This document shows positions 1 to 64,000 of a DNA stretch of 64,000 nt, piece after piece (the stretch's first letter is position 1; each line of letters opens with the position of its first letter). The translations under genes were made by a program, and so were the position numbers. The stretch is taken from positions 1 through 64,000 of the forward strand of contig JAHQIW010006080.1 in NCBI GenBank assembly GCA_019055375.1, given 5' to 3'. This stretch comes from Parelaphostrongylus tenuis. Lineage: Eukaryota > Nematoda > Chromadorea > Rhabditida > Metastrongylidae. The notes beneath the pieces are model-generated. The model did no database searches, had not been told where the DNA came from, and worked only from the letters and a program-made list of their open reading frames with translations.

Positions 1-1144
1 GATGTATGGATGATATTCCTACTATTCAAAATGAAGCAACCATGATCTCTTCTTGTCTGGCAAAGTGGCTATTTTCCTAAGATCACTGAGTAATGGCGCA
101 ATTAGTATTTTCCCTTCTACAATAACATCGTCAATTGCTTACTGAACACAGAGTCTACTTGAAACACAAACCTGCACTACACTGCATACACCAGAACGGG
201 TGTGAGTGAAACATTAAATTGTGAAAGTTCGAGCTCAATGTTTCTATCTCCCCTAAAGAACCCCTTTCTCCCATCACAGGCTGCTATGCCTACAACAGAA
301 TTCGTGTTTGCCTACACACAACCGTGAACCAAAAGCAGTCACGTTAGAAGACAGAGCTTTCACGCACGTGGCACAGACAAAGTGTTAGACGTAGGGGTTT
401 CTGCATTGTTACAAGTTTTATACAGCTGTCCTTATGTCGAGCTAATTGCTTACGAGAGCAACAGCACCACCCTGCCAACGTGCTCATAACACATGTTCTG
501 TGGCTGCTTTAATAGAACTGCTTGGAATTTACAGCAAAATAACTTTAACTTTGAAACTTATGGGCCAAAACCTATCTGATAAACCCCCCCACACTGGACA
601 TCTGGGACGGTATTGTGAGGCACTGCTCTGAGAGACACAGAGGAGATGTTTTCAAGGCAACAATCAAGCTTCAAAGAACCATTACTTTTCAGTCCATCAG
701 CATGACGGTAAAATGCCTCTTAAAAGACTCATTCAGGCTGAGTGAAGTGGACATTTTACAGCACACCAAGACAAAATACTTATATAACGAAGCTGGTGGT
801 GTATTCTGGCTAAGTAGGTGGTGCCACATAAAAATTCTGTTTGTAGCTCGCGCATCTAGGTAGAAGAGGTTTATCAGCAGATCAATCTCTAGTCATCTTC
901 CTGTATTAACCGTCTTGTGCTAGTGTAGTGGGTCTCTTATGTTAAGCAACTCCATGTATGAATTTTCTGCAAGTGGCTGAGATTGGCACGGGACAAATAC
1001 CTCTTCTATGTTCTGTTTTTACCTCAGGCAAAAAAATCATTCTTCCAAAATGTATGAGACAGCATTACCAATCTACATGCTGCTATGAGCTAATAAAACA
1101 CACAGTGATCATAATCAGAGCAGGGTACCAATCATTAAAGTTCA

Positions 1145-1375
1145 CTAGGTGTCAGGTCCCTGGGTTGAATGTTTGCATTTTAATCATCACATGTAACCCT
1201 CACAAAACCATGAGAAGTTTATACTCTTCCTACTTACAGATGAAAAGCACTGAACTCGGAAAAGCGAAGGTACTTGTCTGAGGTCGTGCCAGCTAAAATA
1301 AACGGTACAACTGGGATTCAACCCAGTCTTCCAAACTCTTAAATCACGCCCTTATCTACCACATTATACTTTTTC
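1145..1375 (+). repeat. MIR SINE, diverged copy
   Basis: The order of landmarks follows the MIR consensus: a 'taggtgtcaggtccctgggt' start, 'ttttaatcatcacatgtaac', 'cttacagatgaaaagcactg', then 'gggattcaacccagtcttcc' near the 3' end, followed by a cttatctaccacattatact tail. MIR is an ancient mammal-wide tRNA-derived SINE. The copy is old and has several indels. Confidence 0.75.
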
Positions 1376-1984
1376 TTGCTCTTGTGACATCTTGATAGGG
1401 AGTCATCCCTCTTAGGAGGGGGAACGAAAAAGAAATTCACCTGCGACACGATACAAGATATAACATTGTGCCCCTCTAGCAGAATGCCTAGAAAAGTTTT
1501 TGCTATTCTATACAATGGAGATAGAACAACACTTGTGAGGTGGGTCTAGTTGGGGAGCTTTAAAGCATGGAGCTGAGTGTGTGGTTGCTCTGACTGGGTT
1601 GGTTCAAATCCACCAATGTTTTAGAGAGCGACGTCTGTCATACACTGGCCACTTCAATCCTCGCGCGTGCGATTTAGTCCTTGCCATCCATTGATTTGCG
1701 AGTTTAGGTTGGCAGAGACAAGACCCATATGAGTAAATAACTAAAAACTGCACAATGAGACCCAATACGACATCAGTACCACTTTGCCTCGGGCAGGGCT
1801 ATGTTAGGTGGGCAACAGAGGGACTGCCAGAGGGCTTCCCAGGGGTTGCTGGATCATGAGATTAGCTATGAGGGAGCCAGCAGAGCAGGGGGGCAGCCCA
1901 CATCCAAGGGCAGGAGGTGGGCTGGGCCGTCTGCACCACATAACATCTGGCAGGAGATGATGCTGGGGGCCAGACAAATAATGA

Positions 1985-2110
1985 TTATGTTTGCTTACTT
2001 CTCTGTGTCAGGCCCTGTGCAAAGCAACTCATGCCCGCCTAACCCACTGCGCTAGGCACTCTGATGCCCTCTTAAGGGGTGAGGCTGAGGCCAGAGGGGG
2101 GACAGTGACG
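1985..2110 (+). repeat. MIR-like SINE fragment
   Basis: A weaker MIR match: 'tgtgtcaggccctgtgcaaa', a degenerate middle, then 'ggtgaggctgaggccagagg', which sits where MIR has its 'gaaactgaggcacagag' segment. It is shorter and more diverged than the two other MIR copies in this segment. Confidence 0.45.
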
Positions 2111-2924
2111 CAGCATGAAGTTTGAACAGCAAGGGGTGGTGAGGCTGGGTGCGCTAAGTCTCCATCATCCCATCCCAAAGCCCACGGGAACTCTGTGCCG
2201 TGTGGCCGACATGGGGCTCAGCACGCTCCCGAGGTCAAGAAGGGGTTGCATGAGGAACTGGCAGAGAGAAAACCACCTCTGGCCTATAAGGAAAAGTAGG
2301 GGGAGATGGTGGGTTCAGGGCGTGAGACTCCTCAGACTGCTAAGATGCAGCAGTTTCTTTTCTCTGCAGCACAAGACTGTTCCACCTCACTGGTGGGCTC
2401 CTCTGTTTTGCTCATCAAGTCACCCTTCGCGGCTTGGGGCATTCCAAGACCGGGGGGAAATCTGCATTGGGGACACGTGATCCCAGACAACCGAATCCTT
2501 TCTTCCCACACCACTTCTCCAGGCTCCTCACGCATTTATCACCAGAATCGAAGTCTTCCTTGGGAGCCCTTTTTGGTTGCCGGCCGTGCTGAATGGTTGA
2601 AATTTTCAGACAAATTATGCGTAATTTCATCTTTGGCGAATCCCCAGAAACATGGATGGCCATGTTTTGCTGAATGAATGCCCTCCGCTCTCTCAACCAA
2701 TGTGGTTTCTGATGTGGTCATCACATGGTGTGGTGCTCTGGAATGGAGCCCGGAGCTTCAGGTGGCCAACTTCGGCTCCTTCCGACTAAACATCTTGGAT
2801 GGATGGAGAGTGACGTGGTGTCAGGCAAGCGAATATACGTTCCACCGACCTTGGGAATGAAGAGCAACAAGGACCCCACGGGATACTCTTAGTCATGTTA
2901 ACCAATATTTTATTGGTTTCTGAG

Positions 2925-3164
2925 AACACACTGACATTCTTCTAAGAACTTTACAGGTGGAATTCATTTAATTGTCATGACAACCCTATAGGGTAGATGG
3001 TACTTAGTACCCATGTTCCTGATGGGGAGACTGAGGCACAGGCAGGTTTTTTACACCTTGCCCAAGGTCCACAAAATCCGTTAGTGGTAGAGCCTAGATC
3101 CACTTCCAGGTTATCTCACTTAGAGCCCAGAGTCTTTATCACTTCTCTACTAATTGCCTCCTGG
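2925..3164 (+). repeat. MIR SINE interrupted by Bov-tA
   Basis: MIR landmarks appear in order: 'cattctaagaactttacagg'-like start (here cttctaagaactttacaggt), 'aattgtcatgacaaccctat', 'ggggagactgaggcacaggc', 'cttgcccaaggtccacaaaa', then a 'tagagcctagatccacttcc' segment. The 3' end is cut at 3,164, exactly where the ruminant SINE begins, so the younger SINE landed in or beside this older MIR. Confidence 0.8.
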
Positions 3165-3373
3165 GGGCTTCCCAGGGTGGCTCAGTGGTAAAGAACCCGC
3201 CTGCCAGTGGCAGGAGAATGCAGGTGTTTGATCCGTGTGACGGAAGATCCTCAAAGGAATGGCAGCCCACTCCAGTATTCTTTGCCTGGAGAATTCCATG
3301 GACGAGAAGCCTGGCGGCTACAGACTATGGGGTCACAAAAGATCAGACATGACTTAGTGACTAAGCAACAACA
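3165..3373 (+). repeat. Bov-tA SINE (ruminant-specific)
   Basis: The copy begins 'gggcttcccagggtggctca', has the tRNA-like 'gtggtaaagaacccgcctgc' block, then 'ccactccagtattctttgcc', 'tggagaattccatggacgag' and ends 'gacttagtgactaagcaaca'. This series is diagnostic of the Bov-tA family of ruminant tRNA-derived SINEs. Imperfect flanking repeats (aattgcctcctgg at 3,152-3,164 and aatttcctctcagg at 3,373-3,386) look like an old target-site duplication. It is the best marker of the taxonomic origin of the first 6.4 kb. Confidence 0.92.
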
Positions 3374-4699
3374 AATTTCCTCTCAGGAGAAAACTAAAGA
3401 GGCAAGATCCTTCTGTGGAACAACAGCTAACACGTGCTACAAAGCAAGGTGATGCACCTCTCTGTAGGACTTAGGCGTTCATTACAAGAAGGGAGCAAAA
3501 ACTAGATAGACTAGCTTATGTTTTCAAATCCTGATGCTGGTAAAGTCACAACAGAAATCAAAACCAGAAGCTACTTTCATTTCTGAGAACAAACCCACTC
3601 CAAGAAAGAAGGCATAGAGAACAAGTTAATAATGGCCTAAATATAAAGGCACAGCTTCAAATCCAACCTACTATTAATTAATTTATGTATTGCCACTAGG
3701 GAGGAGGCAGTTAGTATTAAGTTAGATTAAATTATGGAGCAAGCTTCAGCATTGCTGTGACTATTTTCAACAGTAATTATTAAGTTGCTACGCCTTCCCT
3801 CCCTAATAAAAACCCTTCATTCTCATTTTCCGAATGCTTTGCTATTCACCTGTCGTGAGCTTCTTTGAACAGGCATGACAAGCTTTTCATATTAAAGACA
3901 CTTTTCAAAGACAGCAAGGAAATCTTGATTTGTAAATCCTAGTAGGCTTTTGATCCAAACTGGTGCTCTAAAGAATATCTGTCTCCAGCTTTCTCTGAAG
4001 GGTTTCTGGGTCTCACTGCTGAGCTGAGAGAGCACCTGCCGAGACCAACAGCCCTGAAGAAACTATGGACGCTGGAAACAGGGAAAGGGGCACTGAATGG
4101 GAAGTCCAGAGGCCTGGAGAGCACCACCACTTCGGAGATGTGTGGATCTGCCTTCAGCTTTCCTATCTATAAAATAGAGGCCCCCAGCTGACTACCCTCC
4201 TTGGGTTGGCAGGAGGCGCAAATATACACCGAAGCTGTCTGGAAACAGCAAACCACACAAATGTAAATTGATTAGATAAACTAGTTAACTGATGAGTTAA
4301 TTAACTAATTACATTGGCCAATTAATTAATTGATAGTCTATTCACTGTTTAGGTGATTCACCGGGTTACGGTAGAACCTAAAATGGAAGGGCTGAGTTAC
4401 TGCCCAGAGGCCCAGCTCTGATGACCTCTTGCCCCACTATTCCTGCTTCGGATTGGAAACAAACTTCCCCACTCCCTCTAATGAGCCATATCCTGGCTCA
4501 GATCCTGCCATAAAACACTGCTTTTGTGTGCTCCCATCAGCGCCTGAGGACCCGAAGGCTGTCCATGCCTGAAATGGTCCAACCTTCCAAGGAAAAGACC
4601 AAAGGGACTCTTAGCAAGGTCCACTCATTCCCTCGCCTCTGCACCAATCAGAGGACCAGGGAATACTTGGTACTTGCTTCCCCAGTTGCTCTGCCCTGA

Positions 4700-4960
4700 G
4701 TAATTCATTCATCCACTTGTAACTGTGTTTACTGAGGGTGCACTGTGTGACCAGGCTCGTGTGAGGAAGGACGAGGAAAACATCCTGCCCTCAAGGAGCT
4801 CAGAGCGGAGCAGGAGGCAGCGGCCCTGCGGACAAAGTGGTCAGGAAGGTCTGCCGAGAGCATGCTGTGGGTGGGCAGACAGAAGCCACACTCTTTCAGG
4901 AAAGAGGAGGAGGTGGGGAGGAGGAAAGGCAAGGCTAAAGAGCTCCTGCGGAGGTTGAAT
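4700..4960 (-). repeat. L2 LINE 3' end, reverse orientation
   Basis: The + strand reads 'attcattcatccacttgtaa', 'tttactgagggtgcactgtg' and 'catcctgccctcaaggagct'. This is the reverse complement of the L2 3' end, whose forward strand ends in a gaatgaatga-type tail. The copy is diverged. Its right limit is unclear because the following GC-rich stretch has no clear match. Confidence 0.6.
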
Positions 4961-5156
4961 GAAGTCACTGCAACTCCCAGGTGCCAAGTTCCAGATTCAC
5001 TTGCAGTGAAGCCAACTGCAGGTCCCTGACAGACAGCAAAGTGACTAAGGTGTTAAAAACTGTTATTGTTTCAGTATCGCAAGTCAAAATAAAGGAGAAC
5101 TGACAGAGACAGAAAAACACTCATGATGGTGTATTTACTCCTCCCTCACCCTAAAC

Positions 5157-5200
5157 CCCATGGAGATTCTGATTCAGTAGGTCTGGGGCAGGAGAGCACA
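5157..5200. repeat. MER5A-like (hAT-Charlie) DNA transposon fragment
   Basis: The stretch 'ggagattctgattcagtagg' followed by 'tctggggcagg' is a well known signature of MER5A/Charlie non-autonomous elements in mammals. Only this short core is recognisable, so boundaries are approximate. Confidence 0.5.
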
Positions 5201-5313
5201 TGTATGTACTAAGAAAGTTCTACAGGATATAGTATCTGGCCTGCAATGTTTTCTGTTGGTGGGCCTCCAACATTTTTCACATCATGGGGAGAACATAGTA
5301 ACTGAATAATATT

Positions 5314-5399
5314 TCAACATACTGAAATTAACATAGAGATGATCTGGCAACGACGTATCAACATACTGAATTAACACAGAAATGATCTGGCAACACGTA
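5314..5399. repeat. Two-copy tandem duplication, about 43 bp unit
   Basis: Unit 1 (5,314-5,357) and unit 2 (5,358-5,399) both start 'tcaacatactgaa' and contain 'gatgatctggcaac' or 'aatgatctggcaac'. They differ by small indels and substitutions. It lies in the ruminant segment, with no gene context. Confidence 0.85.
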
Positions 5400-6384
5400 T
5401 AGGGACTGGTGGGGGAAAAATCCAATTTTCTTTCTTTGTATTACATTATTATGATAAGAAAAACAATGCTAGGAAAAAACACTGAACAGTGGATTTTTAT
5501 AAAACATTCCAAATATAACCTTTTGATATCACTAAATTCAAGAAGTTTTACAAGGCAGCCCTACAAACAATGTTCAAATGTAATTTGAACGGTTTATACT
5601 TTTTTGAATGTTTGTAGGAAATATTAACTTTTATAACCCAGTAAACAAGAAATTACAACCATGAATATGTGTGTGACAATGTGAAACCCATTCTGTGTGG
5701 CTCGTAGTTTTAGGAAGCTCATCGAGTTAGGTTGTACAATTATCCCAGCTTTCAATTCAGACAGAACAAAATTTCAACTGGGCTCAAAAGATGTCAGCCA
5801 CAGCCTGTATCCTGTTTTCCAGTGAAAATCTTTAAGCCAAATGTTAAATAGTAAAGTTGATCTAGACGCAACTCAGAGAGACAGGTGACCTTCTAGAAAG
5901 TTTAAGTTAACAAACAAACGTGAACACAGCTTCCATGTGTAGTAAAACCCTGAAAACCAGAAGAGAAGACGGTTTTAAGAAAACTGATTTATTTAAAATA
6001 AAAGGAATACAAGTTTTCTGAGCCTCCAGAAGTGAAGTCACAGAAACTTTGCCCTATAGTTCTTTAGGTACACAGTGATTCACGAAATGCCCAGAAAATT
6101 CCTCTGTACGGTGTTGGTAAGTCGAGCCAGCAACTACTCAAACCAAGCCAGTTCCCTCTGTAAAAAAGGCTGTATATTAGAGTAACATCAATGTTGAATG
6201 CCAACAAGACTCTCAATTCAACTTTATGGTTCTTATATTATCTACAGTGTCCAAGATCAAACTAGACATTTCAACAAAGCATGCTAAGAACTGGAAGGCT
6301 TCATATTATCGGGCATAACTAAACTAATAACAATTTTTTAAAATATCCTGGTTTTGTATCCCATTTACCATGTGGCAAGGAAGG

Positions 6385-6712
6385 TATGGAGAGGCGGGCA
6401 GCGGGCGTAAGCCGCGGGGAGAGGTATGGGAGGCGAGGGCGGAAGGGGGGGTGTCCGATAAGATTTAAAAAAAAACAAGGGAGTGGGAGAGGTAGGGTGA
6501 AGGGGAGTGGGGGAAGGGGGGGGGGGGGGGGGGGGGCGGGGAAGAGGAGTGGCTGGCAAGGGTAGAGTGAGGGGCGAACATATAGGGTAGAAGGAGTAGA
6601 GGGTGAGGGAGAGGGGAAAGTGGAGAAAAAAATAAGGGAGGGGGGGGGGAAGAGGAGAGGGCGGGGGGGGGGTGGGATAGGGGGGAGAGGGAAAAAAAAG
6701 GGCAAAGGGATT
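6385..6712 (+). repeat. Purine-only low-complexity tract with poly-G run
   Basis: Almost every base is G or A, with G homopolymers up to about 18 bases (around 6,517-6,536) and very few C or T. It begins where ordinary ruminant sequence ends. The many G runs of varying length, with no repeat period, look more like low-quality read ends or consensus noise than a real microsatellite. Open frames here code only for proline- or glycine-type low-complexity strings and are not genes. Confidence 0.85.
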
Positions 6713-6782
6713 ATGCACGGTACGTCTATCGCAAGGTGATATCAGGTAGCATGTAAAAAAGCTAATATCTTACCCCTGCCCT

Positions 6783-7148
6783 CCCCTCTTCTGCTTGTCC
6801 AACCCCCCCGCTGCTTTACTTCTCCTTTTTTCCTTCTTTTTCCTCCCCTTTTTTTTCTTTTCTCCTTTTTTCCTCCTTCGCTCCCTTCTCTTTTCCTCTT
6901 TCCCCCCCTTCCTGCCCCCTTCCTTTCCCCCCTATCTTTCTTCCTTTTTTTTTTTTCCTTTTTTCTCTTTTCCTTCCCCCTTTCTTCCCCCCCCTACCCT
7001 TGCCCCCCCCTCTCCCCCCCCCCTTTCTTCTCCCTTCCCTCACTTTCTCCTTCCCTTTTCCTTCTCTCTTTCTTGCTCTTTCCCCTTCTCCTCCTCCCCA
7101 TTCTTTTTTTTTTCTCTTTTTTATTCCCCTTTTTTCCTTCTTTCTCTC
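6783..7148 (+). repeat. Pyrimidine-only low-complexity tract
   Basis: Almost every base is C or T. It starts about 70 bp after the purine tract, following a short mixed stretch (6,713-6,782), and ends where AT-rich worm-like sequence starts. Together with the purine tract it forms a sharp strand-asymmetric switch at the join between ruminant and nematode-like DNA. No precise inverted match to the purine tract is visible by eye. Confidence 0.85.
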
Positions 7149-7159
7149 TGTGTGCTATT

Positions 7160-10156
7160 AACCTGATCGTATAGGGCTCACCGGTACGGAGATTGGAGTT
7201 GAGTTCATCTTAGGTGCGCCACGGAGAAGACCTACCAGGACCTACAGTAATCAAATGTAGATCGTTGCCTTGATACCGTCTGATAGCATTGTAGCATCGG
7301 CACCGGAAAATGGGGATCACCAAGTCGCGCTCTGTGCTGAAGGGGAGTGGAGACGACCACTAGGTGGCGGAACTTTTCAACAATTACGTGGGATTGCCAC
7401 CTGGGGTAAATCGCAGTCCCATATTTAATCACCCCTTTGTACATAGTTCTCCGACCTTCAATGACAACAATACTGTACGCTCCCCGCCCGTGAACATCAC
7501 AAGACCGTATGAAACATCCAAAACATCCGCGCTCCACATAAGGTGATAGTACCCCACATCCGCCACAATATTTGCAAAAAGTTTGAGAAGGATGACCTGG
7601 TATCGACGCTGGTGCCTTCAGGTCCCTCCGTCACTCTTGCTGCTGTCCCAATTTTGTGAGGTCGCGTACCTACTATCCCTTCCTTCTTGTTACTGACTCA
7701 TCGTTTAGTGATCCTGCTATCTCGTTGTTTCGATCAATCGTCCATTATCTTGTCATTACTCTCGAAAATAATTGCCGAATCTCAGTCTCTGAGCATTTGA
7801 GGAGACATAGTTTTCTGTTACGTAATCCACCCGAGGCGTCAGGAATTTGTACAAACTATTTGATATCGTTATTGTAACATTTGTTCCTTTAGGTTGTTCG
7901 CCTTAGACGACTATTTCGTTGTACATACACCAGACACTAACTTGTCGTATATCATCAGCCGCTCTTTGGAATAATGCTGCTGTTATTGAATAAATTATTA
8001 ACTGAATCATGTGTCGCAGAGGAACAGACAAGAACCTTCCTAAGACTCGCGTGGTGTTCAAGGGCTAGTAAAAGGCCAGAACCACCATGGCTTTGAATCT
8101 TTTGAGATGTTGTAGGGCGTTAATGGCTTGCGAGTGTTTCGACAGTCCTGCTCGCTTCGTCAAAGACATTCGCGCTCCACTAGCTATCCTACTTAGAGGG
8201 GAAGAAGAAACACAAAATGCTAAGACCAGGTACTCGAAATGATTCGGAATGGTCGTCAAGATTATATCAAAGTTCAAAAAACCAAGTTTTCAAATACAGT
8301 CGATTGATGGACGATGTCTGCATAACATGATAACATTTTAGGCTTTTTATGAGATTCAGCATAGCACTTATACAGGATAAGCACAGAAGATGTTCTGTCT
8401 TTGACCATTCCCAAACATGAAATGAGCCCCAAGTGCGGCAAGCGATAGTCTTGCGTCGATCTGACAGGTCTCGAGCAAAATTTATAGTTTGTTAACTCAG
8501 GGCAAATGCAGTCTTTGTACGTTTTGCTTACGGTAACGAGATTATCACTATTATATTCGACAAAGCGCGGCCAAAATTAGATTGGTGTAACAGCATAGTA
8601 ACAGGAAGAGTATTTGGACCTTTTCCATTTCATGACATTGGAAAAAATCATCAGACTTTCGATTCGCCATTCGCATAAACGAGAGTTCATTCCGCAAATC
8701 TGATATCTACATGAGCAGATGAAGTTGGCTGATGGTTGTTAGAATATTTATCAGCAATGAAAGTCTTATAGCTCACAATGGTATTGTGAGACATACTGAA
8801 CTGATAGATGTTAAGAAGCGCACTTCCTCATTGTTAGCAGAGTAAGGATACACCGTCAAGTTGCACGTGTTTGATTGAGCAAGTGCCAAAAGATAATAAT
8901 TTGTATAAAGAAATCGAAAAACTTGTCTTGATTAGCTGACGTGAGGTTGGTAAAGTAGCCCTAGTAGTAGTAGTTCGGCTGACGTTTCGGCGACCCGTCT
9001 TTTACAGAAACTGGACATATGTATTACTAGTCTCAGTTTATAGAAGGTTTATGGAAAGTCCAACTTTTGATTTGTTGCAATGTACTGATTTCTAACTTGA
9101 AGAAATTTAGTTGATATACACACTTGTGATTGAAATTGAACGGAATCATCTAAAACAAAGATTCTAATATTGATCCTGGAGAACTGGTGGAAATCTCATA
9201 TGGCTGGGCTTAAGGCATATGGATATGAGAAGAGAGTGCTAAAATATCATTAGCTTCTCGAGTATAGCATTATTTTTCCGTCCGCTGACTATGAGAGGCC
9301 TCTGAGTACAAGTAAAGTTGCTATTAGAGATTTTCGACGCCTACATTATAGTGAATTTATTTCAAGTTGGAAATTCTGGATGTTTCGTTACTTAAAAGTT
9401 GACAGATAGACATTGCGAAACAAAAAATTGTATCGCTAGTCAAAATTGTTTCTTTGTGATTTTTATTAATTCTGGCTGCAGCAACAAGCTAGATCATAGT
9501 TGCTGATAATATCGTCAAAGTCCTACTAGAATTACCGTGTGTAAAGCAATTCGACAAAATCGGTTTTCGTGCGGATGATTGTATCGAGTTTTTTGAGGCT
9601 ATGTCAGATGAAAAGCTATCGTAATTACTCTGTGCGCTTGACGTTGGCGTTTTGTCAACACTGCGATATAATCTTTATAACGTTTAATTGCCTTTTTTGC
9701 GTCTATGTCGTGCATTGCGTGCTCAAGCATCTATCGTTTTGTCACGGATGTAAATTAGCTTCTTAGAAAATGCTGTTATTTGGAGTATTATGTTTCTAAT
9801 TACAATAAACATTATTGAAGCTCTCATGGCAGTCCGTCTATGAAGTTCACGTATTTTCCAGTGTTCTCGTTTGGTACACAAAGTCTTGTCCTAAAGCGCA
9901 TGTATACCAGCAATAGTTTGACTTACGCGGTTACTTCCACATAGTCCATTATGTTCTTTTACAGACGACGTATCTTGCATTGAGCAAATGACAAGTTACG
10001 GAGAAGGCAGTTTTTCCTTGGCTAGTTAGAGTTTACATATACATTTTATAAGTTACTGATTAACTGAAAAGTCCAGAAAAGTGCTATGAAGTTACGTGCG
10101 CATAAATTATTTACAGAAACTTCTATGAGAGACTCACTTTTTTCCCAGTGCTACGA

Positions 10157-10158
<2 letters not shown>
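7160..10158. other. Gene-poor AT-rich stretch, start of nematode-like DNA
   Basis: About 3 kb with no recognisable gene or complete element. One short splice-bounded coding-like stretch occurs near 9,967 after a 'ttcttttacag' acceptor; it reads about 20 codons to a stop and is too short to name. A hammerhead-like motif near 8,974-9,013 is listed separately. From the first marked worm repeats onward (8.97 kb and 10.3 kb) the assignment is firm; for 7.2-8.9 kb it rests only on composition. Confidence 0.6.
8974..9013 (-). ncRNA. Hammerhead-like core motif, degenerate
   Basis: On the - strand a CTGTAAA block is followed by a GC-rich hairpin-like stretch and then GCCGAAACGTCAGCC. This has the same layout as the motifs near the Penelope-like elements at 31.4-31.8 kb and 43.0 kb (CTGANGA, short stem, GAAAC). 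The first box departs from the hammerhead consensus, so this copy is probably inactive or a remnant of an element terminus. No reverse transcriptase remnant is visible next to it. Confidence 0.3.

Positions 10159-10159
<1 letters not shown>

Positions 10160-10193
<34 letters not shown>
10160..10193. repeat. (TA)n microsatellite
   Basis: A run of about 17 TA dinucleotides. Copy number may be unreliable in the assembly. Confidence 0.95.
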
Positions 10194-10195
<2 letters not shown>

Positions 10196-10301
10196 TTATA
10201 TTACATGGCCCGTAATCTTTCTACCTCTGGCATTTGATTCGTTTACTCATGTTTATCGTCCCAAAAATCTTGGAACACTTAGCATTTGTACAGTTGCACA
10301 C

Positions 10302-10491
10302 AGTGCTATAGAGTGATGTGCAAAACTTTAGCGCCAGGCTGGACTAGAACCCGCACCTCAATTTGTGCAAGAGCAATGTGCAAAACGGACGTCAGTACTG
10401 TAACGGATAGAGCACGCGCTCCCGCAGATTAAGGTGCGGGTTCTAGTCCCGCCTGGCGCTAAGGTTTTCCACATCACTCTATAACACTGGG
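10302..10491. repeat. Head-to-head pair of tRNA-derived SINEs
   Basis: A 60-bp segment ('gctatagagtgatgtgcaaa' onward) is repeated in inverted form at 10,432-10,491. The + copy (about 10,378-10,491) has a tRNA-like head with an A-box region (taacggatagagcacgcg) and a B box (gggttctagtcccgcc), then the family tail 'aaggttttccacatcactct'. The - copy keeps only B box and tail. The same tail follows the tRNA-like heads at 17.4, 19.0 and 60.6 kb, so this is a dispersed SINE family and not a tRNA gene. Confidence 0.7.
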
Positions 10492-10699
10492 TATATCTAT
10501 AACATCATACCACTGCAAAAAGCGGTTAAGTAACAACAATTACATCCATGCAATTGCTTGAGAACTTCGTCTTTCTTAGAAATGTCGTAGAATGCTGGTC
10601 GAGACAACTTTCCGTAGAAAGAGTTTTATAGATAGCTTAAACCATGCTAAGGCATCTCTTAAGGCATTCGCTAAGTAATTGCAATAGAGAGTTGGAAAA

Positions 10700-12010
10700 A
10701 TAGATCGCTAATGTGTTTTTACATCGTAAATACTTTTGAGAAAACTATCGGCACTTCGAAATTCTTAAGGATCACTTGTTGCCCCAATTATCTTCGTGTG
10801 ACGCGAACTGATAAGAGTTTCATTTTTACCTATCAGGTGCAAGAAGTGCGCAAATGTTTGCCTCACTCTCAAAATTTCTGGAGCATCATATCTTTCTTGT
10901 ACGCTCTTCGTAAAAGATTTTTGTCTCCTAAACACACTACGTGTCTGACCCACCTGAATTTCGATAGCCTGGCATGTAGAGCGACATCCTTAATTTTCGC
11001 CCGTTTGACGTAGAAACTTTGGAAACTTTCTCTCATTTGCAAGTTACAAAATACTTCTAGCATCGATGTTATGACTTTAGTTTCATTAACGATGATTGAT
11101 CCCTCATTATCTCCACGTAGCGACCAAGTTCCTGCTGCATACATCAGGACAGGGATATCCGTTAAGTCCAAAACGTGGGCACGAAGTAGGACGTTCTTCG
11201 TCTTCACTATATCATCAATGTTCTCAAACTTTCATCAAGACGTTCGCTTACTCCTGTTCAGCTATGAAGCTAGATCGTTCATTAAATCGACTTTAGTACC
11301 CAGATATGCGTAACTGGAGTATTCGAAGATATTCATTTTGTTCTGAAAGTGACACTGAAAATTTGTCGTGTCTCATAAACATCGCTCTCTTTAGATAGCC
11401 GGTGACCGATCTTTCCACAGGCATTGTCGCAGTTGCTTAACATTCGTAACGCCTGGCTGATGCGTGGTGTCATAATGACGATATCAGCAATAAAGTGAGG
11501 ATGATTTCATTGACGACTGTCGATTTTCGACCCAATATTTTCTTAAGTTACTGTTGGCAAGACATTTTGAAGGATGGCAGTGAATAATTGTGACATGATG
11601 TATGCTCTCTCTAATTCCTCTCCATACTTCAGTAGCAGTATCTTCATGGAATAACGACATTATGGCTGTGAAGTCTTCACATAGCTCTCAAAAATTGGTT
11701 ATGTACTGAGATAGGACGTCATAAAGGTCCGCATCTTCTATAAATGCTATTGTTTTTAAATGAATCCAACGCTTCAAAATAAATAAGGTGACGTAAGTGC
11801 CTCGTTTTCGAAAAACAACACCGTCTAGTTGATTTTCTATTGGTTGGCTCATATCCTGGCAGATAACGAATGGAGAGCCGAGCATTGATTAGAACTGGGT
11901 GTAGTTCTTCAGGTGTTCTCGTCTTGTCATGCTTGGAGCAGCGTAGTCCTAATCTTCACCGACAAAACAGTGTGTTGGATTTCGGAAGGAGGATTTGGTC
12001 TTGTGATAAA
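10700..12010 (-). mobile_element. RTE-clade non-LTR retrotransposon, decayed (left arm)
   Basis: On the - strand the translation resembles the C-terminal part of RTE reverse transcriptases: a 'MYAAGTWSLR' segment (11,207-10,869) corresponds to the family's 'TYAAETWSLRK', and 'WVRHVV' to 'WAGHVMR'. The RT core at 11.4-11.9 kb is visible only in broken frames. Several stops and shifts mean it is dead. It is mirrored by 28,600-30,330, and both copies share changes that other RTE copies here lack (for example 'ccaacacactgttttgtcgg'), so it was part of the duplicated unit. Confidence 0.65.
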
Positions 12011-12359
12011 TCCATCCTCTTTGATCTAATTTGACGATAAGAGGATTGCCTATAGAGGGAAACTTAGTAGAAACCATACATCATTTCCTTCATGGATTTT
12101 TTGAGAGCTCCAAACGTTTCCTCAAATCGCCCTCTTCGGTATGCGGCGTGTAGATGGATAGGTGTAATTAAACAGAAATTACTTTTGCACCGCCCTTTTT
12201 ACCTCTGCAGTCAGTTCCAAATAGCGGGCGATTACAGATTGACAGATGTTAAGATCTTCAGTAATATCTCGTCTAGTCTAATAAAAGCTCACTTTCGATG
12301 ATCACTCAACTGATCACTGTCAATTTCCCATAACTTGCCACTTTAATATTCATCGTTAC

Positions 12360-13200
12360 AGCGCTCTGAAAATAACTTCACTAAGGGCCAATATAGTTTT
12401 GAACTTCATGAAACTTTTGATGTTGATTGGTAAGTAACAATGTAAACAGAAGACCTTGTCTTGCAAGGTACCAAAGCAACAATGCGCAACGTCTGTGAAG
12501 CGTAATTTTATTTCGAAGGCTACAGCGTTGTAAAAAGGCCTTCCTAGAAAAGCAACTACTGGCTCCGGAGACTGGAGAATAATCATTTAATTGCGCTTAC
12601 TTTATGCTAACTCATGAACAACTTGGAGAGCTCCAAACGTGAAAAATCAAATGCTCACGAGTAGTGCCAGTCCCTCACGGAGAGGGCAGCCTGAGGCTTG
12701 ATTGTCTGGGGCGACTTTTAGGCGCTGAGCAGTGTACATGCCACTTAAGTGACTGCAAGGTACTGATCAAACGTGACTCACGGAAAACGGGCAGTAAGAA
12801 TTGGAGCTGTAAAACCACAATTTATAACGTGAATTCAAGAATGCTTTGGAGAGACGCGCGGTCATTTGTGGTCCGCGTTCAGTATGCCATATTCCACTTG
12901 GAAGCACGCTAAGTGCCCTCGCAAGTGATCGGTCAAATCTCTATGTTGGGAAGATCCGTCATGTCTGCTTTAATTTGATCGGTAATATAGCTGAAGTCTT
13001 CCCAATCAATTTCAAGAATTACTCTTTATGTCTGTGTTTGAACCTAGTAGAATGACAAATCTTGGCAATGATACTTTACCGCTGACTGATCCACCACATA
13101 AAAACTGATTGTACCTTCTTCCTTGAGAGACGATATATTACCGATGACGTACCATAGATCGGCCATAAGCGACTTATCATGAGAATCAAAGTCCTCTCAC
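12360..13200. other. Conserved block of the inverted duplication with short open frames
   Basis: Well conserved with 25,835-26,460 and 27,741-27,925 of the right arm. On the + strand a frame at 12,664-12,834 begins MPVPHGEGSLRLDCLG and is kept in the right arm on the - strand. On the opposite strand the reading DLWYVIGNISSLKEEG continuing to VVDQSAVKYH (about 13,190-13,070) is kept in the right arm at 25,831-25,960. Only one of these can be the coding sense. The second looks more protein-like and would be a gene divergent from the methyltransferase. I recognise neither family. Confidence 0.3.
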
Positions 13201-13772
13201 ATTAATCCGGTTTTCAGATGAACTCTTCTCGTGTTGAATTTGTTTTATTCGTTGCGGCAATCCTGTAACTGGTAAATATCACCCGTATAATGTACACTCC
13301 CAGTGCGCAGATGGACAAAATCGGAAGCGAATCAAAAAAGTAGGCGATTTTACTTCTAACCATTGTGCTCGTCTGAGGAGATGTTCATTGTTGCACCAAC
13401 AAAAAATTTCTCTTCAGGCAAACACTATGCCATAATATGCTATTTAGTCAAGTGTTTGTTAGCTAAGTTAAGTGTAAATTATACAAAACATGAAGTTGTC
13501 AAGAAGCGGATTTTTAGCAGTCGAACTGGTAAAACAAAAATTATCTTTGCTTTAAGATTTAGGACTACTTTATCGTAATTACCAAACAATGCATCGAGAC
13601 CACCAGTCTCTCCAAAATAAGTGTGGAACATTTTGGAACAAAAGCGAGGGCAAATTTCTCATAAAGGCAAATCTGTAAGAACTTAACACCTGAATTCCTA
13701 TTTGATCATTCTTCCTCATATTTCGGCTCTATGATTTTATCGTTTTCTTTTTGTATTGAGATTTTTGATCAG

Positions 13773-16106
13773 CCTGCTAAACCCAGCGTCATCACACCAC
13801 TAGGAATCGGAGCGGACGTGACCGCAGAGGAAAAGCTCAAAAAATGCTGCCATCGGTTAAAAAAAAATTTATTCATACCTTAACAAAATATCATTATGCC
13901 GGCCGCACCATTGCTAATTCAAACGCTTAAAGTGCTAGATAATATGTCGCTTTTGACTTGCATCCAGCCTCAAAAGCGGAAAAGCTCTATCGCTTTCCTC
14001 GTATGTGTCTGCGTGTTTGGATATTGAACTTTCGTGAAGAGCAGTTGTAAGCTACGCTGTTTTACAAGAATACAGGCGTTTGCTAATTTTTGTGTGCCAG
14101 TAAGCAGACAGATAAAAAAACATGTTCAATTAATTGATTCACTAAATTGTTGGGTTTCTGTTCTGCTTATCATTTTATAAACGCTATTACTGTATGAACA
14201 TGTTTTTCGGCCGACAATCGCCTGCATTTCAGTATACAGAATTCTTTGGAACGGATCCACTCATGATCTGTCCTAATCATGCAAGTACGAAATCTTGTAA
14301 ACGCAACTTGGATGACATGGAAATACCATCTACCCAAGCTTCACTAGGCACTCTAAAGTTTCTTCATCATTGAGAACATCAAAGAACTTTACACATTAAT
14401 GAAATCTCAGGAACCAGATTTCTTGAATACTCAATAAGAATCATCTCTTCACTTGTTGCGTGAAAGTTTCACGATAGCTGCATAGCTGAGGCAGCTCAAA
14501 GGAATTGCTTTTTTTACAATGATTTATAAGTTTTGGGACACTATGGACCGATTACTATAGAACATATCGACATGCTAATATTTATCAAGAAAATGGTCAG
14601 ACGAAACTTCATCGACTTCATTATTATTGACAATGAAGTACCAGAATATGATATCATTGGGATGATAGGAGTAGATGAATTGTCTGCTGGAAACAATATC
14701 GAATTTTGTCAAGTAAACGTCGAAGTGAGTGTGAATGTAATTTTTTTTGGCATTTTTTTAGTCTTTTACCCAATACACTCTTTATAAGAAGGATAGTTTT
14801 GGGCTGCGTATAACGCAGTTATAAAAAGTATTCTGCGATACTAATCTCTAAGTTCCTTTTCGTACGCAAGCTAGTAATTCTATCCCATAGTAGTGTCTTT
14901 TATGCAGTGATAATCACATACACAATACCACTTCGACACATGTAATAGCCGTTACATGGCATCGTTCGAACTAAATCACTTGATGATCCCAATCTTATTC
15001 AAATCATAACATAATCAAGAGCTAGCTAAACCGATGTTCTAGCCTTTGAACTCTATGCTGTTTTTTTAAACAGTCTATGAGAAGTGTCGCTTTAGTGTGG
15101 CTTAGTAAATTTAGCGTCTAAATTTAGGATAAAAAGAGGGATTAAATGCAAAGGAACTCTCCAAAACTATAATGGTAAGAAGTCGAGTAACGTTTTGTTT
15201 CTTATATAGCTTTGGACGTGTAATAATGTGATTTATAATCACTGGATGATTTGATGATTGAGCATCAAATGTCAAACAAAAGAGTATGTGTAATGACTTC
15301 ATAATCATGTTTTACACCAGTTCAAGCAAGTAGCATAATGATATCGCTAAAAATACCAATCCCTACCATTTTTCATCTATTGTAGATGTCTACCACTGCA
15401 TTGCGTTCTCCACTGATCATGTTTCTTTTATAATAGAACGCGTTTCTGGTTGCCAAAGATTACAGAATAGTATAAAACAGAGATATTTTTACGTAACCTT
15501 CCATGATCAGTGCCTCTATATTTTTTGCACAAGAGCTCATTCTCGGTTTTCCTTATTCGATTTCAGTTTCACGAGCAAGGACCAGAAGAGCGCAAAGCAA
15601 AATTCTCAAAGATCATGCTCGATTTACTTCAAGTTGGTCGCTACGCAGTAATCCGTCATCAGAAGCATGAGTACCAGCTTATGTTTTCTTGTTGACTTTA
15701 AAAATTCTCAATGTGTAGAGAAGTACCTTAAACAATTTCTCACTGACGATTGATTTCAAGAAGTTTTGCTATGTGTTTTTGATTACTGTAAATCATGTAA
15801 CTTTTTTTGACTTCGCTTGACATGATTGAAAACTCAATTGTTTGACTTTTTTTAAGAACTTCTATCTTAGTTTTCTAATTATTTCTTTCGTCTTCACAAA
15901 TTGTATGAATGTCATTCTTTTTTCACCTTCAGTATCAACGTAAATCTAAATTTTCCATTTTCTTGCAGCCAAAGTTTTGTGTCTATTTCATGTCAATAAA
16001 AAGTTGGCCAAATCGATTCCCTCACTCCTTCACTACGCACTCGCTAGTTGAAGGTAGGGGAAGAAATAAAGCTGAGAATGGTGATTTCAACCAAAGTTCA
16101 GGCTGA
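13773..16106 (+). pseudogene. FkbM-domain methyltransferase gene, left-arm copy (broken)
   Basis: Five exons can be read. E1 (13,773-13,855) has the TPLGIGADVTAEEKLKK segment, as in the nematode FkbM motif 'hGIGxDVxAExxLKKMLP'. E2 starts at 14,233 with EFFGTDPL (family FYGADP) and is then cut by a deletion. E3 (14,531-14,724) has IDNEVPEYDII (family IDxEGAEY) and FCQVNVE. E4 (15,567-about 15,787) continues in phase with FHEQGPEERKAKF and GRYAVIRHQKH. E5 starts at 15,969 with PKFCVYFMS. Acceptors are good (tttgatcag, tgcatttcag, cgatttcag, ttcttgcag) and the E3 donor is gtgagt. FkbM proteins are S-adenosylmethionine-dependent methyltransferases; the nematode substrates are unknown to me. A missing A in a poly-A run shifts E1 and an extra T shifts E4. 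The E2 deletion makes it a likely pseudogene. Confidence 0.65.
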
Positions 16107-17403
16107 CTAAGGTCACAATATATGCTACATCGATCTTGTTAACCGGTGGTTGTTCATAACCATTGAGGCCGAGAGATAAGAAGAGTAAGGGTATTTTCGA
16201 TGATGCACTAATATCTATGAAAAGTGTATCGTGTCGTCCAAGGCACCTCGGGTTCTTTCTTTAGCCAGTAGCTTGCTGAGAAAATAAATGAAAATATTGT
16301 TGGTTGGGGAAAGATCGAAGAAGTTTCAACGGCAAGACGAATTCTTTTGTTCTGTAGTTTGATATGTAATTTTTATTACACTATGTGCCAAATCATGCTG
16401 GAACATTCGCTGTGTTGACTGTTATCTTGGAAACGGTGAAACAAAACTACATCAGTAACACCGATATTAACATTAAGGATTAAAACTCATTGTTGTACCA
16501 TACCGTGAATTCCTTATTTGCTGATAACAATGTCGTCGTTCGTGATAATAAATGTTGAAGCAATTATAAATGCATTCATCGCGTTCTCTGCTTCTACGGC
16601 CAAACAACCATTTTTCACAGAAGATAGTTTTCGGGTTTTATTTACCGTAATTATGGGAAGTGCTCTAGTTTACGTAGTTTGTAATATTGCTTTCGCAAAT
16701 GAGTTTACCATTTATCCCCCTCTTTGACAGCTATCAAAACGGTATTATGCTTTTATGCGGCAATAAAGCAGTACATCTATTGACCCTTGTATCTCACTGC
16801 TTAGGCTGAATAATTCAGACCTTGATATCTTTGCATACATATCCAAGTAGGATAGATTAGGGGAAGTTTCATCTTTTCTATGTAGCCATTTCAGCCTATA
16901 TTCACAGAAGTCTGCTTCATCTTAGTTTCGTAGTATTCATTGCTGGCAAATTTTTATATGAAAAAGTTATTCTCAAGACTTGATCTTTTGTATGTCTTTT
17001 TGCGTAAGATTGTAAATTATTCATTCATCTCTGAGATAAGAGTAATGATATAATATTTGAGATGTATTGCTCATGCAATAGCTAACATAAAAGATTTGCT
17101 TTTTCATCTTTTTAGCTGATACCATCAATGATTTGACAGAGTCTAAATAACATCTAGTTGAACTATGGAAAGGTGAAGGGATGTGTTTTCTAGTCATATA
17201 AAAAATGATACGTATCAGTTGCTAGGTTTCCTTTTCAAAATTTGAAGAGCAGAATTCCACTTGATTTTGTTCACAAAATACCAGGCTTGGAAAGAAAGTT
17301 CTAGGCACTTCGATAAGTCAGAAATGATTTTATCTGACCGCCGCTTGCGGCGTTATGATGACACGATATACACAATAGTGTGGAGTGCTGTGCAAAAGCG
17401 TTT

Positions 17404-17475
17404 GCGTCAGTCTGGCTTCGAACCCAAATCTCACTCATTCCGGGAGCGTATGCTAACCGTTGCACCACTGACTCT
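17404..17475 (-). repeat. tRNA-derived SINE
   Basis: On the - strand the head reads GTCAGTGGTGCAACGGTTAG (A-box region) and TTGGGTTCGAAGCC (B box), ending GACTGACGC, which can pair with a start like that of the 60.6-kb copy. It is followed by the shared family tail (aaacgcttttgcacagcact). The tail and dispersed occurrence make it a SINE and not a tRNA gene. It lies in the left arm only, near where the inner part of the duplication becomes irregular. Confidence 0.65.
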
Positions 17476-17654
17476 GATAAGTATGAGATATCTTTCGTGC
17501 ATGTTATGAGAGCATTTAGTTTCTTATGTGACATTTATCTCACTGAAGATCTAGATATTTTCGTCATTGTGAATTTGTTACGAGCCTTCGCCATGTCCAT
17601 GACGCAATCAAAGTTCGTGTTCTATTGTGTCACTATTGAAGGAAGGGTCTTTAA

Positions 17655-18094
17655 AAGTCTAGCTGAAGATCAATCTTTCCATAGGCATTATCGAAATCGG
17701 TCAACATTTGTTCCCCTTGGCTGATGTTTGGTGTTATGAGAACGATATCGTCAGCAAAGCGAAGATGGTTTAATTGTCGTCCGTCAATTTACACTCCGAT
17801 TTCGTCCCACTAATGTTCGCATGACGTTTTGTAGGGTGGCAGTGAATAGTTTTGGCGAAATTGTTTCGCCTTATCGAACCCTTCCTCCAACAACGTCAAT
17901 GGTGATGTTGTTGTAAAATGGAGATATTCTGGTCGTGAAATCTTTATAAAGCTCACGAAGGATCATTATGTACCGAGTAGGGACGCCCTGGTTATCCAGA
18001 GCCTCTATAACCGCTTGTTTTCCACTGAATCAAAAGCTTTCTCCAGGTCGATGAAAGTGAGACTGAGTGGTTGTTTGTACTCTCGTGAAACTTC
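17655..18094 (-). mobile_element. RTE retrotransposon fragment (RT core)
   Basis: The - strand encodes in broken frames the reverse transcriptase A motif FIDLEKAFDSVE (near 18,060-18,020), a 'PLSLT' lead-in, and further on the region around the catalytic box (the related copy reads LRFADDIVLI; here the box lies at about 17,760-17,730 with 'gctgacgatatcgttctcat' in reverse complement). It is truncated at both ends and frameshifted. It ends just where the inner inverted repeat begins at 18,096. Confidence 0.75.
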
Positions 18095-18095
18095 A

Positions 18096-18440
18096 AACAA
18101 AGAGTACAACGATATAAATTTCTTAGTTTTGGCAATCATTTCAAAATTTACAGTAGTGAGTGTAAATTAGAAGGCAATAAATATTTTAGAAAATTCTGGT
18201 TTTTTACTGCATTTTTAGGCAGTGTTATTATGTTTCATATACACCTAAAAGAATGAGTGGTGAGCAAAATTGCGACCTCAGACGGGAGTGGAACAAGAGT
18301 TTTATCCATACCGGGGACGCGTGATAACACTACACCACCAAGACATAATGGCACCACCACTCGTTCTTCAATATCCTATGGATGGATGCCCCGGTAGAGT
18401 CCATACTAAGAATGAAGTCTCGGATACAACAATATTCTAA
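18096..18440 (-). repeat. Inner inverted repeat, left copy, with SINE-B
   Basis: It pairs with the reverse complement of 19,245-19,592 over about 345 bp. Inside is a tRNA-derived SINE of a second family (called SINE-B here) on the - strand, with an A-box region like 'tggtagcacgcgtcc' and a tail 'ctcaccactcattcttttag'. The two copies differ by scattered substitutions and small indels. This is the innermost matching segment of the large duplication. Confidence 0.85.
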
Positions 18441-18454
18441 ATTTTGCATAAGTC

Positions 18455-18800
18455 TTCCCAGTCTTTTCTTGCAGCCAAACTATTGTGTCTTTTTTATGTC
18501 AGTAGAAATCCTTCACTACACACTCGATAGTTGAAGGTAAGGGAAGAAACTAAGCTGAGAATGGTGTTTTAACCAAAGTTCAGCGTGACTAAGCTACACA
18601 CCGATATATGCTACATCGATCTTGTTAACCGGTGACTGTTCATAACCACTGAAGAGATTATATTACGGCCGAGCGATAAGCACAGTAAAGGTGTGATCGA
18701 CGACTCATCAATATCCTTAAAAGAGTATTAAGTCGTCCGAAGGCACCTCAGATTCTATCTTTATCCTGTGGCTCACTGAGAAAATAATTTGAAATATAAA
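18455..18800 (+). repeat. Extra direct copy of methyltransferase exon 5 and 3' flank
   Basis: Matches 15,955-16,300 in the same orientation and 21,960-22,295 in reverse. It starts with 'cttttcttgcag' and then a third exon-5-like frame (18,475-18,534, PNYCVFFMSVE to a stop). Shared landmarks are 'tgctacatcgatcttgttaa' and 'gttcataacca'. The copy sits just inside the inner inverted repeat, in the spacer, so the locus has three copies of the gene's 3' end but two of the rest. Confidence 0.8.
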
Positions 18801-18959
18801 ATTAAGTAAAAGTAGCGGCTAAAGAGACGGTGGAAATAAAGGAATTCCGTTTGATCATCGTTACCCAATATCTGTCAGCATCAGTGGGTTCAGTGTCGAT
18901 ATCGACTACCCATGCCATACCGTTGACGGTAAGTTGATGACAGATAGATGAGTTGTAGC

Positions 18960-19095
18960 GCAGAGAGAAAGGTTGCAAAACAGGCGTGGTGATACAAAGG
19001 ACAGAGTACGCTTGCCCGGATAGGGTGACATACGGGTTCAAGTCCAGATTGTTTTACGTGGAAGTTTTCTAAGCACTCTTCATCAGTGGGTATAG
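18960..19095 (+). repeat. tRNA-derived SINE in palindrome spacer
   Basis: It contains 'acagagtacgcttgcccgga', a B box in 'acgggttcaagtcc', and the family tail 'aagttttctaagcactcttc' then 'atcagtgggtata', as in the copies at 10.4, 17.4 and 60.6 kb. It is more diverged than the 60.6-kb copy. Confidence 0.5.
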
Positions 19096-19244
19096 TTACA
19101 GCAATAGATAAAAAAGTGTATAATAAATTTACAAAATAGGCTTCCTTTGGCCTTTATAGATTAGGAAAGTTGACTGCTAAGATGCTCATCAATGCTCGCA
19201 CACGTTCCCACTGCAATTTTATCCTAAGAGCGGCCAAAGAAGTT

Positions 19245-19592
19245 CAATGCGATTCTACACCAGAGCATCGAGTATCCGAAACTTCATTCTTGGTATGGAC
19301 CCTACCGGGGCATCCATCCATAATATGTTGAAGAACGAGTGGTGGTGCGACTATGGCTGTGGTGATGTAGTGGTAGCACGCGTCCCGGTGTGGATAAAAC
19401 TCGTGTTCGACTTTCCGCCTGAGGTCAAATTTTTGCTCACCACTCAGTTCTTTTAGGCGTATATGAAACAAAATAGCACTGCGACACCAGAAATTTCTAA
19501 AATATTTATTGCCTTTTAATTTCCACTCACTACTATGAATTTTTGAAATGATTGCCAAAACTGAGAAATTTATATCGTTATATTCTTTGTAC
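19245..19592 (+). repeat. Inner inverted repeat, right copy, with SINE-B
   Basis: Partner of 18,096-18,440. The SINE-B is in + orientation: 'gatgtagtggtagcacgcgt' carries the A box, 'actcgtgttcgactttccgc' the B box, and the tail is 'tgctcaccactcagttcttt' then 'taggcgtatatgaaac'. A long open frame across it on the - strand is a by-product of the repeat and not a gene. Confidence 0.85.
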
Positions 19593-19599
19593 AACTTAC

Positions 19600-20740
19600 T
19601 ACAATCAGGTGAATCCCAACAACAGAATAATTATGTATCAAGAAAGGACTTCTTCTTCGTACAAAAACATAAAAAACATGTAATGTCTCATAGAAATACA
19701 TGGGGCGTAAGAGTATTAGGTTGAAAGGAAGTGTGTGTGCGGCACTTGGTAAAAACTAAAAATTTGTGCATGATTTTCCAAGCAGAAACTATACTTACTG
19801 CTCTTTGAAATAAAGGCCATATTTTTTCTACGACTTTCTGCCATTGGTCTACCAAATTTCGGATCAAGTCAAACATCACACTCCTTCGACCTCGAATCAA
19901 AGAGCTCTTGACTTGTTTGTTTAGCTTCATCACACGATTCAAATCGGACGTTCTGAACGAGACTTGTCTTCGAGGTCGGTCCTTGGCATTAAGAAGCGTT
20001 CAAATTGGCGTACAGCAGTAGATTTGCTTATTGTGCCTTCCTCTTCAATTCCGTTGACCACACCAATTACGGTTCACTATGAAAGAGTCCTTCTTCAATA
20101 ATGACACAATGCAACACGAATTTCGATTGTGTCGTTGGACATGGCGAATGCTCGTAACAAATTCAAAATAATGCCAAATAGTATTTAGATCTTCAATGAG
20201 ATGGATGCTACAAGACATGCAAGAGACTACAATGTTCTCGCAATATGAATGACAGCTATCGCAGACTTATTATAGTGCCTAGAACTTTCATTCCAACCCT
20301 AGTACATTATGGGCAAAGCCAAATGGAATTCTGTCCTCAGGATTTTGAAAAGAACCTAGCAACTGATACGTATAATTTTTTCTCATGTAGCTAGAAAACG
20401 CATCCCTTCACCTTTCCATAGTTCAACTAGATGTTATATAGAGTTCGTCAAATTTATTCGTTGTATCATCTAGAATGATGAAAAAGTAAGCTTTTGTATG
20501 TTAGCTATTTTCACGAGTAATACATCTTGAATTTTCTGTCATCACTCATTTTCTCAGAAGTAAATGAATAGTTTTTCATCCTACGCAAAAGGGCATAGAA
20601 AAGATCAAGCCATGAGAATAACTTATAAATAATTTTTATATAAAAATTTGCTTGCAAAAAACACTATGAACTAAGATGAAGCGGACTTCCGTGAATAAAG
20701 GCTGAAATGGCTACACAAAACAAGATAAAACCTTTTATTA
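19600..20740. other. Right-arm inner region without a gene
   Basis: From about 20,255 outward it matches the left arm (20.27-20.47 kb with 17.12-17.33 kb; 20.64-20.72 kb with 16.87-16.95 kb). The part at 19,600-20,250 has no clear left-arm partner and no recognisable gene or element. Confidence 0.5.
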
Positions 20741-21370
20741 TTATTAGAGCCAACTTGTCATATGGTCTGGTAAGGGCTTCTTGTACAGCCCGATACACGT
20801 GTTTCGTCCCTTCAGACTCGTCAGTAGGGCAGAACCCGTCGTCTTTCGATATTCTTCATGCTCAGTTCTCTTTGGAGGTCTACTCCCTCACAAAGAGTCA
20901 TCAAAGACGAACGTTTATACACTCTATGTCAAGTGAAATTTTCACTTAACACAGAGTGTTCGCGGCACTCGATTGTTCGTTGGCAGGTATCTTTATCAAA
21001 TTAAACTTTATTTCGAGTGCTTCATTAAGACCGACGCTCAAATCTCAATAGATCCTTTCATTGTTATTTGAGCCAACTTGTCATGTGGTCTGGTAAGGGC
21101 TCTCTCTGTTAGGTGAGAATTTCTCTTGACATAAGGTGTAAGACGTTTCTCTTTAGATGACTCTCTGTAGAGGAGTAGGGTTCCCGAGAGAACTGACTAT
21201 AAAAATATCAAAAAGACGGCGGTTCTGCCCGACTGACTAGTCTGTAAGGACGAAACACGTGTATGGGGTTATACAAGAGCCCTTATCACACCGCATGACA
21301 AGTTGGCTCATATAATAATGAAAGGATCTATTGAAATTTGAACGTGGTTTTAATGAAGCACTCGAAAGGT
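20741..21370. mobile_element. Fold-back (long terminal inverted repeat) element
   Basis: Present in the right arm, absent from the left, which jumps straight across the site. Flanking 'ataaaacctttt' occurs at both ends (about 20,727 and 21,373) and looks like a target-site duplication. The ends share 'gagccaacttgtcat' and 'acacgtgtttcgtcc' in inverted form, and matching continues inward through 'cagttctctttggag' and 'cttatgtcaag'-type segments. A nested third copy of the terminus occurs near 21,065. No transposase is encoded. A relative lies at 58,164-58,570. Confidence 0.75.
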
Positions 21371-22229
21371 ATAAAACCTTTTCTTAATCTATCCTTCGTG
21401 GATATGTATGCAAAGATATCAAGGTTTGAGTAATTCAGCCTAAGCAGTGGGAAAAGCTTAGTAGATGTACTGCTTTATTACCACATAAAAATGTAGTACC
21501 GTTTTGTTAGCTGTCAAAGAGTGGGATAGATAGTAAGCTCATTTGCGAAACCGATCTTTGAACTACTTAACTAGAGCACTTCTCACAACTACAGTAAATA
21601 TAACCTGAAAACTATCTTTTATGAAAAGTAGTTGTTTGGCCTAGAAGAGAAGAATGCGGTGAATGCATTTATATTTGCTTCAACGTTTATTACGACGAAC
21701 GGCGGCATTGTTATCAGCAAATAAGTAGTCCACGTTATCGGTACGACAATGAATTTTAATCCTTTATCTCAATATCGGTGTTACCGATGTAGTCTTGTTT
21801 CACCGTTTCCAGGATAACAGTCAACACGGTGAATGTTCCAGTATGATTTGTACAAAGCGTGCTAAAAATTGCGAATCAAAGTATAAAACAAAGAAATTCG
21901 TCTTGCCGTTCCAACCTTCTTCGATCTTTCCGCTTACCAACAATAATTTTAATTATTTTCTCAGTAAGCCACCGGCTTGAGATAGAACCAAAGATGCGTT
22001 TGGACGACTCAATGCTCTTTTCATAGGTATTTGTGCATCATCGATCACACCCTTACTATGCATATCTCCCAGAAGTATATAATCTCTTCTATGGTTATGA
22101 ACTATCACCGGTTAACAAGATCGATGTAGCCTACATTGATGTGTCCCTAAGTTTGGTTAAAATCACCATCTCAGCTTTGTTTCTTCCCCTACCTTCAACT
22201 ATCGAGTGTGTAGTGAAGGGGTGAAGGAA

Positions 22230-25039
22230 TCAATCTGACCAGCTTTCTAGTGACATGAGAAGGACACAATACTTTGGCTGCAAGAAAAGATTGAGAAGAC
22301 TCATGCAAAATATAGAAAATATCGTGGTGATATTGAAGGCGAGAAAAGACTGACATTCATACAATCTGTGAAGAAAAGAGAAATAAATTCGAAACTAAAA
22401 TAGAAATTCATAAACAAGTCATACAAGTAAGTTATCAATCATGTCAAGCGAAGTCAAAAAAGTTACATAATTTACAATATTCAAAAACACATAGCAAAAC
22501 TTCTCAGAACAGTCGTCACTGAGGAATTGTTTGAGATACTTTTTTACACATTGGGGATCTTCAAAGTCAACAAGAAACATAAGCTGGTAACCATGCTTCT
22601 GATGACGGATTACAGCGAAGCGACCAACTTGAAGTAAATCGAACATAATCTTTGAGAATTTTGCTTTGTGCTTTTCTGGTCCTTTATCGTGAAACTGAAA
22701 TCGAATAAGGAAACCGAGAATGACCTCTTGTGCAAAAAATGTAGAGGCCCTTTGTGATGGATGTTTATGTAGAAATACCGGTATGTCACACTATCTATAA
22801 TCTTTGGCAACCGGAAACGTGTCCTATTTTGAAAGAAACATGATCAGTGGAGGACGCAATGCAGTGGTAGACATCTACAATAGATGAAAAATGGCAAGGA
22901 TTGGTATTCTTAGCGATTTCATTATGCTGCTTACTTGAACTGGTATAAACATGACTATGAGGTCATCATACATCTCACTTGTTCGACAGTTGTTGCTCAA
23001 TCATCACCACCCAGTGATTATAAATCACATTATTACACATCCAAGGCTATATAACGATACAGAATGATACTCGACTTCTCAGATCCAAGCCTCATTATTA
23101 CTTTATTGAAGATCATTATAATTTTGGAGGGATCTTTTGCATTAGATCCTACTTTTGTCTCAAATCTAGACGCTAAATTTACTAAGCTACACTGAAGCAA
23201 CAATTCTCATACAATGGTTAAATAACAGCCTATAGGGCAGAGGCTAGAACATCAGTTTACCCAGCTTTTGGTTATGTAATGTTTCGAATAAGATTGGGAT
23301 CATCAGGTGATTTAGTTCAAACGATGCCATGTAACGGCCATTACCTGTGTCAAAGCGCTATTGTGTATGTGCCTATCATTGCATAAAAGAGTAGTACATT
23401 GTCACTACTATAGAATAGAATTGTTTTCTAGCTTGCGTGCGAGAATTAACCTGAAGACTAGTATCGCACCATACTTCTTGCAATTGTGCTATATACAGCC
23501 TAAAATTATCCTTCATATAAAGATTGTATTAGGTGAATAAGGAAAAAATTGCAAATAACACATTCACACTCACTTCGACGTTTATTTGACAAATCACGAT
23601 ATTGTTTGTAGCAAACAATTCATCCACGGCTATCACCGGAATGATATCGTATTCTGGTACTTCGTTGTCAATAATAACGTAGTTGATGGAGTTTGTCTAA
23701 CTATTTTCTTTATGAATTTTGGCATGTCGATATGTTCTATAGTAGTCGGTCCATAGTGTCCCAAAACTTTAAATCATAATAAAGAAAACAATTCCTCTGA
23801 GCTGCCTCAGCTATGCAGCTATCGTGAAACTTTCACGTAAAATGTGAAGAAGTGATTCTTATTGAGTATTCAAGAAATCTGGTTCCTGAGATTTCATTAA
23901 TATGCAAAGTTCCTTGATGTTCTTAATGATGAAGAAACTTCAGAGTGCCTAATGAAGCTTGTGTAGATGGTATTTCCATATCATCCAAGTTGCGTTTACA
24001 AAATTTCGTACTTGCATGATAAGGACAGATCACGGCAGAAAAGTTTTTTAGGAAAATCATAACCGTTTTTCATTCAAGTACTGATTTATCTTGAAAAATG
24101 AGGAAGAGAAAAAATATACTAAATAAACGATGAGTATGTTGGGGATATTTCCACACATTCTCGTCGTCTTCATAGCCGATTGATCAGAGAGATGCTTCAC
24201 AGTAGTTCGTTCTCGTTGTGAACTTCATTTTAGTTTTGTTAATGTCGGATCTTCTTTGAAGAATGTTTGTTGATCATATTGATTGTCCGACACATTGTTT
24301 TTCAATGAATATTTGATATTGCAGCTGCCGGCATTCATATTCGCCCGTACTTAGGGCAATGGGAACTTAAAAAGTGGTTTCCGTCAATCCACGACATATC
24401 ATCCACAAGCAGTCATCATGAAAAACAAATATTTTGAGTCACCGAGCATGAGACTCGTACGAAACGGAGGCAAAGACTGTGACAAGGATGAGCGGCTGTG
24501 GAACATCGGGTCGGATCAATTGAATTTGAAGAGGGCAAAACGCGGTGATGCTAATGTGGCGAATGCATGAGTTTCTTCCATGAGATTCGTGCTTTCGTTT
24601 TATCAATAAGGAATATTGATCGGTCCGTGATGCAAAATATGAAGAGAAGTCAGTTTTCAAGTTACCGTTAGGAGAGTAAAGAAATACCAACCTACTCTTC
24701 TTTTTGCCCTGGGAGGATAGAAAAATAATAAAAAGTGTGAAGTTAGCTTTTCGCAACAGTATTAATATAATGTAACAGCCGCGAAGGTCGCACTATTTGA
24801 TAATGGTAATATGAAGCGCGGAACAAACGGGCATTTTGCACTTTTCGGGTTTTGATATGAGAGTTCAAACATCTAAATGCTAAATTTCAAACTTCCATCA
24901 AGTTGCTCAAGAAGCTAAGAAAAACTGCCTCCTTGGTACCGTTCTTTGGACAGACAGCAACTCGAAAGAAAGTTCTCATTTCTTCAAAGAGTTCGGAATT
25001 GTGAACAATGAGTAGATCCGCTCTAAAGAATTCTATATT
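22230..25039 (-). pseudogene. FkbM-domain methyltransferase gene, right-arm copy (broken)
   Basis: Inverted paralogue of 13,773-16,106. E2 (24,925-25,039; 115 bp) reads EFFRADLLIVHNSELFEEMR then FFRVAVCPKNGTKEA, matching the family's FYGADP...ELY...FFPFAVG stretch. E3 (about 23,575-23,768) has IDNEVPEYDIIPVIAVDELF and ICQINVE before a gtgagt donor. E4 (22,476-22,694; 219 bp, phase 0 to 0) is fully open, with FHDKGPEKHKAKF and GRFAVIRHQKHGYQLMF. E5 (22,230-22,277) reads PKYCVLLMSLESWSD to a stop. Exon lengths and phases agree with the left copy. E1 is deleted (about 310 bp missing), a one-base loss shifts the start of E3, and no canonical donor follows E2. The E2-E3 intron carries extra DNA. 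Good acceptors precede E4 and E5. Probably a pseudogene unless E1 lies elsewhere. Confidence 0.65.
24439..24708 (-). CDS. Candidate exon, unknown protein, inside right-arm insertion
   Basis: A strong acceptor (tttctatcctcccag) precedes an open frame of 90 codons that starts GKKKSRLVFLYSPNGNLK and ends before a stop at the low-coordinate end. It falls in a block that the left arm lacks and sits in the intron between methyltransferase exons 2 and 3. It does not resemble the FkbM family. The other strand also has a coding-like stretch here (GGKDCDKDERLWNIG), so sense is not settled. It may be part of an inserted element. Confidence 0.3.
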   Translation of the reverse strand, partial: GKKKSRLVFLYSPNGNLKTDFSSYFASRTDQYSLLIKRKHESHGRNSCIRHISITAFCPLQIQLIRPDVPQPLILVTVFASVSYESHAR

Positions 25040-26739
25040 TTGAATGCAGGCGATTTTCGGTCGAAAAAACATGTTCATAAAGTAATGTCGTTTATAAATT
25101 AAGAAGCACATTAAAAAACCCATCAATTTAGTGAAACAAAGAATTAAACATGATCTTTTTTTCTGCCTGCTTATTGGCAAAAATCTCAACACGAAAAGAA
25201 AACGATAAAATCATGGAGCCAAAATGTGAATAAGAATGATTAAATGGGAATTCACGTGTTCAGTTCTTACAGATCTGCCTTTCATAAGGAATTTGTCCTC
25301 ACCTTTGTTCCAAATGTTCCACACCTATTTTGGAGAGACTAGTGGTCTCGGTGCATTGTTCGATAATTACGTTAAAGTAGTCCTAAAACTTGAAGCAAAG
25401 ATAATTTTTGTTTTACCACTTCGACTGCCTAAAAACTCGCTTCTTGACAACTTCATGTTTTGTATAATCTACCTTAATTTAGCTAACTAACACTTGACTA
25501 AATAACATATTATGGCATAGAGTTTGCCTGAAGAGAAATTTTTTGTTGATACAACAATGAACATCTCTTCGGACGAGCACAATGGTTAGAAGTAAAATCG
25601 TCTACTTTTTCCGGTTCGCTTCCGACTTGTCCATCTGAGACATAGCGCATAGCCTCCAATCCATGAATGCCGCAGTTACTGCGGACTTCGATGCTGATGA
25701 ATGATTTCCACTGGGAGTGTACATTATACGGGTGATATTTACCAGTTACAGGATTGCCGCAACGAATAAAACAAATTCAACACGAAAAGAGTTCATCGAA
25801 AAACCGGATTAATTGTGAGAGAACTTTAATTCTGATGATAAGTCGCGTATCGCCGATCTATGGTACGTCAACGGTAATATATCGTCTCTGAAGGAAGAAG
25901 GTACAATCAGTTTTTATGTGGTGGATCAGTCAGCGGTAAAGTATCATGCCAAGATTCATCACTGTACTAGGCTCAAAACACAGACATGAAGAGTAATTTC
26001 TGAAATTTGGTCATGAAGACTTCAGCTTTATTACCGATCAAATTAAAGTAGATACGACGGATCTTCCCAACATAGCGATTTGACCGATCACTTGCGAGGG
26101 CACTTAGCGTGATTCCAAGTGGAATTTGGCATTTTGAACACGGACCAAAAATGACCACTTGTCTTTCCAGAGCGTTCTTGGATTCACGGTGTAAACGCTC
26201 TGCTTTTACAGCTCCAATTCTTATTGCTCATTTCCCGTGAGTCACGTGTGATCAATACCTTGCAGTCACTTGAGTGGCATGTACACTGCTTAGCGCCTAA
26301 AAGTCGCCCCAGACAATCAAGCCTCAGGCTGCCCTCTCCGTGAGTGACTGGCACTACTCGTAAGCATTTGATTTTCACGTTTGGAGCTCTGCAAGTTGTT
26401 TGTGAGTTAGCATAAAGTATTCGCGATTAAATGATTATTTTCCGGTTTCCGGACCCAGTGGTGCCTTCCGATGCTTCAGCTTGGAAAAGAATAGCTACTG
26501 AGAGGCTGCAAAATATTTCAAAACATTTACTTCTGGCTTTTCTAGATTCTAGTTTGATCTAGATTGATTCTATATCGCCTAATAAACGCCACTCTTCTTA
26601 GCAACAGATTTCGGACGAAAATCAAAATTACTTGAAGATTGAAAAAATTGGTACTTCTTTGTTGTTGGAAAGGCACATTAGAGGAAGAAACTTCCTGTGG
26701 GCAAAGGGTTTTTACTGAACTAATAATCTATCGAAAAGC

Positions 26740-26834
26740 TGAATTTGGGAGAAATCCCCTGTCTGGGTGAAACGTGGGTTTGACTCCCTTCTGAGGTCGT
26801 ATTTTTGCTGACCACTCAATTCTCTTAGGTTTAT
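26740..26834 (+). repeat. SINE-B fragment, 5' truncated
   Basis: It contains a B-box-like 'cgtgggtttgactccc' and the SINE-B tail 'ttgctgaccactcaattctc' then 'ttaggtttata'. It abuts the RTE 3' end directly, which suggests that the SINE and the RTE share a 3' tail or inserted together. Confidence 0.5.
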
Positions 26835-27663
26835 AGCATCATCACCTGTATCACCTGTCGTCCCGTTGATCGTCGAGTGACTCGAGCGGGTACCAGCAAC
26901 TCTTCCATTTTTCCCTATCGCGTGCAAGAGTAGCCCAGTGGGACCTCCTTGCTCTAGGAATTCGCTGAGCATCATATCTTTCTTCCATCGCTTTCGTGAA
27001 GAAATCGGACCAACGGGTCAGTGGTCTTCCTTTAGAGCGCTTGACGTCCCGAGGAATCCAGTCGGTAACGGCTCTCGTCCATCGGTTGTCGTTGAAGCGC
27101 ATCACGTGTCCGGCCCACCTTATTTTCGATATCCTGGCGTGTAGAACGGCGTCTCTGATTTTCGATCGTTGACGTAGGTCGGAAGTTCGGATCCTTTGTC
27201 TCATTTGCGAAATACGGGATACTCCTAGCATCGACCTTTCGACTGCGCGTTCGATAACGGCAAGTGATCTTTCATTCTGCTTACGTAGCGACCAGGTTTC
27301 TGCTGCATACGTTAGGGCAGGGATAATTGTCGAGTCGAAAAGGTGGGCACGGAGTCGGATGTTCTTTGTCCTCTTCACTACATCTTCGATGCTCTTAAAC
27401 GTTCCCCAAGCCGCTCGTTTCCTCCTGCTCAACTCTGGGAATAGGTCGTTCATCATGTTGATTTCACGACCTAGATAGGTGTAACTGGAGCATTCGGAAA
27501 TTGTCGTTCCGTTGAGCGTGAATGGGGCATTAGAAACCCATCCGTTCCTCATGAACATTGTTCTCGTTAGGTTCAGTTGAAGACCGATCTTTCCACAGGC
27601 GTTATCGAAATCAGTCAACATTCGTTCCGCTTGGCTGATGTTTGGTGTTATGAGAACGATATC
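26835..27663 (-). mobile_element. RTE retrotransposon, 3' half, longest open frame of the window
   Basis: A 274-codon open frame (27,675-26,851) covers the RT region from the strand after the catalytic box (SDIVLITPNISQAERML) through the conserved C-terminus: TYLGREINMMND, LRAHLFDSTIIPALTYAAET, RWAGHVMRFNDNRWTRAV, DWIPRDVKRSKGRPLTRWSD, then a stretch ending near DDQRDDR. This is typical of RTE-1-like elements of strongylids. It is 5' truncated, as usual for non-LTR elements. It inserted in the right arm only (left arm empty near 12,541-12,560). The nearly intact frame suggests that it is among the younger copies here. Confidence 0.88.
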
Positions 27664-28599
27664 TGAAAAAAGCACTAAATCATTAGAATCCTTGAATATT
27701 GAATCTAGGATAATTTGGAAATGTATTTGCTGTTCTACGAAGGCCCTTTTACACGCTGTAGCATTCGAAATAAAATTATGTTATACATACGTTGCGCATC
27801 TTCGCTTTAATACCTTGCAAGACAAGGTTTTCTTGCTTAGATTGTTACTTACGAATTAACATCATGAGCTTGATGAATTTCAAAACTATATTTGTCCTTA
27901 GTAAAATTATTTTCAGAGCGCTGTAGCGAAGAAAATGAAAGTGGCAAGTCATGGGAAATGACAATGATCAGTTATGTGATCATCGAAACTGAGCGTTTTG
28001 GAGGCTAGACGATATGTTTCTGAATGTCTTAACACCTGCCAATCTGTGGTCGATCGCCATTTGCAACGGACTGAAGAGGTAAAAAGGTTGTTGCAAAAGT
28101 AATTACTGTCTAATTACACCTGTCAGACATCCACACTCGCATACCGAACGCCTCAAGTTGAGCAAACCGACTACAAAATTTTGCTTTACTTTCAATATTT
28201 GCCGAACCTTGAGCTCACCGATCACCACTCCTCAAGCATGGCGACTATTGTAGGGAAAACATTTGCACAACCAATAGAATGTAGCAAATCTTTCCAAGAG
28301 TTTGTCGAATCCCGATGCATCAGTTTCCATATCACAGAAAGAAACGGGCTTCTTTCTTGTTGCCAATTATCTATTGATTGTTATGATTCTCATTTTGATT
28401 GGAGAGCTTAGATTGAGCCTACTTTCAATGATCTGAAAATTCTAGATGTGCGGCCGGCGCTACTTTTGCGTCAGCCTGAAATCCTCAAGCTTTAGTCGTT
28501 TTGGTTAGACTCTCAAATTTTAGTCCCAACTAAATTTGTCACTCTTGAGTCATGCTTTCTATTGAAAAAATAATTCTGATTTTGTTTTAGATGCTGTTC

Positions 28600-30330
28600 A
28601 ACTGTTGTTGAGCATCGTAAGTCTTGAAGAGGGTGTCGCTGTTTACGACATTTCCAGAATATCTTGACCGCTTGGTGATCTAGTCAAGTCATGAGCAAAG
28701 CTGAAAAGATGACGAAAGAGTTTGCAAAGCATTTTGAGGCTTTGCCAAGTACAACGGAGGTTGACTGCACTAGGAAACCTTGACGAAACACTTGCAGCTG
28801 TCAAAATGTCTATGAAGGATGATATATGATTTATACCCCGTTCTCCTTAAGAGACAGTCCTCCCTCCTATACTCAAATCAAATAAAGAGGATAAATTTAC
28901 TCTATTTTAAATTTTTTCTTCTGAAATCCAACACACTGTTTTGTCGGTGAAGAATAGGACTACACTGGTCCAAGCATCACAAGACGAGAACACCTAAAGA
29001 ACTACACTCAGTTCTCATCAATGCTCGGCTCTCCATTCGTTACTTGCTACGATATGAGCCAATCAATAGAAAATCAAAAAGAGGGTGTTGTTTTCGAAAA
29101 CAAGACACTTACGACATAGTCAATTATTGCCGAATCTGTTTGTTGTCCGCCTGTTCGAACTCTTCACTCGAGTCATTCTATATGGGATAAATAGAATAAG
29201 GGACAAAGGACAGCCATGCGAATAAATAGTTTTTTCGAACATGACTTAATGCCACAGACTGCATTCACGCGATAACAAGCATTAGTAGGATGCCACGAGT
29301 GCAATAGACCATTCTGTTACACCTCATTTAATTTGAAAAATTCTTTTTGATTCGTAGTAGAGTCATTTATAGAAGATGTGGACATCCATGGCGTCCTATC
29401 TCATTACCTTACTAATCTTCAAGAGCTATGTAGAAATTTCACACCATAATATAAATATTCTATGACGATTTTGCAACTATGTAAGATGAAGAATTCAAGA
29501 GAGCATTACGTCTCGTCTAAATTATTCACCGCCATCCTTTAAAACGTCTTGCCAGCACTAGCGTAAGAAAATATTGAGTGGAAAATCGACAGTCGTCAAT
29601 GAAATTAACCCCAATTCATCGCTTATATCATAACACCAAGCATCAGTCAAGCGGAACGAATGTTGAAAGGTTCCCGCAATGCCTGTGGAAAGTTCGGTCA
29701 CCGGCTAAATCTAACGTGAACGATGTTTATAAGAATGGACAAAATTTCAGGGCCCTTTTCACAATTAACAAAATGAAGATCTCCGATTACTCCACTTACG
29801 TAATCTGGGTACTGAAGTCGAGTTACTGAACGATCTAGCTTCATAGCTGAGCAGGAGTAAGCGAACGTCTCGAGGAGAGTTTAAAAAACATTGATGACGT
29901 AGTGAAAAGACGAAAAAGTCCTACTTCGTGTCCTCCTTCTCGATTAAACGGATATCCCTGTAATGATGTATGCAGCAGGAACTTGGTCATTACGTAAACA
30001 TAGATAATTCATTGTTACTGAAATCATAGTCATAACATCGATGCTAGAAGTATTTGTAAATCGCAAGTGAGAGAAAGTTAGCGAAGTTTCTATGTCAACG
30101 GGCGAAAATCAAGGATGCCGTTCTACATGACAGGCTATCGAAAATACAGTGGCCCCCACACGTATCGCTTAAGAGGCAAAAATCTTTCACGAAGAGCGTA
30201 CAAGAAAGATATGATGCTTTAGAAATTTTAAGAGCGAGAGGGACCTCTGCGCTCTTGCACCTAATAGAAAAAAATGAAACTGTTTTCAATTCGAGTCACT
30301 TGAAGATAAACGGGTCAGACATATAAAAAT
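28600..30330 (+). mobile_element. RTE retrotransposon, decayed (right arm)
   Basis: Mirror of 10,700-12,010. Recognisable stretches are 'gaaagagtttgcaaagcatt' (region between endonuclease and RT), the segment ending 'tgttttgtcggtgaagaata', 'caagcatcagtcaagcggaa' (which corresponds to SQAERM) at 29.64 kb, and 'gtatgcagcaggaacttggt' (YAAGTW) at 29.97 kb. Frames are broken throughout. The match to the left arm is closer than to the other RTE copies. Confidence 0.65.
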
Positions 30331-31060
30331 GATCAAAATTATTGCGATTTCGGTTACGACACAAATATCTGCGCCTTCATATCTCATTAGCATATCAAGT
30401 CCCCGTTGAAAATGTCCTTCCTTTTCTTGAAATCTGGATGACTGACATTAGGAAGTTTCTCGTTGTTCACTACAGGGTAACGGCATATTTTTGGTTGGGG
30501 AAGCTTGTTGCGTTGCAGGCAGGATCTTCTTCAAATGGAATTGGTCCTGTATTTTAAAGATCAACCAATCGAGGGCAATGCAGCATGTTTGATTCCATCA
30601 TTTAGGCTCGGATTTTGTTCCAAGCTATGATCGCTTTCCTCATGTTATGCTAAGAACATTTCTAAACCAGATCTAGACTAGACGGGTAATAAAAAGATTA
30701 CTTTTGGCTATTGTCAATTTAAAGTCAAGTAATTGTGGTGGGCAGAAGTTAGATTATTTCATATCGATCCACGCATCGATCTACCATGCATACAATTGTA
30801 ATGATTGTAGAAATCATGAATGCATGATTCATCAAACAGTGACGTGTTGTGCTCATACTCTCACCGAATGGTTCTTAACCTCTTTCAGAATTTAGCACCT
30901 AAATGACAAACAGTGAGGGAAGAGATTGTTTAACGTTCTGCGCACGAGATCGAACTAATGACTAAGTGCATATATCCTGCTATCACTATATGCGCCTCAA
31001 ATTTTTTTCCAAACACTAGTGTGGTTTTCAAATGAAAAAATTCACAATCTTTTTTGCTCA
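30331..31060. other. Intergenic, no feature seen
   Basis: AT-rich stretch just outside the large duplication. No repeat, SINE or coding exon was recognised. Confidence 0.5.
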
Positions 31061-31061
31061 C

Positions 31062-31180
31062 CTCCACATTCATGTGCCAGATGACGATATCGTTGTCAAG
31101 GAGTAAGTCGTCTACGGCTATCATTGGTATGATTTCGTATTCTGCTCCTTCGTTGTTAATGATCACATGGTCAACGAATC
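31062..31180 (-). pseudogene. FkbM methyltransferase exon 3 remnant (third copy)
   Basis: The - strand reads FVDHVIINNEGAEYEIIPMI then AVDDLLLDNDIVIWHMNVE and stops exactly at a gtgagc donor, as exon 3 does in both arms. Here the motif is NEGAEYEI, closer to the family consensus IDxEGAEY than the NEVPEY of the arm copies. The first half of the exon is missing and no exon 4 follows within the next kilobase, so this is a fragment. It lies about 0.7 kb outside the right arm, which suggests that the methyltransferase was multicopy locally before or during the rearrangement. Confidence 0.6.
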
Positions 31181-31390
31181 TACGTTGGATTGTTTCAAAA
31201 AGAAGTTAGAATACCTATATTTTCGACCGCCACCAATCGAAAATGACCTGAAAAAAATTAACGGTGTGGTGAAAATCTTCAATTCTCGAAACCAAAAATC
31301 AACCTCGGTATAGTTGTAATATATCAATAGTTCCTTCTTTCAAGCAGTTCCCAGGTATTAATAATAGTATTCATTGAATATCCGTGATGG

Positions 31391-31876
31391 AATTCAATAA
31401 TAATACATTCCACTAATGTAGCACAAAATTCAATAGTCCTACAGGGCTAGTGTTTTGGCAACGCTCGCCTTCTTCAGAGCCTGGAAAGGTTAAATTGATC
31501 CGTGAATTATCCAGTCAAATACCTCCATAATCTTAGCAGAAAAAGTAAGAAACAAATTTTGGATTGCATAGCAAAAATTTTCATCTCAAACTCATCGCTT
31601 AGACGTTTTAGGTTTAACTCGAAGCTGCTGGTATCCAATGCCTAAACTTAAAACATCCAAGAGATGAGTTTTTTGAGATGAAGCTTCTTTTATGCGATTG
31701 TGAAATTTTTCTTACGTTTTCGACTGAGGTTATGGAGGTTTTCAACTGGATAACTCAACGATCATTTTGGTCCTTCCAGGCTCTGAAGAAGGCGACCTTC
31801 GCTAAAACGTTAGCCACTGTAGGATGATTGAATTGTTTGTGCTATATTACTGGACTGTATTATTATTGATTGGAAT
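31391..31876. repeat. Penelope-like terminal palindrome with paired hammerhead-like motifs
   Basis: Arms of about 230 bp meet near 31,633 with a short loop. The left reads 'caataataatacattccact' and its reverse complement ends the right arm; inward matches include 'tccagtcaaatacctccata' with its partner at 31.73-31.75 kb. Each arm carries a block with CTGAAGA, a GC stem and an AAAC-TAGCC end (- strand 31,434-31,483; + strand 31,786-31,823). The same block occurs once downstream of the Penelope-like element at 43.0 kb. Penelope-like elements are known to have LTR-like ends in direct or inverted orientation that carry hammerhead ribozymes. Confidence 0.6.
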
Positions 31877-31889
31877 TTTTTGAACTGAG

Positions 31890-32330
31890 ATTAATTGTCA
31901 TACCACTTGTTATGTTCAGAAATTCTCCTCTTCTGATCGTTTCTGGTCTTTCGCGGTTTCTCCAGAAGTCTCGAAGGTTATTCGCGCAGATATTTTTGGC
32001 TCCTGCCCCAGGATAGTTATTACCACATCAAAGTCCGTATCGTCATGGTTTTCCACTCAGTGCGCCCCCAAAGGCTAACCTGTTTTGCTGTTGGTTTACC
32101 CATCTAAGTGTTCTTTGGTGCGAATCCAAAGTGGTCTTCCTGTCTCGCCAATGTATCCTTCACCACATGTTGTGCAAGAAATCAGGCATATTGTACTCGA
32201 ACTCATGTAATCTCCTTTTCTACCATCACTTAGGTCATACTTCACAATTGTCAGTCTTACACAAACGGTCGTAGAAGCAGTTCCAAGCCAGTTGGCCAGA
32301 TAAGGTAAATGAGGATTTTCTATGAGAAAA
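31890..32330 (-). mobile_element. Penelope-like element, GIY-YIG endonuclease region
   Basis: Reverse-complement match to 42,440-42,830. The - strand encodes the endonuclease landmarks in broken frames: a Cys-rich lead-in, then YIGETGRPLW, a KEHLDGKP-like segment and a 'DTDFDVV' stretch. GIY-YIG joined to a reverse transcriptase is the hallmark of Penelope-like retroelements. The reverse transcriptase part is absent here. It reads straight into the palindrome at 31,876. Confidence 0.65.
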
Positions 32331-32350
32331 TAATATATAATAATATTATG

Positions 32351-32397
32351 AGGAAACTATGTAGTGAGGTTAAATAGAGAGTATTCGGTAGAAAGGC
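32351..32397 (-). repeat. BEL/Pao LTR fragment, inverted
   Basis: The + strand 'ctatgtagtgaggttaaata' followed by 'gagagtattcggtagaaagg' is the reverse complement of 37,838-37,880 ('aacctcactatgtag'). It suggests that another copy of the LTR element sits here as a remnant between two Penelope-like fragments. Confidence 0.5.
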
Positions 32398-32401
32398 CTG
32401 T

Positions 32402-32550
32402 ATAGATAGCCACAAATGGCTACGAAAGAGCAGCCACTGAAGTTAGGTCAATAGCGAGAGATAGGCCCCATAACATTTTATGAGAACAATGCTGTTTGCA
32501 ACGTAAACGGAAAGATATTTTTCAAACTACCTTTGTAACGAATGGAAAAA
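32402..32550 (+). mobile_element. Penelope-like fragment (region between RT and endonuclease)
   Basis: Matches 42,202-42,340 in the same orientation: 'gatagccacaaatggctacg' with 'gatagccattttaaatgaca', then 'cgagagataggccccataac' with 'ggagagatagccccataaca'. It is inverted relative to the endonuclease fragment at 31,890-32,330, so this locus is rearranged. Confidence 0.6.
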
Positions 32551-32569
32551 ACAATAACAAATATGAGCC

Positions 32570-35353
32570 TCATTCTCGCGACTCCGAAAAAGCCCTGGTA
32601 CGGCAGCGCCAGGTAGGACGAGTACGGAGAGGCTGCTAAAATCTCAGGGCCAAACTAGGCTGACAAAGAAACCTTGGAACATGCGATAGCACAGGTGTCG
32701 GCGGCGTTGGCGTCTTCCTCAAATCGAAATCGACCGTGAGTATCGATTTGTTTGTTCAACTAACAACCCGTATCTGACGATTACGGTTGAAACGATGTGG
32801 TTTTCTGCTGGCTTTGACTATCTTCATTGCTTACGCGCCAACATCAAGCTATGACGAAGACAAAATCGAAGCGTTCTATATGGATCTCGGAAAATTCTTC
32901 AGAGCGATAATACATTCTGCAAGGTCATTTTCGGGGATTTTAATGCAAAAATTGGACCTAGATGAGCGTCTGAAGAATATCACACTGGGACCCACGGACT
33001 AGAATGGATTAAAAAAGGGTGAGTGGATACCCGAGTTTATCAATGATGACCCAAACCGTCCATGGTAACTCACAATTCTAAAAGCATCACTTTCAGCGAT
33101 GGACGTGGGAGTCTCCCAGTGGAGAGTACCATAACGAAATAGACAGCATTTTAGTAATTTGAAGGCTTTCCCTGACCGATATCGCCATTGTTCGTAAGTT
33201 ATACACGGGATCAAACTATCGCCTCCTTCGCGCAACGCTCCGTCTTTCAAGGAGAGGAGAGAAAGCCGCTACATTCAAACAACGAAGTCCCATAACTACC
33301 ATAAACTGGGATGCATTCAAATCATTAGTCTGCTCTTGGGGAGATACTGTTGTCGACAACATCAACGAAGAACACGATCGACTCGTTGAATATCTTCATG
33401 TTAGCGCTATGAAAGCCGAGACTCCTAAGGTCACGAAGAGACGCTTGTCTCCACAGACACTCGAGCTGATACGTCAACGTGGAATCGCACAAGCTGCAGA
33501 CAACCGAAGCCTTACGTCGGAGCTAGCGAAACGCTGCAGCGAAGCGATAGAAGAAGACCTCAAAGGGAGACGAGCAGCAGTTATGGCAGAAGCTGCAGAA
33601 GTGGAAAGAGCATTCGCAAAGCCCAACGAGGCTTCGCCAACTACAAAACCAAGGCGATTGCACTCCAACACCCTGACGGGACACTTACAGCTTCGAGAAG
33701 GGCTATGGAGAAAATCATCCACCAGTACTACTCGTATCTCTTCGCTAGCCATGTCTTCTTACTGTCATGTAAGTTGAAAGAGTATAAACATGTCGTTCCA
33801 CCGACCCTCCCTTCCGAATCCGACATGTCATATCGTCGGTGAAGAACAGAACAGCACCCTGTCCAGATAGAATAGTCCAGAACACCTGAAGAGCCTGCCA
33901 CTAGTTCTTATCAACACCTCGGCTCGACTTTACACTCGCTACCTTTCAGATTGCAAGGTCCCCATTCAGTGGAATACCAGAAAGACCGTATTGTTGTTCA
34001 AAAAGGAAGACCTTCACGACGTAGGCAATTATCGCCCAATCTGCTTGCTGTCCGTTGTCTAAAAACTCTTTACTCGAATCATCATAAACAGGATTGACAG
34101 AACACTGAACGAAGTACAGCCATGCGAACAAGCAGGGTTCCGAAAAGGATTTAGTATCATAGACCACATACACACGATTACAAGACTCACTGAAGTTTCA
34201 CAAGAGTACAAACAACCACTCAGTCTCACTTTCATTGATCTGAAGAAAGCCTTTGATTCAGTGGAAACAGAAGTAGTTACAGAAGCTCTTGATAACCAGG
34301 GCTCCCTACTCAATACATAATAATCCTTCGTGAGCTTTATAAAGATTTCACAACCAATATATTTCTATCCTACAACAATATCACCATTGAATTAAGAAAA
34401 GGGGTTTGACAAGGCGATAGAATTTCGCCAAAATTATTGATTGCGACCCTACAAAACGTCATGCGAACATTAGAATGGGACGATACGGGAGTGAAAATTG
34501 ACGGCCGACAATTAAACCATCTTCGCTTTGCTGACGATATCGTTCTCATATCACCAAACATCAGCCAAGCGGAACGAATGTTGACCGATTTCGAGTTCTG
34601 CGGAAAGATTGGTCTTCAACTAAGTCTAACGAAAACGATGTTCATGAGGAACGTATAGGTTTCGAATGCCCCATTCAAGCTCAACGGAACGACAATCTCC
34701 GAATGCTCCAGTTACGTCTATCTAGGTCGTGAAATCAACATGATAAACGACCTAGCTCCAGTGTTGAGCAGGAGGAAACGAGCGGCTTGGGTAACGTTTA
34801 AGAGCATTGAAGATGTAGTGAAAAGGGCAAAGACCATCCGACTCCGTGCCCACCTTTTCGACTCGACGATTATTCCTGCCCTAAGGTGTGCAGCAGAAAC
34901 CTGGTCGCTACGTAAGCAGGAAAAAAGATCACTTGGCGTTATTGAACGCGCAGTCGAAAGATCGATGCTAGGAGTATCTCCTACCTCGCAAATAAGAGAA
35001 GGGATCCAAAGTTCCAACCTACGTCAACAATTGAAAATCAGGAACTCCGCTTTTCAATTCCAGGTTATCGAAAATAAGGTGGGCCTGACACGTATGCGCT
35101 TCAACGACAACTGATAGACGAGAGCCGTTAGCGACTGGATTCCTCGGAACATCAAGCGCCCTACAAGAAGACCACCTACCTGTAGATCCGATTTCTTCAC
35201 GAAAGATATAGAAGAAAGATGTGTTGCTCAGCGAATCGCTAAAGCGAGGAGGACCCACTGGGCTACTCTTGCACGCGATAGATAAAAATGGAAGTGTTGC
35301 TGGTACTCGCTGGAGTCACTCGACGATCAGCGGACGACAGGTAATACAAGTAA
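32570..35353 (+). mobile_element. RTE retrotransposon, near full length, inactivated
   Basis: Parts appear in the expected order. The apurinic endonuclease-like domain comes first (32.7-33.2 kb: GVGVFLKS, YAPTSSYDEDKIEAFYMDLG, FGDFNAKIG, EYHNEIDSILV). A linker rich in R and E follows (33,409-33,780; TKRRLSPQTLELIRQRGIAQ). Then reverse transcriptase (34.0-34.7 kb: FIDLKKAFDSVE, HLRFADDIVLISPN) and the C-terminal region (34.7-35.3 kb: [35 protein letters not shown]). Stops and shifts occur in every domain, so it is dead. It ends 'gacaggtaatacaagtaa', the 3' terminus shared with the other copies, directly against the LTR at 35,354. Confidence 0.88.
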
Positions 35354-35550
35354 TGTAGTTTTCTCAATAAATATGTAGTCAGTTGCATGTTAATCGCAAA
35401 TAATGTCGACCTACCATGCATACCAAACAATCAGACGTGAACCTGAGAATATGTCAGAAGCAAACGAGGACGACCCAATGAAGCAGCCACCCTTTCCGAG
35501 ACAATCAGAACAACATTCGATCTCTTTCCATAGATAAATTGTACTATTCT
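35354..35550 (+). repeat. BEL/Pao 5' LTR
   Basis: Starts 'tgtagttttctcaataaata' and matches 37,877-38,080, including 'gcatgttaatcgcaaataat' with 'gcatgtttattgcaaataac' and 'cattcgatctctttcca' with 'cattcgatctctgtcca'. The 5' edge may be truncated, since the 3' copy and the fragment at 32.35 kb share about 40 bp further upstream. Confidence 0.75.
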
Positions 35551-37876
35551 CTCATACTGTTGGATTGGTCCATGCAGAAGAACGCAATCGAAATCAAACC
35601 CGCGTGGAAATTCAAAATGTGAGCAAGAGCAACTTAGTAAGGAGGTATACACCTTCAGTTAATCTCCATAGTTCCATCTATTTACATCATCGGTCTCATC
35701 GGCACATCATTCTTCCCAAGCGGCAACTCATTAATGGCCCAAAGGAAAAATCAACGGCTTTGAAAAGCACATTCAAAGCTTCTCGAATCACAAAATTGTC
35801 AAGAAACTATGTTTGGGAAACTACGTGCCTGCAAAGCTAGCCTCACTCTCTCATGTAAAAAGCTGGAGAACATTTTAGAAGAATTCAAACACAATCAACT
35901 CGAGTCCTTTCATACAACCGCAAATGGGACTGAAAAAACCAAGTCAAAAGTTGCGAAAGCGCAGCTCAGGCCATTGAACGCCAGATCAATTCAGTCGAAT
36001 CAAGACGAAGGGGATATATTGAAGCTTTCGATAATTTAGAGCAGAAGAAGTCAAAAGAGGAAGTCAAAAACTCTAGCTAGCGCTTCAACTACGAGTCTAC
36101 CACCATTCCGCATACCAAAATTTAACGGAGAAATTTAAGAATGGGAGGCATTTTGGAGTGCGTTCAATCACATTGTTTACTCACGTGATGTGGAAGATAA
36201 CCTCAAAATGACCTAACTACTAAACGCTCTCGAAGGCTAAGCGAAAACGTTTGTGAAGCAATATGAAATTTCACGAGAGTCATACCAGTTGGTCATATCC
36301 CACTTAAAGATCCGGTAGGACAACTTTATTAACCTAGGAATACTTTAGTGAACCAACCACTACAGCGATTGAAAATGGCCCAAGCAAGGAGTGAGCAACT
36401 AGAAGACCAAGAATTATTGAGTAAATCTTTATTTTAGATGGTCAACCAACTACGCCATAAAGGAGAACCTGTCGACAGCATGTACTTGCTGCAACAACTG
36501 TCAAAAAGCTCTTAAGATATATTCAGCGACATGTATTACATCAAACCAATGACCAATCATCCACAACGGACGAAGTCCTTAACATTGTAAATCAACACAT
36601 ATCAAGGGAACTCAAAATAAAAGCAAAAATGGAACAGACCATCGATGTAGGAACAAAATGCAAAACTATAGTGAAAAACACAAGTCACTTCTCGCATCTC
36701 AACCAAAATCATCAGGCACATCCTCAAAGAAAAAAGAGATTACTGCATCCAAAGACAATACTATAGCTACTGGGTATTAACGACTACATAATTGTACATG
36801 CTCACAGATGAAGACCATGCGGCAAGTGGGCAAATTATAGTTTGCCTATCACATGTTTTTAAGCAAGACATATGAGCAGGTAAAAGTTATGCTCGACACG
36901 GGTTCATACCGACCATTCATAACGAAGAGATTGGCTTGACGTCTCAGATTAAACAGTGTCGATTCTGTAGATCTGGATATACATAACTTTGGAGAGTTTA
37001 GAGCGTTGAGACAAAACAGCAGAATTACTATGCTACAGCTAGGAGATGTCTACGGAACACTGCATGATATCACAGTGACATAACACTCATACGTGATTCA
37101 CGAAGCCGCTGAAACGCGTACCACTCAATATCGATGACAGAGACTTTTTAATCTGCAACAACATTCAGCCGTCAATTAACCCATTGACAGAAAGTATTCG
37201 TTTACAAAATCTACTTGGATGCTCGAATGTATTCTCTCTGTTACGGACAAATCACCATCAATTAACATATTGCCGTCGGGATTGAAAGTAATCCTTCTAA
37301 ACTGGTCTACCTCATTGTGGGAGATGCCACAACCGTTACATGGTGGCCTAGGATATTATGGCTTTTGTTATGCAAACCATACAGTCTCCTCAGACGACGA
37401 AAGAGCAACAGTCATGGACGGACATCTGTTCCTTCGAATCTGGACGGATCCCACGAATTCAGCGACTCGATAGTGAAAGAACGACGAAAACAAAACACTG
37501 CGATGTGCAAGCTATTTGAAAGAACGATCGAAGAGCGGGAACACGGTAATTGCGTGCAACCAACATACACCGCCGGACATCGAAGACATTGAAATCAAAC
37601 GATTGCAGGCTACACTTGCTAGTCTTGAAGGCAACCTCACTCTTTGACTCTAATGTCAGGAAACTACTGACGAAGAACTAAAGCAAAACGAAGAGCACGA
37701 TGCCTTGGCATGTGCGGGTGGCGAATATAGAAACTACTATAGCCACTATCTCTCCATTCTTTATTCATAAAAGCACTACTGCGTCCGCGACCTCTTTGCT
37801 CCAGCTGACTCCACAAACTTCCCAGGTGAGAAATATAGAGACCTTTCTATTGAGTAGTCTCTACTTAACCTCACTA
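35551..37876 (+). mobile_element. BEL/Pao retrotransposon internal region, gag and protease remnants
   Basis: A gag-like frame (35,809-36,039 and on in other frames) carries CKASLTLSCKKLENILEEF, then LPPFRIPKFNGE, WEAFWSAFNHIVYSRDVED and LLNALEG. These correspond to the DUF1759-type gag of BEL/Pao elements. At 36.88-37.1 kb VMLDTGSYRPFIT shows the aspartic protease D-T-G. No reverse transcriptase, RNase H or integrase is visible before the 3' LTR, and full-length BEL/Pao elements are usually 5-7 kb, so about half is missing. Several in-frame stops confirm inactivity. Confidence 0.75.
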
Positions 37877-38080
37877 TGTAGTTTTCTGAGTTCAATAAAT
37901 CAGTAATGAGCTGCATGTTTATTGCAAATAACGTCGACCCCACATGCGGACCCAAACAATCGGACATGTACCGGGGGGGTCTGCCAGAAACAAAAGAGGG
38001 CGACCGAACCAAGCAGTCTACCCAAACCGAGATAACAGAACTACATTCGATCTCTGTCCATTCATAAATCGTACTATTCG
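37877..38080 (+). repeat. BEL/Pao 3' LTR
   Basis: Partner of 35,354-35,550. It differs by many substitutions and small indels (for example a poly-G run of 7 near 37,972), so the insertion is old. The match to the fragment at 32,351-32,397 suggests that the true LTR start is nearer 37,838. Confidence 0.75.
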
Positions 38081-39600
38081 TACAAAACTCATAAATCGTA
38101 CACAAAAATCATGGGTTTTGTATAATTTTTTCCTGTACATACATTGCTACCTCGGTGTTGCCATTTATGTTGTTTTTAATGATGTCAAATTTTAATTACC
38201 CAAGCTTGAGTTGTGCTATTCGCACACTATCTTCCGAGCCAAACCTAGTACCTTTTCTCTCTCCTCACTCCCCGTACATACACTTGTGGTCGTTCGGTAC
38301 ACGTTTCGAACGACTGCTCTTTTCGTGCATGTGGAGTGGGAGGAAGGGTAGTGCACTAGTGTGTTTTTACCACTTGATTTGCGATACCATTTGGTTATGT
38401 GGCCACTTTCAGAAAGATGAATTTGAACAGTGAAAAATGGGAGCCAGCTCTTCCTACGCTTTTTTCTTGTAAACTTAATCTACTAGCCCTCTAATTTGTC
38501 CAAAATATCTTCTCGGCCATCTGAAGATTGAACAATTCAGGAACACCCGTTAAAACAGTAATGAATTGTTGAATTGAAAATGCCATACATATTATTCCCA
38601 GTTTATTTACTACCAGCAATTCGTGAATCATTTGTAGTGCGAAGTCACTCGATATGTTTCTGCAAAGAAAAGTAACATCGAACAATTCCATTAAATACGT
38701 TTGATTTGGCTGTGCACGTGGTGTTAGGCAGATAGGCTGGCATGAAATTCAATAACTGCGGCAAAATGAAGCTCAAAACTATGTCATTCTATACGTAGGT
38801 CCACCTACACAGCTAATGGTCGGCTCTAACATCGAATGTGGAAGGATCGGTAGATTCTCGAACATTATTAGAGGTGAGTTCATGTGCTTTGATGGTTGTG
38901 TATGGGAGGGGACACGTCAATGAATTATTCTTAAGCTGACGGGCTATTGAGGTTGTACACCAGATGTCTTTGCCGTTTTACCAATTCTTTGTTTAATTCC
39001 CTGTATTGTGCCTTACAGTCCTCCTAAGAGGATGGCCGATAAAGCGTAACATCCTAAAGATGTTTTTCCGCTATTTCAATATCCTGCTGACGAGGAGTAA
39101 CTACAAATTCTCCACCTTATCACTTATAGAGAACCGAATTTTCTAGCGTATAGTAGTAGCTCCCGAATCCGGCACATACCATGATTACTATAGTGAGTTG
39201 AGTTCAAAATGAAATTTTTCGATAGGTACCTATTTAGTAAACGAAAGACTTCGTCGAAAACAAACGGAAAATTGAGTCTACTTTAATGTAGGATTGTTAT
39301 TGTCCAAAGAACGTTCTTGGAAAAGGAGGCGGTGGTAATGCTCCTCTTTATTGTTTCCATCCGAGCCTTTCTACTTTCGGGTTTGTAGCTCAGTTGACCC
39401 TGGACTTCATGTAATTTACATGCAATACTGCGCATTAGTGTTTTAAATATGGAATGTACAGGTGAAGAGTTGGAATTCTCGGTCCTGCACCGCCCCTAAG
39501 TGGTCGGTTAACTATTCTCTCCTTTCTATTATTTATTGATTTCGACTTAAACACCTCTCATATTCTCATATTCTAAGAGTTTCCGAATCAACTAGTAGGA
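38081..39600. other. Intergenic, no feature seen
   Basis: No exon or element recognised. A good acceptor at about 38,410 (ccactttcag) is followed by only six codons. 'tgtagctcagttgac' near 39,385 resembles a tRNA A box but nothing tRNA-like follows. Confidence 0.5.
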
Positions 39601-39619
39601 AGTCTGACTATCGGATGCC

Positions 39620-41130
39620 TTGCCAGAAAGGTATTCCATGCGGACGAGACTGTCATAAACTGGAAACGTCTTTCGGCCCTAGAGCATGTTTGATCGGTCG
39701 GTCAACTTTATCTATTCCTACCTTGTTTATTGATTCGATCTCAACATCATCTCCGAATAAACTGAAAGGAAATCCGATTGCTAGGACCGGATACCAAGCA
39801 AATTTTATGGAAACGACATCATCAAGATCTGAAGACCTGAAAACGCCCTTCCAAGGTTTAGCAAGCAAGGATTTCGACAGAGACCTTGCTGCATTGATCA
39901 CATCCAAGCCGTGTCGAGGGCCATAGAAATTTGTCGGGAGTACCACCTGCACCCATCGACTATGAAAAAAGCATTTGATAGCGTTGAAACAAGCGCAGTC
40001 CTGCCTGCTCTTGTCGATCAAAGAGTGGATCGTTATGCACAAGAACTTTATCAGACTGCCTTAGGAATTGCACTCTTACCATGGCCATTAAAAGAGGGGT
40101 TCGACAATGGAATATTGTGTCACCGAAAGCTGTTCACCGGCGCACTGCAGTGCATAATGAAGTCGCATGATTGGGACGAGAAGAGCATACGCATCAATGA
40201 AAAATTTCTAAGAATGAATCGTTCTGCTGTTTATGGCATTGTTTTATTCTCTAAAAGCACTAGTGAAGCACCGGCGATGCTCAAGGAACTCAAGAAAGCG
40301 GGGAAGAAGATCGGACTGCGCATAAATCGCATAAAGACTCAGTTCATGAAAAACCAATGGTTTAATGATGAACATGTCAGACTGGATGGATCTTTGATTA
40401 CGGAGGCCTCCTCGTACGTGTACCTTGGTCGTTCACTGATTATGGAGAATAACATGGAGGAGGAATTTGAAAGAAGAAGGAAAGCAGCGTGTTCCACATT
40501 CTGGCCTCTCAAAGAAGCCACCGACCATATAAGTGACCCCAAATCACGCGGTAACCTTTTTGATTCAGCAGTCCTCCCATCACTCTGTTACGAGCGGAGA
40601 CGTGCGCTGATACTTCGACCGCATCAAGACTACTGCGAACAACTCACAGAGCGCTTGAACGATGTCTTCTGAAAGCCGATTGGCGCTCACAACACGTAGC
40701 CGGCTTGCGCAGCTCAGACCTCAAAAATTTAACCTTATCTTCGTGATCCAGAAGAATTTACATCGATAGCGGAGCACAGGTTGGCCGGTCATGTATTAAG
40801 AAGATCAGACGACAAGATGGGCGAAACGAACTGTAGAGTGGATGCCACGAGAATACACCCGTCTCAACGGACGGCCCCCTAAACGTTGGGTGGACGTTCA
40901 CTAGAAGAATTGATCAACTGTATTCATATCCATATTCGCATCAGCTGTATTCGTACCCGCCGATATTCTACAGAACACGGTATGAAACTCGCGCCAATTG
41001 CCATGCTCAAATGAAATCACAGCCCTGGACAACAATAGCGAGAAGACGAGCCGAAGGAAGATGTGCTGGGGTCCGCACAATTCGTGAAGGCGGACCGTCC
41101 AAATTTCCAAGTAAGGTGGAAAGCTGAGAC
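39620..41130 (+). mobile_element. RTE retrotransposon, second subfamily
   Basis: A 253-codon frame (39,911-40,672) covers SRAIEICREYHL, KKAFDSVETSAVLPALVDQ, a region where the FADD box has decayed (YGIVLFSKST), LKKAGKKIGLRINRIKTQFM, SYVYLGRSLIMENNMEEEF and NLFDSAVLPSLCYE. Beyond the stop the C-terminus continues in other frames: GLRSSDLKNL, RTVEWMPREYTRLNGRPPKR and a final GGPSKFPSK. The family order is clear, but the sequence is distinct from the other RTE copies here (VYLGRS versus TYLGREIN). The upstream endonuclease is not recognisable. Confidence 0.85.
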
Positions 41131-41139
41131 CTAATTCTC

Positions 41140-41680
41140 ACAGTGAATGCTCATTCTGCGGAAGGATCATACCCCCTAATAAAGTGCCTCTTGGTGTATT
41201 TGGCGCGTGATCTGCCCAAAGTTTACTTTTACTCTAGTTAGGAATGGGGTTTCTCCGAATTGTTGACGTTGAATTATGTTCACGTAGCAGATTCTCAAAT
41301 TTCTTCCACCAGTTGTTTTTAATATTATACCGAATACTGTTACAAATAGATACGGAGTCATTTACTATTCTTCTCCAGGGACTATTCTCCAAATACCGAG
41401 CACAATGAGATTCTTTATATAAGCACTTCTTAACTAACGAAAATAATTCGCTTTGTACAATTTGGTAGCAGGCGCGTATAATCGCATGTTTATATTAAGC
41501 ATTTAACGCGAATTCTCTTATTACGCACGTTGCAGGTAAAATCCTATTTCTAATAAATGAGAGATAATTTTATGCCTTATGCAGCGACGAAGAAAGTAAC
41601 TTTTTCGTCGAATTAACACAAACTTTTGTCTCGAAATAACTAATGAATTGAGAATAAATATCTATGGCATGTCAGTTCAA
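41140..41680. other. Intergenic, no feature seen
   Basis: Short AT-rich gap between the RTE and the Penelope-like element. Nothing recognised. Confidence 0.5.
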
Positions 41681-41689
41681 CAACTCATA

Positions 41690-43051
41690 ACTCTTTTGAG
41701 GGAGTGCCTGAGCTGATCAATCTTTAGGTGCTCGAGAAAATATTTGCACAAATTAGAGGGCAGGCAATGGGGCAACGATTGGCACCAAGCCTTGCCATTG
41801 CTTTTAAGCCCAAAGTGGAAGCTTCAGATATGTCGTAGGTCAATAACTAGTACTCAACTGTTGATACATAGATAATTGTCTTCTCATCTGCTTGACAAAG
41901 AAGGAAGTGGACATATGTTTTGATCTTTTGAATAAGCAGTCATAGCGAATTAACTTTACACTGAAGAAGCCTAGGGAGAACTGGCTTCCATTTTTAACAA
42001 TCAATTTCATCTTTCTGAAAGAGGCCGTATAACAAAATGGTTTCGCAAACCAATTGATAAAAACATGCCAGTGCACTACACTTCTTCCTACTCCTCACAC
42101 ACGAAAATAGCAGTTGTTCGGAACATGTACCGAACGGCTACAAGTGTTTGTACGAGGAGAGCGGAGAGAGAAGAGTCACTGCGTTTGGCACGAAAGATAG
42201 CCATTTTAAATGACAACGAAAGAGCACCCACTGAAGTTTGGTCATCAAGGAGAGATAGCCCCATAACATTAATACCGAGAACAATATTGTTCAAACCTAG
42301 GCGGGAAGGTATTTTTGAAAATACTTTTTATAACGAATGAAATAAGCGCAGCTATAAAAAGATGTTTAATAAACAGTGGTCTGGAAAATTCCGTTAGAAT
42401 TAAGAAATTTATTTTGATAACTTACGTCGCCATTTGGTGCGGAACCTCTTGTATGACCTTTTGCGTTTGACTGACACTTGTAAAGTATGCCCTAATGATA
42501 GAGGAGATTGCATGAGTTCGGGTACAATATACCTGATCTCTTCCTCAACATGCGTTGCAGAATACATTGGCGAGACAGGAAGACCACTTTGAGTCCGCAT
42601 CAAAGAACACTTAGATGGGAAGCCAACAGCAAAACAACTTAGCCTTTGGGGAGCACAGAATGGAAAACATAACGATACGGACTTTGATGTGGTAATAGTA
42701 TCCTGGGGCAGGAGCTAAAAACATCTGCGCGAATAACCTTCGAGACTTTTGAATGAACCGCGAAAGACCAAAAACGACTAGGAGAAGAGAACTCCTGAAT
42801 ACAACAAGTGATATGACACTTTATCTCAGCTTCATCTTATAGTCTAAGTGTGTTCATTTTGCATATTGTGTCACACTGACCGGTGACCGCTACCATAAAA
42901 CTAAATAGGGTGGGGCATTTCAGAGTGACTAGACTGCCAATTCCTCTTCTGTTGGATTTTGATGCATGTAAAATATCAGAGTAATCAGATATAGTATGAT
43001 GTAGACGTCCAGGCTCTGACAAAGGAGCCACCGCCGAAACTTTAGCCATCG
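41690..43051 (+). mobile_element. Penelope-like element, 3' part of RT plus GIY-YIG endonuclease
   Basis: In broken + frames: GQAMGQRLAPSLAIAF (the G-x-R-L-A-P RT box), a degraded catalytic stretch, ENWLPF, TKWFRKPIDKNMPVHYTSSY (41.99-42.09 kb), KIAVVRNMYRTATSVCTRRA, then a Cys-rich lead-in, EYIGETGRPL, IKEHLDGKP and NDTDFDVVIVSWG (42.46-42.72 kb). This matches the thumb and C-terminal endonuclease of Penelope-like retroelements. A hammerhead-like block (43,011-43,051) follows. The N-terminal RT is missing and frames are broken. Confidence 0.75.
43011..43051 (+). ncRNA. Hammerhead-like motif 3' of Penelope-like element
   Basis: 'ggctctgacaaaggagccac' then 'cgccgaaactttagcc'. A CTGACAA box (hammerhead consensus CUGANGA), a GC-rich stem II-like stretch and GAAAC are in the right order. 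One position of the first box departs from consensus, so catalytic activity is doubtful. The location matches the known position of hammerhead motifs in Penelope-like elements. Confidence 0.4.
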
Positions 43052-43059
43052 AGTTTTAA

Positions 43060-43690
43060 GGAAAGGGAGTACTAATTGGGTGCAAGTTTCAAATAAAGAA
43101 AAGAAAAGTTCGTGAAAAATTCTGCATTTCAATGAATACTCTTGGTAACACCTCGGAGCTGGTTCCCAAAAAAAAACTACAAAATCTTTTTATCTAATCG
43201 CTTGCTGCGGTACACGATGTCGCAAATATAAAATCAGTAATATTGAGTTATTCGCAAAATTTCAAGTTTCGTCTGACATTGAAAGTTTTTCATATCACTC
43301 AAAAATATTGGTACTGTGACGATTGAGAAGTGCAATCTGTCGGAAATCTTAATTTTTGCAACTTTCAGACATATTTTGTCGAATAATCACATTATCGTGA
43401 AAGTAAGTTTTACTGGATGTCCTAATGACGCGCATGAGTTATTTAATTCTGAAAGCTTGAGAGAGGTAAACAAAGATCTGAAATCTTTTTTCTGATTAGC
43501 GGAGAAAACCAATCTCATTTGTTGAAGGGGAACTTTTCTTAAAAGTGTTAGTAACCACTCGAAAGCTGAGACTTTATTATAAAGCTCCACGTCGCCGGTT
43601 TTCAAAACACCCCTATATAATGTTATAACATTCAAAATAATATCATGCATATCACGTGAAGAACATTGAAAGAACAAGAACATTGAAAGA
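43060..43690. other. Intergenic, no feature seen
   Basis: No exon recognised. A small tandem repeat 'agaacattgaaagaa' occurs twice just before the RTE start at 43,693. Confidence 0.5.
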
Positions 43691-43692
43691 AA

Positions 43693-44545
43693 ATTAGAAT
43701 GGGACGATTAGGGAGTGAAAATTGACCGTCGACAATCAAACCATCTTCGCTTTGCTGACAATATCGTTCTCATAACACCAAACATCAGCCAAGCGGAACG
43801 AATGTTGACCGATTTCGATAACGTCTGTGGAAAGATTGGTCTTCAACTAAATCTAACAAAAACGGTGTTCATGAGGAACGGATGGGTTTTGAATGTCCCA
43901 CTCACGCTCAACGGAACGAAAATCCCGAATGCTCCAGTTACGTCTATCTAGGTCGTGAAATCAACATGATGAACGACCTAGCTCCAGAGTTGAGCAGGAG
44001 GAAGCGAGCAGCTTGGGGAGCGTTTAAAAGCATCGAAGATGTAGTGAAGAGGACTTAGAACATCCGACTCTGTGCCCACCTTTTCGACTCGACGATTATC
44101 TCTGCTTTAACGTATGCAACAGAAACTTGATCGTTACGTAAGCAGGATGAAAAATCACTTGGCGTTTTTGAACGCGCAGTCGAAAAGTCGATGCTAGGAG
44201 TATCTGACGATCGGAGATCAGAAACGCAGTTCTACACGCCAGGATATCGAAAATAACGTGAGCCGGACACGTGATGCGCTTCAACGAGAACCGATGGACG
44301 AGAGCCGTTACCGACTGGATTCCTCGGGAAATCAAGCGCTCTACAGGAAGACCACCGACGCAATGGTCCGATTTCTTCACGAAAGTCATAGAAGAAGGTT
44401 ATGATGCTCAGCGAATCCCTAAAGCGAGGGAAACCCACTAGGCTACTCTTGCACGCGATAGAGAAAAATGGAAGTGTTTCTGGTAATTGCTCGAGTCACT
44501 CGATGACCAACGGGAAGAAAGGTGATACAAGTGATATTGCTGACG
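43693..44545 (+). mobile_element. RTE retrotransposon, 5'-truncated copy
   Basis: Starts within the RT, just before the catalytic box: HLRFADNIVLITPNISQAER with N in place of the second catalytic D (43,715-43,951). It continues YLGREINMMNDLAPELSRRK, LCAHLFDSTIISAL, a gap that deletes part of the region after SMLGV, then the WTRAVTDWIPREIKR stretch and a 3' end 'aggtgatacaagtgat'. Close to the 32.6-35.3 and 26.8-27.7 kb copies but inactivated by shifts. Confidence 0.85.
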
Positions 44546-44549
44546 CAAA

Positions 44550-47500
44550 TAAGTAGTTCGTGGCCTTTTTTGATGGATTGATAGCTCAATAAATGAAAGT
44601 GTTAATTTGAATTTACTTGCGAGAAGCGGGCATTAAACGCGATCTTCGTATAAAAATCAGTTTCCACCCGGTTCGGAAAATCTTCTGCATTTTTATCGTT
44701 TACCCTCTAACGTTTATGTGCTCTAGGTGCATCATAATGGCTCATGTGTGCGAAAAAAAGCTACTCAAATGTCCTACAGTCATAGCGGAATTTTCTGACT
44801 GTGAAAAGTATGTTAAGAAAATTCAAAATGTTAATAGCTTACTTCGTAGCAATGGGTTTCTCTGAAATTTCTTTCGTATTTCGACACTTTGGCAATTCAA
44901 TTGTCATTTGATCAAAGAAATCAGTCAATTAGCAAAATAATAACCACGGTGGTCAATGTTATGCAAGCATTTGTTGGACAAGAGGCTGGGTAACCGTTCT
45001 TTCGGAAAGAACGAGGCTAACTATAAGAAAAGTTGATGAAATCACTTTGAGGTGGTTGTAGTCTTAAGATTGGTTCTGCTGGGCGTCTTTGCCGCGAGAA
45101 AGCTAGTAGACGTGACACTTATTGCTCTCGTAGTAGCCTTAGGGTTCCATCCCATGGTAATCGACTTTCGGCTTTGAACGGCGAGCGGTGGTGCTACATC
45201 AAATTTCACATTTCTGACTAGAACTGCAACAACTTCTCCAACATACCACGGCCTTCTGGCAGTGACCCAATGTGAAATAGAAACACCTGAATAAAACAAT
45301 AATGCGGAAGAAATTATGGGATAATCTACACTTATGATTAAATTAAGAGAAACACCAATTAGAACTGCTGAAGTATCTACATAAAAGGTACTGTTATCAT
45401 GCGAGATGTCAGAATGGTCATATGTATTAACATTTGTACACACTCTACCAGGGTTCCTGTGCAAGAAAATCTATAACACCTGGTGGTTGATATGCTCTAT
45501 TTTTGTGCACGTCAGTTTTTCCGAACTTTAGGTGATCAATCGATACAATGTAGATGTAAAGCTCCAAGGCCCAGAATGCTTTTCTTCTCAATAATTATCA
45601 TTAGAATATATAAGCATTTCCTGAGAAGATTTTATAAACCATAATTGACTATCAGAAAATAAGTAGTTTCTATAGACGAGGATTTGATGTGAGAGTGTTA
45701 GTGAATGTTATGACAATGAAATAAACCGTTTTGTCTCTTTTTCTTACTGAGATAAGGCAGAAATGGCCAAAGTGGTTCTGAAAATTAAGCAGTCTTTGAA
45801 AAAAAGAGAATGTCTAAAGCCTAAACGAGGTTGGTACGACAGGGCCATACACCGGTGTTTCGGAGATTTCGGCCTTTTCGTCACTGACCCTCGCCCCACA
45901 TAAAGTCCTTTATTGAAGCAAGGAGGGAGGCCTATGTGGTGATAGCCTAGTGTACAACGACACTGGTCCATCACTACTTTTCAGTCGATAAATTTCGACT
46001 GTTTTCAAAACTTGGCAATAAACATTCAAAATAATTCTAAAAAAGCAATCTTCTTTTGATTTACAAAGACCGATTCATGAATTATGTAATGAGTCACAAT
46101 CAGAATCATACCACATCGAAGCGACGCTGTCGTTTGAGTAAAGAAAAACGTCTAGTAAGGTGTAATCTCTCGTTCTAAGTATCTTCAACCACGTGAGATA
46201 ACGCTGGGCATGAACTGAAGTACAGCGACGGGTATGTGGAAGTCGATTTTTGGTAGATGTCTCATAACCCTTTTCCAAAGTTTCTTAATATAATAAAAAG
46301 CATTACACTGGCGGATTGTTGAGACATTCGATTGTGAGAAATGAGCTTGCTTCTGATAACGAATGTTAACTTGAGAAAGCTACCGTCCCAGGTATTTGAT
46401 TGCGGCTAAGAAGTTATCGTAATAATTTTCTTAATTCAACAATCATGGAAAAGGAAGCCGTTAGATGGAAGATTGTGGTGGATCAGGTGAATAGAACAGA
46501 GATTTTTCCAGTTTTCAGACTTTTTCCACTATGGAAGGGTAAAAAATAGGCCTAAGAAATTTGTGCTCATGCAAAAGAAAATTAGATCTTGGTTAGCATT
46601 GTTACAAGCACTATTTAGATGATGTTAAAAATATTCTCTTTTGTGAAAATGGAGAACTGCGACGATTCTAATCTACACTCGACCTAACCCCAGCCGCCTA
46701 TAAATCCTTTTATCATCTTGTTTTGCAAATGAATGATAAGCGACAAGTCCATGACGATAAGAGTAGTAGTGTGCCAGCGGACAGATTTTCTCACAATAGG
46801 CCCTAGAAGAATAATATTATAAGCTCTTGTTCTTCAAACAAACGTAAATATTAGTCAAGTATTGCACACTATAGATATAAATTAGAATTCCTCTGGCTCC
46901 TACTCGGTTCACTCGATATTAGATATGACATAAGAGCAGCTCGTGACGCGTGAACTTGTGACACCAGCAGCTGCAATGGGTTGGCCTTGCGATTATAACA
47001 GTAATATATGCTTCACAACCAAGTAGCCAAATTGTTCTCAATCAAATCTATAAATAGTAAAGGAAGTTAGTAGAGGTCGCGCTGTGCAGGTGAAAATCAC
47101 AAAAAATTCGGTAGAAGTAAAGTCCAACACGTTTTTGTGAGCATTTCGGTCCTACCAGTTCGCTAATTCTATGAGGCATCTAAGTGCACTTTTTGTGCAA
47201 CTTCTTTCTAGAATCAACGCAACAATAAAAAGCCTAGCATAGAAATATGCTTTTTGCCCGCCTTAAGTAATGTATCCGAAGCAGTACTAACGAAATTTGA
47301 CTTCTTAGATACTTTATTACGGTAAACAGAAGCAAATCGTGCAGCTGGTGTGATTGTGCCTTCCACTTTCTACTTCACTATCATCATAAACATACCAACT
47401 TCATTTGTCTGTTACGTTGGTACATAGTTTAAGATCCATTTAACAGTGTTTTTCAAAATGTAGGTAATCAACAGCGGAGTCGGAAATGGTATCGATTTTC

Positions 47501-50440
47501 TCGAAGAATGGCTTGCTCAATGCTGAATTGCATCCCGTCCAAAAATACCAGCAGATTTCATTCAATTTCACTTTGTATAGCATACTTGGAAGAGTGCCAT
47601 ACTTTACGTGATAAACTCCGAAGAAATTTCGTGTTATAGGAAATATATTTAGAGTGTGGTAAAATCCTTCGTATGTCCCCTAGAGAGTACCTCCATTTTG
47701 CGCCTTTCAAAGGAGCGAGTTATCAAAGATTAGTTCCAATCTATCTCTGGATATGCATAATTGGAAAGTCACTGTCGACTAATGTCGTGTTCTTATATTC
47801 GGCCACGTACAGCTATAGATTCAAAATTATTATTGTCAATCTAGGGACCGAATTCTCTTTTCCCATAGCATTTTTTTTGCAAACTCTACCTGCTCCATTC
47901 AACAAAACCCTACAGTACAAAAAAATTTCGTTGCGGAACAAGAACCGTAGTTTTGACCAGCTTCCCATTATAAATTTGGGTTCACAAAAAAAAGACAAAA
48001 AATCAAACGAGATGAAACTTTGTGATTTAAAAGTTATCGCGTTTTCACTAATCACTCTTGATGAGGTGAAACAAAATTGTTGCGACTGCTGAATTCTTAG
48101 GTGCAAAGGATTTGGCGCCTTTGCCATATTAAGAAGTTGACGGAAAATACCCTATGGTTCAGTCTCATTATAATTGCCGTTTAGCAGCACGAGTGAAAGC
48201 ACGAAGCGTAAACCTTCCCTTTACAAAAGATTTTGAAAAAGGAGTCACGACCTAGCAGAGGATTCAAAACGGTATTTTTTCTTCACGTGTGCGACATTCA
48301 TTTATTATTCTACTTGAGCGCAATGGATGTAGCCTCTACATCCTAATTAGTAGACATGAGCAATGGAGAAGCTGCAAGTTAGAAACTACATAATTTGTCC
48401 TTTATAGATTTGAGAAGTGCGACTTCATCAAAAGGTTGTCTTCCGCATATTGAAAGATTCAAAAAATCTTTTGTTATCTTATAGGGAAAACTTATAGATG
48501 GCTGATAACCTTTTAAAAACTGCCAATGCCATCACCACAATAATATCTGGAACTCTTTCGATAGTTGAAATTCTCTGATCATTCCAAATAGTATTCAAAT
48601 GACTAACCACACTTGGATTGTATACTTTTGCTCATTTATTCGTTGTCGTCCTACTGTATTTTTATTTTAGTTTTTCTACCTCACGATGTATTCAATTTCA
48701 TCTCACGCACTTGCGGTTCTAATTGTGGAATGAGTGAAACTCCAAACGAATTCACCAAAGATCAATTTTACATATTGTTGTAGAGATTTGAAAGCATGTA
48801 TCACCGATCAAATCTTTATATATATATTATCAACTCTGATATAGGAGAGATGAATCACTTTCATAGTGATTTTTCCAAGCAGTTAAAACATATCATCTAA
48901 AGAAACTACGCAAATCCGGAGCGCAATCTCTTCCAGCGTCTGGTAGCGAAGATATAGTCGTATGATTGTCGCCCTGTACGCTTAGACTAAGCGATTCTGA
49001 CAACACCACGAACAGAAGCGCCTTTCGGAAGATTAGTCGCAGCTGTTGGGTCACTCTCTTCGGTAGCTGTGTGAAATAAGTTTCCTCAATTTACAAATTT
49101 ATGATTACTTTAAAAATACTCTGAGAATTAATGAATGTTTTCGGAGTTTACCTTACTGCAAGCATCGCTAGACTTTCTGCTCTACTTTCTTGCCGTTCAC
49201 GACGAATACGCCACAAAGATAATATCATCGTGTGGCCGTGGATAGACGTACCTACAAATTATTGCAATATCAATCATCTGGAAAGTACAGTACAGGAGTG
49301 CTCGTCAATTTTCGGCAGAGACATTTCTTTGAGGAACAGCTAAATGGTTGAATTTACAAGAGGTAGTAAACTATAAAGAATGAAGGAATAGTGTATACGA
49401 CGTTGATCACTGCCGGAAGAATGCTTCTTGCAATCAATTTTATCAAAACTCATATATTGAGATGTACATCAAGCCTGCATAACTTTCGGTGACCTACGGC
49501 GTTTCATTTCGATTATATTAACCCTAAAGGAATGAAGGTTGACGAACCTAAGCGGAAGTCGAATCAAAGGCCACGTATGCACTGCAGAACATACCTAGCC
49601 ACAACGTTACACTAGGACCGCAATATGGTGCTAGATTTGATAAACAATTACAAATTTGGATCGCCCATCCACCTGCATCTCTCCAAACTACCGTCCTCTT
49701 CAGCTTGCTTATACTTTTCACAAGAGTTATTCACACATAATGTCCTTAGCAAGTTATGACTGGTAGAAGGATGAGTGCGATGAGAACAATGAAACCTCAA
49801 TATTAGCACGATTTTCAATACAGTAAATACACTGATTTGCCTCTTTGGTTTTAAATGCGGCACAAGTAGAACTTCAAAATATGTAAATATTGTAAATAAA
49901 TGCGATGGAATGTCATTTGGTACTTCCAAAAAATGAGCTCTTTTTTACACAGTTGAACGTTAAGCGGATCACTTTGATCATTCTGGAGCAATGTTTAATG
50001 TAAAAATGTCTTGATAAGAGATTTTGAAGTCCAAATTTGCTGTCAATCACCATCATTAAGCTGGCATTGGCAAACAACTCCGATGGCGCTGTAGATTGGA
50101 TAGATGGCGAGTAAGACAGACCCGGCAATGAATTCAGGAGACAGAGCGGCCAATATCACTATCGCGACCCATCTGAGCAGAAGGAGCCCGAAATTAATAT
50201 TTCGCTACCCGTACCATCTCATATAGGTCCGTACTGGTCCATAAAGAAGCTGCAAAATGTTATCTATGAAACAGATCACTAATCTTTGAGTATCTGAAAT
50301 ACTGACATATTTACGAAACCTTTCGTACATTTATTCACCTACTTTATTGCATGATTCGTCGCCACATATGCTAATCTTACCTTATTTCGTTTTGAGCGGC
50401 TCTGTAAAAGAGCGGTCGATAGCAGAGAAGAAAGAGTGTT
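44550..50440. other. Long intergenic stretch with weak exon candidates
   Basis: About 5.9 kb without a recognisable gene. Coding-like spots: 44,708-44,865 (+), after a 'tgtgctctag' acceptor, a Cys-containing frame CIIMAHVCEKKLLKCPT to a stop; 47,464-47,530 (+), after 'tcaaaatgtag', VINSGVGNGIDFLEEWLAQC to a stop. Longer open frames at 45,042-45,464 (-), 47,673-48,092 (+) and 47,813-48,127 (-) overlap stops in related readings, have poor composition and resemble nothing known to me. No repeat family was recognised. Confidence 0.35.
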
Positions 50441-50449
50441 AGCAGTGTA

Positions 50450-50523
50450 GTGTCCTCGAATGAGTAACGGTAGCACAAGTTTTCGATTAAGGTGGTGCGC
50501 AGGTTCAACTCCCGTCCGACACT
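50450..50523 (+). repeat. tRNA-like sequence, probably SINE head
   Basis: The ends GTGTC and GACAC can pair. 'gagtaacggtagcacaag' resembles an A box and 'gcaggttcaactcccg' a B box. The following tail ('tggctttgcatatgacccga') differs from the main SINE family, so it is either another family or a tRNA pseudogene. No CCA-type or clean anticodon arm is evident. Confidence 0.45.
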
Positions 50524-51160
50524 GATGGCTTTGCATATGACCCGACATTTATGGGTTCTTATGCATACTTCATTCGGCTCATTTTGTCAAGCAAGGGTGC
50601 CCGAATTACATTTGGTTCAGCTATTACTTGAAAATTTTCTCTTTCATATCAACGACGCTATATACTAATCAAGCACAGTGCTCTCCATAAGCAATGAAGG
50701 GCAAAATACGAGCAATTTTGAACGATTCGAATCAATTTTGGAGGTTGAAAGTGGATTGCAAATGTGAAAAATAATGAATTCTAAGTTGAAGTTAATGAAA
50801 AAAATGATGGAATGCGATAAACTATATGAAACAGCGATTTATAATGTAATGAGAGACGTTACCCACTGCTCATCTTATTATAATACTTTTCTAAATCTTG
50901 GCCAGTGCTCTAATTATACTTCCATAATTGGACTAAAGACTTCCAAGTCATAACCACTTCTGGTCAGCATCTCAAAGTCCATTGATAACTGTAGAACTTC
51001 CTTTAGCGACTAATCGAAAAGCGAGAAGGAAGTCTTTTTCTTAAGCACTCTTATATTTCGGCATACTTTCCATTTTATCCCTTTCTAAACATTAAATACA
51101 ACAGTGGCGTACACGATGGTGAATAATACTAACGTTTAGAAATTACCTTGACATAATTAC

Positions 51161-51232
51161 CATCGTGATCTGCATTTTCGTACAGTCTTTTTTAATAAAG
51201 TTTTCTCTGCTTCATTTGTTGTCAAACTTAAT
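51161..51232 (-). CDS. Candidate internal exon, unknown protein (gene A)
   Basis: Bounded by an excellent acceptor (cttattttcag) and a gtaatt donor. Joined to the exon at 51,308-51,441, it completes the split codon and reads LSLTTNEAEKTLLKKTVRKC then RSR without a stop. The phase agreement of two independent splice pairs across a 75-bp intron, typical of nematodes, is the main support. A further possible 3' exon after 'agttctacag' (51,000-50,920; SMDFEMLTRSGYDLEVF) does not fit the phase. Family not recognised. Confidence 0.45.
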
Positions 51233-51307
51233 CTGAAAATAAGCGGTGAACAGTACATAAAGGATGTCGAGTGATTTCGGAAAATGACAATTTCACCGAA
51301 TACTCAC

Positions 51308-51441
51308 GGTTCATCGCTGTAAAGCCGTTGAATTTCTGCTGCCTCACATCCTCTCCGGGATCCTATTGGTGTTCGTACGGATGCTTGGGAAACTCTGGAC
51401 GTCGTTCGTGACTTCTTACCCACAAAGAATTGCTCCAACAG
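51308..51441 (-). CDS. Candidate internal exon, unknown protein (gene A)
   Basis: Acceptor 'gtagattttacag' and donor gtgagt bound a 134-bp exon that is fully open: LLEQFFVGKKSRTTSRVSQA then SVRTPIGSRRG and AAEIQRLYSDEP. It is rich in K, R and S, with a possible helical end. Upstream on the same strand (about 51,610-51,500) another open stretch, REKITSLLSDKLHTSVLERL, looks like part of the same protein, but I could not place its splice sites in phase. No homologue recognised. Confidence 0.5.
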
Positions 51442-52639
51442 CTGTAAAATCTACATCTTTTTGTAATTTTGCAAAAAAGTGAATTTCTCTATAAACGATT
51501 TTTCAACACTAAGACTCGCACGTGAGCGAAGTCGCTCTAGTACGGAAGTATGCAGTTTGTCTGACAAAAGGCTGGTAATCTTCTCACGAATGAGCAGAAA
51601 AATTAGAGATAGAATAGAAATTGGCACTCAGACGGATTTAGATGCTGGAAATTGAAGGTTAATTGAGGCGGCGATTTTTGTCAAAACTCAGAAGTTTCTA
51701 AATCCAAGTCGCTATCATGCTGTTTTATAACTGACACTACACAATTATCGTGCTCTTCAAAAATTAGCCAATTCTAACATTTTCACATGCATGTTGAATT
51801 TTTTTTAACCTGAAAATGGAAAAGAGGATACCTATCAAAAATATCTAGATGTCATCATAGTGATCAGTTTAAAGTAAACGTTAATTGCATGTCGCTTTCT
51901 TAGTTCACGTTGCAGGTAATACCTCTGACGCCGGCGGCCTGTTAATCGGATTTTTTCTCATGAATCTCGTCAACGATATCAGCAAAGTCCTTACTGAAAG
52001 CTGGTATCAAAGTTCTTGCGTAATTTGATGGGCTTGCATATTTTAGATTAGATCCAGGTTGATGAACTTCAAAAATTCTCTAGAAATCTAGTTAGATGCG
52101 CACAACGTTATAGGTGCAAACAAACGAAAAGATAAAGTAATTAAGATTCTCAGCAAAATAAAAAGTATAGTAAGAGCATAAAAGCTCTTCCTGTAGCTGA
52201 GCGACAGATACTTTATTTTGAACAGCACAAACTTGATAGACTAAATGCACATCCTAATTTTTGAACAAGTTGTTGACCTAAGAGAAGCTGAAAAACCATC
52301 CACACAAAAATTTGAATTCCGATCACTGAACTGCGATTGAAAGTATCAAGTTGGTTTCGGAGAAGGAAGAATTCTATTGATGTGATAATGGCCGCGAAAG
52401 GTTATCACAGGACTCTATCACGAGAGATGTATGTTTTGCGATGGTGAGCAAGGATAAATGATGAGAAACTTGGTGCTGATCACTTTTGAGGGATGCGCAC
52501 GTACTTCATCAAACAGCGCAGAGGTGCTTAAGTGCCTTTATGAGGTACATCTATCCGTTGCAATAGCTTGCAGTAACTTGCAAAAATATCAGTTAAGTGC
52601 TCTATTCCTCTTCATCAGGTTTGCCATGAATTTGCTGAT

Positions 52640-53280
52640 CTGAAGGAAGGGTTCATAATCCTAGAGTGCAGAGCCAAACTAATGACCTCAATGTGGCAAT
52701 GCATACTAGACCACAACTCTGCATGCTTCTAGTAATAAATAGTGGCCCATGTATAAGATAATGGTGAGTGCAGTGAATTGTTTTGGATAAGTAAACAAAT
52801 TTAGAATACGGAATCCCCGGCTCTGCTTCGGCAGACCTTCACGGTCCTTCTGAGCAGATGGGATGTTGTGGATGAAAAGCGGTATGGGTTAGCCCACTGC
52901 ACTGGACCGTATTTATACGGCGTTGCCACCTTATAGACTGCACAGGCTTGCATAAGAGGCTAAATTCAGACAATCCGAATTTGAGTGAGTAAATGTGACA
53001 TAGCGAATTGTAGTAATACGTGCAGCTGATTGACTTGGAGGAGAATTTGATTCGCTTGCAACAAGTATGCACTTCAGTGTTGTCGGCAAGTAATTATTCT
53101 CACTAAAAATGTTGGCAGATTTCGGCTATCAGGATGCATCTTTAACTCCTTAAGGACAAAGTTATTTTCGCCTTATCTAATCTTTCTAATGATCGCCACT
53201 TACAAAGACTTGTTGATTCAAAAAAGAAATTATGGAAAGGTTGTTCTTACAATGTGTGGAATTTAGCTAAGCTTCGCACA
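52640..53280. other. No gene seen; possible old repeat end at 52.8 kb
   Basis: Between the candidate exons at 51 and 53 kb I see no supported exon. 'gatcccc'-type GC-rich text at 52,810-52,870 (ccggctctgcttcggcagac) stands out against the AT-rich background and may be the end of an unrecognised repeat. Confidence 0.3.
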
Positions 53281-53283
53281 CAC

Positions 53284-53502
53284 CTCGCGCAATTCCCAAG
53301 TCGAAAGTGATAAGAAATGATCCTGAAATGGCGCATATCGGGTAACCATGGCCACGAGAACGCAACCGGCTGCTCTAGACAAGCACTTCTCTGCCAAATG
53401 CGCGCTCTCTAAACAAATGTCAGCAGGTGGACCGATTTCTAACCACGAATCCACTGTTTTGAACATTTTCCGGGCACAATGAAGAATTATGCTTGTCAGG
53501 TA
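53284..53502 (-). CDS. Candidate internal exon, unknown protein (possibly gene A)
   Basis: A 219-bp frame, phase 0 to 0, between an acceptor 'tcttaagattagccag' and a gtgtgt donor. It reads HCARKMFKTVDSWLEIGPPA, ADICLESAHLAEKCLSRAAG, then VLVAMVTRYAPFQDHFLSLS and TWELRE. Composition is clearly protein-like, with an amphipathic helical middle. It lies on the same strand as the 51-kb exons and could belong to one gene with a 1.7-kb intron. Family not recognised. The overlapping + frame at 53,489-53,776 is hydrophobic but has no splice support. Confidence 0.45.
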
Positions 53503-53756
53503 CTGGCTAATCTTAAGAAATATCCTTAACATTCCTGCCACTACAATTGTCTTGACACTTATCTTTCAATCACTTTATATCCACTTTCACAATGCATTTT
53601 TCACTGTGCGGATCCTAGTATTTCTGGCATTCAGTTCGTTTTTCGTCTTCTTCTTGAACGTAGTAGAATACTGGCCGAGCACATCTCTCTGCAATCACGA
53701 AGATAGCCTGATTGTGGCGTTCTATAGGGCGTCCGTTATTGACTGCCACAAAGAGT

Positions 53757-53818
53757 TCGGGGCGGGGTTTACCTAGTGCACGTTGCTACGGGTATCACAG
53801 CCACTCGGCCACGGCGCC
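53757..53818 (-). repeat. tRNA-like A-box sequence, pseudogene or SINE head
   Basis: The - strand has GGCGCCGTGGCCGAGTGGCT, which looks like the 5' end and A box of a tRNA-Leu or tRNA-Ser type. The rest does not fold into a clean tRNA and a B box is not clear. Confidence 0.35.
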
Positions 53819-53829
53819 CCTGTTATTTT

Positions 53830-55218
53830 AACACAGTAAATCTTGATTGTTATTACTTTAATATGTGCATTAGTGTGATACAGATGAAATATTATGCTTT
53901 GTACAATACCATTTGGTAGAAAAATTTTTGGAAAACACTGAAATGTAAACAAAAGACCCATTAAAATGCTCTCATTGGAGTAATCTAGCAATTCTGGTCC
54001 TAGGGGTTCAATTTGGTCACTTTATAAATCAGGAGAGCTAAAATACTAACGTGGTAAGGTAATGTCGGTGATTTGAATGCTGCCAGAAAGTGTCACTAGC
54101 ATATTAGAAGCTGGAAACAGACAGAACTTCGGATGAAATCAAATTAATCGTTTAAAATAAGCTACCATCGCATGAACTGATTACAGTAGCCTTAGTTTTG
54201 AGAGGGAACATTCTCTGTTAGAGCGCTAGCCTCATAAATTGCTGATGAACTCTGCCGGGACCCAGTGAGCCCTGATAGTTCATTACTACACTATAGATCT
54301 TTCCTGGAATTTCCGACGAACACAAAGAAGTTTTTTGATCGTTCTTGGCCAGAAGATGGAAATGGTCAGCTGACATGGATTTGTTCTAGCCCACATTTAC
54401 ACTTGCCAGTGCTTGAAGATTAAAATTGTTGATATTTTACGTCTCACGTCTATAAAAATTTTCTTTTGTACGCTAAGACATTCAAAGACACAAATCTGGT
54501 GTCAGGAATGAGTCTATACAAAAAGCTCGCCTATAGATTTCTCACAGGCACTTTCTTCAAAAGGGGTGATAGATTAAAAAAAAGGCATATGATGAGTTTT
54601 TATACTGGGATGTGTCAAATCAGCTGTAAAGAGAATAACTAGTTTTTTACACCACCATGAGTGACACTGTGTTCGTGGTGAAACCGGAGCGCCTTCAGTA
54701 GGTGTCGAAAATACCTGACGTGGAATTTCTTCATACTACGATGATTTACAACTGTTATGCTACGGTTCCATAGAGTTTTTTTACATGGAGTGCTGTTAAG
54801 ATGCACAAATCTATACACAAAATCCAACTAGAATACCATAGCATCATTTTATCCTAAACTTAAAGATAGAACATTGTCTCCTATTTTTATTGACCAAACA
54901 CCTTATAAGCTCAGTGATTGCTCGTGTGCATCGACAGGAGGTGATCAAAATTTCGATTCCACGTCCTGAGTTCATCAACCATTCATTCCTTCGAAAACAG
55001 TAAATTGGTTTCAGGATGGCTAGGAGAATAGCAACTTTGATTTACATCGCTAGGGCATTGCAAGTTAGTTGTGTTAGTCAGATATGCATTCATTTACCTT
55101 TAGTCATGTTTGAAGTCGAATATACTGAGTATCACTCGGATGATAAACGCTCGTTGATTTTCTCTGCATTATATTCATATGATTGGGTATGGATATGGCT
55201 TCGAAAAACCATCACATT
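53830..55218. other. Intergenic, weak candidates only
   Basis: No supported gene. A + frame from 55,015 after 'aattggtttcag' runs 103 codons, but the opposite strand reads better in its last part (the candidate exon at 55,219-55,325). Confidence 0.35.
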
Positions 55219-55325
55219 CTATTCATCATCCTTAGCAATCGCGTCATTTAAGATGTCTCCAATTGCCTCAAATTTGTCTAATTGTCCATTCTTCATGAAT
55301 AAGCTGACCGGTAGGTCTTTGTAGG
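55219..55325 (-). CDS. Candidate terminal exon, unknown protein (gene B)
   Basis: After an acceptor-like 'accttttgctgag' the frame reads YKDLPVSLFMKNGQLDKFEA, then IGDILNDAIAKDDE and a stop. The acidic helical C-terminus looks like a genuine protein end. It lies just downstream of, and on the same strand as, the exon at 55,591-55,701, but the phases do not join directly, so a middle exon or an error is needed. Family not recognised. Confidence 0.4.
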
Positions 55326-55590
55326 CTCAGCAAAAGGTAGACTATGCCCTACTCTTGCGATTCAGTGCTTCCCCATATAAGCAAATATTGCAACAATTTT
55401 GCTGACAGATATGAAAGTAATCATAGATAGCTTTCGAGCACACGCATGGACATTAATGTTGTTCGCGATCTTAAACTCCGTCTAATACACCTTTCCTTAA
55501 CACGAATTATTTAATCTATTCTAGATTCAAGCTAAAATTAGCATATCACCCGACTCATAATGTATGTAAACATGATCAGGCTTATTTTAC

Positions 55591-55701
55591 TTCAATTCCA
55601 TCCAAGCTGATGCGATAATCACTCGATTGGTTCGGCTTACGAACAGCAAATAGCGACCTTAGCTGTTCGCTTAACTTCAACTTCATCTGTGCCAGTTGAT
55701 C
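55591..55701 (-). CDS. Candidate internal exon, unknown protein (gene B)
   Basis: A 111-bp frame, phase 0 to 0, between acceptor 'attcacgacag' and a gtaaaa donor: DQLAQMKLKLSEQLRSLFAV then RKPNQSSDYRISLDGIE. The first half looks like a coiled coil. If the donor is not used, the frame ends two codons later. On the opposite strand a short coding-like stretch also occurs nearby (55,928-56,020, VFVEDECEETNQMQEVLEPA). Family not recognised. Confidence 0.4.
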
Positions 55702-56189
55702 CTGTCGTGAATACGACACATATCAAAAGTTCTTGCATATGGAATAGTCACACCGAAATTTCATTTTGATGCATAAGTTTTTGTTGGAATAGAGACAGTG
55801 CAGACACAACTTATCATGAGCAAGTTTGGCGCCATCCCCTAACGCTAACCTAAAAGTTTACATTCAGAAGCCTTATCCTACATCATCTATAGAGTGGGCA
55901 ATGCTCAAGCACTAGCCGAAACAACAAGCGAAATGTCTTTGTGGAGGACGAGTGCGAGGAAACGAATCAAATGCAAGAAGTGCTAGAACCCGCCACAAAA
56001 AATTTCACCACCCTATGATGTCATCAAAAAAAAAAAACGATGAAGCTTTGGCTTTAATAAACCCTAAGGTATGCGTTCGTCTTCTTAAGGCGATTGAATG
56101 CACATCTGCTCCTTACATTAAGTTTCAGTGACTCATCGATCTATAATCAGTATTTCTGTCCTACCAGACAAGTCTGCTACCTATTCACC

Positions 56190-56290
56190 GACCTATGAGC
56201 CCTGAGTGTGGGATCAAACTATCGATCATTGACCGACTGATCATCTGTGTTGCAGAACACGTCTAGCCACTGTGCCACAAGTGCCCAAAA
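56190..56290 (-). repeat. tRNA-derived SINE-like sequence
   Basis: The - strand has GGGCACTTGTGGCACAGTGG with 'ctagacgtg' (A box) and 'gatagtttgatcccaca' (B box), about the right distance apart. The intervening region is too long and irregular for a tRNA gene. Confidence 0.4.
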
Positions 56291-56299
56291 TGTCATTAT

Positions 56300-58160
56300 A
56301 TTCCAAAAAATATAAATAGTCAGAGGAAAAACGAGTCTTTCTAGAGGCTGCTAAAGGTGAATAGTTTTTCAATTTGTTCATAATTTACGAAAGAATGCGA
56401 TGCAAAATTATGAGATTAACCTCATAACCTTGAAAGTAAAACCCTATTAATTTTTCAGCAAAACTTCAAATTTTCACCGTTTACAAAGACACAAAGTAGA
56501 GAGAAACTTTCAGTTATATAATTAAAGTACTCTTAATCGACACGCCATTTCCAATCCTTCGCGTGATGTCAATCTCAGAAGTACAGTGGAAAGAAAGATA
56601 TTTTAGGTAGAATTGTGTGAGATGTATAAAACAATGATTATACCTTTTAGCAACAGACTCCTGCAAAGGAGCAGTTTTTAGGTGGTCAGCCACAGTTCCA
56701 GACTGCAGAAATGTCCGAAAATTGAAAGTCTCTCGTCTTCTATGTGATAACTATAGGTACTAAACTTTTTAATTCTAAAAAAAATAATTCGACTTTCATA
56801 AGCTTTCTATCACCTTCCGATTCGACGATGTCGTAATGTTGAGATAAACTCCAGTTGGGTTATGATCTCATTCACATGCTAAAGTTGTCTTGTATATGGA
56901 AAATGATACTACAGATTATCAAAGGGTATATGTGTCCTCCAAATAATGATAATGAGGAAATGGTAAATTAGTGGCATGGAAAGGTTATAAACCTTTTTAT
57001 TTGTAGATTTTATGTCCCATTCCACTACAGCGTAATTTGCCATGCTTGTGCTATTGATGAACCTCGTCACAATGCCAAACTTTGATCGACCTTCACTAAT
57101 TATGACTGAAATCTATAGCTTACTTGTTATGATGCAGCTGGACCTCTCCTGAAATCAGGTTTAGAAATTGCAATGTATCTATGAACATTTAGGGTGCGTA
57201 ACCGAGTGAATAATCACGCTCGACACTATTTTGACGCAAGGTTGACGCAAAGAGACACGTTAGATCAGTATTCTACGAGGTTTGTGAAGAATATGATATC
57301 CTCAAGCAAAGGTGGAGACGAATCGAATGCCGGAAGTACTGGGACCCGCACAGAGAGAACAATGATGTGGGTCAAGTAAAGTGATATATTAAGAATACTT
57401 AGTCACATATTCGCTGGTCTGCTCCAATCAGGGCTTTGTGATAGCTAAGGATTCCAACTCTCCAAAATCGGCAAATTCTGATCTATCTCCGAGAAGATTT
57501 TTTCAGATTCAGAAAGGCTGACGACAGCCTGTAGTGAAATTCTATACGCGCACTCGCGGGATTTCCCCATCCAGCATCAACTCAACCAACCATTCACCGG
57601 TACTCATTGAGAATAAAATCCTTATGTAGAGACTCGGTTCTTTTTGGATATCCGGGGACAAATGAATATGCGACTTCATTTGCTCGACAAAACTTGTATA
57701 GGAGTGTTATGATCATTTAAAGGCAGGAACCTCTGGCTAGCGCGACACGTGGCCGTTTTCTTTCAAAATACCTTTCTGTAACGCTGTAGAATTCAAACTA
57801 AAATTATGTTTTACAAGACCACGCATTTTTTTTTCTTTATCTCGCTTTAGTTTTGTTGCATACTTTTCACCCGATTTTCAAGCGTTAATCTTTCGTTAAA
57901 AATACTCATTCAATAACCGAGAACTTATACAACTAGAATGATCAATAGCAATTCAACCTAAACACGCCGGTCAATGATTAATCCACATTGCATGGAATTT
58001 TGCTTGTTACATTCAACATTTCGTGCGTTCTAATGAACATCAAATTTTGACATAATCTACTCTCACTTCATTATTGTTCACACTATTATACAACCAGATT
58101 TCACAACCTAAAGTATATAGCCCTTTGTCGAATGCCAGAACGCCCAAGAACACAACTCCA
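56300..58160. other. Intergenic, one weak open frame
   Basis: A + frame at 57,194-57,379 (RVNNHARHYFDARLTQRDTL, ending TRTERTMMWVK) has protein-like composition but no splice support and no family I can name; it may be a transposon remnant. Otherwise nothing recognised. Confidence 0.3.
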
Positions 58161-58163
58161 ATG

Positions 58164-58570
58164 AGCACTGTTCGTTTCGAGTGTTTTCTTTAGACCACGT
58201 TTAAATTTCAAGATATTTCATGATGTTATTTGAGCCAACTTGTCATGTGGTCTGTTAATAGGCTCTTGTACAGCTCGATACACGAGTTTCGACCTTGACA
58301 GGCCCGTTAGTCAAGCAGAACCCTTCGTCCTAAATCTCGCGTCGTCGCCTACTCTCAGTCCAGGGACTGGAGCACCCCGAGAGGAATGGCTAAAAGACGA
58401 TGATTTCTGCCCAACTGGCGAGAACTTTCTAGGTCCAAACACGGGTATCAAGCTGCACAAGAACTCAATAAGAAACCACTTGACATGTTAGTTTAAATAA
58501 CAATTTTGAGATATGTTGAAATTTGAGCGTGGTCTTGAGATACCACTCGAAAACGAACGGTATCATATAT
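58164..58570. mobile_element. Fold-back element, relative of the 20.7-21.4 kb insertion
   Basis: The outer end 'tcgagtgttttctttagacc' at 58,178 is matched in reverse by 'gtggtcttgagataccactc' near 58,540. Inward, 'gagccaacttgtcatgtggt' at 58,230 pairs with a diverged reverse copy near 58,475-58,500 (ccacttgacatgttagttta). The same termini occur in the right-arm insertion. No coding capacity. Confidence 0.7.
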
Positions 58571-58574
58571 TGCA

Positions 58575-59290
58575 AAGTTCCAGCTAGAGAACAGTCGTGT
58601 GTACAACACTAGTGATCGGGTGATCCGATGAGCACTATGTAAGGTAAGCAAAGATAATGTTTACAACAATTGATATGAAGCAAGCCGCGCAGGCGACAGC
58701 GAGACGCCACTTGCACATCAACGTTGACCGTCGAGGGTTTATTACCTGTGCCTGGTTGTGGATCGATGTGAATCAGGACCAATCGATGGCGGTGACTCGA
58801 ATTACTCGTGGAGTGCAATTTTCTTGCTGAATTCAGATTTCCGGAAGTCCAGATTGATCGTATGACTCTGATGCACGAAGATTGTTCACGGCTAATGCTT
58901 TCGTGCTTCCAACGAAACACTTGCATGAAAATCTTCTAAACATTTTCAATAAAATCTAGAAGTCTATGAACAAACTGCAAAGAGGCGTTTTTCGTGATCA
59001 CGCTTGCCTCATGCTACATCTGAAATGATTCTAATGCGAGCAATGCACATATACGAGCAATGCGAGACTGGGCATCTAGTACGGATGAGTATTGGAAACA
59101 TCTGAAAAGAAGAAAATGGTTGTTTTTTCAGGAGAGCTGTTTTTCAATGCATCGAAAATTTACGAATCAATTTCTTTTCAAAATTATGAAAGTGCTTGGG
59201 ATCGCGAGATGATTTGATCTACCTGGACTATCGAGTAGATACATTGCCAATTTCCGGTGAAAGTAGTAAATTCTATGAGAATTCAAGTAG
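58575..59290. other. No gene seen
   Basis: An open frame on the - strand (58,609-58,926) is GC-richer than its surroundings and rich in H, R and S. I recognise no family and see no splice sites; it may be a repeat. Confidence 0.35.
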
Positions 59291-59299
59291 TAAGCACAA

Positions 59300-59910
59300 T
59301 GTCGACACCAGACGATAGTTGAGCCGCGTTCGATTTATACCAAGGACGCGCGCAACCACTACACCACAGAGGCAATCGCCCACACATCACTCATTCTTCA
59401 ACAATTTTCTGTCAGAGCTATCAGCCACTAACCATCAACAGATTTGGTCGGGTAAGCAATATCGCTTGTAATCTCAGTTAAGGCGACAGCACATGTATTT
59501 ATATAATTCCAAGATTTCTTATGTTTTTACTGCTTTCTCGCTGTGTTATGATGTTTCAAATACGCCTGAGAGAATTGAACGATAAGCGAAATTCAACATC
59601 AGCAATATATGAAACATTACAACACTGCGAAAAAGCCGTTAAAACATAAGAAAACTTGAAAGTATATAGGCCAGTGGCTGTCAACTTGACTGAGACATAA
59701 AGCGATTTTGCTTACACGACCAAACCTGATGGTAAATGGCTGATAGCTGTGATAGAAAAATGTTGAAGAATGAGCGATGAGTAATCGGTTGCCTCGACGG
59801 TGTTGTGATAGCATGTTTTCTTGGTATGGATGAACCACGGGTTAAATTCCCGTTTGAGGTTGAGTTTTCGAGTACCACTCGATTGTCTTAGGAAAATCTG
59901 AAACACCATA
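59300..59910. repeat. Cluster of SINE-B pieces in both orientations
   Basis: A - head at about 59,320-59,410 (TGTAGTGGTTGCGCGCGTCC on the - strand), a - tail piece at 59,550-59,600 ('atacgcctgagagaattgaa'), and a + copy at about 59,755-59,910 (B box 'acgggttaaattcccg', tail 'agtaccactcgattgtctta'). The same family occurs in the inner inverted repeats at 18-19.6 kb and at 26.7 kb. Confidence 0.6.
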
Positions 59911-60005
59911 AAACTGAGAAAGCAGTTGAAAACATAATAAATATTGGAAACCAAGTAGTAATGCATTGTATTTTATGATTCGAACTTTTAACGAACTCGT
60001 ATTTC

Positions 60006-60269
60006 GTGTTCGACAAAGCAGTCGATCATACTTTCGATGGCAAGGCAAAAAAGTCAATCCTGGGACCTGATGTTACCAATAGTTTGAATCATGTAGTGTA
60101 TTTATGTCGACATAAGAATACAGTGTTTGATATGATATTTTTCACAATAAGTTTATTGATATCAGATTTTTTTGGGTTTGATACATTGCCTGCTGATACA
60201 CCGAAAGGCCAAGGCAAATCATCATATACGCCAAATATAGAAATTCAATCATCATCCAAGTATAAGTGA
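60006..60269 (+). CDS. Candidate coding stretch, unknown protein
   Basis: Open for 87 codons: VDHTFDGKAKKSILGPDVTN near the start, and after an internal acceptor-like 'ttattgatatcag' the end reads FDTLPADTPKGQGKSSYTPN then IEIQSSSKYK and a stop. The two protein-like parts are separated by a hydrophobic AT-rich stretch that could be an intron (the first part ends near a GTAGTG). Family not recognised. Confidence 0.3.
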   Translation: MFDKAVDHTFDGKAKKSILGPDVTNSLNHVVYLCRHKNTVFDMIFFTISLLISDFFGFDTLPADTPKGQGKSSYTPNIEIQSSSKYK

Positions 60270-60374
60270 TGAAAGCTAAATGCACGTCTATTCATCACTG
60301 CTTTCTAAGCTCCGAGAATCAGTAGTCGATTCTTTTTTTACAACGCTTAAGTGATGTGGAGTTTGAGTTTGGGG

Positions 60375-60440
60375 AGGGAGTTGAACACATGTTTCAGCCT
60401 TCTAAGGCGTGTTAACTGCTGCACAATCGGAGCTTCTTTC
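60375..60440 (-). repeat. tRNA-like SINE head
   Basis: On the - strand 'attgtgcagcagttaacacg' (A-box-like) and 'catgtgttcaactccct' (B-box-like) in tRNA spacing. It lies 140 bp from the + copy at 60,584, in opposite orientation. Confidence 0.45.
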
Positions 60441-60583
60441 TACTGAGACTTTGTGAAACTATACAAGGTATCGATTCTTGCATAACACTTAACATCATTG
60501 GATATATTGTTATCACATCTCACTGCTAAAAAAGTGTTTAGATAACGCACTGGAGCGTAGAAAGAAAGGGGTGTGCGAAACGG

Positions 60584-60690
60584 GCGTCGGTAGTGCAACG
60601 GTTCAGCACGCGCTCCCGGAAGAGTGAGATGTGGATTCGAACCCCAGCTGACGCAGACGTTTTGCACACCACTCTACATTATTGAATATG
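60584..60690 (+). repeat. tRNA-derived SINE, best-preserved head
   Basis: The ends GCGTCGG (60,584-60,590) and CTGACGC (60,648-60,654) can form a 7-bp acceptor-like stem with one G-T pair. A box in 'tagtgcaacggttcagcacg' and B box in 'ggattcgaacccc' are canonical. The tail 'agacgttttgcacaccactc' then 'tacattattgaatatg' is shared with the 10.4, 17.4 and 19.0 kb copies. The shared tail marks it as a SINE copy and not a functional tRNA gene. Confidence 0.7.
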
Positions 60691-61274
60691 TTCAAATAAC
60701 TGTTTTTGGCCTTTTAATATATATGCATCACGTTCATCACTCTTGGGTTATTGATAAACAAACAGAATAAACTGCGCTAGATCGTTCCGATTTTCCTTTC
60801 AGTGACACATTTATCTACTCATAGGGTCTCTGAAGTCTTCTCAACAGAAGCGATTACAGAATTTTTGTTACTATCGATGGTTTATTCAGCTCTTATGATA
60901 TGTGTGACATAGCTGGGAAGTTTCTCCCTACATTTGAAATTTTGCAAAAATTTCTTTTCGGAAAGTTATCAGTGACGCGACTAACAAATCGATTCGATCG
61001 ATTTATTTGATTCTAGTTGCATTAATATATCATTATTAAGGAATAATTACATATGAAAAGTGTTAAAAGTTGAGACACATGCAAATGTTGCAAAACACTT
61101 TGAAGCACTAAGAAACAATGCTGTATTGAGCAGTGGATTTCCTAATTCCACCGCGCCAACTTAGTAGATCCCCTTTTATACAAAATTAGTCAGGCACAAG
61201 CCTGGAGCTAAGTGCCTAGAAAGAAACTTTGCAAAATCTCTGGCAATAAATAAGTCCTCTTTTGTATTTCCAGA

Positions 61275-61440
61275 AAAGAGTGGCGGATCTCTTGTGAGTA
61301 CCCGGCCTCTCACATTCATAGCTCAACAAGCTGGTTGTCTAAGTACGAATGTGTATTTGCTGAAAAACTGGCCTCATGTGCCTAAAGTGAAAAATGTTTT
61401 TGATACAGTAGTGATTAAAAGGAGCGAACACACGAAGTAG
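61275..61440 (+). CDS. Candidate terminal exon, unknown protein
   Basis: A strong acceptor (tttgtatttccag) opens a frame reading KSGGSLVSTRPLTFIAQQAG, then NVYLLKNWPHVPKVKNVFDT and VVIKRSEHTK to a stop at about 61,440. A second frame is also open for most of the length and a gtgagt donor lies 20 bases in, so the exon could instead be a very short one. Family not recognised. Confidence 0.35.
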
Positions 61441-61444
61441 TTAG

Positions 61445-62520
61445 GTTTCTGTTCCTGCAACATAATCCACCTGCAAACGCCTTCCCTCTACAACGGACTC
61501 GATTATCTAGAAAATATGGATTAAGGTACAACGCCATCAGCCTAGCTGAGGAGATCGATTGTGAGATAATAAAAAAGTTAGCGACAACAGTTCTTGGTCA
61601 AAACAAATTAGGTGATCGACAGGGATTTCTCTTGAATAACAAACGGCTGGAAATAACTTTACTATTGAAAAAAGTGGCTGAACAGTGCATCGGATCACAT
61701 CTTGTTGTTCCGCCAAAGATGTGAAGATATGATGGAGATGAAGTTAAGCCATTTCATAATAGCTATAGAAGTGTTTCAGTAAACGTCACTAAATCTACTT
61801 AGTTACATTAATTCAGGTTTTCCCACGACAGTGGTGTTGATTGATAATAATGGCGTGTGTAGGACATCACATTAGTCATCCACAAAACTACGATGGAACG
61901 AGGTGAGAGGCTGTTATCATCACTTTCCAAAATTATTCATAATGTGGCACACTTTCAAAGGCCTCACAGAACCGAAGGTTTTATCTTAGTGATACCATCT
62001 GTTATTCCAAAAGTCTACACTGACTGAGACCAAGCTTATTCATCATCTACTTCGAAAAGATTTCATATTTTGAGAAAGATGGATGAAAGCCGCCTGAGTT
62101 CAAGTGACGAAATCTTAAAATTCTCACAAAATTAAGCACCATCAAAATCAACAGGGATTTTTGGAAATTGACATTATCACCAATATCCAAAAAGAATACA
62201 ACCAGCTTATCAGACAGTCAGTTGAAAAGTCTCCTAGCAGACACAGTTTGTTCGTGAGATAACTTTAGCATGACATGGGAAGGAGGCGCGAGCCACATTC
62301 AGCCTTCGGCAACACCGTCAGAATTTGGCGCAAGATTGCGGAAGAGAGTGATATAAAGAAGATTTTGAATACTTAAAACAATTTATAACCAGCGATGCAA
62401 AAGCTGCCGAAGAGCATTCGTCAAATAGTCGAACGCTCCACCCGCTCACAATACTAAGATTATTACTCTCTAGTGCGCAGACGCAACAATTAAGCCCCAA
62501 AAAGGCATTGCACAAATCAT
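61445..62520. other. Intergenic, no feature seen
   Basis: No exon or repeat recognised before the decayed RTE copy. Confidence 0.45.
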
Positions 62521-62529
62521 GTTTGATGA

Positions 62530-63930
62530 ATGTTCAGATTCTTAATAGCCATGTCCTCTTACGTCGTTATGAAACATTTCTATCTCACCGTCCTCCCTAG
62601 CAAAGACCGACGAGCTATTCTGTCGGTGAAGAGTTTCAAGAACACTTTGTCTAAACAGGATAAAATGTAAATAAGTAGAGACCTGTTGTCAGCTTTCATT
62701 TTCATGTTAGCCCAATTCTCGCACGTTACTTATCAAATAGAAGGTTCTTGGTCTAACAGAAACATTAGTAGAACCGTTTAGACAATATGAAAACCCCATA
62801 TGAGAACAATAAGTTTTTTATAAGTGTGAAGGATGTTGCTGCTGAAAGAGAAAAATTTCCACTGCATCGGTAACCGCGCAATCCACTTAAAGTCAGTTTT
62901 CTAGAATCTTTTTGCTCATTTCATCATGGCATAATGTTGGACGAAGGACCACTTTGCCCACAAGTAAGGTTTCGAAAGGATTAAGTATCACAAGCTGCAT
63001 TTAATCATAGCAAAACGCACTGATTACGAAAATACACGGGCCGTTCTCCTGCACATTCATTTATTCTAGGAAGATTTCTGTTTAATCTGAGTATTGCTGA
63101 AAATATCACACACAAAACAGGCCAACAATCATATAGAACAGATGTTGACCGACGGCAACAACGTTGATTGATCCTCGACTCAATCTACGAAGGCGATGTT
63201 CATAGTGAGATGAATTGCCTCCAATGATCCAATTCCGTGCAATAAAATAAACATCTCCCGAGCATACTGTTGCTATTCCCTAGGGCGAGAATTTGAGATG
63301 ACGAACGAATGGCTCTACAGCTGAGCTGAAAAAAACCACTTCGGAGAGCATATAAGAGCATTGGGGATGTACAGAAGAGAATATAAAACATCTGACTTAG
63401 TGCCCACTGACTTTTAACTCGTAGTTTACTTCTGCCCTGGCAATGCAGCAAAAAATGGGTGATACCTTTCCAGGATGAACGACCACTATTCGATGTTGGA
63501 TGTCGAAACATTGGTAGGGATTATGGGCACAAGTGAGAAATTAAGATCCAAACCTTCAATTTGAGTCAACTGAGAAAACCAAAGATGCCGTTCTTCAAAA
63601 TAACTTGTCGAAAATTGATAATTCGGATGTAATTCATTCTTACGGCAAATGATGGGCAGCTACCGTTAATGACTGGATTGCTCGGATTGTTACACCCATA
63701 AAAAAAAACTTCACCGACCCGATCGTTCAACTTATTAGCAGCAAGCGCAAAAAGAAGATATGATGCTCAACGATTTGCTAGAGCAAGGATGAACCACTGG
63801 GCTACTCCTGCACGCAGAGAGTTAAAGATGGAGGGTTTACAATTATCCGCTAAAGCCAGTCGACGATTATTTGGAGGACAAGCGGTGCAGGTGATGTCGA
63901 TAGTACGTATGTAAGAAATATTTCTAGACA
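62530..63930 (+). mobile_element. RTE retrotransposon, heavily decayed
   Basis: Nucleotide landmarks run parallel to 33,745-35,345: 'tagccatgtcctcttacgtc', 'attctgtcggtgaagagttt', 'ggtttcgaaaggattaagta' (62.97 kb), 'gatgctcaacgatttgctag', 'aaccactgggctactcctgc' and a 3' end 'cgacgattatttggaggaca'. Few frames remain open and the region between RT core and C-terminus is scrambled. It looks like the oldest RTE copy of the window. Confidence 0.65.
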
Positions 63931-64000
63931 TAGATCACCAAATCCGTCGCGTTATTTCATGACCCTGCATGATTAAACAACATACAATTGATTTTTCATG

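What the first reader, a model, noticed from the sequence alone, without database searches (positions are those of the whole stretch)
10700..30330. Diverged giant inverted duplication, about 20 kb in all
A left arm of about 7.7 kb and a right arm of about 11 kb match in inverted orientation around a spacer of about 0.8 kb. The arms differ by many substitutions, by insertions private to one arm and by deletions private to the other. A fold-back sequencing artefact would give near-identical arms, so this is either an old genomic palindrome-like duplication or two divergent haplotypes joined head to head.
Basis: partly seen in the sequence, partly recalled or inferred. Interest (0 to 1): 0.75.

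Follow-up and report, generated by a model that had tools for sequence, protein, structure and literature searches.

The report
Old palindromic gene duplication in brainworm
A roughly 20-kilobase stretch of the deer brainworm genome holds an old, decayed mirror-image duplication that carries two facing copies of a methyltransferase-like gene; it looks inherited rather than a sequencing fold-back, but it is a member of a known kind of structure.

Summary
Arms 10780-18427 and 19272-30317 are colinear in inverted orientation (9 blocks, 957 substitutions in 6679 sites, ts/tv 1.47) around 844 bp. The worm part of the window is Parelaphostrongylus tenuis or very close kin: a gene from related contig C3250 is a P. 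tenuis protein on an 88,033-bp contig, C3250's exact length. Mid-arm DNA has seven full-length copies in the 481.5-Mb assembly, on four contigs. All four carry the same diverged central junction, though C3251 keeps only about 46 bp beyond it. Insertions mark the two arms separately, and partly recur in that arrangement on C3251. So the inverted duplication is probably inherited, not a fold-back read or a one-off haplotype join. Each arm carries decayed exons of an FkbM-like methyltransferase, facing each other. Some tracts look converted. Cautions: this contig fuses about 7.1 kb of host-like DNA to worm DNA, and its own join at 18426/18427 was not seen on the other three contigs. Whether the four versions are alleles or paralogues is open. 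Ordinary in kind; moderately interesting in detail.

The parts
10780..18427 (+). Left arm of the inverted duplication
   Evidence: Colinear inverted match to 30317-19272
19272..30317 (-). Right arm of the inverted duplication
   Evidence: Colinear inverted match to 18427-10780
18428..18797 (+). Extra partial copy of the arm segment near 15958-16297, lying in the spacer; its join to the left arm at 18426/18427 was not seen on the other three contigs
   Evidence: 74.7% to 15958-16297, 89% to C3251:182790-183163, distances, sequence at the join
18798..19271 (.). Spacer proper; with the adjoining inner arm and the start of the mirrored arm it forms the centre shared by four contigs
   Evidence: Four-contig alignment; genome search
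14545..14724 (+). FkbM-like methyltransferase exon, left copy
   Evidence: tblastn with P0126
15555..15750 (+). Last exon of the FkbM-like gene, left copy (frame broken in the assembly)
   Evidence: tblastn with P0126; exon alignment
22512..22736 (-). Last exon of the FkbM-like gene, right copy (open frame)
   Evidence: tblastn with P0126; exon alignment
23574..23693 (-). FkbM-like exon, right copy (frame broken elsewhere in the exon)
24962..25042 (-). Weak FkbM-like exon match, right copy (E 0.11)
25599..25718 (-). FkbM-like exon, right copy
31041..31202 (-). More distant FkbM-like exon in the right flank
   Evidence: 45% identity, E 6e-11
24033..25007 (-). 975 bp present in five of five comparable arms on the other contigs (in C3251 split by an RTE); missing from the left arm at 14264 (left-arm deletion)
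13768..14094 (+). 327 bp present wholly in four and partly in two copies on the other contigs; missing from the right arm (right-arm deletion)
20725..21384 (.). Fold-back (hairpin) element found at this site in the right arm only, with a 12-bp flanking repeat
26841..27673 (-). Young RTE-type retrotransposon fragment found at this site in the right arm only; the left arm has also lost several hundred bp around the site
17320..17470 (-). tRNA-derived SINE-like insertion; at this site also in the A-side arm of C3251, absent from the right arm, C3250 and C3963
28149..28779 (.). 631-bp segment absent from the left arm, C3250 and C3963. On C3251 about 152 bp of it lie next to flank C, and about 434 bp lie in a third, displaced arm piece beyond flank A
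10756..11759 (-). Old RTE remnant at the outer end of the left arm
28884..30317 (+). Old RTE remnant at the outer end of the right arm
12550..14510 (+). Stretch where the two window arms are most alike (6-13% different per 250 columns, in the parts compared); candidate arm-to-arm conversion
15316..15749 (+). Tract of 434 bp with no substitution (a few gap columns) against the right arm of C3250, between bins 8-24% different
8376..10192 (+). Flank A, homologous to the same flank on C3251, C3963 and C3250
30318..33325 (+). Flank C, shared with C3251; 30400-31390 has no other full-length match among the 40 of 90 candidates scored
1..7100 (.). Host-like (probably deer) DNA fused to the worm contig; not part of the duplication but bears on how far the contig can be trusted
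   Evidence: CpG o/e 0.18-0.58 in the fourteen 500-bp bins to 7000, 0.65-1.48 in the seven bins from 7501 to 11000; log-odds switch at 7405; 7109-7628 is 78.6% identical to worm contig C3963

Best explanation
This is an inherited, old inverted segmental duplication in a metastrongyloid worm (P. tenuis or close kin). One segment, carrying a multi-exon FkbM-like methyltransferase gene, was copied in inverted orientation beside itself, giving a palindrome with convergent gene copies. Shown here: the geometry, the shared centre, the polarised insertions and deletions, the exons. Inferred: the copying event was a single one, by break repair or replication template switching; it predates the split of the four versions now in the assembly; afterwards the arms drifted to about 14% substitution, took retrotransposons, SINE-like and fold-back elements, lost pieces independently, and exchanged short tracts by gene conversion. 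In the window's version the centre was rearranged again: read from the right it matches the common centre, but at 18426/18427 it switches into a second full arm, as if the unflipped and flipped arrangements of the centre had been joined.
For: Geometry and divergence. Seven full-length mid-arm copies in 481.5 Mb, on C4034 (2), C3250 (2), C3963 (2) and C3251 (1); all 17 candidates were scored. The same inner-arm/spacer/mirrored-arm junction on all four contigs. The SINE-like insertion is at the same site in the left arm and the C3251 arm and absent from the right arm, C3250 and C3963; about 152 bp of a 631-bp right-arm segment lie next to flank C on C3251. Trees agree for 16300-17319 (left arm with C3251, 100/100; the right-arm row holds 579 of 1020 sites) and for 11789-12401 (right arm with the C3251 C side, 99/98; 337 bp). 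C3250 is itself a diverged palindrome, and C3250 and C3963 share an insertion of about 1 kb at one site of the mirrored arm (beginning seen). Exons of P0126 in both arms. Conversion-like tracts.
Against: The other contigs come from the same long-read assembly; the published P. tenuis assembly used two pooled worms. C3251 keeps only about 46 bp of the mirrored arm past the junction, and the 631-bp segment also occurs in a third, displaced arm piece there, so it is not a clean C-side marker. The window's join at 18426/18427 is private to this contig, and the contig is chimeric with host-like DNA 3.7 kb outside the left arm. In 14264-16023 the copies form a near-star and the two window arms are not resolved from C3251; in 12550-13767 the two window arms are each other's closest relatives (100/99), which fits conversion but also a second local event. 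The 434-bp tract could also be a consensus error.
Confidence: 0.65

Rival explanations
1. A real palindromic locus exists, but this contig is a chimera of two of its versions: the assembler joined the left half of one arrangement (A-arm-inner) to the right half of the flipped arrangement (spacer-inner-arm-C) carried by another haplotype or paralogue.
For: The join at 18426/18427 has about 2 bp of overlap and is not found on the other three contigs. In 16300-17319 the two arms belong to different groups. The contig already holds one cross-species chimera. Two worms were pooled.
Against: In 12550-13767 the two arms are each other's closest relatives (100/99). C3251 independently shows A and C on opposite sides of the same centre.
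Confidence: 0.24
2. Two divergent haplotypes of an unduplicated locus were joined head to head; there is no palindrome in the genome.
For: Arm divergence (14%) is similar to that of two tested right-flank stretches from their one other long-matching version (85-87% identity; 40 of 337 and 40 of 354 candidates scored). A strongyle worm, H. bakeri, is reported to carry many hyper-divergent haplotypes (PMC10682056, abstract and passages).
Against: The centre junction recurs on three other contigs; C3250 is also a diverged palindrome; homology stops at 10780/30317, and the flanks 7171-10779 and 30318-64000 share only short pieces, the longest 119 columns.
Confidence: 0.06
3. Fold-back sequencing or amplification artefact.
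For: PacBio reads of average Phred 8 were used for the published assembly.
Against: 14% substitutions with ts/tv 1.47, kilobase indels, some with flanking repeats, an 844-bp spacer. The source paper mentions no whole-genome amplification (parts 1 and 2 of 3 of its text read).
Confidence: 0.01
4. The arms are two insertions of one large dispersed mobile element.
For: Arms are rich in transposon remnants and end in RTE fragments.
Against: Full-length mid-arm DNA was found on four contigs only (the tool skips very common words); no convincing target-site duplication at the outer ends.
Confidence: 0.03

Closest known systems
Inverted gene-pair repeats of Caenorhabditis kept across species (Zhao et al. 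2007, PMC1803023; passages seen)
   Same: Nematode; paralogous genes in inverted repeats with a spacer; convergent pairs occur; the structure is older than the divergence of the versions; gene conversion invoked; decay of the inverted repeat is described in one species.
   Different: In the passages seen, intergenic arms are 124-160 bp (2.2 kb of palindromic arms for one locus) and mostly above 95% identical; here the arms are 8-11 kb, mostly non-coding, and 14% diverged.
Adjacent inverted gene duplicates of C. elegans (Katju and Lynch 2003, as cited in PMC4546093; passages of the latter seen)
   Same: New duplicates in a nematode often arise as adjacent inverted loci.
   Different: Those are young gene duplicates; this is an old, transposon-riddled segment.
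Hyper-divergent haplotypes of Heligmosomoides bakeri (PMC10682056; abstract and passages)
   Same: Strongyle parasite; alternative versions too divergent to align well.
   Different: The passages I saw describe no palindrome; allelism is not shown here; 'FkbM' and 'methyltransferase' do not occur in that paper's main text.
Human Y-chromosome palindromes (PMC3723533, search listing and start of abstract only)
   Same: Large inverted arms with gene conversion; rare inversions appear in that paper's title.
   Different: Those arms exceed 99.9% identity; these do not. The donors of the P. tenuis assembly were two female worms.

Membership tests
Inverted segmental duplication (palindrome) | Two colinear arms in inverted orientation, multi-kilobase | tested here: met
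Inverted segmental duplication (palindrome) | Present in the genome, not made by assembly | tested here: inconclusive
   Supported by four contigs sharing the centre and by arm-specific insertions partly recurring on C3251; no reads were available
Inverted segmental duplication (palindrome) | Not a dispersed mobile repeat | tested here: met
   7 full-length mid-arm copies, all on four contigs, 17 of 17 candidates scored
Palindrome under concerted evolution | Arms more alike to each other than to orthologous arms | tested here: inconclusive
   Met for 12550-13767, not met for 16300-17319; C3963 arms have 6 substitutions in 39 kb but that contig may be a graph artefact
Fold-back read artefact | Near-identical arms, no real spacer | tested here: not met
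   14.3% substitutions, 844-bp spacer
Hyper-divergent allelic haplotypes | Versions occupy the same place on homologous chromosomes | tested here: inconclusive
   Two right-flank stretches (within 46.5-56.5 kb) match C3251 within 267-278 kb at 85-87%, but on C3251 that flank lies on the other side of the palindrome
FkbM-type methyltransferase (PF05050) | Pfam match above the curated cut-off | tested here: met
   P0126, the C3250 gene model, 31.9 bits against 22.7; exons in both C3963 arms and the left C3250 arm over the cut-off. The window's own exons are NOT among the six hits; they are assigned only by similarity to P0126, and the right-arm last-exon ORF gave no Pfam hit
FkbM-type methyltransferase (PF05050) | Methyltransferase activity | not testable with these tools
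   Needs an assay

The most novel reading that the evidence does not exclude
The four contigs are four deeply divergent structural haplotypes (two pooled diploid worms give four) of one palindromic FkbM gene locus: one with large near-identical arms, one with decayed arms, one with an arm mostly deleted, and one with a rearranged centre. They would be kept apart by long-term balancing selection while still exchanging short conversion tracts, so that inverted arms and alleles together feed the diversity of a gene family.
Probability: 0.2. Interest if true: 0.65.

Novelty: new member of a known kind. Interest (0 to 1): 0.4.

Why it matters
If real in reads, it is a datable palindrome in a wildlife parasite, with outgroup copies that let insertions, deletions and conversion tracts be assigned to an arm. 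That makes testable how inverted arms decay or are kept alike in nematodes, and whether decayed palindromes or divergent haplotypes inflate long-read parasite assemblies. It also warns that this assembly holds at least one host-worm chimera and a contig that mirrors itself.

Tried and rejected
Fold-back read artefact: rejected on ts/tv, large indels and spacer. Large transposon with giant terminal repeats: rejected, no convincing outer target-site duplication (one 7-bp match, one copy of which lies inside the right arm, and one 6-bp match) and full-length mid-arm DNA on four contigs only. Coding signal from substitution periodicity alone: no clear 3-base pattern; the gene was found later through an open frame on C3250. 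Pfam on ten window ORFs: one RT hit of ten, below the curated cut-off, nothing for the rest. Rfam: no hits. Host identity of the first 7 kb by protein search: 5 weak unnamed hits, so 'ruminant' rests on CpG depletion, on ParaRef's report of white-tailed deer contamination in the P. tenuis genome (PMC12548146, one passage) and on my recall of a ruminant SINE translation. Literature: no paper of the held library has both 'Parelaphostrongylus' and 'palindrome'; 'FkbM' with 'nematode' gave 2 papers, seen as listing only, neither of which looked relevant; of the 5 shown of 4,276 none is about nematodes by its title.
Full report
What was checked. A colinear inverted chain links 10780-18427 to 30317-19272, with 844 bp between the arms. 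Over nine of 12 alignment blocks (three cross-matches dropped) there are 957 substitutions in 6679 sites, ts/tv 1.47, K2P 0.161; blocks range from 9% to 21% and differ more than chance allows (chi2 60.7, 8 df). Of 74 single-base gaps counted, 27 lie in runs of 3 or more, against 20% of bases, so part of them may be consensus error; the substitutions and the large indels are not of that kind.

Where it is from. A retrotransposon ORF in the right arm is 96% identical over 90% of its length to a P. tenuis protein. The window is contig C4034:1-64000 of an assembly held as 481.5 Mb in 5105 contigs. A gene model from related contig C3250 (88,033 bp) is P. tenuis KIN20_024307, whose contig is listed as 88,033 bp. 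The published assembly is given as 491.3 Mb in 7,285 scaffolds (7,414 in another table), so the held copy is not identical to it in size; it was made with Flye from PacBio reads of two pooled female worms from one deer, 23x, average Phred 8 (PMC10940269, parts 1 and 2 of 3 of the text). The first ~7.1 kb are CpG-poor like vertebrate DNA and the rest is not, so the contig is probably a host-worm chimera; ParaRef reports white-tailed deer contamination in this genome (PMC12548146, one passage).

Relatives. The centre 18300-19200 has long matches on three other contigs, C3963, C3250 and C3251; the other hits listed fall in one stretch of the query, about positions 526-805 (window 18.8-19.1 kb), and look like a common repeat. 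Only 40 of 2936 candidates were scored there. The mid-arm 14300-15900, with all 17 candidates scored, has seven full-length copies: two each on C4034, C3250 and C3963 and one on C3251; the 11 further rows are exon-sized or smaller. C3250 is a diverged palindrome with arms from roughly 24-44 kb and 48-72 kb, its blocks 72-89% identical (shown with floors of 72% and 400 bp). C3963 mirrors itself from end to end, with 6 substitutions and 57 gaps in 39 kb; it may be a recent palindrome or one graph edge walked twice. C3251 keeps one nearly complete arm, the centre and flank C, with most of the mirrored arm gone, and a third, displaced arm piece beyond flank A.

Why the duplication looks inherited. 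All four contigs carry the order inner arm - spacer - start of mirrored arm, each diverged from the others; on C3251 only about 46 bp of the mirrored arm remain. Outgroup copies polarise the indels: a 975-bp segment is lost from the left arm only; a 327-bp segment from the right arm; a fold-back element and a young RTE fragment sit in the right arm only. A SINE-like insertion is shared by the left arm and the C3251 arm and absent from the right arm, C3250 and C3963. About 152 bp of a 631-bp right-arm segment lie next to flank C on C3251, and the segment is absent from the left arm, C3250 and C3963; but another 434 bp of it lie in the displaced C3251 piece, so it is not a clean marker of the C side. 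Taken with the tree of 11789-12401, the two arms seem to have been distinct before C4034 and C3251 parted. C3250 and C3963 likewise share an insertion of about 1 kb at one site of the mirrored arm: one alignment of 14.8 kb runs through it.

What is odd about the window's version. Read from its right side it follows the common centre down to about 18432; then, with about 2 bp of overlap at 18426/18427, it enters a second full arm. I did not find this join on the other three contigs. It equals the left half of one arrangement attached to the right half of the flipped arrangement. A real event and an assembly join between versions both fit.

Genes. P0126, an FkbM-domain methyltransferase model (31.9 bits, cut-off 22.7), finds two exons in all seven mid-arm copies. 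In the window the left copy runs rightwards and the right copy leftwards, so they converge. P0126's first exon falls in RTE-like sequence, so the gene model is not reliable at that end. Frames are broken in several copies; in a draft from low-quality reads this cannot be read as pseudogenes with certainty. For the last exon, 61 codons, dN/dS is 0.29-0.60 in 14 of 15 pairs; the 15th pair, left arm and C3250 right arm, has one difference. For the other exon, 46 codons, it scatters from 0.09 to 1.22 over 15 pairs, so purifying selection is suggested by the last exon only. PF05050 gave six exon hits in the assembly (16 of 16 candidates scored), on C1181, C3963 (2), C3251 (2) and C3250, none of them in the window; DNA similarity adds exon-sized pieces on C1135, C3252 and C2194.

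Exchange. The left arm and the right arm of C3250 have no substitution over 15316-15749, apart from a few gap columns; the 60-column bins outside differ by up to 24%. The window's two arms are closest to each other in 12550-13767 (9.2%, against 12-16% from the left arm to the rest) and in the first 250 columns from 14264 (7%), but not beyond. Gene conversion is the natural reading; mis-polishing by reads of another copy is not excluded.

Alleles or paralogues. Flank C (30400-31390) has one other full-length match, on C3251 (85%; 40 of 90 candidates scored). Two right-flank stretches have one other long-matching version each, 87% for most of 46000-48500 and 85% over 54000-56500, represented at the end of C3251 and the start of C2675 (40 of 337 and 40 of 354 candidates scored). 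On C3251 they lie 73-84 kb beyond the A side, whereas on C4034 they lie beyond the C side; and C4034 35.4-79.3 kb has only 15 scattered matches of 150 bp or more in C3251 145-174.8 kb. This argues against simple allelism of C4034 and C3251, or for a tandem or rearranged cluster. The count of four contigs fits four haplotypes of two worms. I leave it open.

Comparison. Inverted gene pairs with conversion are known in Caenorhabditis (PMC1803023, passages), young C. elegans duplicates are often adjacent and inverted (stated in PMC4546093, passages), and misassembly is a stated source of false palindromes (PMC7953838, passages). The structure is a new member of that kind, larger and more decayed.

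Noticed in passing
window 1-7100: CpG-poor, vertebrate-like DNA (probably deer host) fused to worm DNA; a translated stretch near 3100-3450 resembles a ruminant SINE by recall.
   Followed up: partly
window 6320-7160: A long purine-rich stretch turning into a pyrimidine-rich stretch right at the host-worm switch; the self-BLAST listed no match there.
   Followed up: no
C3963:1-82061 (L019-L021, L009-L011, L022-L024): A contig that is a palindrome from end to end (6 substitutions in 39 kb) around a 3.9-kb centre: either a very recent palindrome or one graph edge walked twice.
   Followed up: partly
C3251:165003-173867 (L015): A separate inverted repeat, 3.7-kb arms 97.5% identical, next to flank C.
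   Followed up: no
C3250:4245-7951 and 20174-23989 (L025, L027); C3251:188675-190601 and 197565-199450: Further inverted repeats of other ages (92% and 93% identical) on the same contigs.
   Followed up: no
C3251:267684-278098 and C2675:6-10426: The end of C3251 and the start of C2675 match the same two window stretches in opposite orientations with like identity, as if contigs break at another palindrome centre.
   Followed up: no
window 10377-10481, 17368-17472, 60572-60689: tRNA-derived SINE-like copies; such copies may help explain the 9,623 tRNA genes annotated in this genome.
   Followed up: no
window 58175-58601: Relative of the fold-back element that interrupts the right arm.
   Followed up: no
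P0101: A protein annotated in the shrew Sorex fumeus, on a 91.5-Mb contig, is 69% identical to the worm RTE over 65% of the query; a worm-shrew retrotransposon transfer is known to me by recall only.
   Followed up: no
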